DNA of 42,120 bases from a virus: positions 1 through 42,120 of IMG/VR virus record IMGVR_UViG_3300032081_001312; one strand, 5' to 3'. Positions 1-42,120 of this stretch are shown here, piece after piece. The position numbers were made by a program, and so were the translations under genes. Position 1 is the first letter of the stretch. The number at the start of each line of letters is the position of its first letter. The notes under the pieces were generated by a model that saw only the letters and a list, made by a program, of their open reading frames with translations, was not told where the DNA came from and did not search any database.

Positions 1-669
1 CTAGTGCAAGCGCCGGCCGGTCCACACCACCCGGCCGACGATGTCGACCAGCGCAGGATCAATATCGGTCCAGTCGGGATAATGCGCATTGTCGCTCAGC
101 ACGCTGAACCGGCCCCGGAGCGGTCCCAGCGCGATCCGCTTCACCATCAGAACGCCATCCAGCCGCAGGACATAGACGCCATCCCGCAACCGTTCGGCGT
201 CATCATCATGATCGACCATGATATCGTCGCCGTCGCTCAAGGTCGGCGCCATCGATTCGCCATCGACGCGAATGATCGATACGCGCTGCGGCCGCACTCC
301 CAGATGGCGCAGCCAGCGCGCGTCGAAGGCCATCACGCCCGCCGCGCGCTCATCCTCGTCCAGCGTGCCGCCGCCTGCCGAGGCACCCAGCGAAAGGCGG
401 GGGACGGACACCACCGCAGGCGTGCCGCGCACCCGCGCGGACACGACCGGCGCGGGCGTTCCGCCGCCGAGCAATTCTTCGGGCACCCCGAAATAACGAG
501 CCAGCACGCGCCGGTCGTCCTCATCCAGTTTCCGCGGCGTGCCGCGCTTGATGAACTGCTGGATATAGGCCGGGTTGCGGCCGATCAGCCGGGACAGATC
601 GGCGTAATTTTCCCCACGTTCGGCAATCAACCGATCCAGGGCGATCCGGGCATCCTGCGCTTGGTCCAT
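1..669 (-). CDS. S24-family (LexA/CI-like) transcriptional repressor, probably host
   Basis: A 222-residue regulator with an N-terminal helix-turn-helix (about residues 8-66) and a C-terminal S24 peptidase fold. The Ser-Lys dyad is S139 (GESM) and K177 (MVKR). A plausible Ala-Gly self-cleavage point lies at A98-G99. I chose ATG 669 over an in-frame ATG at 726 because two inverted repeats (694-713, 725-740) would otherwise lie in or at the edge of coding sequence. The gene lies outside the inferred prophage end and resembles sphingomonad chromosomal S24 regulators (recalled, not searched). It is related in architecture to the phage repressor at 25167-25895 but diverged from it. Its targets are unknown. 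Confidence 0.82.
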   Translation of the reverse strand: MDQAQDARIALDRLIAERGENYADLSRLIGRNPAYIQQFIKRGTPRKLDEDDRRVLARYFGVPEELLGGGTPAPVVSARVRGTPAVVSVPRLSLGASAGGGTLDEDERAAGVMAFDARWLRHLGVRPQRVSIIRVDGESMAPTLSDGDDIMVDHDDDAERLRDGVYVLRLDGVLMVKRIALGPLRGRFSVLSDNAHYPDWTDIDPALVDIVGRVVWTGRRLH

Positions 670-693
670 ATCCGGTCCATTACCGATAAGATT

Positions 694-713
694 TTTCCTA
701 GACAAGTAGGAAA
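694..713. promoter_or_regulatory. Inverted repeat, probable autoregulatory operator
   Basis: Perfect 7-bp arms TTTCCTA and TAGGAAA are separated by six bases. The site is 25-45 bases upstream of the S24 gene start at 669 and between divergent genes, the usual place for a repressor to bind its own promoter. The sequence is seen; the function is inferred. Confidence 0.55.
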
Positions 714-724
714 TAGGGTCTGAC

Positions 725-740
725 ATAGGAATATACCTAT
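725..740. promoter_or_regulatory. Second inverted repeat in the S24/small-gene intergenic region
   Basis: Arms ATAGG and CCTAT flank AATATA. The TAGG core is shared with the 694-713 site, so the two could be bound by the same protein. The centre is 46 bases from the start of the rightward gene at 786. Confidence 0.45.
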
Positions 741-785
741 TGGCTCGCATCGGGCGAGTCGCCATGACTGGGGAGATGAGACGCG

Positions 786-971
786 ATGCTCTTGCGTATG
801 ATCGAGACATTCCTGCGCCAGAACGACATGACGCCGACCACATTCGGCCGCCATAGTGCGCGCGATCCGCGCCTGGTGTTCGATTTGCGGCTGGGCCGCG
901 AACCGGGCGAGCGGTTGACGAGGCGTGTAGAACATTTCATGAACACTTATCGCAGGAGCCGGGGCCAATGA
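786..971 (+). CDS. Small conserved hypothetical protein (host)
   Basis: Encodes 61 residues, charged and probably helical, beginning MLLRMIETFLRQNDM and with a central RHSARDPRLVFDLRLGREP segment. It resembles a small family common on sphingomonad chromosomes (recalled). It is divergent from the S24 gene, and its stop overlaps the ATG of the next gene (ATGA at 968-971), so the two were translationally coupled before the prophage entered. No function is assigned. Confidence 0.65.
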   Translation: MLLRMIETFLRQNDMTPTTFGRHSARDPRLVFDLRLGREPGERLTRRVEHFMNTYRRSRGQ

Positions 972-1013
972 CAAGGGTCGATCACTATTTCCGCCAGCCC
1001 AACCTGATCCGAA
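968..1013 (+). pseudogene. 5' fragment of a host gene interrupted by the prophage
   Basis: The ATG at 968 overlaps the stop of the upstream gene and is preceded by AGGAG at 954-958. It opens a frame reading MTRVDHYFRQPNLIR before reaching the inferred prophage TG at 1014. The TAG stop three bases later is made by phage sequence. The rest of the gene should lie beyond the right prophage end, outside the window. Too little remains to identify it. Confidence 0.5.
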
Positions 1014-1057
1014 TGTAGCGGGCCAAAAATTCGGGCCAAAAATTCGGGTCAAAAATT
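1014..1057. repeat. Probable left prophage end: TG plus three tandem 13-bp repeats
   Basis: After TGTAG come CGGGCCAAAAATT (1019-1031), CGGGCCAAAAATT (1032-1044) and CGGGTCAAAAATT (1045-1057). Mu-family elements start with 5'-TG and carry multiple transposase sites at their ends (established). The core CCAAAAATTCGG differs by one base from the reverse complement of the operator motif found near 25.8 kb. Assignment as the transposase-binding end is inferred. Confidence 0.65.
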
Positions 1058-1091
1058 AAGCTGAGAAAGAGCGGTTCAGGGTTCTTGCACA

Positions 1092-1112
1092 GGCGCTTCA
1101 GGCGCCTTTTTT
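1092..1112 (+). terminator. Rho-independent terminator facing into the prophage
   Basis: GGCGC (1092-1096), a 5-base loop, GCGCC (1102-1106) and then six T on the plus strand. It overlaps the 3' end of the leftward gene at 1098. Placed just inside the left end, it would block host transcription entering the leftward late operon from behind. Confidence 0.6.
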
Positions 1113-1355
1113 AGTGCCCGGCTCTGAAGCAGCCAGATAGGTTTCCATCTGCGCGCGGCCGACACCAGCAGTCGATCTAGCGCTAGCCTCAAGCGCTTCC
1201 TTCACCGCTTCACGAACGGCATCCTCCTGCGATTGGCGCGCGACGGATTCGGCCTTTGCGCGAGGACGCGAGAGACGATCGACGGCGGCCTGCGCCACGG
1301 CGGCTAGTACGACATTGCCGAGCCACTTGGCGATCTTGCCGAAGGGAAGTTTCAT
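1098..1355 (-). CDS. Small lysis-cassette protein, unidentified
   Basis: Encodes 85 residues. The N-terminus KLPFGKIAKWLGNVVLAAVA can form one hydrophobic or amphipathic helix (about residues 2-27), followed by a charged Ala/Glu/Arg-rich helix. The start at 1355 is preferred over 1361 because GGAG then has normal spacing. ATG 1355 overlaps the endolysin stop (ATGA). Last in the leftward operon after the endolysin, it may be a holin or accessory lysis protein, but no family is recognised and there is only one possible membrane segment. Confidence 0.6.
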   Translation of the reverse strand: MKLPFGKIAKWLGNVVLAAVAQAAVDRLSRPRAKAESVARQSQEDAVREAVKEALEASARSTAGVGRAQMETYLAASEPGTKKGA

Positions 1356-2017
1356 GCGCATTTCTCCAAAGGAACATTGCCGATGCGATTGATGATCCAG
1401 CCCGGCATGAAGGTCTCGTAGGTCGAGTTACCCTCGGTCAGCCGGAGGTAGTGGGCGGCCTGCTGGGCATCCATGAGCTTGATGATCATGCGGCAGGTCT
1501 CGACCTTGCCGCGCAACTCCTGGAGCGCGGTATAGGCGGCCATGGTTTTAGTACCGGCCTGACCGTCCACCTTCAGTTCGGCATAATCCCGGCCCTGCCG
1601 GTTGAGACTGTTGAGGGCGATCTGCAACCAGCGAGACGGCTGGGCGGGACCGGTATTGACCCCGCTATCCACAGCCTCTTCACCCACCGGCGCGGACAGT
1701 TCGATCAGCCGGTCAAAGCCCGGCGCACGGATATAGTCCTCGAAGTAGATTTGCCGGGCCAACTCCTTGGGCAAATCCTTCATCGCGCCCTTGTAACCAT
1801 GCGCACGGGCGACCTGCTCGGTGATGCCGTGATTGGTGGCCCCACCCGGATCGCGCGGGTTGTTGACGTAGCCGCCTTCGACATTGAAGATCGAGGCGAT
1901 GATCGCCAGAACAGCGACGGTCAGACCGCCGCCTGCGACTCGAGTGGATAGCTGGGCCATGTCACGCGGCATGGCGGAAAGCGCTGCCGGCCCTTGGTAT
2001 CCGCCGCTGGCAATCAT
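1352..2017 (-). CDS. Endolysin, glycoside hydrolase family 108, probable SAR endolysin
   Basis: A 221-residue N-acetylmuramidase-type lysin that degrades peptidoglycan at the end of the lytic cycle. The GH108 motif EGGYVNNPRDPGGATNHGIT begins at the catalytic Glu, E47. Directly before it lies a weakly hydrophobic Gly/Ala-containing segment (about residues 29-44, GGGLTVAVLAIIASIF), as in signal-anchor-release lysins that reach the periplasm through Sec and then leave the membrane. The C-terminal part resembles a peptidoglycan-binding domain. Internal ATGs at 1972 and 1960 are alternative starts; 2017 is chosen for its ATGA overlap with the upstream tail gene. No canonical multi-span holin is visible nearby, which fits a SAR system. 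Confidence 0.85.
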   Translation of the reverse strand: MIASGGYQGPAALSAMPRDMAQLSTRVAGGGLTVAVLAIIASIFNVEGGYVNNPRDPGGATNHGITEQVARAHGYKGAMKDLPKELARQIYFEDYIRAPGFDRLIELSAPVGEEAVDSGVNTGPAQPSRWLQIALNSLNRQGRDYAELKVDGQAGTKTMAAYTALQELRGKVETCRMIIKLMDAQQAAHYLRLTEGNSTYETFMPGWIINRIGNVPLEKCA

Positions 2018-2766
2018 GCCCAGTCGATGACGGAGCCTGCCCAGCGCGTGTTGGCAGGATCGAGGCGCTCATATGCCTGGAACCGCTCAAAAACGCCATA
2101 GTGGATGGCCTCGTTCATACCTGCGGAAAGTTCTGCATCCTCGACCACCAGAACCGGTCGCGTCAGGCCCCTGTCCTTCTTGATCGACCAGAGTTGATTG
2201 GTTTCCGCATCGGTCAGGTCGACGAAAGAGAAGGCGAACTGCGATTTGACCACGCCATCGCCAATGGCAAAGCCACCGCCTGGCAGTTCTTCGCGACTCG
2301 CGGTGTCCACCGGCATCCGGCCTGGCCCATGCTCCCGGAACTTCTCGAATGCGCGCCCGATCACGAGCGCGCCCGCAAAAAGCGGCGCCGTGCCCGATTG
2401 CACCAGGGTCAGCCGAAAATAGCGCGAGGACACCGGCGCGGCGAGGCGCGCAAAACAATGATGACGCGGACCTTCGCTGTCGGCTGCGCGCATCGGGCCA
2501 GACACCTTGATCGTCGTGAGGCCAGTGCCCAAGCCGGTTCCCCGCGCAATCGTCCAGGCTGCCGCCGCAGTTGCATTGGTGTAGCCAAGATAGAAGCTGT
2601 CGACAGAGACTGCTGCGCCCATGTCGATATCCATGGCGAGTGACGACACCGATGTAGCAATCCATGCCTCATTGGGGTCTGCGGTCAGGAGGTTCGCCTG
2701 CCCTGATCCCGTCACGGTCGGCGTCATGGCCACGGTCAGAGGTTTGATGATCAGAACGCCGCTCAT
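2014..2766 (-). CDS. Accessory tail protein with a discoidin-like segment
   Basis: Encodes 250 residues. The middle contains SSRYFRLTLVQSG, reminiscent of discoidin (F5/8 type C)-like beta-sandwich modules in phage tail proteins, and the C-terminal half ends in a WAGSVIDWA segment. It lies between small tail genes and the endolysin and overlaps both neighbours by four bases. A tail-tip or fibre role is inferred from position and fold resemblance; no precise family is assigned. Confidence 0.6.
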   Translation of the reverse strand: MSGVLIIKPLTVAMTPTVTGSGQANLLTADPNEAWIATSVSSLAMDIDMGAAVSVDSFYLGYTNATAAAAWTIARGTGLGTGLTTIKVSGPMRAADSEGPRHHCFARLAAPVSSRYFRLTLVQSGTAPLFAGALVIGRAFEKFREHGPGRMPVDTASREELPGGGFAIGDGVVKSQFAFSFVDLTDAETNQLWSIKKDRGLTRPVLVVEDAELSAGMNEAIHYGVFERFQAYERLDPANTRWAGSVIDWA

Positions 2767-3125
2767 GCGAGCTTCCTCAAGACGGTCAGGTTGGTCCGCT
2801 CCACCTTTTCCAATTCTCTGGCTCCCAGGACGAAGACGTTGGCGCCGCCGGTATAGCCGGCGCGGGAAGCCGTCAGGCGGATGGGCTTACAAATCAGATC
2901 GACCCGCAAGCCTGCCACCTGGAGGATTTCGACGACCATCGGCGCACCGAAAAGGTCGAGTTGCCGGGCCGCTTCTTCTTCAGCGTCCGCCTTGGCCGCC
3001 AACGCTGAGACATTCTCGGCCACCGCCGCCAGACTGCCCCACGCCGTTTCAAGCGCGGCAGAGCTGGCGACAGCATTGAGGCAAGCCGAACCGAGCCAGG
3101 CTGCAAATTCGGCGTTGACGGTCAT
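2763..3125 (-). CDS. Hypothetical tail-module protein
   Basis: Encodes 120 residues: an Ala-rich helical N-terminal half (AAWLGSACLNAVASSAALE) and a more beta-like C-terminal half with RLTASRAGYTGG. ATG and stop overlap the neighbouring genes (ATGA), placing it firmly in the leftward tail operon. Function not recognised; a chaperone or assembly role is only a guess. Confidence 0.6.
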   Translation of the reverse strand: MTVNAEFAAWLGSACLNAVASSAALETAWGSLAAVAENVSALAAKADAEEEAARQLDLFGAPMVVEILQVAGLRVDLICKPIRLTASRAGYTGGANVFVLGARELEKVERTNLTVLRKLA

Positions 3126-3445
3126 TCCGCGACAGCCTCTTCCTCGGGTTCGGCCGCAAGCGCCTCAAGGCGCGTCGCTTCACGCCCGAGCAGGTCGCGG
3201 ACCGTCCTGTTGACCGAGATGACGTTGGCCATTTGCTCGCGGGCCATGCTGCCATTGGGCAGTTGCGTCAGCAGCGCCTCCAGATCGTCGGCAACCTTGA
3301 TCGATGCCGCCCGGTCGAGGACGGCCTTGGCGGCCTGCACGCCGCCAAGGGAGGCGGCGGCGAGCTGGCGATCAAGTTGCGTCTGCTGTGCGGCAAGGGC
3401 GGCCTGCTGGGCTTCCAGTTCGGCCAGGGTGGTGGTGTCAGTCAT
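3122..3445 (-). CDS. Hypothetical coiled-coil protein of the tail module
   Basis: Encodes 107 residues. Residues 8-35 (AELEAQQAALAAQQTQLDRQ) form a likely coiled coil, and the C-terminus is acidic (EPEEEAVAE). It overlaps the next gene by four bases. Possibly a fibre-assembly chaperone by position, but no family was recognised. Confidence 0.6.
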   Translation of the reverse strand: MTDTTTLAELEAQQAALAAQQTQLDRQLAAASLGGVQAAKAVLDRAASIKVADDLEALLTQLPNGSMAREQMANVISVNRTVRDLLGREATRLEALAAEPEEEAVAE

Positions 3446-3469
3446 GGGATACTCCGGTTGATAAAGAGG

Positions 3470-3907
3470 TTAGGCGGCTGCCTGCGGGCGCGCACGCTTG
3501 GGCGCGCGGCTCTCCAGCCCGTCCATCTGGTCGAGCGTGTCGGCGACGTTGAGCTTGAAACTGGCATTGCCCGAGGCGATCGACAGGATGGCGTTGACGC
3601 CAGTCGGACTGTCCAGCACCTCCAGACGCGCCACGACGCGGTCGCGGGAAAGGGTGACCCGATGCGTCTGACCATCCACGCCGACCACCGTCAGTTCGAT
3701 CGGGTTCTGGATGCCGCCTGCGTCGATCACCTGCTTTTTCACGAAGCCATATTGATCGGTCAGCGCCTCATCGGCCGCGCCGGACCCGATATCATAGCCA
3801 ATGACGGAGCCTTTGCCTTCATCGCGCTCCTCGACGATGTTGATGGATGCCGCCGGCAGCTCGAAGCGGGCACCATTTTGCAGCTTTAGTTTCAGGGTCG
3901 GGATCAT
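3470..3907 (-). CDS. Hypothetical tail-module protein
   Basis: Encodes 145 residues, mixed alpha/beta, with a basic proline/alanine tail (APKRARPQAAA). AAGGAGAATGAC precedes the ATG at 3907, a good ribosome binding site. It sits between the paralogous tail-tip proteins and the coiled-coil gene. No domain assigned. Confidence 0.6.
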   Translation of the reverse strand: MIPTLKLKLQNGARFELPAASINIVEERDEGKGSVIGYDIGSGAADEALTDQYGFVKKQVIDAGGIQNPIELTVVGVDGQTHRVTLSRDRVVARLEVLDSPTGVNAILSIASGNASFKLNVADTLDQMDGLESRAPKRARPQAAA

Positions 3908-3931
3908 GTCATTCTCCTTCAGTTGAGTTGG

Positions 3932-4675
3932 TCAGAAGCCGGTCACATCCAACACAGCCCAGGAATATTGGGGCTGGCGGTAGTTGTAGCCGGGGGGTGG
4001 CGGAGGCGATGGAGGCACGGGAAAAAATGTCGTGCTGAATTGCGTCAGCAAATACTGCGAGGACACGGACGCTCCGTTGACAGCCACCCCCAGTGCAGCC
4101 GCCGACATGTTATCGTTGTAGCCATTCTGAGCGCCTGCCACCGGCGTTATCAAACGGTTACTACGCCCTGTCCTTGATCCCATCACGATCGCGTAGGTGG
4201 CACCGGCCGGAAGATTGGCGGCAGGCCCGGAACTGCCGGGGTCTGACGCCGTGTCGAACTCGCCGCGCAGCGTTGATGCGATCCGCGCATATCTATGCCG
4301 GCTGTCATATTTGACCTGCCCGGCGCGCATGATCCTCATTCCCCACCCCGGCCCGAGGACAGGTGGCTCACCAAATTCATAGCAGGCGACAGTGGTCGAT
4401 GCGCTGGCGGTGTAGCTCCAGAATGTGAACGTCCAACTGTTTGAGCCGTTATCTCTGGTGACCCAGGCGAGGAACGTGGGCGCAGAGCATTGGAAAGCCA
4501 CCACCGGCAGTTCGGAAGCGACAAACGTGAAAGCCGCGCTGCGCAGATTGTCTCCTACCAGGCCGGCGCTGACCGTCAGGGTCGTCTTCGATCGCAGCGC
4601 CATATTGGCATACAGATCATCGATCTGGATGGAGCCGGTTTGCCGGTTTCTGATCCGCGTACCGTATCTGCCCAT
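3932..4675 (-). CDS. Tail-tip accessory protein, related to the 4676-4957 product
   Basis: Encodes 247 residues. It contains GWGMRIMRAGQVKYDS near the middle, matching GWGMRVKRNGVVEQE at the start of the product encoded at 4676-4957. The C-terminus has a proline run (PVPPSPPPPPGYNYRQPQY), a flexible linker before the last few residues. The ATG directly follows the TAG of the upstream gene. Located just downstream of the gpJ gene, it is probably a receptor-binding or tip-decorating protein (inference). Confidence 0.62.
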   Translation of the reverse strand: MGRYGTRIRNRQTGSIQIDDLYANMALRSKTTLTVSAGLVGDNLRSAAFTFVASELPVVAFQCSAPTFLAWVTRDNGSNSWTFTFWSYTASASTTVACYEFGEPPVLGPGWGMRIMRAGQVKYDSRHRYARIASTLRGEFDTASDPGSSGPAANLPAGATYAIVMGSRTGRSNRLITPVAGAQNGYNDNMSAAALGVAVNGASVSSQYLLTQFSTTFFPVPPSPPPPPGYNYRQPQYSWAVLDVTGF

Positions 4676-4957
4676 CTAGCGCACCCAGTAGACAATGATG
4701 GCCTGCGAGGTGGAACCTGCAGGATATTCCCAGGAAAGCGTGCTCCCGCTGACGGATATCGTCGGCATGATTGCCGCGAGCGGCGGGGCGTTGAAGAAAA
4801 CCACCTGCCATTCTGGCGTGCCCGTCAGCAGGCCATCATCGTTCACCGAGCCATTCACGCCGGCGGTGTCCACCCGTCCGATGATCCGTCCCATATTGGT
4901 GAGCGGCTCCTGCTCCACCACGCCGTTGCGCTTCACCCTCATGCCCCAGCCGCTCAT
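4676..4957 (-). CDS. Small tail-tip accessory protein with GWGMR motif
   Basis: Encodes 93 residues starting MSGWGMRVKRNGVVEQE and ending in short beta-strand-like stretches (TISVSGSTLSWEY). The ATG overlaps the stop of the large gpJ-like gene (ATGA), so the two are translationally coupled. It shares the GWGMR(V/I)xRxGxV motif with the next gene, suggesting duplication. Function inferred only from context. Confidence 0.6.
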   Translation of the reverse strand: MSGWGMRVKRNGVVEQEPLTNMGRIIGRVDTAGVNGSVNDDGLLTGTPEWQVVFFNAPPLAAIMPTISVSGSTLSWEYPAGSTSQAIIVYWVR

Positions 4958-7900
4958 GCGAGATAGCCCAGTTCGATGGTGACGCCGGAAGCATCATCGC
5001 CGATGGTCTGCGTCGGTCGGCCCTGGCTGTCGAAATCGAGGTTCCAGAAACCACCCTTGCCCGACGGCGTGATGAAGCGCGCCCGATCGGTGCGAAAGGT
5101 CAGGTCGGCGCGCTGGCCATTATTGTTCATAACCATGCCGCTGACATAGCCATTCACGTCGATTTCAAAGCCCCATCTCGCGAACAGCGTCGTCACATTG
5201 TTTTCGACCGAGGCGATGGCACTAGCCTGCTGGCTGACCGTCGCTCCCTGGGCGGAAACCGTGCTGCTGAGCGAGGCATATTGCGTCGACAAGGTGGAGA
5301 GGGTTGACGCCTGCTGCGCGACGGTCGCCGACAGCGTTGAAATGTCCGCAGTTGCCTGCTTGGCCGCGATTTCCTGATCCGTGGCCGGGCGGAAGCTGGC
5401 CTTGTGCCATTCGATCTGGTTGGCAGTAGCTGCTGTGATGTAGCTGGGCGCACCACTATAGCGGTTCATGAGGAAGATCGTATAGCCGTGCGCCGATGAC
5501 GTCGTCACCTGTATCAGCTTACGCCACCGTCTAACGCCCGTGTTGCCATTGCCACTAACCCCAGCCGTATCGGCCTCATTATAGAGATCGATATAGTGGT
5601 TCTGGGCCGTGCTGCCTGTCGGGTTCACGACGCGAAAAAGTGCGCAAGAACCGCGCAAGTCACCACTGTTTCGACGCGCGTCGACTTCAAGCACCAGCCA
5701 CATATTGTTCTGGATTACCTGCGTCGCCGTGTAGGTGGTCGCCTGCATACCGCCGCCGCCATTCTCACTGTTGGACGCCATTGACGTCATCGGGGCGTAG
5801 GGACTTTGCGCCCCGGTCATCTTGTATGTCGTAATGTAGGTGCCTGCCCAGAGCGAATAGTTGGTCGGCAGCGCCTGCCCGTTGGGCCAATCGGAAAATA
5901 CGGGGTTTGGGTTGATTGACGCCGCTGCAACCTGCGCGCTGATCGTAGCGATGCTCTGCGCGGCAGCGGCGGCATTGGTCGCCACGGTCGCCTGGCTGCT
6001 GGCTGTCGTCGCAGCGCTTTGCGCCTGACCAGCATAGATTGATGCGTTGCCGGCGCTGCTCGATGCCGAGGAGGCCGAACTGCTCGCGGAGGCGGCGCTG
6101 GAACTCGCTGCGGACGCCGACGATGCCGCCTCGCCTGCCTTCGTCTGCGCGGTATTGGCATGGCCGCTCGCTGCGGTCGCGCTGGCGCCCGCCTGCCCGG
6201 CGCTGGTGGCAGCGTTGCTTGCCGACGTGCTGGCCGCGCTGGCGCTGTTTGCGGCCGCCATTTTGTCCGTGACGTCAGTTACGCGGATCGAGCCTATACG
6301 GACAACCATATCCGTTTCCGCAGACGAAAGACGCAGACCAAACCGGGCCAGAATGGCGGTTGACGGCCACGCTGTCGCGCCATTGGCCGTGGTGTCGCTG
6401 AATAGGGCCACCACCTCCCGCACGCCGCTGTCGACAGTCGTATTGCTCACAAAGGAGTTGCTGATCTCGACGCAACTTCCATCCATCCATTCGCCGATAA
6501 TGGTGAACTGGTAGGAGCCATCGCCCTGACGCACGCGGATGCGCGCCCGGACCTCGTAAAAGCGGCCTGCGGTAGTTTGCACAACGCCGCGCGTCAGGAC
6601 GCCCTGGCCTGCTTTAAACCATGCGAAATCAGCACATTGACCAAAGATGCCATCACCAACGATGACCGTGCCCGTGGCGTTGCCAACATTCTGCGGTAGG
6701 CCGGAGCGGCTATTGGTCCATTGGTTCAGGCCGTCCGAGAAATCATAGGGCAGAACCGACGATGCGGCCTGCGACTGGATCATCGCATTGTAGCTGGACG
6801 CAGCCGACACTGCGCTGCCTGCGGCGGCCGTCGCCGAATTCCCAGCCTCTGTAGCCTTGGTGGAAGCGATCGACGCGGAACCGGCGGCGGCGGTAGCACT
6901 ATTGCCCGCGTTTGTAGCCGATTGCGCCGCATTGGTGGCAGCGGTGCTTGCCATCGACGCGGACCCGGCGGCGTTCGTGGCAGAGGTGGAGGCCTGCGAG
7001 GCGCTGGTGCTAGCCTGGCCGGCGCTGGTGCTGGCCTGCCCGGCCGAGGTCGCGGCGTTGGTGGCGGAGCCTTGCGCGGCACTGGCGCTGTTACCGGCCG
7101 CCGTAGCTGACCCAGCCGCGCTGGAAGCACTGATCGCCGCCGCCTGCGCCGCCTTGGCGGGCGCCAGCGCGTCCGACCCGACGACGCGGATCGAGCGGAT
7201 CGTCACTTCCCGGCCGACCGCAACCGCATTATCGGTGTCGAAACGCAGGCCTGTGATAGTGCTGGATGTCCAATCGCTCGCGCCCGAAACCGCGTTGGGC
7301 ATGTCAAACACCAGCGTCGTTGTGGCGTTGATTGCCGGTTCGCCCTGAACAGCAAGCGCCCTATAGCTGCCGTTCCAACCGTGACCGGAGGTGGCCCAGT
7401 AAAGTGTGCCGTCCCAAGCGCCTAGCGTCGGCGCGGTTCGGGTCAGCTCAATGAGAACCCGAGTGAAGCGCGATCCCTGAATTGAAAGGCCGGTGCGCGA
7501 GATATAGGGATCGCCACTTGTCGGGACCACACGAAGACCGCCACTCCCTCCAGTGAGCGTGGCATTATTCGCCGCGAAGCCGTTCAGAGTGCCATCGGTG
7601 AAATCCGCAACTAACCCGGCATCGATATAGCCCGCGTTGCTTGAAGCAATGTCTGCCGCAATCCGGCTGCTCTCTGCAGCCGAAGCGCTCTGCGCTGCCC
7701 CGGTCGAGGACGAGCTGGCCGCTGAGGCGCTGGTAGCGGCTGCGCTGGCGCTGTTCGCCGCGTTGGCGGCCTGCGTTGACGCCGTGGTTGCGGAGCCTTG
7801 CGCCGCCGTGGCGCTCGTTCCCGCCGCCGTAGCCGATGTCGCGGCGTTCGAGGCCGAGCCGGACGCCGCCGTAGCGCTGTTGGCGGCGGCCAGCTTCTCG

Positions 7901-10900
7901 GTCACATCTGTCACGCGGATCGAGGCGATGCGCAGAACAACAGCCTTGGATTGGTTCAGCCGCAGACCAAAGCGTGCGAAAACAGCCTCGGAGCTGAAGG
8001 CGGTCGCACCGTTGGCTGTGGTGTCGCTGAATAGACCAACAACCTCCTTTACGCTGGCGTCGTTCGCATTGATTACCGTGCCGCCGCGAAAGGCCAAGTC
8101 CGTGCCGGAATAATCAGCGATCATGCCAGCGGCGACCACATTAAACTCAGCTGGCGCTCCCGACATCATACGGAAACGAACCCGAACTTCGTAGAACCGA
8201 CCGGCTTGGATTGGGACAACACCCCTCGTCAGGATGTTGTTGCCGGCGCTCGTCCAGTTGGAAATTTCCCAGCTCGTGCCAAAGATCGCATCATTGGAGA
8301 TGAGCGAACCAGCGGCCAATGGTCGCCCAATCGGGGAACCCGTGCGGTCGTTGGTCCAATAGGCGTTGCCCTCCTTGAAATCATAGGGCAGCGCCTGGCT
8401 CTGATTGGCGACCGTTTCCTGAAGTGAGGAATAGGTCGAAGCTGCGGCGACTGCACTGCTATTGGCCGAAGTGGCGCTGTTGCCCGCGTTGGTGGCGCTG
8501 GTGGCGGCCGAGGATGCCGAACCGCTGGCGGCCGTCGCGCTATTGCCCGCGCTGGTAGCGCTGGTCGCCGCGTTCGTTGCCGCCGTCTGCGCGCTGTTGC
8601 GATAGCCCAGCGCGTCGCCCGCGCTGCTCGCCGCCGAGCCGGCGCTGGAAGTCGCCTCGCCCGCCTTGGTCGATGCCGTATTGGCGCTGGCGGTGGCGCT
8701 GGTGGCCGACTGCCCCGCATTGGTGGCGCTCGTTGCAGCCGACGACGCGCTCGTAGCTGCCGCCTGCGCCGCCTTGGCTGGCGCGAGGGCGTCCGGTCCG
8801 ACGACACGGATCGAATGAATGACGAAACTGCCGCCATTCCCTTGGTCAAGATCGAGGCGAATGCCGGTGATCGTGCCGGCTGTCCAATCCGCTCCGCCGA
8901 ACGCGGTCGGCATATCGTAGACTAGCTGGGTGCGCTGATTGAGAGAGGGATCACCGCCGACCATGGCAGTATCGGCTTTGTATTCGCTGGCCCAACTATG
9001 ACCAGCCCGGCTCCAGTAAAGGGAGCCGTCCCACGTCCCTGACGAGCGGTTCGCAGTTCGCGTGAGCGAAACGACAACGCGGGTAAACCGCGCACCGTCG
9101 AAAGACAGGCCGCTCCGATAGATGTAGGGATCGACGCCGGTGACCGCCACTTGCATCCCAGCGGCCGAAGTCGTGAGATTGGCGCTGCTGGAAGATGCCC
9201 AGCTATTCAGGGTATTGTTAAAATCGCTGACAAACCCGGCATCGAGATAGCCGCTATTCTCAAGCGCAGAACTGGCCGACACTGCGCTGCTCGCAGCGGC
9301 CGTTGCTGAGTTTCCGGCCTCGGTCGCTTTGGTTGCGGCAGTGTTGGCCGAACCCGAAGCTGCCGTGGCGCTGTTACCCGCCGCCGTCGCTGACCCAGCG
9401 GCTGCGCCGGCACTGGTCGATGCCGACGACGCGGAGCCGGCCGCGTTGGTCGCGGAAGTGGAGGCCTGCGTTGCCGACGTCGAGGCTTCGCTCGCCTTGG
9501 TCGCCGCCGTGGTGGCACTGGTCTGGGCCGAAGAGGCGGATTGAGCTGCTTCGGTCGCTTTCGTGGAGGCAGTCTGTGCACTCGTCGAGGCCGCCGTGGC
9601 GCTGTTGCCTGCGTTCGTGGCCGACGTGGCCGCCGCCCCGGCACTGGTCTGGGCCGCGCTGGCTGAGCCTGCGGCGTTCGTGGCAGAGGTCGATGCCTGA
9701 CCGGCTGAGGTTGAAGCATTGCCCGCCTGGGTCGCGGCAGTGGTCGCGCTGGTCTGGGCTGCACTAGCCGATTGCCCGGCGCTGGTCGCACTGGTCGCGG
9801 CTGCGCTGGCGCTGGTTGCGGCCGCGCTGGCGGACGATTTAGCCGCCTCGCGGGCTGTGACATCGGAAACACGAATGCGCAGCGGCTGGATGGTGATTGA
9901 CCCATCCGAACCGGTCGTGATGTTGATGAAGGCGCGCAGCCACACAGCGGTCGAGTGCCAGTTAATGTCGGCGCCGGCAGCGCTGACCAGGAAGGTTTGC
10001 GTGCGTCGCCCCGCAATGGCTGGCATGGACACGGCCGAAGAGGTGATGCTGGCGTAGGAGCCGTCCAGGCTTCGCACATAGGCTTTGACATCGACGCTGC
10101 CCGACACCGCTGGAATGCGATATTCGAATTCGACCTCATAGACGCGGCCGGTGACCGCCGGGAACACCCCGCGCTGCGCCCAATTTGCTCCGCCGTTCGC
10201 TGTCAAAATGATCTGATAGACCGGGGTGCCTTCCGGCGATGTGGCGTTGGCGAACGCGGGAGGGATGCTGGCGGGTGCGCCAACATGCTCGGTAGAGAAA
10301 TAGGGGTCGTTCGCGTTTGTGTATTTTTCCGGGAGGGTGGGGATAACCACACCCACAGCAGAGCTGTAGGCGCTCGAAGCCGAGACAGCGCTGGTCGCCG
10401 CAGCTGTTGCGCTATTACCAGCCTCGGTCGCTTTGGTGCTGGCAGTGTTCGCCGAACCTGACGCGGCCGTTGCACTGTTGCCGGCGGCCGTCGCCGAGCC
10501 AGCTGCCGCCCCGGCGCTGGTCGATGCCGATGACGCCGACCCGGCCGCGTTGGTCGCGGAAGTAGACGCCTGCGAAGCACTGGTCGAGGCTTCGCCCGCC
10601 TTCGTCGTCGCGGTGGTTTCACTAGTTGCGGCAGAAGCGGCCGATTGGCCGGCTTCTGTCGCTTTCGTGGAGGCCGTTTGCGCACTGTTGCTCGCTGCCG
10701 TTGCCGACTGGCCGGCATTGGATGCGCTGGTCGCAGCGGCCCCCGCACTGGTCTGGGCGGCGCTAGCAGACCCAGCGGCGTTTGTGGCAGAGGTCGATGC
10801 CTGAGATGCGCTGGTTGAAGCCTCACCAGCTTTAGTCGTTGCCGTGGTCGCGCTGGTTTGGGCCGCTGTCGCCGACGTGCCAGCGGCACCAGCACTGGTT

Positions 10901-13416
10901 GCTGCTGACGAGGCGCTGGCGGCGGCCGCGTTGGCCTGATCCGTAGCCTGCTCGCGCTCGGTGACATCCATGATGCGGATCTCAGACACGCGCAGGACCA
11001 GGCCAGCCTCGGTCGCCGACGAAAGGCGCAGACCCGGCCGAGCAAGAACGACATCCGCCGGGATCGTGGTGGTGTTGGCGCCGCCGCCGAGCGCGAACTT
11101 GCGGACCAGCGTGAAGGTGCCAGTACCATCGCAGGTCGTTGCCGGCCCCCCGACATAGCTCGCCGCTGCGGTGCCGTAATTGTCCAGCATGGCGCCAAGG
11201 ATCACGTTAAGGCTGACGCTTCCGTCTGATGCCGTGATCTTGAACTTGGCCGACACCTCGTAAATGCGGCCGGGTAAGACCGGGAGCGCGCCCTTGGACA
11301 GGATATTGTTGCCCGCATTGGTCCAATCGGAAATTTCCAGAGAGGCCCCAAGGTCCGGGTCAGCCATCGGCGCGCCGGTGGCGGCCGGCACCGTGACAGG
11401 ATTACCAAATCGCAAATTGGTCCAATGCTTCGCGCCTTCCCCGAAGGTGGACGGAAGCAGGGGCGAACTGACGTAAACGGTGCGAAGCGCATCGGTATAG
11501 GCGGATTGGGCCGATACCGACGAAGCCGCCGCCGCCGTCGCGCTGTTGCCGGCCTCGGTGGCCCTGGTGCTGGCCAGCGTTGCCGAGCCTGCTGCCGCCG
11601 TCGCGCTGCCGTTGGCATTGGCAGCATAGGTCTGAGCGTTGTCGCGGGCCAGTTCGGACGCGGTCCTGGCTGCCTGCGCGGCGTCGCGGGCAGTGGCGCT
11701 GTTGAAAAAAGCTGTTTCCGCGTCCGTCTTAGCGGTCTGGGCCTGGGTGCGGGCAGTTTCGGCCGCCGTCTTGGCCGCCACGGCCGCATCCCGCGCCGTT
11801 GCCGATCCCGAAAAGGCAGCTTCGGCGTCCGTCTTGGCGGCTTGAGCCTGGGCGCGGGCGGTTTCGGCCGCACTTTTTGCCGTGACGGCGGCGGCGCGCG
11901 CGGTATCGGACGCTGCGGCTGACAGGTCGGCGGCGTCCGCGAAGTCTTCGGCCGCGCTCTGCGCCGCTGCGGCGGCCGAGTATGCCGCCTGTGCGTCTGC
12001 TTTTGCCTGTTCGGCATTAGCCTTGGCATCCTGCGCGGTCTGCGCCGATTGCGCTGCGGCAAGGGCTGACTGTGCGGCGCTCGCGCTGTCGCCGTAGGTT
12101 TCGAACAGATCCGCGATGTCCGCTTCAGCCTGCGCCATGCGGGTCTGAGCGACGGCCGTATCAGCCTCCAGTTGGGCGAGCTGATCCTTCTCTTCCGGCG
12201 TCGCACCGTTGGTGGCCCCCGGCTCGGCCGGCTTGTAATCTTCGGCTGTCGACCCGTCCTCATAGACGACGTCGCTGGCCTGGACGGCGGCCGAAATCTC
12301 GCCGTCGCCATGGATGCGCTCGTTCTTCTTATAGCCGATCTGTCTCGACTTGACGGGATGAATGGTGCTTTCACGGCCGATGAAAATAGCGTTCAGCGCC
12401 TCGACAGGACCGCTGAACCCATATTCCCAGATTTCGACCGAACCCACGGCATTCAGCCGCCATCCCAAGGATATCCGCTGAAGAAGGCGGTCCAGAATGG
12501 CGGCGGCGGTTTCATTGTTGTCGCCAACATGCACACCGACCGCGCCGCTCCTGGCTGGCCCCATGTCGCTGATGACCGGTCCACCGACGGCCGTCAGGAT
12601 TTGCATCGCAACACCAGACGGAGTTTCGGAATAGCCGCTCGCCTGCCCCTTGAGATCAGCTGTCAGCGGACCTGCTGGCTGGGTCCACCATTTGGCGCAA
12701 GCTATGGAGGGGGCAAACACACCGCCGCCACGCTCGGGCACGGCGGCCTTCAGGGCATTGAATGTTGCCCCGACACTGCCTTGCCATGCCACGATGCCGA
12801 GCGGCCCCGCGCGGCCCATGTCGCGCAGGGCCGTGCAACCCTGCAACGGAAAGGCGGGATCGCCAAATTCATAGATATTATTGGCCTGATCGAGCAGGCG
12901 ACCTTCGACGTTCCACACCAGGCCGAAGCTGCGACGCTTCGCCCGTCCAATCGCAAAATCACCACCCTCAATGCCACCGCCGCCGGAAAAGGTGGCAGTC
13001 GTGAGGGGATTATCGAGCTTTTTGGCCAGATCGGCGCAGGTAATGACGAGCTTGCCTTCGGCGATGGTCGCTTCAGCGATAGTGCCCGTCAGGCGTCGAG
13101 TGACAACGCCATTCTTCACTCGATCGATCTCGATCGCGGCATCAGGCCAGTAGAGGCCAGCCATGGGGTCCAGTCTCGCCGGCTCGGCCGGCGCCCAGGC
13201 AATCGCACTGGCGGTGGGCACGGCGCGCGCCGCCCAACCATCATTGCTGAAACTGACCGAGGCTTCAAAGCGGGGATCGGCAATCAGGCCTGCTTGATAG
13301 TGACCAACACCGTCATGGTGAGGCGTGCCGTCATTGCCGCCTGCCAGCCATATGGCGACGACGAGGCCGGTTGCCGCATTACGGGGCCATGCTCGGATGC
13401 GCGTGACGACGCTCAC
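4954..13416 (-). CDS. Giant gpJ-like tail tip/fibre protein with heptad repeats and beta-sandwich modules
   Basis: Encodes 2820 residues, the largest gene here. The N-terminal ~400 residues look like a globular tail-hub domain. They are followed by a charged coil and then long Ala/Ser/Thr runs in a 7-residue pattern (S/K-A-x-x-A-x-x), interrupted by seven non-repetitive domains at roughly 11480-10950, 10350-9840, 9250-8770, 8400-7890, 7630-7150, 6760-6260 and 5910-5380. Two domain types alternate: one has an 'YDF..G..YWTN' start and ends 'RI.DVT', the other starts 'GY(L/I)DAG' and ends 'DALAPAKAAQ'. The C-terminal ~150 residues resemble the DUF1983-like end of lambda J. GTG 13416 is the start, with GGGGGT upstream. 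Probably mediates host recognition. Confidence 0.85.
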   Translation of the reverse strand: MSVVTRIRAWPRNAATGLVVAIWLAGGNDGTPHHDGVGHYQAGLIADPRFEASVSFSNDGWAARAVPTASAIAWAPAEPARLDPMAGLYWPDAAIEIDRVKNGVVTRRLTGTIAEATIAEGKLVITCADLAKKLDNPLTTATFSGGGGIEGGDFAIGRAKRRSFGLVWNVEGRLLDQANNIYEFGDPAFPLQGCTALRDMGRAGPLGIVAWQGSVGATFNALKAAVPERGGGVFAPSIACAKWWTQPAGPLTADLKGQASGYSETPSGVAMQILTAVGGPVISDMGPARSGAVGVHVGDNNETAAAILDRLLQRISLGWRLNAVGSVEIWEYGFSGPVEALNAIFIGRESTIHPVKSRQIGYKKNERIHGDGEISAAVQASDVVYEDGSTAEDYKPAEPGATNGATPEEKDQLAQLEADTAVAQTRMAQAEADIADLFETYGDSASAAQSALAAAQSAQTAQDAKANAEQAKADAQAAYSAAAAAQSAAEDFADAADLSAAASDTARAAAVTAKSAAETARAQAQAAKTDAEAAFSGSATARDAAVAAKTAAETARTQAQTAKTDAETAFFNSATARDAAQAARTASELARDNAQTYAANANGSATAAAGSATLASTRATEAGNSATAAAASSVSAQSAYTDALRTVYVSSPLLPSTFGEGAKHWTNLRFGNPVTVPAATGAPMADPDLGASLEISDWTNAGNNILSKGALPVLPGRIYEVSAKFKITASDGSVSLNVILGAMLDNYGTAAASYVGGPATTCDGTGTFTLVRKFALGGGANTTTIPADVVLARPGLRLSSATEAGLVLRVSEIRIMDVTEREQATDQANAAAASASSAATSAGAAGTSATAAQTSATTATTKAGEASTSASQASTSATNAAGSASAAQTSAGAAATSASNAGQSATAASNSAQTASTKATEAGQSAASAATSETTATTKAGEASTSASQASTSATNAAGSASSASTSAGAAAGSATAAGNSATAASGSANTASTKATEAGNSATAAATSAVSASSAYSSAVGVVIPTLPEKYTNANDPYFSTEHVGAPASIPPAFANATSPEGTPVYQIILTANGGANWAQRGVFPAVTGRVYEVEFEYRIPAVSGSVDVKAYVRSLDGSYASITSSAVSMPAIAGRRTQTFLVSAAGADINWHSTAVWLRAFINITTGSDGSITIQPLRIRVSDVTAREAAKSSASAAATSASAAATSATSAGQSASAAQTSATTAATQAGNASTSAGQASTSATNAAGSASAAQTSAGAAATSATNAGNSATAASTSAQTASTKATEAAQSASSAQTSATTAATKASEASTSATQASTSATNAAGSASSASTSAGAAAGSATAAGNSATAASGSANTAATKATEAGNSATAAASSAVSASSALENSGYLDAGFVSDFNNTLNSWASSSSANLTTSAAGMQVAVTGVDPYIYRSGLSFDGARFTRVVVSLTRTANRSSGTWDGSLYWSRAGHSWASEYKADTAMVGGDPSLNQRTQLVYDMPTAFGGADWTAGTITGIRLDLDQGNGGSFVIHSIRVVGPDALAPAKAAQAAATSASSAATSATNAGQSATSATASANTASTKAGEATSSAGSAASSAGDALGYRNSAQTAATNAATSATSAGNSATAASGSASSAATSATNAGNSATSANSSAVAAASTYSSLQETVANQSQALPYDFKEGNAYWTNDRTGSPIGRPLAAGSLISNDAIFGTSWEISNWTSAGNNILTRGVVPIQAGRFYEVRVRFRMMSGAPAEFNVVAAGMIADYSGTDLAFRGGTVINANDASVKEVVGLFSDTTANGATAFSSEAVFARFGLRLNQSKAVVLRIASIRVTDVTEKLAAANSATAASGSASNAATSATAAGTSATAAQGSATTASTQAANAANSASAAATSASAASSSSTGAAQSASAAESSRIAADIASSNAGYIDAGLVADFTDGTLNGFAANNATLTGGSGGLRVVPTSGDPYISRTGLSIQGSRFTRVLIELTRTAPTLGAWDGTLYWATSGHGWNGSYRALAVQGEPAINATTTLVFDMPNAVSGASDWTSSTITGLRFDTDNAVAVGREVTIRSIRVVGSDALAPAKAAQAAAISASSAAGSATAAGNSASAAQGSATNAATSAGQASTSAGQASTSASQASTSATNAAGSASMASTAATNAAQSATNAGNSATAAAGSASIASTKATEAGNSATAAAGSAVSAASSYNAMIQSQAASSVLPYDFSDGLNQWTNSRSGLPQNVGNATGTVIVGDGIFGQCADFAWFKAGQGVLTRGVVQTTAGRFYEVRARIRVRQGDGSYQFTIIGEWMDGSCVEISNSFVSNTTVDSGVREVVALFSDTTANGATAWPSTAILARFGLRLSSAETDMVVRIGSIRVTDVTDKMAAANSASAASTSASNAATSAGQAGASATAASGHANTAQTKAGEAASSASAASSSAASASSSASSASSSAGNASIYAGQAQSAATTASSQATVATNAAAAAQSIATISAQVAAASINPNPVFSDWPNGQALPTNYSLWAGTYITTYKMTGAQSPYAPMTSMASNSENGGGGMQATTYTATQVIQNNMWLVLEVDARRNSGDLRGSCALFRVVNPTGSTAQNHYIDLYNEADTAGVSGNGNTGVRRWRKLIQVTTSSAHGYTIFLMNRYSGAPSYITAATANQIEWHKASFRPATDQEIAAKQATADISTLSATVAQQASTLSTLSTQYASLSSTVSAQGATVSQQASAIASVENNVTTLFARWGFEIDVNGYVSGMVMNNNGQRADLTFRTDRARFITPSGKGGFWNLDFDSQGRPTQTIGDDASGVTIELGYLA
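5940..12090 (-). repeat. Protein-level heptad repeats (Ala/Ser/Thr coils) within the gpJ-like gene
   Basis: Segments such as SATNAAG, SASAAQT, KAGEAST and KATEAGN succeed each other in register for dozens of heptads between the beta domains. They resemble the repeats of lambda Stf side-tail-fibre protein (family knowledge). The DNA is correspondingly repetitive (recurrent gcgctggt, gccgacgt blocks), so slippage, recombination and assembly errors are likely here. Confidence 0.85.
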
Positions 13417-13450
13417 CGCGCACCCCCGAATGCCCGCCGCAAAGCAACAA

Positions 13451-13477
13451 AGAAAAGCGCCCGATCCATGGGATCGG
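13451..13477 (-). terminator. Weak intrinsic terminator or stem-loop between tape measure and gpJ genes
   Basis: On the minus strand a perfect 7-bp stem CCGATCC / GGATCGG with a 3-base loop is followed, after a short GC stretch, by CTTTTCTTT. The T run is broken, so termination may be partial. It lies between the candidate late promoter at 13505 and the gpJ start, so it may instead be an RNA structure in the leader. Confidence 0.35.
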
Positions 13478-13504
13478 ATTAGGCTTGGAGGATAAGATTA
13501 ATGG

Positions 13505-13522
13505 GTTTCCATTGACGGAAAC
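13505..13522. promoter_or_regulatory. Late-promoter dyad upstream of the gpJ-like gene
   Basis: GTTTCC ATTGAC GGAAAC, a perfect 6-bp dyad with a 6-base centre. It matches the site at 33989-34006 at 16 of 18 positions and, less well, 23799-23816. It sits in the 172-base gap between tape measure and gpJ. On the minus strand it is followed by CCATTAATCTTATCC, which contains possible -10 sequences. Candidate Mor-family binding site (inference). Confidence 0.5.
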
Positions 13523-13588
13523 ACGGGCGCGGCCGTTCGTGCGCCTGCCCACAATTCACTCATCACGCAGCAAAATGCAAGAGCGCCA

Positions 13589-16500
13589 CTAACGCGCCAC
13601 CAGCGCCTGGTTCAATTCAGGCACCACCGTGCTAACGACTACGCCAGCCCTGGCCAGCGACGACGCAATCTCCGCGAGATACTGGACTTGCTCATTGGCC
13701 AGCTCGTTGGCGGTGTCCAGCTTCGCATTTGTCGCGTCAACGGCATCCTGCGCGGCCTTGATACGATCATTCTCGGCCTTGATCACCGCCTCGGCTGCTG
13801 AGACCGCATTGTCCCGATCGGCAGCATATTCATCGCCCGCCGTGCCATAAGCCTCGCGGGATAGCTCAGTCAGCTGACGCAAAAGGTCCGCCAGGGTGTC
13901 GGCAGCACCATCCTCGCCCGCCTCGGCAGCTTGGCGCGCCTTGGCGATCTCGACCAACAGAGCCTCACGACGATCGGCGGCCGATCCTTCGAACAGGTCA
14001 CCGAACTTCATGTCGTTAAGGAGCTGCTGGAGCGACCCCACTCGGTCACTCAGGATTTCATCGACCAACTTGGCCCGATCTTCGGCGTTGCGCTTTTCGA
14101 TCTCGACGACATCGAAGCCATATTGGGTGGCGATGCGCACCCGCTCCTTCGCCTGTGTTTCAAAGGCCTTGAACTGATCCTCCAGCTCAGCGCCCAGACC
14201 GCCCAGCAGCTTTTCGACTTCGCGGACCTTCAGCGCTTCCTCTAGTGCTTCGTCTAGATCGTCGCTGCTCGAAAAGGCCTTGCGAACGGCATCTGACAGA
14301 CCTTCCAGACCGCCATCACGGATAGCGTCGAGCGTGGCGAAGGCGATAGCGCCCGCCTGATCATCGTCAAAATTGTAGAGACCGTTGGCACTCGCGCCAC
14401 TGAAGTTGAGCTTACCCTCATAACCCGTGGTGGAAACGCGATATTTGTCCTTGTAGACGCCAATCGACGTATTAAACGATCCGATCTTCGCACCAAATTC
14501 CTCGGCGACCTGACCCAGCGTATCCTGGATCGAACTGGCCAACCCAATCGACGCCTTTTCGCGGCTGGAGCTGTTACCGGCCGTTGATACATCCTCGCTA
14601 TCGCCACCCGTGACGACCGAAGTGCCATATTTCGTCTTCTTGAAAAGGCCACCTACTACGGAGCCGAGTGTTCCGCCGACGATCGACCCAAGCGGACCCG
14701 CGATCGCCGACCCGATGGCACCGCCGATCGCGCCGCCGGTAGAACTTCCCTTGATGCCCAGGACGTCCGTGACGAGGTTTCCTGCCAATGAACCGGTCTG
14801 CGCACCCGCCGTGAGACCACCTAGTGTTTTTCCAAGCGACTCACTGAATATTCCCTTGTCACCGAAAATCTCGGTGAAGATGTTACGAAAATCACCCTTC
14901 AGCTCATCAAAGAAGTCACCGTAGCCCTCTTTGAACCCCAGCTTCAAATCTTTCAGGATGTCCGGCTTATTGCCATTTACGATGATGTCGGCCGGGGCAT
15001 TGGGATCGAACGGCTTTCCGTCATCACCAACAACCCAGCCCGCCGGGACTGAAGCTTTCGCCCCACTAATATTCGCAGCCGCCGTGGCTGCGGCCTTTCC
15101 TAGATCGGTGATGTCGCTGGAAGTCCGGTCGATCTCCCTGGCAGCGCGCCCTACGGCTTCCGCCATTTTATCGCCGGCCTTGCTCAATTTGTCGCCGCCG
15201 GTGATGTCATCTTCCAGATCGCGGAAGAAGTCCCCGAACAGCTTCTCCGTGATCGTCTCGGAAAACAGCCGGTCAAACACATCGACAAAGCGCTTGCCGA
15301 AGTCCTCCAGCGCCTTCGGGCCATCCGTCCGAAGGCTCTCGAAAGTCAGCCGGACATTTTCCCGCATGTCGCCAACGGCGGACAGGAACATCTGCTGGAG
15401 CTGCTGTTGAACGCGCATTTCGCGGGTCTGTTCGCGCATCACGTCCAGATTATCATAAAGCGCGCGGACCTGGTCCTCCGTCACACCGCGCTTCGCCAAC
15501 TCCGTGGCGAGTTGCTGCTCGCTCTCCACCCCCAGCTTGTCCATGAGCTGATAGGTGAGCTGGAGCGCATCCGCATCAGCCTGCCGACCGGCGAGCTGAA
15601 GCTCCCCCAGGTCGATCTGACGCTCTTGATCGGCGAGCATCTGCCGGATCGGCCTGACAAGACTTTCCTGGATCAGCGGCTTCACCGCCTCCGCCTGGGC
15701 GATCAGCGCCTCGAAATTCTTGGGCTTGCGCTTTTCCAGATCGGCGATGATGTCGTCCAGCTTCGCGGTCGCCTGACGCGCCTGGTCGATATCGCGCGGT
15801 GCGGCGTTGAACTGGTCGTTCATCCGGGCGATGGCGTCTTCGGCGCGTTCGCCGAACACAGCCAGACGCTCCGCCTCGCGCGCCGCCTTCGCTGCGCTGT
15901 TGTCCTTCTTCGGCTTCGCCCTGTCCTTCAGGGCATTCTCCCGGCGCTTCAGCTCCGCCATCTGCTGGTCGAATTGGGCGGCGCTGAGCTGATCGAGCGA
16001 CGGCCCATCCGCCAACGGCACCGATCCGGTCTCAAGGCCCAGCGTATATTGGCGGCGCTCACGAAGGCGGGCGCGTTCCCGCTCTATCTCCCCCCGCGCG
16101 CGTTCATCGGGGTCGGCGCGCTCGTTCGCGGCGCGTTCCTCCAGCCCCACCCGCGCGCTGGCCAGCGACCGGCGCGCGCTGGCGAGTTGGCCCAACACAT
16201 CGTTCCGCTGCTGCTGCAGATCGGCAATACGCGACGATGCCGGGTCGTCGAGGAAGGGGATCAGGTTGATCGGCGGTTTGAATTTCGACAGCTTGTCGAT
16301 CTGCGCGTCTACGCCGGCGAGTTGCCGCTCCAGCTCGCCAACACTCGCTTTCGATACGAGCTGCAGATTGTCCAGCAGGATGGCCTGGGTGTTGATGAGG
16401 CCGCGCGTCGCCTCCTCCAGCTGCTTGATGCCATCGGTCGAATTGGCGACGATGCTTTGCTGAGCGACCAGGCTGCTGCTGAAATTGATGGTCGACTGAC

Positions 16501-17080
16501 TGGCATCATCGCTCGCGTCGTCAACCTTGCTCAACTGGCTCCACAGCGCCGAACCCAGGGAGATCGCGACCGTCGCGGCGATCCCCCACGGCCCTCCCAT
16601 GATCGCCGCGAATTTGCCGAGCTTGCCCTGGGCGTTTTCGCTGCCCTGGGCAATCATGTTGATGGCGCTGAACACCTGCCCCGACTGCATCGCCATGATC
16701 TGGCTCAGTCGCGTGTTCATGGAATATTGGATACCGATGTCCTGCATCTGGTATCCGAGGGACTGCCAGCCAGCCCTTTGCAGCCCAATGTTGCCGTTGA
16801 GGGATTTGGCGGCTTCGCCTGCCTGCTTTTGGGCACGCGTCTGCGCCTCCGATTGCTCGGAGAGGTGGCTCAGGTTGAAGGCGGCCTTGCGCGCCTCAAC
16901 GGAGGTGTTGGCCAAGCCCGACGCCGCCTGCCCGGTCGCGGCAGATACATCCCGCGCGCCGTCAGCCACGCCTTTCTCTGCCGCACGAAGGCGGTCAAAC
17001 TCGCTGGACGAAACTCGGAGCTGCCCGACCAGGCCGGACCCGTCGCCATTGAGGCGAACGCCGACGACGACATCGCTCAT
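13589..17080 (-). CDS. Tail tape measure protein
   Basis: Encodes 1163 residues that set tail length and form the core of the tail tube during assembly. There is a helical, Ala/Gln-rich N-terminal region, a hydrophobic stretch around residues 160-185 (IMGGPWGIAATVAISLGSAL), and coiled segments with many Glu/Arg/Gln. A glycine-rich hydrophobic patch (GGAIGGAIGSAIAGPLG) precedes a helical C-terminus. It directly follows the G/GT chaperone genes, with a four-base ATGA overlap. At about 0.15 nm per residue, a tail of roughly 170 nm is expected (inference from known tape measure scaling). Confidence 0.9.
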   Translation of the reverse strand: MSDVVVGVRLNGDGSGLVGQLRVSSSEFDRLRAAEKGVADGARDVSAATGQAASGLANTSVEARKAAFNLSHLSEQSEAQTRAQKQAGEAAKSLNGNIGLQRAGWQSLGYQMQDIGIQYSMNTRLSQIMAMQSGQVFSAINMIAQGSENAQGKLGKFAAIMGGPWGIAATVAISLGSALWSQLSKVDDASDDASQSTINFSSSLVAQQSIVANSTDGIKQLEEATRGLINTQAILLDNLQLVSKASVGELERQLAGVDAQIDKLSKFKPPINLIPFLDDPASSRIADLQQQRNDVLGQLASARRSLASARVGLEERAANERADPDERARGEIERERARLRERRQYTLGLETGSVPLADGPSLDQLSAAQFDQQMAELKRRENALKDRAKPKKDNSAAKAAREAERLAVFGERAEDAIARMNDQFNAAPRDIDQARQATAKLDDIIADLEKRKPKNFEALIAQAEAVKPLIQESLVRPIRQMLADQERQIDLGELQLAGRQADADALQLTYQLMDKLGVESEQQLATELAKRGVTEDQVRALYDNLDVMREQTREMRVQQQLQQMFLSAVGDMRENVRLTFESLRTDGPKALEDFGKRFVDVFDRLFSETITEKLFGDFFRDLEDDITGGDKLSKAGDKMAEAVGRAAREIDRTSSDITDLGKAAATAAANISGAKASVPAGWVVGDDGKPFDPNAPADIIVNGNKPDILKDLKLGFKEGYGDFFDELKGDFRNIFTEIFGDKGIFSESLGKTLGGLTAGAQTGSLAGNLVTDVLGIKGSSTGGAIGGAIGSAIAGPLGSIVGGTLGSVVGGLFKKTKYGTSVVTGGDSEDVSTAGNSSSREKASIGLASSIQDTLGQVAEEFGAKIGSFNTSIGVYKDKYRVSTTGYEGKLNFSGASANGLYNFDDDQAGAIAFATLDAIRDGGLEGLSDAVRKAFSSSDDLDEALEEALKVREVEKLLGGLGAELEDQFKAFETQAKERVRIATQYGFDVVEIEKRNAEDRAKLVDEILSDRVGSLQQLLNDMKFGDLFEGSAADRREALLVEIAKARQAAEAGEDGAADTLADLLRQLTELSREAYGTAGDEYAADRDNAVSAAEAVIKAENDRIKAAQDAVDATNAKLDTANELANEQVQYLAEIASSLARAGVVVSTVVPELNQALVAR

Positions 17081-17463
17081 CGCTTGGCCCTCGCAAACTC
17101 ATCCAGGGCAGCGCCTTCCATGATGCGCAGATCGAGGAACATGGGCGGTGTGAGGGCAATGCCCATCATCTGGGCCACTGACGGGATAACCGAATAGTCG
17201 AGGCCGAGGCGCACGCCGGTCATGGCATGGCGAGCCCATTGCGTTCCGAGCGACAGGAAGAGGCTGAAGGGCGTGGCCTCATCGGGCGCAAGTTCCAACT
17301 CACGACTCTCTGCCGCCATCCGCTCTTCCATCCATGCGGGCATGATCGCGGCCTGGGTCAAAATATCGTCAGCCTTCTTCCTGACGCCGCCACGCCCGCT
17401 CGCCCAGGCGCGCGCAGCGGCTTTCAGTTTCCCGCGCGAACCTCGGCGCGGCCGGCACGGCAT
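17077..17463 (-). CDS. Tail assembly chaperone T-part, expressed by -1 frameshift from the G gene
   Basis: This frame overlaps the end of the G gene and continues it. After a -1 slip at GGGAAAC (17433-17427) ribosomes read CTG AAA GCC and on through an Ala/Arg-rich helix to the stop at 17077, adding about 116 residues for a GT fusion of about 245. The nominal ATG at 17463 lies in G coding sequence, and its first residues (MPCRPRRGSRG) are the out-of-frame translation of G, so independent initiation is unlikely. In lambda, GT bridges the tape measure to tube subunits; the same role is expected here. Confidence 0.75.
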   Translation of the reverse strand: MPCRPRRGSRGKLKAAARAWASGRGGVRKKADDILTQAAIMPAWMEERMAAESRELELAPDEATPFSLFLSLGTQWARHAMTGVRLGLDYSVIPSVAQMMGIALTPPMFLDLRIMEGAALDEFARAKR

Positions 17464-17813
17464 GCGCCATAAGCCTTCATCACGCCGTTGAAGGCGTTGG
17501 GAACATTCAACAGCTGACGCAGATGCTCATCGCTGAACTTCAGCGGCTCGCCATTTTCGGCCCCGACACCGCGCCAGTCCGCTGCGATCCGCAGCACGAC
17601 CTTGGCCGCTTCCTCGCTGGGCGCCGACACCGTGCCATTGGCCACGTCCAGCTTCTCGTTCGCGCCGACTGACAGGATGAAGGCCTGATGCTCGTCTTCC
17701 GTGAGGATACGGAACCGCATCTCGAACCGGTTTTCGACGACTTCGCCCTCTTCGGACACGCCGGGGAAAGTGACCGGCCACCAGACCAGAGGCGCGGCGG
17801 TAATTTTGAACAT
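17424..17813 (-). CDS. Tail assembly chaperone (gpG-like)
   Basis: Encodes 129 residues beginning MFKITAAPLVWWPVTFPGV. It has the expected size and position for a G-type chaperone: after the tail tube gene and before the tape measure gene. It ends at TGA 17424, immediately after the slippery heptamer, so most translation gives G and a small fraction gives the GT fusion. The start at 17813 is preferred over 17882 because AAGGGA precedes it and the upstream residues look non-coding. It is inferred to coat the tape measure protein during tail assembly and then leave. Confidence 0.8.
   Translation of the reverse strand: MFKITAAPLVWWPVTFPGVSEEGEVVENRFEMRFRILTEDEHQAFILSVGANEKLDVANGTVSAPSEEAAKVVLRIAADWRGVGAENGEPLKFSDEHLRQLLNVPNAFNGVMKAYGACRAGRAEVRAGN
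17427..17433 (-). promoter_or_regulatory. Programmed -1 ribosomal frameshift site GGGAAAC
   Basis: In the G frame the codons are gcG GGA AAC TGA, the classic X XXY YYZ heptamer directly followed by the G stop codon. In the -1 frame GGG AAA CTG leads into the T open frame. Lambda G/GT uses GGGAAAG at the same place in the same gene pair. Seen in sequence; function follows from this precedent. Confidence 0.85.
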
Positions 17814-17926
17814 GCTGTGGTCCCTTGGTGCTGGTGGATAGGCAAGGGTCGCGGCCCCGCCGATCCGATGTCTTGGCTCCACCAGCCGGCCCGGACGCCG
17901 GTATTGGCTTCATGGCCTCTCGGTAT

Positions 17927-18865
17927 TCAGGTTGCGGTGATGGTCAGGTCGGCCGCGCCGCCGTCAACGGTGTGGATCAGCGACAACGTCCACATGAGGA
18001 TGTCATTTTCCTCGCTTTCGGCGATATCCGCGATCTGGACCTTGGCTGAGGCGAGGTTGAGGATATTGCCCGCACCCAGCCCATGGGTAAGGCTGAAGGC
18101 GACAAGATCATTGGCGCGCAGACGAGAAATATAGTCCTTCGCCGCAATGTCGGGAGCCTCGATCACCAAGGTCGATGTCATGGAGTGATTGCCGCGTCGC
18201 ACATAGCGCGAACCGACCAGATTGCGCAGCGCGACATCGACGCCCGCTTCCGCGCGCCAGCTGCGCGTCACGGCCGAATAGCCGTCGAGCGATACGGTGG
18301 TGTTGTCGACATTTACTTCTTGCGGCCGCTTCCAGCGCGTCAGAACCGGCGCGGTTGGGGCGCTTTTGTCGAACGGCGTGGCCGTGGGAATAAGGCCGGT
18401 GAACTGAAGCGTGGCAAAGGGATAAGCGCCAGCGGTGTAATCGAGCGAGAACGTCCCGACAGCGCCGACCGTCTTGCGGCGCTGATCAGCCATGTAATCA
18501 TGCTGGGTCAGCGAAGTGCCCGCAACACCGGGCGCGGCGAAGTTCTGAACGGCACTGGCGCCGGCCGACAGCACGGCCGCCGCCATGCCGCAGGCTTCCA
18601 ACAGTTCCATCCAGGCGGGCGCGGTGCCTGCCGTGCCAGAGCCGGCCAGCTCAACTTCATAGCTCATCGTGCGGCGTTCGTTCGTGGCGGCCGACGCCCG
18701 CGCGCCAAAGACGCGCTGGTCAAGGTTGCGCTCCAGCCGGTCACTCTCGACCGGCTTGGTCGAAAAGTTCCGGGTGAGAATGGCATTCGCCGCAGCCGTG
18801 GGGGCGGCGTCGGTGCCATATGTCGTTTCCTTTTTGGCCAGCAGTACCTTGGTGGCATCAACCAT
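17927..18865 (-). CDS. Phage tail tube protein
   Basis: Encodes 312 residues, beginning MVDATKVLLAKKETTYGTDA, a start typical of siphophage major tail tube proteins that stack into the hollow tail. Beta-rich throughout, with SYEVELAGSGTAG and TLQFTG segments. I chose ATG 18865 over 18874 because AGGAGG then has good spacing. No sheath gene accompanies it, the main argument for a non-contractile tail. Followed by the G/GT genes and tape measure as in lambda-like order. Confidence 0.82.
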   Translation of the reverse strand: MVDATKVLLAKKETTYGTDAAPTAAANAILTRNFSTKPVESDRLERNLDQRVFGARASAATNERRTMSYEVELAGSGTAGTAPAWMELLEACGMAAAVLSAGASAVQNFAAPGVAGTSLTQHDYMADQRRKTVGAVGTFSLDYTAGAYPFATLQFTGLIPTATPFDKSAPTAPVLTRWKRPQEVNVDNTTVSLDGYSAVTRSWRAEAGVDVALRNLVGSRYVRRGNHSMTSTLVIEAPDIAAKDYISRLRANDLVAFSLTHGLGAGNILNLASAKVQIADIAESEENDILMWTLSLIHTVDGGAADLTITAT

Positions 18866-19097
18866 TTGCGTCATCCTCCTTGTCCGACGCGACCGACGCG
18901 CCGCTGGCGTCGCCGGTGCCGGCAGAGGCCCACGCCTCCGGCTCTACATTGGGATCGGTCTTCTTCAGTTCGGCCAGTCGAGCAGCCCGCAACGGACCGG
19001 CGATGGGCAGTCCCCACTGGTCCAGTTCGTTGCCCGCAGCGTCTCGGGGGCGCGGCTGCGTCGGGTTTGCCTGAGAAACCTTCGCCTGGCGGGTCAT
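18858..19097 (-). CDS. Small tail-module protein in the DUF2635 position
   Basis: Encodes 79 residues with a Pro/Arg-rich start, a WGLPIAGPLRAARLAELK middle and an acidic Gly/Ser/Ala end. GGAAGGAAAG precedes ATG 19097. The position (between the tail terminator-like and tube genes) matches the small DUF2635-type protein of Mu relatives, but the similarity is weak. It overlaps the tube gene start slightly. Confidence 0.55.
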   Translation of the reverse strand: MTRQAKVSQANPTQPRPRDAAGNELDQWGLPIAGPLRAARLAELKKTDPNVEPEAWASAGTGDASGASVASDKEDDANG

Positions 19098-19516
19098 TGA
19101 CTTTCCTTCCTGATGTGCCGAGATGTCGTAAGCCTCACAAGCCAAGCGACGCGGTATCCCTCAGCGGAAAGCAGCCGGCCGCCGCCATATTGCGTAGGCG
19201 CACTCGCCTCCGGGTGCGTCCACAACACCAGCGCATCGATCACCTTGTCGACCTGCTCCTTCAGCGCATCATCGACCATGTTGTCGCCTCGCGCCCGCGC
19301 CTCGACCACGACGATGACACCGAACTGCTCTGCCAGCTTCTGGTCCAGCGCCCGCGTGCCAAGCCCGTTCGGCGCCGCCGAGTCGGCTTCCGGCACCACG
19401 AAGAACGAGGGGGAGGCGCGCGGGGCCTCCGCAAGGCTGGCCCATTCGAGCAAGCCGGATACGTTCCGAAGGCCCGCCTGTTCGAGCCGTGCGACGATGG
19501 GCTTTTGAGAAATCAC
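19094..19516 (-). CDS. Tail terminator-like protein (Mu gp37 position)
   Basis: Encodes 140 residues. The sequence ..PSFFVVPEADSAAPN... followed by FGVIVVVEARA resembles small alpha/beta tail terminator proteins, which cap the tail and join it to the head. Overlaps by four bases with the genes on both sides. Assigned by fold impression and position in the connector-to-tube series. Confidence 0.6.
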   Translation of the reverse strand: MISQKPIVARLEQAGLRNVSGLLEWASLAEAPRASPSFFVVPEADSAAPNGLGTRALDQKLAEQFGVIVVVEARARGDNMVDDALKEQVDKVIDALVLWTHPEASAPTQYGGGRLLSAEGYRVAWLVRLTTSRHIRKESQ

Positions 19517-20040
19517 GCCGGGCCTCCAAACAGACCGCGCAGAAAGTCGGTCATCACTTCAATCACGGTGCGGCGCTCATCCGGGCCAAAGCCCACATAT
19601 TGGCGCTTGGGCATCACCACCTTGGCGACCAGGCGCCCGCCAAAGGACAGGGCCTTGCCTTTCCGGGGCGTGATGGTGCCGCCTTCATTGTGGATGCGTG
19701 CATATTTGGCCGGTCCCGCCGTTTTCAGCACCCCGACCTGGGCGAAGTTCGATCCGAAGTCGGGCACGATCGCGTTGAAGAGAAAACCTTCCTTGCGGAG
19801 CAGCGGACGACTCGCATCCTTGACATTGATCGGCGCATCCGGGTCGATGCGACGCTTTTTCCAGGGCACGCCGAAGGGGTCGCGCTCCTGGGCAAAGCGG
19901 TCGCGGACATGGTCCATCCACTCCTCTGCAATTTCGCCCATCGGTTGGCGCAGGTCCGTACCGGCCTTCACCGCGCGGGATAGCGCCGCGTCGAGTGCGG
20001 CATCATCCATCTGGATGGTGACGTCGAAACCCGCGCCCAT
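19513..20040 (-). CDS. Virion morphogenesis protein (Mu gpG-like tail completion)
   Basis: Encodes 175 residues with the recognisable pattern of the phage virion morphogenesis family (PF05069). There is an N-terminal helical part (WMDHVRDRFAQERDPFG), then WKKRRIDPDA, the KYARIHNEGG segment and the C-terminal PKRQYVGFGPDE motif. These proteins act in head-tail joining or tail completion. The start overlaps the upstream stop by one base. Confidence 0.85.
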   Translation of the reverse strand: MGAGFDVTIQMDDAALDAALSRAVKAGTDLRQPMGEIAEEWMDHVRDRFAQERDPFGVPWKKRRIDPDAPINVKDASRPLLRKEGFLFNAIVPDFGSNFAQVGVLKTAGPAKYARIHNEGGTITPRKGKALSFGGRLVAKVVMPKRQYVGFGPDERRTVIEVMTDFLRGLFGGPA

Positions 20041-20762
20041 TAGTAGCCCTTCAACCCATCCGGGTAGGCGCGCCGACCCGGCGCGACCAGAATATCGTCC
20101 TGACTGGGCGCTGCGGTCGGGGCTGTTGCAGCCGGCACCGGCAGCGCGCCGGACTGGATGCGTTCCAGCATCTTCATCGACGCCTTCGCCTGCGCATCGA
20201 CGCCATCGGGCGCGCCGCGAGGATAGAGTTCAGCCCGCGCGAGGTCACCCACGATCTTCTTGATGATCAGCGGCACATCGAGCAGCGGCACGGTGTAGCG
20301 GGCGGCGATATGCGCGTCCGCCACCGCCTGCGCGTTGATCAGCGCACCGACCAGCAACCCCCGATCGATGAAGCCTTTGCCGGTGTCGGTCATCGTCATG
20401 ACCTCTTCCAGGGTGAAGCGCTCGATGAAATCCGCGATCGACAGATAGGGCGCACCGCCGTCGGGCATCGCCCAGGCCATGTCGATGACCGCGATCTCCA
20501 GCTCGGTTTCCACCCGCTGCCCATCGGCATCGTCGGCGATGGCGGTGATGAGGTAACGCTCGCCATCCGTTCCCCCGGAGATGGCGAGCGTTACGGCGCC
20601 GACAAAAAGCTGGGGCACGACTCCCAGCTCCGCCGCACCCGCGACCAGCCCTCTGGCCGCGACCTCAACCGAGTGCAACTCCGTCACGGTCGACACCCCG
20701 CTGAAGGTGATCGGACGGTGCAGCACCTCGGAAGGCTGTTTCAGGATCGTTTCAGGGCGCAT
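20040..20762 (-). CDS. DUF1320 (Mu gp36-like) head-tail connector with extra N-terminal domain
   Basis: Encodes 240 residues. Residues about 105-210 (YLSIADFIERFTLEEVM ... AELYPRGAPDG) match the DUF1320 pattern, small helical connector proteins at the portal vertex. The first ~100 residues form a separate beta-rich domain (PQLFVGAVTLAISGGTDGERY) not present in minimal DUF1320 proteins, so this may be a fusion. Lies between a capsid-module gene and the gpG-like gene. Confidence 0.75.
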   Translation of the reverse strand: MRPETILKQPSEVLHRPITFSGVSTVTELHSVEVAARGLVAGAAELGVVPQLFVGAVTLAISGGTDGERYLITAIADDADGQRVETELEIAVIDMAWAMPDGGAPYLSIADFIERFTLEEVMTMTDTGKGFIDRGLLVGALINAQAVADAHIAARYTVPLLDVPLIIKKIVGDLARAELYPRGAPDGVDAQAKASMKMLERIQSGALPVPAATAPTAAPSQDDILVAPGRRAYPDGLKGY

Positions 20763-20771
20763 GTCAGCCCT

Positions 20772-21314
20772 CTACTTGCCCGCCGTCTTTCTGCGGGTCG
20801 GCTTGGCCTCGGCTTCCGGCTCGGCCTGCTGCCCCTCGCTGGCGGTTGCCGCGTCGTCACCGTCATCGGACTGCGTTTCACCTGCCGGCCGCTTCGCTTC
20901 GGCCTCCGGCGCTTCGGGGCGCTGCGCCAGCCGCCCCTCTGCGCGGCGAATATCCAGTTCGGCCAAAAGCTGATCGTTCGAGAAATCGGCCAGCACGACC
21001 GTCGCATTGTCCGGCAGCCCTTCGCCGACGAAGAACACTATACCGCCGAGCGCCTCGATCGCGCCGGTCAGGGCGTAACGATCGGTCACCGCCACCACGG
21101 AAATCGGCGGATTGACCATGCCCAGAGCGCTCAGCCCTTCCCAATTCAGCGGGCAAGTCACCTCCGCACCGCTCGGTTCGATCGCTTCCATGCGCAGCAG
21201 TTCAGCGGCGCGATCGACCGGCAGCGCAACCACCGCGCCAACGCCAATCGGTTTGCGCTGCCCGTCCGCACGGGGCAGGCCGCGCACCGGCATCTTCAGT
21301 TCATAATTCTGCAT
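20772..21314 (-). CDS. Hypothetical head-module protein with acidic disordered tail
   Basis: Encodes 180 residues, beginning MQNYELKMPVRGLPR. About 120 folded residues (mixed alpha/beta, GVGAVVALPVDRAAELL) are followed by an acidic/Ala/Lys tail. Start at 21314, with GGAG at a good distance, preferred over 21326. Sits between major capsid and connector genes. No family recognised; a head-tail joining or head accessory role is likely from position. Confidence 0.6.
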   Translation of the reverse strand: MQNYELKMPVRGLPRADGQRKPIGVGAVVALPVDRAAELLRMEAIEPSGAEVTCPLNWEGLSALGMVNPPISVVAVTDRYALTGAIEALGGIVFFVGEGLPDNATVVLADFSNDQLLAELDIRRAEGRLAQRPEAPEAEAKRPAGETQSDDGDDAATASEGQQAEPEAEAKPTRRKTAGK

Positions 21315-21382
21315 CACAAACTCCATTCAGGAGAAAACTGGCGGAGGCAGGGCAAGCCTCCGCCAGCCAGGGCCGCGAAGGA

Positions 21383-22312
21383 TCAGCGCGCGCCCTGGAA
21401 CAGGAAGCCAGCATCGGCGCCGACCAGCTCGGCCGAGAACTCGTCCAGGACGTCATTCTTCCAGCTGCGAATGTCGCCGTCCCAGCGGGCCGGCTCGACC
21501 AGCGGATGGCCGCGCAGGCGATAAGTGTAGCCATAGCTGGGCAGCGGCATCTGGCGCTGACCGGCAGGCGGCACCCAGGCGAGGATGGCTTCGGTCCCCC
21601 AGATGTCGACCGTGGTCCCGTCCGCCTGGTCGTAGATACCATCGCCCGCCACGACATTCTGCACATCGAAATAGGTCTGCAGCATGGGGATGGTGATGGT
21701 GGAAGAGGTCGTGTGCTTGAAATGCTCGCGGATGCTCTCGTTCTTCTGCAGATCGGTTGCGAGACCGCCGGTCAACACCAGCGTATTGGGCCGACGACCG
21801 ATGCGGGCGCGGATGGTTTCCTTGGCATCCAGCACCTGGACCAGCGTGTCGCAGGTCGGATCGGACCACTTGTCGGCGCCCGTCAGCGCGGCTTTGTTGG
21901 TTGCGGCATAGGAGGCGGCATTCCGTGCCACCTCGGCCTGCTGGATTTCCTTTTCCATCGCGATCACCGCCAGGACCGTATCGACACCGACCTGAAGGAG
22001 ATCGATGCCAGGAACCTCGCCGGCTTCCTGCTGATGCTCGATCGGCGTGACGGCCGACAGCGCTTCCTGATGAAGGCTGACCGCCTTCCCTTCATAGCCG
22101 AACTCGAGCGCTGCAATCTGCGCGCCGGGCGCGCGGCGGGTCCGACGACGACGGAAGGAGGAACGGTCGAATTCGATCCGCTTGGCCGCGCGGGTCGGCA
22201 TATCGACCTCGGGAAAGAGGATATGGCCGATAAAGCCGGCATTGGTGTAACCGCGCGCGTGCTGGGTCAGGATCGGGTCGACGACGCGCAGCTGAGAGCC
22301 ATTCATGGACAT
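21383..22312 (-). CDS. Major capsid protein
   Basis: Encodes 309 residues. The gene follows protease/scaffold and cement genes, the standard place for the shell subunit, and the protein has the look of HK97-fold capsid subunits. Features include an N-terminal arm (LRVVDPILTQHARGYTN), a basic stretch with SFRRRRTRRAPGA, a long helix (EKEIQQAEVARNAASYAAT) and LVLTGGLATDLQKN in the P/A-domain region. It is not an obvious gpT homologue by eye. Confidence 0.8.
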   Translation of the reverse strand: MSMNGSQLRVVDPILTQHARGYTNAGFIGHILFPEVDMPTRAAKRIEFDRSSFRRRRTRRAPGAQIAALEFGYEGKAVSLHQEALSAVTPIEHQQEAGEVPGIDLLQVGVDTVLAVIAMEKEIQQAEVARNAASYAATNKAALTGADKWSDPTCDTLVQVLDAKETIRARIGRRPNTLVLTGGLATDLQKNESIREHFKHTTSSTITIPMLQTYFDVQNVVAGDGIYDQADGTTVDIWGTEAILAWVPPAGQRQMPLPSYGYTYRLRGHPLVEPARWDGDIRSWKNDVLDEFSAELVGADAGFLFQGAR

Positions 22313-22422
22313 AAGGGTAGACCTTTCACTGGAAACAGGGTGGGAGGCCGTTGCGCCGCCTGTGCAAGGTCAGGCCGCCTCCCTTGGGCAGTATCCGGGC
22401 GGCCATCATCGCCGCCCGACCT

Positions 22423-22758
22423 TCAGAACTTGAGGAGCACCTCGATCTTCTGGCCGTCCGCCGTGGCGGCGGTGACCGCGTAACCGAGGATTTCACCGGC
22501 ACCGGCCTGGGCGATGGCCTTGCCATTGGCGTCCGACTTGACCGGCCCCCAGGCCGCGATGGCACCACCCACCTCGACAATGGCGGTGCCGACGACATCG
22601 ACGGCCAAAGCCTCGCCTGCGGCGGCAGGCGTCTGCGAAACGCCGAGCGCCTTGGCGCCGGCCGCACAATGCGCGCCGGTTCCAAGACCCACGAACCGGG
22701 CTGCCGCGACGGCCACCGTGGCGATGGCGGAAAAGGTGAAGATTGAATTTTTCTGCAT
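22423..22758 (-). CDS. Capsid cement/decoration protein, DUF2190-like
   Basis: Encodes 111 residues: SAIATVAVAAARFVGLG ... ALGVSQTPAAAGEALAVDVVGTAIVEVGG ... GEILGYAVTAATADGQKIEVLLKF. Alternating short beta segments with the 'A(x)G.A..V...G...V' pattern are characteristic of DUF2190 proteins, which decorate and stabilise capsids. Adjacent to the major capsid gene on one side and the protease/scaffold gene on the other. Confidence 0.75.
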   Translation of the reverse strand: MQKNSIFTFSAIATVAVAAARFVGLGTGAHCAAGAKALGVSQTPAAAGEALAVDVVGTAIVEVGGAIAAWGPVKSDANGKAIAQAGAGEILGYAVTAATADGQKIEVLLKF

Positions 22759-22794
22759 GGTTCAGTCCTGCTGGAAGGTGAGCGAAGGGAGGCT

Positions 22795-23295
22795 TTAGCT
22801 GTCGGCCTGGGCGCGCTTGACAGCGTCGAGCCATGACAGGCCGGGATTGGCCTGCTGCAAGACGACGGCGCGGGCGTGGAGATCAGCCTGCTCGGGATCG
22901 ACATTATAGCCTTCCGGCGCGGCGAAGCTGACATAGGACTTGTCGCCGCCGGGCTTCTTGCCATGCTCGCCGAACGAGACGAGCGGCACAGCACTCTCGA
23001 ACAGCTTTTTGAGCGCGATGGCGGGAGCCATCTCACCGGCCTCGCCGAAACTTACGACAGCGGTGGCATCGAGATGGTCGAGAACCCCGATCAGCAGCCC
23101 CTTGCCAGCCGGGGCAAGCTTGCCGGCGGCGGCCAAGCCCTCAGCGAAGCTGACATTACCGTCATGGACGGCCTTCAAGGCAGAGGCCTTGGTCGCCTCT
23201 TCCCGCTCGGCGATGGCCGCCTCGCGCTGCGCCAGCGACTGTTCACGATCATTGAGCGCGGTTTCCCGCTCGGCGAAGCTCGCTTCTTTCGACAT
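22795..23295 (-). CDS. Scaffold protein from an in-frame internal start (Mu gpZ-like)
   Basis: An in-frame ATG at 23295 (MSKEASFAERETALNDRE) with AGAGG seven bases upstream would give a 166-residue protein containing the coiled coil and C-terminal part but no protease domain. Mu makes its scaffold Z in the same way from the 3' end of gene I. Seen: start, ribosome site and coiled coil. Inferred: separate expression. Confidence 0.55.
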   Translation of the reverse strand: MSKEASFAERETALNDREQSLAQREAAIAEREEATKASALKAVHDGNVSFAEGLAAAGKLAPAGKGLLIGVLDHLDATAVVSFGEAGEMAPAIALKKLFESAVPLVSFGEHGKKPGGDKSYVSFAAPEGYNVDPEQADLHARAVVLQQANPGLSWLDAVKRAQADS

Positions 23296-23763
23296 ATCTG
23301 CCTCTTCGGTGGATGGAAAATCGATGGTGGCGACGCCCCGGTCATCGCCTTCGGAAAACTGGACCGTGCCCAGCCCCTTGATGCCGGGCGCGGCCGCACC
23401 CAGGAAACCGATATGCTTCAGATACCAAACGCCAGGCTTCGGATTGGCGGGGTGCGCAGGCGGGTAGAAGCGGGCCGACACCTTGGGAAAGCGGCGCGCC
23501 CGCACCATTTCCGCGAAGCTCGGCTCGATATCGGAAGGCGTGGCGACCAACTCGCCACCCTGAAGGGCAAGCCCTGCAACCCAGCCATAAGCCGGATCAT
23601 CAAGACGCGGATGGCCGACTACCAGCGGCGCCGGATCAGCGGAAGCATCATAGGCGGCAGCTGTCGCCGCCATCATTTCTTCGGTGAAGGAAACCTCGAC
23701 ACCTTCGTTCGAGGTGAACTTGCCAACACGAGCAAGGCGAATGGTGGGGGGCGTCTGATCCAT
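22795..23763 (-). CDS. Head maturation protease with C-terminal scaffold (Mu gpI-like)
   Basis: Encodes 322 residues. The first ~150 match the Mu gpI protease family, with GHPRLDDPAYGWVAGL near residue 50 and RFPKVSARFYPP around residue 91. A coiled-coil scaffold region follows (about 157-195, FAERETALNDREQSLAQRE). It is expected to guide procapsid assembly, then cleave scaffold and itself. Start taken at ATG 23763; GTG 23769 is possible. A separate scaffold product probably starts at 23295. First structural gene of the leftward late operon. Confidence 0.85.
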   Translation of the reverse strand: MDQTPPTIRLARVGKFTSNEGVEVSFTEEMMAATAAAYDASADPAPLVVGHPRLDDPAYGWVAGLALQGGELVATPSDIEPSFAEMVRARRFPKVSARFYPPAHPANPKPGVWYLKHIGFLGAAAPGIKGLGTVQFSEGDDRGVATIDFPSTEEADMSKEASFAERETALNDREQSLAQREAAIAEREEATKASALKAVHDGNVSFAEGLAAAGKLAPAGKGLLIGVLDHLDATAVVSFGEAGEMAPAIALKKLFESAVPLVSFGEHGKKPGGDKSYVSFAAPEGYNVDPEQADLHARAVVLQQANPGLSWLDAVKRAQADS

Positions 23764-23798
23764 GACCACCGGATAGGCGGGGCGGACCAGGGCAATGG

Positions 23799-23816
23799 TT
23801 ATCCGCAGGCGGAAAC
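23799..23816. promoter_or_regulatory. Degenerate late-promoter dyad upstream of the head protease gene
   Basis: TTATCC GCAGGC GGAAAC resembles the GTTTCC-N6-GGAAAC dyads at 13505 and 33989. On the minus strand it is followed by CCATT, as is the 13505 site. It is 36 bases upstream of the protease start. One arm is intact and the other has two mismatches. Confidence 0.35.
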
Positions 23817-23876
23817 CAAGCCGGCAACCATTAGATCGACTTCAAATTGCAGGAGCTTGGCCGGAAAGCAAGAGCG

Positions 23877-24017
23877 TCAGATCAGTCCTGTGAACAACTG
23901 CCAGAGAAAGACCAGCGTTCCACCCGCCACGACCAGGGCGACACTCCAGCGGCCAATGATCGACCAGGCAGATCGATGACTATCGACACCGTCGCGATCA
24001 GACCACTCGTTCAGCAT
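23877..24017 (-). CDS. Small membrane protein
   Basis: Encodes 46 residues starting MLNEWSDRDGVDSHRS with one C-terminal transmembrane helix (SVALVVAGGTLVFLWQLF). GGAGG lies directly upstream of ATG 24017. The open frame extends further upstream, but that part overlaps promoter-like sequence and looks non-coding. It precedes the head genes by about 110 bases. Could be a lysis or exclusion factor; no family recognised. Confidence 0.5.
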   Translation of the reverse strand: MLNEWSDRDGVDSHRSAWSIIGRWSVALVVAGGTLVFLWQLFTGLI

Positions 24018-24069
24018 CCTCCCACCTCCGCTCAACCGCCGTGCAGACCCTGCATCACATTGGCGAAGG

Positions 24070-24099
24070 ATAATAGCCCCTGAATGCCCGTGGGCATTC
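24070..24099 (-). promoter_or_regulatory. Leftward promoter with a perfect 18-bp palindrome upstream of the -10
   Basis: On the minus strand TATTAT (24075-24070) makes a good -10. Six bases upstream lies GAATGCCCGTGGGCATTC (24082-24099), 8-bp arms around two bases, occupying the spacer and -35 area. No normal -35 hexamer is visible, which suggests activator-dependent or repressor-controlled transcription of the 24017 gene and possibly the head operon. Confidence 0.5.
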
Positions 24100-24117
24100 T
24101 GCCCATGGGGTTCGAGG

Positions 24118-24148
24118 GGCGTTTTGGTAGTTGGATGGCCAAAACGCC
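24118..24148. promoter_or_regulatory. Inverted repeat with 10-bp arms
   Basis: GGCGTTTTGG (24118-24127) and CCAAAACGCC (24139-24148) are perfect complements 11 bases apart. No T run follows on either strand, so a protein-binding site upstream of the 24070 promoter is more likely than a terminator. Confidence 0.45.
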
Positions 24149-24344
24149 ACCTCACCGCTTGACGGGCCTTAAAACGGTCCAATCCAATGAGCCATATCAG
24201 AGCGGGGCAATGTCCACCTTGGCCTGGGGAAAAAGCAGGCCCCAATTTACGGCATAGGCATCCGTTGGCAGGGGCATTAGCTCAGCGCATCGAGAATCAG
24301 TTTCGAACCAGCCTTTTCTCCGCATAGACCGAAGAGACACCTCA

Positions 24345-24578
24345 TCAGTATGCCAACCATTCCAGCTCGGCATCTTCCAAGGCGCAGTGCATATCTGGAT
24401 CTGCTTCGAGCTTACTCAGGCGCGCGGCGACAGCCTTCACGTCGCCATTGATCGGAAATTTAGGGTCACGATGCGCCGCTTTTGCTAGCTCGCCGATTGC
24501 ATCATCCCGTTTTTGTTGCGCTAATAACCAAGGGCCAAAATCGATCTTTGGCTGAAAATCCGGTTTGAAATGCTTCAT
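24345..24578 (-). CDS. YozE SAM-like small protein
   Basis: Encodes 77 residues. The pattern FGPWLLAQQKRDDAIGELA..AHRDPKFP resembles the YozE_SAM_like domain (helical, about 65 residues, with the conserved 'D..FP' segment); the cellular role of that family is not established. GGGAG lies six bases from ATG 24578. A LexA-type box sits 41-55 bases upstream, so SOS induction is possible. Base composition is less GC-rich than in the structural genes, typical of a moron. Confidence 0.65.
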   Translation of the reverse strand: MKHFKPDFQPKIDFGPWLLAQQKRDDAIGELAKAAHRDPKFPINGDVKAVAARLSKLEADPDMHCALEDAELEWLAY

Positions 24579-24618
24579 TGCTCACTCCCTTCATCGACTC
24601 GACAATGAGCGAATGTTA

Positions 24619-24633
24619 GAACAAAACAAGAAC
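24619..24633 (-). promoter_or_regulatory. Candidate LexA (SOS) box
   Basis: GTTC TTGTTTT GTTC on the minus strand exactly fits the alphaproteobacterial LexA motif GTTC-N7-GTTC. It lies in the AT-rich gap upstream of the YozE-like gene. About 1.3 such matches are expected by chance in a window of this size on both strands, so position rather than sequence alone supports it. Confidence 0.45.
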
Positions 24634-24647
24634 AACCTGAAGCCAGT

Positions 24648-25151
24648 TTAGGGTGCTGCAGCCACTGACGAGCACGCCTTCTGCAACTCTCCTATGATGG
24701 AGCCAGCACCCTTAACATCGATCACCCGAACCACGGGGCGGGCGTTCCGGTCGAAGGTATCTGACTGCACCGCAAGCCTATCGGCAGCTTTCAACCCTTC
24801 GATCAGATGAAGCCCTGTCGCGCGCGTTGGATATATTGTCGTGCCATCACCCTTCGTCGTGGAATGCCAGTATGACGACACCGGCTGTCCACTATCCAAC
24901 CTATAAAACACACGATAGCTATCGGCCGCGCCTAAATAATCATCGATGTTAACCTCAACTCGGACATCGGAAGGCGTTGTTTGCGCGCACCAAAGGGTGA
25001 GCTTGGCTCCTTGCGTTCTCTTCTGTGCAGCAACCTGGATCACGCCCGATATAGGATCTTGCGTAGCCTGTATGAACCAACCATTTTCGCGCGCTGCAGG
25101 CGATGCGCCCAATGCCACAGCCGCTGTTAGGACCACGAGTGACAAGCTCAT
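24648..25151 (-). CDS. Secreted VasI/TagO-like periplasmic protein, probable lysogenic-conversion gene
   Basis: Encodes 167 residues with a Sec signal peptide (MSLSLVVLTAAVALGASPA, cleavage near residue 19). The mature part resembles the VasI/TagO family associated with type VI secretion, with LTLWCAQ, VFYRLDSGQP, SYWHSTTKG and a final Cys (LQKAC). Only 15 bases separate it from the repressor stop, so it is probably cotranscribed with the repressor and made in lysogens. Superinfection exclusion or envelope modification is inferred. Lower GC than the structural genes. Confidence 0.6.
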   Translation of the reverse strand: MSLSLVVLTAAVALGASPAARENGWFIQATQDPISGVIQVAAQKRTQGAKLTLWCAQTTPSDVRVEVNIDDYLGAADSYRVFYRLDSGQPVSSYWHSTTKGDGTTIYPTRATGLHLIEGLKAADRLAVQSDTFDRNARPVVRVIDVKGAGSIIGELQKACSSVAAAP

Positions 25152-25166
25152 CGATTCATCCCTTCC

Positions 25167-25895
25167 TCAAAGTCCTCGACCGACCCAAACCACACGACCA
25201 ATCAATTGGAAACCATCTCGAGCCGCATCACTTTCCAAATCAATCATTCGATCCCAGCGGTCGTAGTCTCGATTGTCACTGGTGACGAGCACACGCCGAG
25301 AGGAAGGGAAAAGAACGCGCTTGACCATCAACTGATCATCCACTCGCAAAACAAAGATACCATCCACCGGGTCGCGACGGTTCAAGTCAATCATTGCAAG
25401 ATCACCGTCACCCAGGGTCGGCATCATACTGTCGCCTTGCACGTGAAGCACTCTTAGCTGCTTCGAGTCGCCAAATCGACGGCGCAACCAACGCAAAGGG
25501 AACCCCAAACTTTCTGGCGAAACGCCTGCCTCTACAGCCTGCGCCCCATGACCTGCCGACACAGCGACATCATGCATCGGCACCAAAATCATATCGCCTT
25601 CGGACGGGGGAGCCGGCCCAACACCCCCTTCCCCCGTCAGCAACAACTCTAGCCCCATGTCGAGAGCTTTGCCGATCGCCAACGCAGCATCAGTCTTCGT
25701 GATGCCGCGATGAATATAATCTCGCAAGGTGTTTGCCGGAATCTGCGCAGCCTCGCTTAGCCAAGCAACATCACGATTTTTCGTCGTCAGAGCTTCGAGA
25801 ATTCGCGCACCAACCGAATTTTCGGTTTTAATGGCTTGACCGCCCCTTCGGCCCCGTCTATCCGAATTTTCGTTACGAATTTTCGGATTGATCAT
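25167..25895 (-). CDS. Phage CI-like repressor with S24 autocleavage domain
   Basis: A 242-residue repressor that maintains lysogeny. It has a helix-turn-helix at about residues 30-82 (VAWLSEAAQIPANTLRDYIHRG) and an S24 domain with S156 (GDSM) and K192 (MVKR). The likely Ala-Gly cleavage point is A114-G115, so RecA-stimulated cleavage during DNA damage is expected. The start at 25895 has GAGG five bases upstream; no later start keeps the DNA-binding domain. Its first ~26 codons carry three copies of the operator-like motif, and its ATG touches the Ner ATG on the other strand. Confidence 0.85.
   Translation of the reverse strand: MINPKIRNENSDRRGRRGGQAIKTENSVGARILEALTTKNRDVAWLSEAAQIPANTLRDYIHRGITKTDAALAIGKALDMGLELLLTGEGGVGPAPPSEGDMILVPMHDVAVSAGHGAQAVEAGVSPESLGFPLRWLRRRFGDSKQLRVLHVQGDSMMPTLGDGDLAMIDLNRRDPVDGIFVLRVDDQLMVKRVLFPSSRRVLVTSDNRDYDRWDRMIDLESDAARDGFQLIGRVVWVGRGL
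25814..25825. promoter_or_regulatory. Operator-like motif copy 1
   Basis: CCGAATTTTCGG: perfect dyad of CCGAA and TTCGG with two central bases. It lies just upstream of the early promoter -35 and inside repressor codons. Repressor, Ner or transposase binding is inferred. Confidence 0.55.
25836..25864 (+). promoter_or_regulatory. Candidate early promoter for ner-transposase operon
   Basis: TTGACC (25836-25841), a 17-base spacer and TATCCG (25859-25864). The -10 overlaps operator copy 2, so binding there would block initiation. It lies within the 5' codons of the divergent repressor gene. Confidence 0.45.
25862..25886. promoter_or_regulatory. Operator-like motif copies 2 and 3
   Basis: CCGAATTTTCGT (25862-25873) and ACGAATTTTCGG (25875-25886), starting 13 bases apart, the same period as the tandem repeats at the left prophage end. 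They lie between the candidate -10 and the Ner ATG, as expected for a repressor or Ner operator. Confidence 0.55.
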
Positions 25896-26123
25896 ATGAA
25901 CCTCGCGGACATGGACCCGCACGATATCAAAGCCGAGATTCGCAAGCGTTTTGGAACGCTTGCGGCCTTTGAGCGTGCGTTCAAACTACCCGCCAAATCT
26001 GTGACTGACGTCTGCCGATCGCGCGCGAGTTCTCGTGTCGAGCACGCAATAAAGATGGTCATCGCTCGCCCTGTCTCCGAGTTTTCGGAACAGGCTACTC
26101 CCACCGTGGGAGTAGCCGCGTGA
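25896..26123 (+). CDS. ner: Ner-like DNA-binding regulator
   Basis: Encodes 75 residues beginning MNLADMDPHDIKAEIRKRFG. The core TLAAFERAFKLPAKSVTDVC is a helix-turn-helix of the Ner type; in Mu, Ner dampens early transcription and repressor synthesis during lytic growth. First gene rightward of the repressor and directly before the transposase, as in Mu. Its ATG adjoins the repressor start codon on the opposite strand (CATATG). The 3' end includes a long palindrome. Confidence 0.75.
   Translation: MNLADMDPHDIKAEIRKRFGTLAAFERAFKLPAKSVTDVCRSRASSRVEHAIKMVIARPVSEFSEQATPTVGVAA
26077..26088. promoter_or_regulatory. Operator-like motif copy 4 (one mismatch)
   Basis: CCGAGTTTTCGG inside the 3' part of ner, one base from the consensus. 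Likely a lower-affinity site or part of a transposition enhancer (inference). Confidence 0.3.
26093..26117. repeat. 25-bp palindrome at the end of ner
   Basis: Arms GGCTACTCCCAC (26093-26104) and GTGGGAGTAGCC (26106-26117) are perfectly complementary around one base. It covers the last Ner codons. No T run follows, so it is either a protein site or an RNA hairpin controlling passage into the transposase gene. Confidence 0.6.
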
Positions 26124-26176
26124 GTGCCGCCTATCATAGACGCTTGGCGGAGTCTTGTTTACTCTGCGTTCACACC

Positions 26177-26188
26177 CCGAAAAATCGG
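26177..26188. promoter_or_regulatory. Operator-like motif copy 5 (one mismatch)
   Basis: CCGAAAAATCGG, one base from the inverted consensus, in the ner-transposase gap 36 bases before the transposase ATG. Confidence 0.3.
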
Positions 26189-26223
26189 TGCAGCGTCAAA
26201 TCGGCACGTTTCGGAGGCGCATC

Positions 26224-28038
26224 ATGAGCGCCATCGAGGGGCGAACCAAACATCTGAGCGCCAAGGAAATCGCCGAGCTGCGTCTGACAGGTCTGCCGAC
26301 GACCAAGAAGGGCGTTCAGCTTCGCGCCGATCTGGAAGGCTGGCCGTTCGAGTTGCGCACCGTGCGCGGCGGCGAGGCTCACTTCTATGACATCATAGGC
26401 CTGCCGGAGGCGGCGCGCGCCGATCTGATTGAAAGGCGAGCTGACGCCGCCCTGTCCGCCATGCGCCCGGTTGGCCGCCCCAAGGGCGACTGGTTCGATC
26501 GCCATCCCGAAGTCGCCGATGCGGTGTTGGTCATTCTGGCCGAACACAAACACGCGTCTACCCGCGTCATGGAACTCCTAAATGCGCAATTTGACGAGCT
26601 ACCGTCCCTGCGCAGCTTGAAGCGCTACATACAGCGGGTCGAGAAGGAGCATAAGGTTCTCCTCGCCGCCGAACGCGATCCCGACAAATACAAGTCGATG
26701 TACCGCCCGGCGCTCGGCCGTATGGATGCCACCGTCTCCTACGCCCACGAAATGTGGGAGATCGACACCACCAAGGCTGACGTGATGTGCACCGATGGCC
26801 GGAAGGCGATCCTGGGCATCATCGACCGTTGGTGCCGTCGCACGCGCTTTTTGGTGGTCGAAAGCGAAAGCGCACAATCGGTCCGCACCATGCTGGTCAG
26901 TACAATGCTGGCCTGGGGTGTCATGCCTGCGGTGCTGAAGGTCGACAACGGCTCGGGCTTCATCAACGCTTCGATCATCGCGTCGCTCGACGCTGTCGGC
27001 ATCAAGCTCGACGCCTGTCTTCCCGGTCACCCGGAGGACAAGCCGCACGTCGAGCGCGTGTTTGGCACCTTCAACCGCGAACGCGCTTCGATGCTAAAGG
27101 GCTTCGTCGGCCACAATGTGGCCCAGGCGCAGCAGCTGCGCGCCCGCGCAAAGAAGAAGACCGGCCGCGCCGTTATCGAAGCCGGGATCGACAGCATCGA
27201 GCTGCAGCGCATTCTCGATGCCTGGGTCGATGGCACCTACCACCAGCGCAAGCACAGCATGATCGGCATGTCGCCAATGGAGAAGTGGCAGCGCTCTCCC
27301 GAACCGGCGCGGTCAGCGCCACCCGAAAGTCTCCTGAAGATCGCCTTCAGCGCGGTTATCGGCCCCGCTACCGTCACCAAGCGAGGCGTGCGCTGGAAGA
27401 ATGGCCGTTACTGGTCGGACACGCTTGTCCCGCTGATGGGCAAGCAGGTCATGCTTCGTTGGGATGAAGGCGACCTGGGCGCCCTCTACATCTTCGACGA
27501 GGCAGGCAACTACGTCGACACTGCCGTCAACGTCGAGCGCAAGGGCTTCTCCCAGCAGGCGATGGCGCTTGCCGCCCGCCGCGAAATGACAAAGTTCCTC
27601 AACGAACAACGCACCGAGCTGCGGCAAAAAAAGGCATCCTTCTCGATCGAGAAGGCCATGGACACCGTCCTTCGCGACGAAGCCGAACGCGCTGGCAAGC
27701 TCGCTCATTTTCCCAGGCCAACCGAGGCGCGGGCGACACCGGCCATGGACAGCATCGCAAATGCGCCCGCCCCAGCCGTGCCCGACACTGCGCAGTTGGA
27801 GGCCATGCTCGCCAAACCTGCCGCACCCCGGCAGGCGCTCCGCACCCCCGCCGAGAAGATGGCGGAAGCCGACGCGATCATCGCCGCCCACAAACGGGGC
27901 GAGAGCGTCGACGCTGAGGCCCTGCGTCGGGCGCAGCTCTACGCCACCACCGCCGAATATCGTGCCGAGAAGATGATGGTCATCGCCTTCGGCGCGCCCG
28001 CCGCAGCCCCGGCTGATCGCCGCCAGGGGGCCGCATGA
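26224..28038 (+). CDS. Mu A-type DDE transposase/integrase
   Basis: A 604-residue enzyme that nicks and joins the prophage ends during integration and replicative transposition. An N-terminal DNA-binding region (IAELRLTGLPTTKKGVQLRA) is followed by the catalytic core with D181 (WEIDTT), D241 (KVDNGSG) and E277 (PHVERVFG). The D241-E277 spacing is of the DD35E type, as in TnsB/IS3 rather than Mu A itself. The C-terminal Ala-rich region probably contacts the B ATPase. ATG 26224 has GGAGG upstream and is preferred over 26155. The stop overlaps a possible earlier B start. Confidence 0.95.
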   Translation: MSAIEGRTKHLSAKEIAELRLTGLPTTKKGVQLRADLEGWPFELRTVRGGEAHFYDIIGLPEAARADLIERRADAALSAMRPVGRPKGDWFDRHPEVADAVLVILAEHKHASTRVMELLNAQFDELPSLRSLKRYIQRVEKEHKVLLAAERDPDKYKSMYRPALGRMDATVSYAHEMWEIDTTKADVMCTDGRKAILGIIDRWCRRTRFLVVESESAQSVRTMLVSTMLAWGVMPAVLKVDNGSGFINASIIASLDAVGIKLDACLPGHPEDKPHVERVFGTFNRERASMLKGFVGHNVAQAQQLRARAKKKTGRAVIEAGIDSIELQRILDAWVDGTYHQRKHSMIGMSPMEKWQRSPEPARSAPPESLLKIAFSAVIGPATVTKRGVRWKNGRYWSDTLVPLMGKQVMLRWDEGDLGALYIFDEAGNYVDTAVNVERKGFSQQAMALAARREMTKFLNEQRTELRQKKASFSIEKAMDTVLRDEAERAGKLAHFPRPTEARATPAMDSIANAPAPAVPDTAQLEAMLAKPAAPRQALRTPAEKMAEADAIIAAHKRGESVDAEALRRAQLYATTAEYRAEKMMVIAFGAPAAAPADRRQGAA

Positions 28039-28079
28039 CAACCGCCTTTCAACTCCATTGCACGAACGGAGAAGAACCG

Positions 28080-28853
28080 ATGAATAGCCTTGCCTCTCAG
28101 CCGCGCCTTGACCTTGGCGACGGACCACGCGGCCACGCGCCACTGACCAATATGAGCCTTGCCCTGCGCACCATCATGGAGTGCGAGGAGGCCGGGCCGG
28201 ACAGCTCGACGCGCATCGGTCTGCTCTACGGCTTCTCGGGCTACGGCAAGACGGTATCCGCTGGCTTCGTGGCGGCCCGCACCGGCGCCGCTTACGTAGC
28301 CGCCCAATCGGTCTGGTCGCAGCGAACGCTGCTGGAGGCCATCGCCGAGGAGTTGGGCATCACCCGCCCCGCGCGCACGGCACCCAACCTGTTGCGCCAG
28401 ATCATCGACCAGCTCAACCATGAGCCACGCCACCTGATCATCGACGAAACCGACCATCTGGTGAACAAGCGATCGGTCGAGATCATCCGCGACATTCACG
28501 ACAGCACGCCAATCGCGATCATGCTGATCGGCGAGGAGGCGCTGCCCTCGAAGCTGAAGGAATGGGAGCGGTTCGATAACCGCGTTCTCATCGCGACGCC
28601 GGCCCAGCCCGCTTCGATCGCAGATGCTCACAAGCTGCGCGACCATTATTGCACCCGCGTCCGCATCGCAGATGATCTGGCCGAACTGTTCCAGGCGCGC
28701 TGCAAGGGCATCACCCGCCGTATCGTCACCAACCTGCGCGCCGCTCAGCGAGCGGCTGCGGAAGAGGGCGTTGGCGAGATCGATGCCCGCTGGTGGGGTA
28801 GCCGCCCGATCCTCAACGGCGACCTGCCCGTCCGTCGGCGGGAGATCGCGTGA
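28080..28853 (+). CDS. Mu B-like AAA+ ATPase, target-DNA activator
   Basis: Encodes 257 residues with Walker A GFSGYGKT (residues 51-58, K57) and Walker B LIIDE (D122, E123). Such proteins bind DNA with ATP, choose target sites and stimulate the transposase, and give target immunity. GGAGAAG precedes ATG 28080. An in-frame ATG at 28035, overlapping the transposase stop, would add 15 residues and is the alternative start. Confidence 0.92.
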   Translation: MNSLASQPRLDLGDGPRGHAPLTNMSLALRTIMECEEAGPDSSTRIGLLYGFSGYGKTVSAGFVAARTGAAYVAAQSVWSQRTLLEAIAEELGITRPARTAPNLLRQIIDQLNHEPRHLIIDETDHLVNKRSVEIIRDIHDSTPIAIMLIGEEALPSKLKEWERFDNRVLIATPAQPASIADAHKLRDHYCTRVRIADDLAELFQARCKGITRRIVTNLRAAQRAAAEEGVGEIDARWWGSRPILNGDLPVRRREIA

Positions 28854-29047
28854 TGCCGAGCAACATCATCACCCTGACGCTTGATCGGGACGAGGTAGCG
28901 TTCCTCCATCGACAGGCGGCCGCCGAAACCCTGACCTATCTTGGCCATGCAATGCGGGGCGCGCTCAAGCCGGCCGAACTGGTCCGAAAGGACTGGCTGG
29001 TCGCCCTGAGCGACAAGCTCGCAGCCGCTCAGGACATCGGCCGATGA
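28853..29047 (+). CDS. Small hypothetical early protein
   Basis: Encodes 64 residues, beginning MPSNIITLTLDRDEVAFLHRQ, with a helix-rich composition. The start overlaps the B stop by one base and the end overlaps the next ATG, so it is part of the early operon. GTG 28850 is another possible start. Function not recognised. Confidence 0.6.
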   Translation: MPSNIITLTLDRDEVAFLHRQAAAETLTYLGHAMRGALKPAELVRKDWLVALSDKLAAAQDIGR

Positions 29048-29658
29048 ACACCGCGCCCACCGCGCGAATGCGCGATCCTGCGTTGGCCACTTGGACGGCC
29101 CTGCGGTTCGCGCAGCAGCCGCTTCGCCTCGCGGACATCATCTTCGCCAACGACGACACCGCACATCGCGCGCGTGTCTCGATCGCGGAAACCCGCCTCC
29201 TTCTCGATCGCTGGCGCGGGGCTGGCCTGATCGAGCGGATCGACAAGCCGGAGTCCTACATCATGCAAGCCAAGGCGCGGGATTTCCGCGACCCTCCCGC
29301 CGTTGGGGAGACGGCACGGAAACCCAAACCCCGCTCCACACGCCAGCGCATCTGGTCGGCGGTGCGGGTTATGAAATCTTTCGACCTGGTCGAGATCTGT
29401 TTTGCCGCCACGGTTGAGAAGCGAGCGGCACGACGCATTCTTAACCAACTGACGCGCGCAGGCTTTCTCTCCCGCACCGATCGGGCCGGAGACGATCAAC
29501 CGCGCTGGCGCCTCGCGCGTCCCTCGGGGCCGCACCATCCCGGTGTCGAATATGAAGGGCGCACCGTGGTCGCGTTGGTCGATCGCAATAGCGGCCGGCG
29601 TTTCCCCCTCTCTCCGACCCAAAAAATTTTAGCCGCGGAGATTCACCATGTCTCTTAA
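29044..29658 (+). CDS. Early protein with two winged-helix-like segments
   Basis: Encodes 204 residues. Two similar helical units are visible: about residues 15-70 (RFAQQPLRLADIIFAND ... WRGAGLIERID) and about 100-150 (IWSAVRVMKSFDLVEICFAA ... LTRAGFLSRTD). Each ends in an 'L..aG.i.R' turn typical of winged-helix DNA-binding domains. Probably a DNA-binding regulator or replication accessory; no named family. Confidence 0.6.
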   Translation: MNTAPTARMRDPALATWTALRFAQQPLRLADIIFANDDTAHRARVSIAETRLLLDRWRGAGLIERIDKPESYIMQAKARDFRDPPAVGETARKPKPRSTRQRIWSAVRVMKSFDLVEICFAATVEKRAARRILNQLTRAGFLSRTDRAGDDQPRWRLARPSGPHHPGVEYEGRTVVALVDRNSGRRFPLSPTQKILAAEIHHVS

Positions 29659-30028
29659 TGCCTCCAGTACAAACACAGAACGAGCGGTGGCCGCATGGGG
29701 CGAGGACATGCCCGCATGGGTCCGCCTGCTGGCGAGCGCCTGCGACACCGACAATCAGCGTATCGTCGGCGAGCGGCTGGGCAAGTCCAGCGGCTACATC
29801 AGCCGCCTGATCAACCGCAGCTACGCCGGCAGCTACCCGGAGGCCGAGCGCATTGTTCGGGCCGCCTATGGGGGCGAGGACGTTAGCTGTCCGCTCTTCG
29901 GCCCCATCCCGCTGGCAAGCTGTCTGCGCGCGCGCCGCCGCAAGGGGCCGCCGCGTAACCAGCTCCACCATCAATATGCGGGCACCTGCCCGACATGCCC
30001 GAACAATAGCGACGGAGGCGACATATGA
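29648..30028 (+). CDS. Early helix-turn-helix regulator with Cys-containing tail
   Basis: Encodes 126 residues. DTDNQRIVGERLGKSSGYIS looks like a helix-turn-helix, followed by YPEAERIVRAAYGGE. The C-terminal TCPTCP could bind metal. GGAG lies seven bases before ATG 29648, which overlaps the upstream gene. Resembles small regulators common in Mu-like early regions (recalled); target unknown. Confidence 0.65.
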   Translation: MSLNASSTNTERAVAAWGEDMPAWVRLLASACDTDNQRIVGERLGKSSGYISRLINRSYAGSYPEAERIVRAAYGGEDVSCPLFGPIPLASCLRARRRKGPPRNQLHHQYAGTCPTCPNNSDGGDI

Positions 30029-30189
30029 TCGCCCGCCTTCAACGTCTCGCATCCACCGGGCGCCGCCTGCTGTCCGATCGCGATGTGCAGGACGGGGTGG
30101 TGGAGTTCCGCATCGCCCTTGCCCAAGCGCTCCTTATCGGCGCGCCGATCGTCCTGATCAGCATCGGCATCATGGCGGTGCTGCCATGA
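30025..30189 (+). CDS. Small single-span membrane protein
   Basis: Encodes 54 residues with a basic N-terminus and one strong C-terminal transmembrane segment (ALLIGAPIVLISIGIMAVLP). Starts and ends in ATGA-type overlaps with both neighbours, and GGAGG is upstream, so it is very likely translated. Role unknown. Confidence 0.6.
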   Translation: MIARLQRLASTGRRLLSDRDVQDGVVEFRIALAQALLIGAPIVLISIGIMAVLP

Positions 30190-30398
30190 AGCCCGGCCCG
30201 CACACCGACTATCGGGCGCTCCCGGCCGAGCGCGGCTTCGTCGTCCTCTACCGCCAGACGGAGACGAACACCTGCCCTGGTTGCGGCGCCAGCCAGTGGC
30301 TGGTCGGCCGCACCATGGCCGAATGCGCCCTCTGCTCAACCGCCATCCCCCTCATGTCGCCGGTCGGACCCGGCATCACCACGGAAGGACAATATTGA
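30186..30398 (+). CDS. Small zinc-ribbon protein
   Basis: Encodes 70 residues. Four cysteines in two pairs (CPGC and CALC) suggest a zinc ribbon. ATG overlaps the upstream stop, and the TGA shares a base with the Gam ATG. Function unknown. Confidence 0.62.
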   Translation: MKPGPHTDYRALPAERGFVVLYRQTETNTCPGCGASQWLVGRTMAECALCSTAIPLMSPVGPGITTEGQY

Positions 30399-30958
30399 TG
30401 TCACGACGCAAGGCACCCAAGCTGGAGGCGCCGCAGACGATCGACGAAGCGGTTGCACTGATCGCTGAATATCGCGACCTGCTCGACAAAACCGATGAGC
30501 TGAAGCTCGATGCAGACAGCGCCATCGCCAAAGTCCTGGCCGCCCGCGATGAATTCGTCGCGCCTCTCGACCAACGGGCGAAGGATATCTTCCGCCAGCT
30601 TCGCGCATGGTGGGGCGTCGCCGCCCAGGCGCTCACTGAGGGCAAGCGCAAGTCCGTTGCCCTCGCCGGCTGTAAGATCGGCGAACGGACCACGACGCCT
30701 GCGCTCAAACATGACGGCATCAAGGTCGATACGCTGATCGAAGAACTTGCCGACCTCGGGCTGTCCGAGTTGCTGCGCATCTCGACCAAGCTCGACAAGC
30801 AGGCATGTATTGCCGCGATCACCGACAATACGGAGCTGGGGCAGGTGCTAGTCTGGCTTGGCGCGCGGAACCAGCAGTTGGAGGAATTCTTCATCGACCG
30901 CGTCGAGCGCAAGGACACCGCGCCCCAGGCCGTCGCGGTCGAGGAGGAAGCGGCATGA
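30398..30958 (+). CDS. gam: Mu Gam-like host-nuclease inhibitor
   Basis: A 186-residue protein of the Mu Gam family, which binds DNA ends in a Ku-like way and protects them from exonucleases such as RecBCD. Recognisable segments are IDEAVALIAEYRDLLDKTDELKLDAD near the N-terminus, the coiled-coil region and the C-terminal LGARNQQLEEFFIDRVE. Typical length and place in the early operon. The acidic/Ala tail is variable in the family. Confidence 0.88.
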   Translation: MSRRKAPKLEAPQTIDEAVALIAEYRDLLDKTDELKLDADSAIAKVLAARDEFVAPLDQRAKDIFRQLRAWWGVAAQALTEGKRKSVALAGCKIGERTTTPALKHDGIKVDTLIEELADLGLSELLRISTKLDKQACIAAITDNTELGQVLVWLGARNQQLEEFFIDRVERKDTAPQAVAVEEEAA

Positions 30959-31218
30959 CGCCCGTGATGCTCGCCCGCCTTCAGGCGGCTTCGGACTATG
31001 TCCTGACCGAGCTGACCAAAAAGACGCCGGCCCCCGACATCATCGCCGGCCTCGTTGCCGACCACCGCGCCTTCTATCGGCGCGGTGACCCCAACACGCT
31101 GCGTGTCGCGGGCGTAACCGCCAGCTCGACCAGTTCGGCAGACAAAGGCTTGCTCGACCGCTGGAAGGGCAACGCTACGGTCAAGATCGCGACGGAGAAT
31201 TCCAATGCCCGTCCTTAA
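30955..31218 (+). CDS. Hypothetical early protein
   Basis: Encodes 87 residues. The helical first half (MLARLQAASDYVLTELTKK) and a Ser/Thr-rich middle (TASSTSSADKG) do not match a family I know. The ATG overlaps the Gam stop by four bases. Translated as part of the early operon; function unknown. Confidence 0.58.
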   Translation: MTPVMLARLQAASDYVLTELTKKTPAPDIIAGLVADHRAFYRRGDPNTLRVAGVTASSTSSADKGLLDRWKGNATVKIATENSNARP

Positions 31219-31405
31219 CCGCTGCACCTGCGGACGAATGCCACGCCTCCGCGCGCGCAAGACGCGGGAGGGAACCATCGTCACCCAGGTGACCTGCCCC
31301 GGTCTGACTTGCGAGGCGCAGGGCCTGCCCATCGAAGATTTCGAGCGCAACGACATGGTCGCTGCGGAGCTGTGGAACCGCCACGGCGGGAGGAAAGCCG
31401 CATGA
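31205..31405 (+). CDS. Lar-like zinc-finger protein, possible restriction alleviation
   Basis: Encodes 66 residues with C-x-C near the start (RCTCGRMP), CPGLTC in the middle and a closing AAELWNRHGG. This 'cysteines ... WN.R' arrangement resembles the Lar restriction-alleviation family of Rac prophage and many phages, which protects incoming DNA from type I restriction. One expected cysteine pair is imperfect, so the assignment is moderate. Confidence 0.6.
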   Translation: MPVLNRCTCGRMPRLRARKTREGTIVTQVTCPGLTCEAQGLPIEDFERNDMVAAELWNRHGGRKAA

Positions 31406-31593
31406 CCCGCACCCAGCGCATAGAAGAACTGGAGCGCTTGGCGACGCAGCGTTCCTTCACCGAAGCCGAGTTGGACGAATGGGAGCGGCTTCAGAACTGG
31501 CGTGGCGTCCGCCTCTGTCGCCTCCCCCGTCAGATCGAGGCCTGCGAAACTAAGCTGCGGCGGCTGCGGCAAGAACTGGCGGTGCTGTCATGA
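31402..31593 (+). CDS. Small coiled-coil early protein
   Basis: Encodes 63 residues, strongly helical and rich in Glu/Arg/Leu (RIEELERLATQRSFTEAELD, then KLRRLRQELAVLS). ATGA overlaps on both sides. May form a homodimeric coiled coil. Unidentified. Confidence 0.58.
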   Translation: MTRTQRIEELERLATQRSFTEAELDEWERLQNWRGVRLCRLPRQIEACETKLRRLRQELAVLS

Positions 31594-31907
31594 GCTTCGT
31601 CTATGACATCCCGACCGATACGATCGTCGATGGGCAGGATGGCGGCCTGATCGCCACTCCGGCCGAAACGGTCGATCCAGAGGACGTCCTCAAGATGGCG
31701 GCGGCGCTCGAACTGTTCGATGCCCTGTCGGCGATCATCTATGCCCACCAGATCGGTGAGCTGCCGCTGCCCGCCGCACTTGTCGAGCCGTCGATACGGG
31801 CGCTCGCCAAGGCGACGCCCCCGGAGTTTTGCGGCCCGGAGGCGCGCGCCTTCCTCACTCATTTCCTCATGAGCGAGGGCCGGCAGGGGGAGGCACTGCC
31901 GCAATGA
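31590..31907 (+). CDS. Hypothetical early protein
   Basis: Encodes 105 residues. An acidic N-terminal portion (TDTIVDGQDGGLIATPAETVD) precedes a helical part (ALELFDALSAIIYAHQIGEL). ATGA overlaps with both neighbours. No family recognised. Confidence 0.58.
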   Translation: MSFVYDIPTDTIVDGQDGGLIATPAETVDPEDVLKMAAALELFDALSAIIYAHQIGELPLPAALVEPSIRALAKATPPEFCGPEARAFLTHFLMSEGRQGEALPQ

Positions 31908-32101
31908 TCCGCGTCTATATCATCGCGGCCGACAGCCCCGAGCGGCTCAGCTTTGCCCTGAACCGCAACGGCCGCGAACGCGTCCGCTCCGTCGAGGCGC
32001 TGCAGGAAGTGATCGAGATACGCGACCTCGCCGATCCGGCCCGTATGCGCGCCCTGGCAACCGAATTTCACCAGCACTTCAAGGAGAAGAGCCGTGGCTA
32101 A
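31904..32101 (+). CDS. Small hypothetical early protein
   Basis: Encodes 65 residues, compact alpha/beta (MIRVYIIAADSPERLSFAL), ending in a basic helix (FHQHFKEKSRG). Overlaps the next gene's probable GTG start. Unidentified. Confidence 0.55.
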   Translation: MIRVYIIAADSPERLSFALNRNGRERVRSVEALQEVIEIRDLADPARMRALATEFHQHFKEKSRG

Positions 32102-32346
32102 TACGCATTATGCCCGCGCCAACGGAATTTCAACACGCGTCGGTAATGTGACGGCGCCGGACGGCCAGACCGGCATCGGGTTCACCGTGATCGATGGCGC
32201 CGTCATCATCTCCATCACGATTGATGGCGTGGGCCTGGTCGCAGCATTGGTGGGGGGACGACATCGATATCGCTGGCGGCATGTTCGCCAACGCGGTGCT
32301 GGAAGCCACTCGCCAAGAAGCGCCGAGCCTACGGAGCGTGCAATGA
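32094..32346 (+). pseudogene. Small early gene with a +1 frameshift in a G6 tract
   Basis: Reading from GTG 32094 the protein is sensible up to DGVGLVAALVG, then becomes Arg/His-rich. Removing one G from the six at 32252-32257 restores a plausible end (DDIDIAGGMFANAVLEATRQ) that stops at TGA 32344-32346 in the usual ATGA overlap with the next gene. As given, the frame instead runs on into the next gene, producing a 145-residue fusion to 32531. Sequencing error, mutation or slippage at the G run are all possible. Confidence 0.6.
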
Positions 32347-32531
32347 GCGAGCGGGATATCTGCATTTTCGCTCCGCGCGCCCATGTGAAGGTCAAGTCAT
32401 TCGCCACCGCTTCGCGAGCCAAATGCACCGCCGTGAAGGTGGAATTCGAAGTGACCAACAGTTGGGCGCTCGAAGACCTGATGCGCCAGCTCCACTCGGC
32501 AAAAACCCCGGATCAGGATCAAACGTCATGA
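32343..32531 (+). CDS. Small hypothetical early protein
   Basis: Encodes 62 residues: MSERDICIFAPRAHVKVKSF then a Val/Glu-rich segment. It is in frame with the shifted upstream gene, so in the sequence as given it could also be the C-terminus of a fusion starting at 32094. ATGA overlap with the next gene. Confidence 0.5.
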   Translation: MSERDICIFAPRAHVKVKSFATASRAKCTAVKVEFEVTNSWALEDLMRQLHSAKTPDQDQTS

Positions 32532-32800
32532 CGCCCGAAATGCGCCGAACCTTGACCAATTTCCAAACCTATTATGCCGCGCATGGCGTCGGACCATCGA
32601 TGCGCGAGCTTGCAACGATAGAAGGCCTGGCATCGCCGGCCGGCGTCCTGCGTCGTGTCCATGCCCTTGCCGCCGCCGGTTATCTTGTCCGCGTCCATGG
32701 ACATAGCCGCGCCTATGCTCCGGCGGGGACGGACCTTTCCATGGTGTCGATTGACGAGTTGCGCGCCGAACTGGAGAAACGGGAGGCGCGGCATGGCTGA
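32528..32800 (+). CDS. LexA-like winged-helix DNA-binding protein
   Basis: Encodes 90 residues: MRRTLTNFQTYYAAHGVGPSMRELA ... SPAGVLRRVHALAAAGYLVRV. This is the pattern of a LexA N-terminal DNA-binding domain ('G.sPt.rEla...g..s...v...l..L...G.i') without a protease domain. Likely a small regulator of early or middle transcription; its target is not evident. Confidence 0.72.
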   Translation: MTPEMRRTLTNFQTYYAAHGVGPSMRELATIEGLASPAGVLRRVHALAAAGYLVRVHGHSRAYAPAGTDLSMVSIDELRAELEKREARHG

Positions 32801-33500
32801 AGCGCGTCACACTGTCACCGAACAGGCCCGGAGGACCGGCAAGACGGAAAATGGTCGCCGCCGGCTTGTCATCGCCGTGCGCGCCGCTTGCAAGCGGCAG
32901 GGGATCGATGACGACATGCGAAAAGACGTTCAGGCGAGCCTGATCGGCAAAGCCAGTATGTCCGATATGTCGCTGGCGGAGCTTGGTCGCCTGCTCGACC
33001 ACTTCAACAAGGGCTGGAAAGGTCCGATGGGCCATCGTGCCCACATCGGCAAGATCAAGGCGCTGTGGTGGTCGCTTTACTGGTTCGGCGCTGTCGATGA
33101 TCCAGGTGACCGTGCCATTTCCGCCTTTGTCGAGCGGCAAACCGGCATATCGACGCTGAAGTTTCTTGACCACCGCAAGGCGGCCAGCGTCATTGAGGCG
33201 CTGAAGTCCTGGCTCGAACGCCAGGGCGTCACATGGCCGGCAGCGGATGCGGTCCAGCGCGTCGCCAATCATACGCCGGACTATTCCGACCTCCATGCCG
33301 ACCGTCATGCCATCCTGCTTGCCCTGGGCGACGCGTTGCGCGCCGGTGATGCGCTTCGCGGCCATTATGTTCACTATCTGGAGCGGGCGCTCGGCCTCCT
33401 GCCCAATCATCACTATTGGACGACGGCAGAGCTGGACACCGGCATTCGGCTGCTGGGCCGAAAGCTACGCCGCCTGAAGGGGAAGGAGGCGCGCGATTAA
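32793..33500 (+). CDS. gemA: GemA-like regulatory protein (Mu gp16 family)
   Basis: Encodes 235 residues. The first half (VIAVRAACKRQGIDDDMRKD ... MSLAELGRLLDHFNKGW) fits the GemA/DUF1018 family, which in Mu influences host gene expression and DNA supercoiling. The C-terminal half, ending in a basic helix (GRKLRRLKGKEARD), is longer than in the Mu protein. Immediately precedes mor, as in Mu, and overlaps it by one base. Confidence 0.8.
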   Translation: MAEARHTVTEQARRTGKTENGRRRLVIAVRAACKRQGIDDDMRKDVQASLIGKASMSDMSLAELGRLLDHFNKGWKGPMGHRAHIGKIKALWWSLYWFGAVDDPGDRAISAFVERQTGISTLKFLDHRKAASVIEALKSWLERQGVTWPAADAVQRVANHTPDYSDLHADRHAILLALGDALRAGDALRGHYVHYLERALGLLPNHHYWTTAELDTGIRLLGRKLRRLKGKEARD

Positions 33501-33976
33501 TGGCGCACCAGTTCACAACCCGGCCCGAGGCGTTACCGATCCCCGAGGAGGCACGGCCCCACAAGAGCTGGCCGCCGCTCATGCTCGACATGGCCGCCCA
33601 TATCGGCGCCTATGCCACGCTGCGCATCGTCGACGCCTTTGCCGGGCAGTATATTTATGTGCCGCTCGATCCAGCGCTCAGCCCGTTCCGCGAGGTTATC
33701 GGAAACGAGAAGGCGGCAGTGCTGGCGCATGTCTATGGCCGTGAACGCCTGCCGATCCCGTCGGGCCGAAATGCACTCATGCGGGCGCGACGCGCGGGCG
33801 TCATCGCGTTGGTCAGGGCGAATAAGATGACGGTGAGCGAGGCCGCTGCCCGGCTCCGAATGCCGGTGCGCCATCTGTCCACCTTGATTAACAAGACCGA
33901 TGAAGGCACAGATGCCGAGCCGCTGCTTCTGCTAGAACGGCCGCACGATCCCCGCCAACTCGATATGTTCGGGTAA
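33500..33976 (+). CDS. mor: Mor-family middle/late transcription activator
   Basis: Encodes 158 residues. The helical dimerisation region (about 25-60) is followed by GRNALMRARRAGVIALVRANKMTVSEAAARLRM, the typical Mor/C helix-turn-helix (about residues 105-135). In Mu, Mor activates the middle promoter by binding a dyad near a promoter lacking a -35. Here it is the last early gene; the matching dyads at 33989, 13505 and 23799 are candidate targets. No separate C gene is visible, so it may serve both roles. Confidence 0.85.
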   Translation: MAHQFTTRPEALPIPEEARPHKSWPPLMLDMAAHIGAYATLRIVDAFAGQYIYVPLDPALSPFREVIGNEKAAVLAHVYGRERLPIPSGRNALMRARRAGVIALVRANKMTVSEAAARLRMPVRHLSTLINKTDEGTDAEPLLLLERPHDPRQLDMFG

Positions 33977-33988
33977 AATGGCAGCCCC

Positions 33989-34006
33989 GTCTCCATGGAC
34001 GGAAAC
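33989..34006. promoter_or_regulatory. Middle/late promoter dyad after mor
   Basis: GTCTCC ATGGAC GGAAAC lies in the 134-base gap between mor and the first head-packaging gene. It matches the 13505 site at 16 of 18 positions. Candidate binding site for Mor upstream of the rightward late genes. Confidence 0.55.
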
Positions 34007-34110
34007 CAAATCCAACGGCCGCCAGCAGGCAGTTTGATCCGGCTTTTCAACGCCGTTTCAACCTGGGGGCATCGTGTCCATTCGACATTACAACCAGTCG
34101 GAGGCCTTCG

Positions 34111-34467
34111 GTGCCTGACTGGATTTCTCTTCTCATCCAATTGTGGCCGATCGCATCGACCATCACGCCCGTCATCCTGCTGGCCGGCTTCCTTTGGCTG
34201 CGCCAGAAGTTTCCGTCGAAGGAAGACTTCGACGCGCTGAAGCTCACGGTTGACCAGCTCAAGACCGATCAGGCGAAGACGTCCGAAACCATAAAGGAGC
34301 TGAAGGGCGAGCGGGATGATCCGCCGACGCGCGTCCAACTAATGGCGGAAATGGCCGTGCTTGCCTCCCGTGTAAGCGGAATGGAAGCGGGACTGGAGGG
34401 CGTCAGAGGCCAGTTGGAAACGTCCAACGACTATCTGCAAATCCTCATTGAGCGGGGCGTCCGCTGA
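34111..34467 (+). CDS. DUF2730 protein (Mu gp25-like)
   Basis: Encodes 118 residues. An N-terminal transmembrane segment (ASTITPVILLAGFLWL) is followed by a long coiled coil (FDALKLTVDQLKTDQAKTSE). Both size and layout fit the Mu gp25/DUF2730 family found between lysis and packaging genes. GTG start at 34111 with GGAGG six bases upstream. Its function is unknown; a spanin-like role has been considered for similar membrane coiled coils but is not shown. Confidence 0.7.
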   Translation: MPDWISLLIQLWPIASTITPVILLAGFLWLRQKFPSKEDFDALKLTVDQLKTDQAKTSETIKELKGERDDPPTRVQLMAEMAVLASRVSGMEAGLEGVRGQLETSNDYLQILIERGVR

Positions 34468-34766
34468 TGATCCCGGCCGCCATCCTGCCTCTCATTCGTC
34501 GCGCAATCCTCGACCTCATCAATGATGTGGGTGGCGAAGAAAATGACGACGTGCTGACCATCATGCTCACCGGCCTCGGCCACCGGTTCCCGCGTCCGGC
34601 CGTGACCGAGCAGATGCGCTGGCTCGCCGATCACGACATGCGGCTTCTCGAAGTCATCGAATGCGGTCCCTACACCGTCGCATCGATCCTGCCCAACGGG
34701 ATCGAAGTCGCAGATGGTCGCCTCAAACTGGACGGCATCTGGCGCCACAAGACGGGCAAGCGCTGA
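34467..34766 (+). CDS. Mu gp26-like protein
   Basis: Encodes 99 residues, helix-rich with a probable winged-helix arrangement (ILDLINDVGGEENDDVLTIM, then VTEQMRWLADHDMRLLEVIE, VASILPNGIEVADG). It matches in size and position the Mu gp26 / VpaChn25_0724 family between gp25 and the small terminase. Adjacent genes overlap or lie within two bases. Confidence 0.68.
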   Translation: MIPAAILPLIRRAILDLINDVGGEENDDVLTIMLTGLGHRFPRPAVTEQMRWLADHDMRLLEVIECGPYTVASILPNGIEVADGRLKLDGIWRHKTGKR

Positions 34767-34767
34767 T

Positions 34768-35307
34768 ATGGGGCGCAAATCGTCGATCAAAACCCTGCCG
34801 CCACAAGTGCAGGCGGCTGTCGTCAAGGCGCTCGAAACAAGTGCGACGATTGATGAGATCGTAGCGAAGCTGGCGGAGCTGGGGCACACGCGGTCGCGCT
34901 CGGCGGTCGGTCGTTATGCCAAAGATTATGCCGAGATGGCTAAACACCAGCGTGATATCCGCGTGGTGGCAGAAGCCTTCGCCTCTGAGTTCGGCAGCGC
35001 CGACAATGCAGAGGGCAAGTTCATGGTCCAGATGCTGACCAGTATCGGCGCTCGCATGATCCTGCCCATGGCGACGGGCGACGGGGAAGAGCTGGACGCA
35101 CTCGATTTCCAACGCTTGGCCAAAGCCACCAAGGACTTGCTGTCATCCGCCAAGCTTGACGCGGAGCGCGACGCGCGCCTGCGCGAAGAGGCCAAGAGGG
35201 AAGCCCAGGAGGAAATGCGCCGGAAGCTCGACGCTGCTGGTCACCAAGGGCGGATCGACCCCACTGCGATGGCCGAGGCGCGGCGCATTCTGGGCTTTGG
35301 CGAGTAA
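34768..35307 (+). CDS. Terminase small subunit (DUF3486, Mu gp27-like)
   Basis: Encodes 179 residues. MGRKSSIKTLPPQVQAAVVK and the following helix-turn-helix (ATIDEIVAKLAELGHTRSRS) with VGRYAKDYAEM are typical of DUF3486. This subunit recognises phage DNA and hands it to the large terminase. The C-terminal half is a charged helix. It ends in a one-base overlap with the large terminase gene. Confidence 0.85.
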   Translation: MGRKSSIKTLPPQVQAAVVKALETSATIDEIVAKLAELGHTRSRSAVGRYAKDYAEMAKHQRDIRVVAEAFASEFGSADNAEGKFMVQMLTSIGARMILPMATGDGEELDALDFQRLAKATKDLLSSAKLDAERDARLREEAKREAQEEMRRKLDAAGHQGRIDPTAMAEARRILGFGE

Positions 35308-36779
35308 TGGCCGACCGCGCCTTTGGCGATGAGCTGCAACGCCTCATCCACTTCCATCCCTATCAGCAGGCGTGGCTTGCCGATCAGAGCCGGTTCAAGG
35401 CCGGCATGTTCTCGCGCCAGACCGGCAAGACCTTCACCACATGCGCAGAACTGGTCGACGATTGCATCAGCGCGGAACTCACTGGAAAGCGCACACGCTG
35501 GGTCATCCTCTCGCGCGGCGAACGTCAGGCGATGGAGGCGATGACGGAGAACGTCAAGCCAATGACGCGGGCCTTCTGGGCGCTCTACAACGGATTGAAG
35601 GGTGCGCCGCCCGAAGTCGTCGAAGGTGAGTTCCGTGGCGAGACAACCGATGCCACCTATCGCACTTACGAGGTGATGTTCCCTAGCGGCTCGCGTATCA
35701 CCGCGCTGCCAGCCAATCCCGACACGGCGCGCGGCTTCTCCGCCAACGCGGTGCTTGACGAGTTCGCGTTCCACCAGAACAGCAAGGCCATTTGGGGAGC
35801 GCTCTTCCCCGTAATTTCCAAGGGATGGAAGCTGCGCGTCATTTCGACGCCCAATGGCAAGAGCAACAAGTTCTACGAGATCATGACCGCGACCAACTCG
35901 ATCTGGTCGCGGCACATGGTAGATATTTATCAGGCGGTCAGGGACGGCCTCGACCGCAATATCGACGAACTGCGCGCCGGCATGAGCGACGCGGACCTGT
36001 GGGCACAGGAATTCGAGCTGAAGTGGCTGGACGAAGCGACGGCCTGGCTCGACTTCGACCTCATCAACAAGGCCGAAACCCCTGGCTACGGCCGGCTGCG
36101 CGTCATCGAATATACCGAGGGCGTCAAGACCAGGGATGACATTACGGGCGAGCCGATCGGGCCGACCAACGCCGAAGTTTTCGTCGGCATGGACATCGCC
36201 CGCAAGAAAGACCTCACCTGCATTTGGGTCGCCGAAAAGTTAGGCGACACCCTTTATCCTCGCGAGATCATTACAATGCGGCGGGCGCCCTTCCAGGCGC
36301 AAATGCAGATACTTGCCGAGGTCATCCAGCGCGACCGTGTCTCACGCGCCTCGATTGACGAGACCGGCATGGGCCTCCCGTTCGTCGAGCAGGCGAAGGG
36401 TTTGCTCGGCAAATTCAGGATTGAAGGCGTCACCTTCACTCTGCCCGCGAAATTCGCGCTGGCGACGATGCTCAAGGATCGGATGGAGGATCGCAAGTTC
36501 CGCATTCCGGCCGGCGACATCTACCTGCGGGACGATCTGCATTCGATCACCAAGGCGGTCACCGCCACGGGCGCCGTCAGGCTGGTCCATGACGGCGAGA
36601 GCGACGGCCACGGTGACCGCTTCTGGGCGGCCGCACTCTGCGTCAACGCGGCGGGCGAATATGCTGGACCGATCGAAGTGCATCCCCTCGGCCAGATGCG
36701 CAGTGCCGCCTCCGAAACCCTAATCACCACCACCGGCTTCGGCACCATCCGACGCCGGCCCAGCGGACTTTACTTTTGA
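35307..36779 (+). CDS. Terminase large subunit (Mu gp28-like)
   Basis: A 490-residue DNA-packaging motor. The ATPase has Walker A FSRQTGKT (K41, T42) and Walker B VLDEF (D151, E152). The C-terminal nuclease begins with VGMDIARKKD (D296) and includes a second acidic motif (SIDETGMG, about 350). It cleaves host-flanked phage DNA and pumps it into the prohead through the portal. The stop shares a base with the portal ATG. Confidence 0.93.
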   Translation: MADRAFGDELQRLIHFHPYQQAWLADQSRFKAGMFSRQTGKTFTTCAELVDDCISAELTGKRTRWVILSRGERQAMEAMTENVKPMTRAFWALYNGLKGAPPEVVEGEFRGETTDATYRTYEVMFPSGSRITALPANPDTARGFSANAVLDEFAFHQNSKAIWGALFPVISKGWKLRVISTPNGKSNKFYEIMTATNSIWSRHMVDIYQAVRDGLDRNIDELRAGMSDADLWAQEFELKWLDEATAWLDFDLINKAETPGYGRLRVIEYTEGVKTRDDITGEPIGPTNAEVFVGMDIARKKDLTCIWVAEKLGDTLYPREIITMRRAPFQAQMQILAEVIQRDRVSRASIDETGMGLPFVEQAKGLLGKFRIEGVTFTLPAKFALATMLKDRMEDRKFRIPAGDIYLRDDLHSITKAVTATGAVRLVHDGESDGHGDRFWAAALCVNAAGEYAGPIEVHPLGQMRSAASETLITTTGFGTIRRRPSGLYF

Positions 36780-38857
36780 TGGCCCAGCGACCCGCCCCCT
36801 ATCGCTCCACCCGCACGCCCGCCAAGGCACTCAGGCCCTCGGCCGAGCTGCTGACGGAGATCGCGACCACGCGCGATGGCCGCGACATTACGCAGCCGTG
36901 GGTGCGTGGCCTGCGCGAAGCCAAAGACCCTAAGCTCTCTACCTCCGTCGATTGGGGAGCCTACGATGTCGTCTTCAACGACGACCAGGTGAAATCGACG
37001 ATGCAGCAGCGCATCGGCGCCGTCGTGTCGCGGGATTGGAACGTGCTTGCCGGCGACGATGAAGACCCCCGCGCCGGGAAGGCTGCCGAAGCCTTCAACC
37101 GGACTCTGATGCGGCTGCCCTGGGACCGCATCACTCGCAAGATGCTGATGGCGACTTTCTACGGCTATAGCGTCGCGGAACTGATGTGGGGGTATCGCGA
37201 TGGCCTGCTCGACATCACAGACATCAAGGTCCGCCATGCGCGGCGTTTCCGGTACGACGACGAAGATCGCCTGCGGATGCTCACGCCGACGAACATGCAG
37301 GGCGAAATTCTGCCGGAACGGAAATTCTGGGTCCATTCCGTCGGCGCGGCCGATGACGATCAGCCCTACGGTCAAGGCTTGGCCTATTGGCTCTACTGGC
37401 CGACGCTGTTCAAGCGCAACGGCATCCGCTTCTGGAACGTCTTTCTAGACAAGTTCGGGACGCCCACGGCGATCGGCAAATATCCGCGTGGGGCGACCCG
37501 CGAAGAACAAATGAAGCTGCTCGCCGCCCTCCAGGCGATTGCAAACGACAGCGGCTTCATCGTGCCCGAAGACGTTGCGGTCGACCTGCTTAAGGCCGCC
37601 ACATCGGGCACGACCGACTTTCACACGCTCTGCCTCTACATGGACTCAGCCATCAGCAAGGTCGTGCTGTCACAGACGATGACCACGGACAACGGTTCCT
37701 CGCGCGCCCAGGGCGAGGTCCATGCCGATGTCAAGTTGGAGGTGGTCAAAACCGACGCCGACGATCTGACCGATAGTTTTACCGATCAGGCGGCGCGCTG
37801 GTGGACCGATTTCAATTACGGTGCAGATGTGGCCGCGCCGATCGTCCGTCGCATCGTCGAGGAACCCCAGGATACTCAAGCCCAGGCGACCACTGATAAG
37901 ACGCTGGCCGATCTGGGCTGGGTCCGCACGAAGGAGAGTTTCGAGGATACCTACGGGGAGGGGTTCGTTCGCCGCGACGACCCCGACGCTCCATCCGGCT
38001 CCCAGCAGCAGCAGACCCAACCTCCTGAACAACTCGGCCACAATGGCGGCCCGCCGCTGGATGATGCAAATTCGCTGCAACCCGGCAAGGTGGTCAGCTT
38101 TGCCGCTGACGATCCCCGTCCGCTTTACGTCTATCGCCAGCTCCTCAACGCCAGTGAATTGCTGGATTGGGCACGCTCGCAGGGCTTCACATCGACCATG
38201 CCGGCCGAGCAGTTGCACGTCACGGTCACCTATTCCAAGCGGCCGGTGAACTGGTTTGCCATGGGCCAGTTCGGCTCCAACAGCGGAGAGGTTATCGTTG
38301 GTCCCGGCGGCCCTCGTTTGATCGAGCGAATGGGCGACGGCAGTGCAGTTGCGCTGCTGTTCCAGTCCACGGACCTGCAATGGCGTCACCGCGAGATGCG
38401 CGATGCAGGAGCAAGTTGGGATCACCCCTCCTACCTTCCCCACGTCACCCTGACCTATGAAGCCAGCGACCGCGATCTGGCCGAGATCGAACCATATCAG
38501 GGTCGCCTCGTGTTCGGCCCGGAGCGGTTTGAGGCGATCCAGGAGGGCTGGAAGGAATTGGTGGCCGAAACAGCCCCCGCCGCCAGCTTCGCCGAAAGCG
38601 ACGACGATGGCCACGATGACGCAGACAGCGTCGTCGACCGCATGATCGCAGAAGACGGCTATCGCGTGGCCAATGCCATCACAGGCACCATCGTGGATCG
38701 CCTGCTTAGCGCCGACAGTGAAACAGAGGCCCGCGCGATCCTTGCCGGTGCGCTCGGCGTCATGGACGATGTCCCGCTCATCCAGGCGCTGGAGCGGGCC
38801 GGCTTCGCCGTTCAACTCGACGCGGCCGCCCAGCCGGCGGCCGAGGTCGCGGAATGA
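36779..38857 (+). CDS. Portal protein (DUF935, Mu gp29-like) fused to Acb1-like 2H phosphoesterase
   Basis: Encodes 692 residues. Residues about 1-400 are a Mu-type portal (QQRIGAVVSRDWNVLAGDDE, LMWGYRDGLLDI, FWNVFLDKFGTPTAIGKYP). After a Gln/Pro linker, residues about 440-600 form a 2H phosphoesterase with H480-V-T482 (LHVTVTYSK) and H555-V-T557 (PHVTLTYE). The pattern YRQLLNASELLDWARSQGF ... AGASWD resembles phage Acb1, which degrades CBASS cyclic nucleotide signals. A short acidic, helical C-terminus follows. Portal function is firm; anti-CBASS activity is inferred. Confidence 0.85.
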   Translation: MAQRPAPYRSTRTPAKALRPSAELLTEIATTRDGRDITQPWVRGLREAKDPKLSTSVDWGAYDVVFNDDQVKSTMQQRIGAVVSRDWNVLAGDDEDPRAGKAAEAFNRTLMRLPWDRITRKMLMATFYGYSVAELMWGYRDGLLDITDIKVRHARRFRYDDEDRLRMLTPTNMQGEILPERKFWVHSVGAADDDQPYGQGLAYWLYWPTLFKRNGIRFWNVFLDKFGTPTAIGKYPRGATREEQMKLLAALQAIANDSGFIVPEDVAVDLLKAATSGTTDFHTLCLYMDSAISKVVLSQTMTTDNGSSRAQGEVHADVKLEVVKTDADDLTDSFTDQAARWWTDFNYGADVAAPIVRRIVEEPQDTQAQATTDKTLADLGWVRTKESFEDTYGEGFVRRDDPDAPSGSQQQQTQPPEQLGHNGGPPLDDANSLQPGKVVSFAADDPRPLYVYRQLLNASELLDWARSQGFTSTMPAEQLHVTVTYSKRPVNWFAMGQFGSNSGEVIVGPGGPRLIERMGDGSAVALLFQSTDLQWRHREMRDAGASWDHPSYLPHVTLTYEASDRDLAEIEPYQGRLVFGPERFEAIQEGWKELVAETAPAASFAESDDDGHDDADSVVDRMIAEDGYRVANAITGTIVDRLLSADSETEARAILAGALGVMDDVPLIQALERAGFAVQLDAAAQPAAEVAE

Positions 38858-39087
38858 GCTGGCACGCAAATATGGGCCATGCGCCTGTCTTCTATCCCGA
38901 TCAGCCGGACCAGCCGTGCCCGCCGCACCTGCTCGCTGAAAGCGAAGCATCGGGCGCGCGGGTTCGGGTCCGGCTGCGTAATGGCCGTGAGCCGGATGAA
39001 AGTTGGCCCATAGCCGGCCGCCCTATTCCTACTCGTTGGACGCTGATCGGTAGCGACTTCGACATCATCGCATGGAGGCGGGCTTGA
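38854..39087 (+). CDS. Small hypothetical protein
   Basis: Encodes 77 residues, Pro-rich at the start (MGHAPVFYPDQPDQPCPPH) and beta-like later (GARVRVRLRNG ... TRWTLIGSDFDIIAWR). ATGA overlap with the portal stop. Conserved-looking but unidentified. Confidence 0.58.
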   Translation: MSWHANMGHAPVFYPDQPDQPCPPHLLAESEASGARVRVRLRNGREPDESWPIAGRPIPTRWTLIGSDFDIIAWRRA

Positions 39088-39758
39088 CCAGCATGAATGG
39101 CGCGCTCCTGGCGAGGATCAGGAAGTGCCTCGCTCTGGCGAAATCTTCCAACGAGCACGAGGCGGCGACCGCGCTGGCAAAAGCTCGCACGCTCATGGAG
39201 GAACATGGTGTTTCAATGGACGACATTGCCATGTCGGAAATCGGAGAGGCCAAGGCTAAAGGCTCCACCACCCAACGGCCGCCGCTCTGGGAGACTGCCC
39301 TCTGCATGACCGTTCGGCACGCGCTCGGCTGCAAGGTGATCATCGACGCCGATCTGCACCGCATTTACATCGGCCCCGGTCCCGCGCCAGAGATCGCCTC
39401 CTACACCTTCGTTGTCCTCTTCCGGCAACTCAAGTCGGCACGGCAGGAATATATCCGCCTGCACCTCAAACGGTGCCGCCCTGGTCGCAAGCGCCAACGC
39501 GCTGATATTTTCTGCGAGGCTTGGGCAAAGGCGGTTTACAGTAAGGTGAAGGCTCTAATGCCAGCCGTTCCCTTACATGCAGCGACCGACCAATATATTG
39601 CGCGCCGGTTCGATAGTCTTGTCGAGGTAGGCAATCGCAGCGCCTCGCTCAAAGGCAGCCGGCTCGAAAATGACTATTGGCGCGGGCACCAAGCCGGTCG
39701 CTCAATCGACCTTTCACAGGGCGTTGATGGCAGCGCCGCTCGGTTGAGGCTCGCATAA
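39084..39758 (+). CDS. DUF2786 protein
   Basis: Encodes 224 residues. LLARIRKCLALAKSSNEHEA followed by ALAKARTLMEEHGVSMDDI is the DUF2786 signature, and the middle domain (FVVLFRQLKSARQEYIRLHL) with the WRGHQAGRSIDL end follows the usual arrangement. Function of the family is unknown. TTG 39084 has GGAGG five bases upstream and the TTGA overlap; ATG 39093 and 39072 are alternatives. It interrupts the usual portal-MuF neighbourhood. Confidence 0.75.
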   Translation: MTSMNGALLARIRKCLALAKSSNEHEAATALAKARTLMEEHGVSMDDIAMSEIGEAKAKGSTTQRPPLWETALCMTVRHALGCKVIIDADLHRIYIGPGPAPEIASYTFVVLFRQLKSARQEYIRLHLKRCRPGRKRQRADIFCEAWAKAVYSKVKALMPAVPLHAATDQYIARRFDSLVEVGNRSASLKGSRLENDYWRGHQAGRSIDLSQGVDGSAARLRLA

Positions 39759-40987
39759 TGGCCGACAGCTTGGGCTATTCGATTTTCCTGAAGCCAGATG
39801 ACGTTGTTCGCGCCTTTGAGACGCGCGACGCACTTCAGCCAACTGTCCGCTGGTCGGAGATGATGCATGAAAATCATGCAGTCGCCTTCACCGTCGCGAA
39901 GATCGCCAAGCTCGATCTCTTGCGCTCGGTCCAGATGTCGATCGACGATGTGTTGCGCAACGGCGGGACATTCGAGGAATGGAAGGGTGCCATCCTCCCC
40001 GAATTGAAAAAAGCCGGCTGGTGGGGTTCCGTCACCAATGCCGAACTCACCGGCACGCCCGACACCGTCATAGTCAATAATCGCCGGCTACGAACGATCT
40101 ACAACACCAACGTCCGCATGAGCATGGCGTCGGGTCATTGGGCGCGCATCCAGCGGCAGAAGGATATCTATCCATATCTCCGCTACCTGCCTTCAACTTC
40201 CGAACACAAGCGGCCGCTCCACAAGACGTGGTACGGCATCCTGCTGCCCGTGGACCATCCCTTCTGGCAAACGCATTTTCCGCCCAATGGCTGGGGCTGT
40301 AAATGTCATTTCGAGCAGGTCAGTGAGCGCAAGATGAAGCGCATGGGCTGGACCGTCACGCCCGATAAAGAACTGCCGCAAGATTCGCGCGTCTTTGTTG
40401 ATGCCACCGGCCGTCAATTGAATGTGCCCGCCGGTATCGATCCCGGCTTCAGCTACAATCCCGGCACCGCGCATCTGCGGGCCGTCGCGGCGAAGGCCGT
40501 GGCATCCCTGCGCGCCGCCACCGACTCGGGCATGGAGGCAGTCGCCGATGCGACGCTGCGCGAAATTGTGGCGGATGCCGCCTTTGACCAATTCCTAGGT
40601 GCCCCCCATGGGGCCTTCCCCGTCGCCATTCTCGATCCGGCGCAACAGGCGGCAATGCAGGCTCGCAGCCGCGTCATCGTTATGCCCGAGGGCGTTTATC
40701 GGAAACAGCGCGGGGACATGCCGGCCATCTCGCGTGGGCACCCGGAACTGACGCCTGACAACTACCGCCTTCTGCCGGACATTGTGGCGCGCGCTTTGAT
40801 CATCGCGCAGCAGGGCGACAGCAAACTGATCTTCTTCGCTGATGCAGCCGGGAACATCTGGAAAGCGGTCGTCCGGCAGGACATTGGAGACGATCTTCCC
40901 GTGCTGGTCAGCTTCCATCGCAGCCGCCCGCGCAACGTCGCCGCTGAGACCCGTAACCTGACCATCCTTGTGGATCGACGTCAATGA
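39758..40987 (+). CDS. MuF-like minor head protein with C-terminal toxin-like domain
   Basis: Encodes 409 residues. The MuF/SPP1 gp7 domain spans about residues 50-215 (RRLRTIYNTNVRMSMASGHW, PPNGWGCKCHFEQVS); such proteins sit in the head near the portal and assist morphogenesis. The last ~130 residues form a separate domain (SRVIVMPEGVYRKQRGD, HPELTPDNYRLLPDIVARAL, then strands ending FHRSRPRN) resembling the barnase/EndoU/ColicinE5-D/RelE-like PBECR nucleases fused to MuF proteins. Toxin activity is inferred. The stop overlaps an ATG leading into the gap before the methylase. Confidence 0.82.
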   Translation: MADSLGYSIFLKPDDVVRAFETRDALQPTVRWSEMMHENHAVAFTVAKIAKLDLLRSVQMSIDDVLRNGGTFEEWKGAILPELKKAGWWGSVTNAELTGTPDTVIVNNRRLRTIYNTNVRMSMASGHWARIQRQKDIYPYLRYLPSTSEHKRPLHKTWYGILLPVDHPFWQTHFPPNGWGCKCHFEQVSERKMKRMGWTVTPDKELPQDSRVFVDATGRQLNVPAGIDPGFSYNPGTAHLRAVAAKAVASLRAATDSGMEAVADATLREIVADAAFDQFLGAPHGAFPVAILDPAQQAAMQARSRVIVMPEGVYRKQRGDMPAISRGHPELTPDNYRLLPDIVARALIIAQQGDSKLIFFADAAGNIWKAVVRQDIGDDLPVLVSFHRSRPRNVAAETRNLTILVDRRQ

Positions 40988-41325
40988 TGTGCGGAGCGAT
41001 GCGCGGCAGGGACTTCCTGTCCCCTGCTAAGCAGTCAACGGCCAGTAGCCTCGCGCTACGGAGGGAAGAATTCACCGCGTCGCGCGCATCGCTGGCTTTA
41101 TATAGCCCCAACGGCGGCCATTTTCAATTCACCGCCGATGGGCGGGGGATGGGGCGCGCCAACGCCCCAAGCCGACGGTCTCGACCCGTCACGATCTGGC
41201 TGGCCAAAGCCGAAATCATCCCGCCATCCAACGCTGGACGGCGCGATCAAATAGAGAACATTGTGAAAGAGTCGAGTCCGTTTTCAGGGTCGCCGCAGGC
41301 GGCCTGCAATGACCATGCACATCAC
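40988..41325. other. Gap between muF and methylase genes
   Basis: An open frame from ATG 40984 continues into the methylase, but its 114 residues have mixed, uncharacteristic composition and no domain I know, so I treat it as non-coding. A stem-loop (GCAGGGAC, 5-base loop, GTCCCCTGC; 41006-41027) follows the muF stop. TATATA lies at 41099-41104 without a properly spaced -35. A small immunity gene for the MuF toxin domain would be expected near here, but none stands out. Confidence 0.4.
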
Positions 41326-42120
41326 ATGCAGCCCGTTGCGCCGGTGCGCCCTGTCGCCCCGTACATCGGCGGGAAGCGTAATCTGGCAAAGCGAGTTATC
41401 GCCCGCATTAATACCATTCCTCATGAGACCTACGCGGAAGTGTTTGTCGGCATGGGCGGCATTTTCCTGCGGCGCGACCTCCGACCATCGGCCGAGGTCA
41501 TCAACGACTGGTCGGAGGATGTGTCGACATTTTTCCGTATCCTGCAGCATCATTATGTCGCGTTCCTGGACATGATCCGTTTTCAGATCGCATCGCGCGC
41601 AGGGTTTGAAAAGCTGCTGGCCACAGACCCTCGCTCGCTCACTGATCTGCAAAGGTCTGCCCGGTTTCTATATCTGCAACGCCTCGCCTTTGGCGGCAAA
41701 GTAGATGGCCGGACCTTTGGCGTCGCACCGACCCGTCCCAGCCGCTTTGATGTCACGAAGCTCGCACCGATGCTGGAGGCCCTCCATGAGCGGCTGGCAG
41801 GGGTCACCATAGAACGGCTGCGATGGCAGGACTTCCTGCTTCGCTATGATCGACCGGGCACGCTCTTCTACCTCGACCCGCCCTATTTCGATTGCGAAGG
41901 TGATTATGGCTCGCAGATGTTCGGGCAGGACGAATTTGCCGAAATGGCAGAGCGGCTGGCAGGCCTGAAAGGGCGCTTCATGCTCAGCCTGAATGACCAC
42001 CCGAAGGTGCGCGAACTGTTCGGCCGGTTCAGCATGGAGGAGGTCCGCACAACCTATCATGTGAGCGGCAATGGCAAGGCTCAGCCAGCCCGCGAATTGA
42101 TCATCAGCGACCCGGCCTGA
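41326..42120 (+). CDS. D12-class DNA adenine N6-methyltransferase (Dam-like)
   Basis: Encodes 264 residues. The AdoMet-binding motif APYIGGKRNLA is near residue 12 and the catalytic DPPY is at 184-187 (YLDPPYFDCE). D12 enzymes such as Dam methylate adenine in short sites. A phage copy at the end of the virion genes may protect DNA from restriction or alter regulation, comparable in position to Mu mom. ATG 41326 is the first start giving a normal N-terminus. It is the last gene before the unseen right end. Confidence 0.9.
   Translation: MQPVAPVRPVAPYIGGKRNLAKRVIARINTIPHETYAEVFVGMGGIFLRRDLRPSAEVINDWSEDVSTFFRILQHHYVAFLDMIRFQIASRAGFEKLLATDPRSLTDLQRSARFLYLQRLAFGGKVDGRTFGVAPTRPSRFDVTKLAPMLEALHERLAGVTIERLRWQDFLLRYDRPGTLFYLDPPYFDCEGDYGSQMFGQDEFAEMAERLAGLKGRFMLSLNDHPKVRELFGRFSMEEVRTTYHVSGNGKAQPARELIISDPA

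Follow-up and report, generated by a model that had tools for sequence, protein, structure and literature searches.

Why would a phage portal gene encode an Acb1 domain, and in what form could such a domain reach its substrate? The question is raised by a Mu-like phage sequence of 42,120 nucleotides (IMG/VR record IMGVR_UViG_3300032081_001312; this whole stretch is hereafter the window), whose genes relevant to the question are listed in Table 1. The earlier note had read the portal as a DUF935 protein carrying a 2H domain with HVT motifs at H480 and H555, 75 residues apart, and the PF06074 and PF23474 profiles confirm this reading. Indeed, in Pfam the Portal_Mu profile reaches 342.9 bits on the ORF (cut-off 23.9), and the predicted fold of the core matches the portals of JBD30 (8rka, Z 22.8) and Mu (9knu, Z 21.4).

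Table 1. Positions in the window of the portal-Acb1 gene, its parts and other head genes
Feature	Position	Strand	Basis or remark
Portal-Acb1 fusion gene	36779..38857	+	692 aa if started at ATG; a TTG at 36776, three bases earlier, is a possible start
Portal_Mu (DUF935) core, residues 62-393	36962..37957	+	PF06074, E 2.9e-102; portal fold matches
Linker 1, residues 407-443, predicted disordered	37997..38107	+	pLDDT <50 at 407-443
SFAA at residues 440-443, candidate site of the maturation protease upstream of Acb1	38096..38107	+	FAA upstream in 26/28
Acb1 domain, residues 448-593 (about)	38120..38557	+	PF23474; fold match 7t26
H480-V-T482, first catalytic HxT (T4 H44/T46)	38216..38224	+	residue mapping to T4 Acb1
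H555-V-T557, second catalytic HxT (T4 H113/T115)	38441..38449	+	residue mapping to T4 Acb1
E585 to W591, equivalent to the adenine-contacting E141 and the lid W147 of T4	38531..38551	+	roles as in T4/FBB1 Acb1, PMC9117128
SFAE at residues 603-606, candidate site of the maturation protease downstream of Acb1	38585..38596	+	[FL]AE downstream in 27/28
Helical tail at the C-terminus (residues 607-692), as in Mu-type portals	38597..38854	+	retained in Acb1-less relative L006
Head maturation protease/scaffold, SFAE x3 and SFAA x1	22795..23769	-	phrog_976, E 2.4e-82
Major capsid protein	21383..22312	-	phrog_1005, E 1.2e-75
Terminase large subunit	35307..36779	+	PF03237 and PF17289
MuF-like head protein	39758..40987	+	PF04233

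The proposal of an Acb1-like domain was borne out by profile and by predicted structure. On the portal ORF, the Acb1 profile PF23474 scores 134.4 bits (E 3e-39; Pfam cut-off 27), whereas PF13563, a generic 2H model, reaches 14.1 bits and so remains under its own cut-off of 27, and PF02834 (LigT) is not reported at E 1. A sequence search of the PDB with the domain retrieves the Pam3 portal 8hds (E 1.6e-37) and FBB1 Acb1 7t26 (E 4.2e-9). The predicted domain has a 2H fold and superposes on 7t26 with Z 16.3 and an rmsd of 1.9 Å over 132 residues; 7t26 is also the top Foldseek match of the domain alone (E 3.5e-9), followed by LigT structures. The catalytic tetrad and three pocket residues are retained, since T4 Y12, H44, T46, H113, T115, E141 and W147 correspond to Y450, H480, T482, H555, T557, E585 and W591 of the window. 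The position of T4 F107 is occupied by H549 and that of W74, in a poorly aligned region, by E516. W74 is also lost in the standalone Acb1 members ZHS and DSS3P8, and the base-stacking set Y12, W74, F107 and W147 is a T4/FBB1 feature that not every standalone member keeps.

A similar pattern is observed across the 28 distinct DUF935-fused domains, with Y12 present in all, E141 in 27, and W147 and both HxT/S motifs in 26 each, while W74 is not conserved. In 14 compared pairs, both members fused, dN/dS ranges from 0.03 to 0.22 for Acb1 and from 0.05 to 0.28 for the portal core; the ratios are rough, as eight of these pairs have an Acb1 dS above 1. Linker 1 evolves fast (0.03-0.65 where defined). 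Because its dN/dS is low, the domain is neither a chance assembly nor decaying. Chance HxT motifs are likewise ruled out by the PF23474 profile, the PDB sequence matches and the fold match, and a generic LigT enzyme by the Pfam scores. PADLOC returned no defence-system family at E 5, and no NCBIfam name for the protein came close to its cut-off. Collectively, profile, predicted fold and pocket residues support the assignment of the domain to Acb1, and the enzyme is probably active.

A 2H domain could nonetheless be purely structural or serve another substrate, such as RNA ends with 2',3'-cyclic phosphates, 2'-5' oligoadenylates or other signals. 2H enzymes do act on varied substrates, Iyer et al. 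2017 (PMC5512222) first suggested RNase or oligoadenylate roles, LigT structures come next after Acb1 in Foldseek, and two of the 28 fused domains persist without the first catalytic histidine (N in L029, Y in L270). However, PF23474 scores some 120 bits more than the generic 2H models, the adenine-contacting E141 and the lid W147 are kept almost throughout, and dN/dS is low, so that we regard this alternative as improbable.

Comparison with relatives shows how the domain is placed in the portal. The Acb1-less portal of L006 is 76% identical to that of the window over 433 residues of the core and 79% over 91 residues of the tail; L021 lacks Acb1 as well. In a core tree of 82 distinct rows, all 23 fused rows fall inside one 40-row clade, the other 59 rows of the tree being unfused, and the fused/unfused state requires at least five changes, four of them forced by starred branches. 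By these alignments, Acb1 is a cassette inserted between portal core and tail, with close relatives that lack it retaining both flanks, and judging by sequence it is present on three portal families. The pairs of cassette-bearing and cassette-free relatives constitute natural test pairs. As for other cargo in the same slot, no further Pfam domain was found in the long tails of L098, L148, L161 and L083. At the two junctions of the cassette, for which direct-repeat recombination was considered, the similarity is short and at codon level only.

The cassette is bracketed by short FA motifs. Among the 28 DUF935-fused domains, FAA lies upstream in 26 (all but L262 and L270), [FL]AE lies downstream in 27, and both are present in 26; the downstream SFAE of the window stands where Acb1-less portals have their single site. 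Judged against shuffles, which ignore kinship among sequences, FA[ED] is strongly enriched in the Acb1-less Mu-type portal tails (82 of 104; shuffle mean 8.0, maximum 17), some of the remaining 22 carrying FAA, LAE or FSE instead. The protease proteins show an excess of about ten-fold over chance, with 336 copies in 81 of 87 proteins versus 31.2 in shuffles (maximum 46). On the other hand, the strict motif does not exceed shuffles in MuF (21/135; shuffle 20.7), TerL (35/128; 38.9), capsid (3/59; 7.5) or neck proteins (1/58; 3.6), and separate small scaffold or decoration proteins have no excess either (0/4 and 1/19). The looser [FL]A[ED], however, does exceed shuffles in MuF (86/135 versus 62.8, maximum 80) and in TerL (103/128 versus 81.0, maximum 93).

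From this distribution we infer that the FA motif is a cleavage signal of the Mu-type head maturation protease, although it could instead be a scaffold-binding signal. The protease of the window has no Pfam match at 0.01. Our search of mostly open-access literature found no cleavage site for a Mu-type protease. In Mu itself, the portal carries ALSA|E at residue 431, and the Mu protease contains three copies of ALSA, against a shuffle mean of 0.04. JBD30 fits loosely, with VAALAT in the portal and IAALTA/IAALTR in the protease, while inspection of the HK97-type fusions by eye revealed no such motif. A candidate head protease signal of this kind (SFA|E or EFA|E, and ALSA|E in Mu) would predict which proteins get cut.

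What becomes of the portal tail in the virion bears directly on the form in which Acb1 could act. For Mu, whose portal is the best studied of this family, the final 124 residues of the portal are not seen in the virion model, an absence that the authors attribute to protease I (PMC11915804). In the alignment, residue 388 of the Mu portal corresponds to residue 377 of the window portal, and so to a point before Acb1 begins. The JBD30 model likewise covers 405 of 526 portal residues. The earlier note had expected up to twelve attached Acb1 copies at the portal vertex of every virion, so that the activity could be present at infection. In its favour, the portal gene does encode the domain, and the portals of Mu and JBD30 are dodecameric (PMC11915804, PMC11445458). 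Nevertheless, the tail missing from the Mu model, the incomplete JBD30 model and the position of Acb1 between two putative protease motifs speak against this expectation. In addition, the Pam3 portal 8hds, which bears Acb1 by sequence, does not appear in the 50 rows listed out of 213 Foldseek matches of the domain, as if its Acb1 were unmodelled, provided that the searched structures include this chain. Nor is it among the 50 matches listed for the full portal model, although this is no proof. The portal stays with the empty head after DNA ejection. Since it does so, an attached Acb1 would not enter the cell but remain outside, and we consider the attached-copies model very improbable.

A stronger competitor is a working anti-CBASS Acb1 that is never cut from the portal and acts in the infected cell on freshly synthesised subunits, most of them not yet assembled, the FA motifs binding scaffold or having another assembly role. 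T4 Acb1 is produced as a free protein in the course of infection and needs no virion (PMC9117128), and the long disordered linkers could allow Acb1 to function while fused. Against this stand the sharing of the strict motif by portal tail and protease/scaffold but not by MuF, TerL or capsid, the additional motif upstream of Acb1 in nearly all fusions, and the missing tail in the Mu virion model (PMC11915804). We therefore rate the uncleaved fusion as unlikely, while still taking it seriously.

The reading that we prefer, with moderate confidence and on the basis of sequence and models, is a portal with a probably active Acb1 cassette that the head protease frees and that hydrolyses CBASS signals late in infection. 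In this scheme, each portal subunit would carry Acb1 on flexible linkers between core and C-terminal tail. During head assembly, the Mu-type maturation protease would cut near 442/443 and 605/606, releasing an enzyme some 163 residues long. Whether released or still fused, Acb1 would hydrolyse 3'3'-cyclic di- and trinucleotide CBASS signals in the late assembly phase, when portal production is high; fusion to the portal would guarantee this timing, and assembly would carry the enzyme into the procapsid. It may act in the producing cell only, or enzyme trapped in the head may also be ejected with the DNA. A point against this reading is that CBASS-type SMODS cyclases reach only a moderate frequency in the host family, with 32 of 298 above the cut-off. 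If true, an anti-immune enzyme would be made obligatory, late and assembly-linked through an essential structural protein, and released by the head protease.

The DUF1073 portals, for which the earlier note had mentioned related fusions, do carry an Acb1 tail, and the same logic is seen in their phages with another motif. Just before Acb1, the junctions of 15 DUF1073 fusions contain the loose [GATN]DA in 14 and the strict [LVIM][GATN]DA in seven. In ten proteases of DUF1073 phages, the strict pattern occurs 37 times versus 3.6 in shuffles, and FA[ED] twice versus 0.9; in 99 Mu-type proteases the counts are 12 versus 14.7 and 220 versus 22.7, respectively. The DUF1073 pattern came from the portal junctions, and looser protease matches had been glanced at before it was tested, making this comparison less blind than that of FA[ED]. 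W147 (6/15) and E141 (11/15) are less conserved in the DUF1073 fusions, and in the HK97-type L225 the W147/E141 positions are occupied by S and K. A bolder scheme would make the portal an assembly-guided carrier: twelve Acb1 inside the procapsid would be excised at family-specific motifs, remain inside the head and leave it together with the DNA, so that a freed internal protein rather than the portal disarms CBASS as the next infection begins. The same cassette would have moved among three portal families, and in at least two of them its junction motifs would suit the protease of the family. We offer this scheme as a doubtful extension of the preferred reading.

The idea of portal-2H fusions directed at alarm signals is not new: that such fusions in general counter nucleotide signalling was put forward by Iyer et al. 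in 2017 and again in 2022. The available parts of these papers (PMC5512222, PMC9503650) assume packaging and injection of the 2H-portal and 2H-MuF fusions, and name no DUF935 family, cassette polymorphism or protease bracket. No published DUF935-Acb1 fusion was found in a search of mostly open-access literature. What appears to be new here is the cassette arrangement, its spread over three portal families and the SFAA/SFAE bracket. The DUF1073/PF06381 portals (Pam3 8hds, phiPSA1, RHEph04 and Ssp-JY40) have Acb1 of the same domain clade as the window, but they belong to a different portal family, carry Acb1 at the extreme C-terminus with no tail beyond it in most rows, and have [GATN]DA at the junction where the window has SFAA/SFAE. 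Mu gp29 with protease I shares with the window the portal family, the protease type and a cleavable C-terminal tail, whereas it lacks Acb1 and its counterpart of the SFA|E motif is ALSA|E. Finally, T4/FBB1 Acb1 (PF23474; 7t26, 7t27) and the window domain have in common the fold, the HxT/HxT tetrad, Y12, E141 and W147, and differ at W74 and F107; T4 Acb1 is a free protein of 152 aa, whereas that of the window is an internal cassette of a portal.

The earlier note read the C-terminal tail of the DUF935 portal as an Acb1-like 2H domain, and profile score, pocket residues and predicted fold all identify it as Acb1; the open reading frame, both HVT motifs and their spacing were also found as described there. 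The window portal protein scores 134.4 bits against the Acb1 profile PF23474 (cut-off 27) versus 14.1 bits against PF13563. Alignment with T4 57B, the Acb1 defined in 2022 (PMC9117128), pairs Y12 with Y450, H44 with H480, T46 with T482, H113 with H555, T115 with T557, E141 with E585 and W147 with W591, while W74 and F107 are changed to E516 and H549. The Acb1 paper assigns catalysis to the tetrad, base stacking to Y12, W74, F107 and W147, and an adenine contact to E141 (PMC9117128). Among 28 distinct DUF935-fused domains, Y12, T46 and H113 are invariant (28/28 each), followed by E141 (27/28), W147 and H44 (26/28 each). Since H44 is replaced by N in the relative locus L029 and by Y in L270, these two portal-borne domains, otherwise intact, look inactive.

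The full portal model (42-sequence alignment, mean pLDDT 70.0, pTM 0.47) superimposes on the FBB1 Acb1 structure 7t26 with Z 16.3 and 1.9 Å over 132 residues, and its portal part on the portals of JBD30 (8rka, Z 22.8) and of Mu (9knu, Z 21.4). Blocks of ten residues within 451-590 have pLDDT of 60-94, and values fall below 50 at the flanking segments 407-443 and 598-636. Modelled alone (pLDDT 78.4), the Acb1 domain again gave 7t26 as top Foldseek match (E 3.5e-9). Its dN/dS of 0.03-0.22 (14 pairs, dS above 1 in 8/14) is similar to that of the portal core, 0.05-0.28; the linker reaches 0.65.

The window is a full IMG/VR record (42,120 bases) with both ends on gene boundaries, and also carries a late activator, the terminase small and large subunits, MuF and tail genes. 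Its head module is split between two strands, and for phage KS10 a divided capsid module has been described as unusual (PMC2628397). Within the head operon, MuF lies between two other genes, one of the DUF2786/DUF7168 type and one for a D12-class DNA adenine methyltransferase; homologues are seen again in several relatives.

Positions of the features discussed, in the window
Feature	Position	Strand
Capsid, scaffold-like and maturation protease genes	21383-23769	minus
Mu-type transposase and transposition protein	26155-28850	
Terminase, portal and MuF genes (right end)	35307-40987	plus
DUF935 portal open reading frame	36779-38857	plus
DUF2786/DUF7168 gene	39072-39758	
D12-class DNA adenine methyltransferase gene	40984-42120	

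Comparison of relatives at the sequence level indicates that Acb1 is a cassette in the Mu-type portal. The portal of L006 shares 76% identity with that of the window over 433 residues of the core and 79% over 91 residues of the tail, with Acb1 absent between them; L021 is a second relative lacking the domain. Searches with the portal core gave 518 relatives from viral contigs and 131 from genomes; among the best 80 of each, Acb1 is present in 24 and in 1 (L097, Sphingobium faniae), respectively. A core tree was built from 82 distinct rows, of which 23 carry Acb1 and 59 lack it; near copies were omitted, as were most loci from genomes. All 23 Acb1-bearing cores fall inside one 40-row clade, and at least five state changes are required, four of them forced by starred branches. 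That L006 and L021 fall among L003, L004, L019 and the window is supported by a starred set of seven rows, finer branches being unstarred.

Some other Mu-type portals have long tails after the core with no further Pfam domain (364 residues in L098, 292 in L148, 178 in L161 and 176 in L083), and other cargo in the Acb1 slot is possible there. DUF935 portals without a tail, their frame stopping a few residues past the core, occur in L099, L101, L102, L105, L116 and other Magnetococcales loci; in L124, also from Magnetococcales, a single open frame (5971-8181) fuses Portal_Mu and Phage_Mu_F.

Judging from profile matches, Acb1 is borne by three portal families. The same tail on DUF1073 portals, mentioned in the earlier note, was found as PF06381 followed by Acb1 in Pam3, Ssp-JY40, phiPSA1, RHEph04, L226, L227, L231 and L232. 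PF04860 is followed by Acb1 in L225 and likewise in L271, L272, L273 and L275; the related PF04860 portal L274 lacks it, so presence varies among HK97-type relatives too. An Acb1 match was obtained in 7/396 genomes of the host's order, carried by four DUF1073 portals, two DUF935 portals and one short unclassified frame. In the domain tree, the Acb1 domains carried by portals cluster in a single starred group (95/95), inside which the DUF935 rows are nested in the DUF1073 rows, and starred branches force at least two moves; the root is unsure because three standalone rows lie on very long branches.

Short FA motifs bracket the domain. Among 28 fused DUF935 portals, FAA precedes Acb1 in 26, [FL]AE follows it in 27, and both occur in 26, the upstream copy being missing in L262 and L270. 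Although the linker of Acb1-less Mu-type portals is difficult to align, FA[ED] is found in 82/104 of their distinct tails of at least 60 residues (shuffle mean 8.0, maximum 17). The motif is also abundant in the maturation protease (81/87 proteins, 336 copies versus 31.2 shuffled), whose C-terminal part is annotated as scaffold in the B3, RcapMu and Mu records. Strict FA[ED] showed no excess over shuffles in MuF, TerL, capsid and neck proteins, nor in the small separate scaffold and decoration proteins (0/4 and 1/19); the looser [FL]A[ED] exceeds shuffles in MuF (86/135, shuffle maximum 80) and TerL (103/128, maximum 93). Window frames of at least 80 residues hold eight SFA[AED] copies, of which the protease has four and the portal two; the remaining two fall in other-frame ORFs overlapping genes. 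The exact portal 4-mer occurs in the own phage's protease in 34/75 cases versus 18.7 with proteases exchanged (0/2000 as high), relatedness being uncontrolled.

The Mu portal linker has no FAE; it carries ALSA|E at residue 431, the bar marking the putative cut, and the Mu protease contains ALSA three times versus 0.04 expected. DUF1073 Acb1 junctions show [GATN]DA in 14/15, and proteases of DUF1073 phages hold 37 copies of [LVIM][GATN]DA versus 3.6 expected, with FA[ED] at 2 versus 0.9; for 99 Mu-type proteases the values are 12 versus 14.7 and 220 versus 22.7. In these counts the junction motif follows the protease. Misfits are JBD30, only loosely similar in motif, the small separate scaffold and decoration proteins, L262 and L270 with no upstream copy, and HK97-type fusion junctions, which inspected by eye showed no such motif.

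The earlier note had Acb1 riding on the portal in every virion. This is argued against by the Mu virion structure, where gp29 lacks its final 124 residues, an absence that the authors consider consistent with protease I cleavage (PMC11915804), and by the JBD30 portal model, which covers 405/526 residues. Mu residue 388 aligns with window residue 377, upstream of Acb1; the end of the Mu model is not itself the cut, because the contracted-state chain is alignable to residue 401. The JBD30 scaffold is reportedly cut by the prohead protease gp37 (PMC11445458). These facts fit a portal tail lost or disordered in virions; they do not prove Acb1 excision. In the most likely mode of action, late expression with the head genes would produce portal and Acb1 together, the linker-borne Acb1 domain could be active immediately or once excised by the maturation protease, and CBASS signals would be removed in the producing cell. 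On a bolder reading, freed Acb1 would be retained in heads and injected. A CBASS target in the Sphingobium family appears plausible but not universal, since a SMODS-family match over cut-off is present in the prophage-bearing Sphingobium genome and in 32/298 sampled genomes of that family.

A literature search of partial coverage returned no paper on the DUF935-Acb1 case. The general idea is older: Iyer et al. (2017, 2022) reported fusions of 2H domains with portal or MuF domains and proposed that they degrade nucleotide signals and are injected (PMC5512222, PMC9503650).
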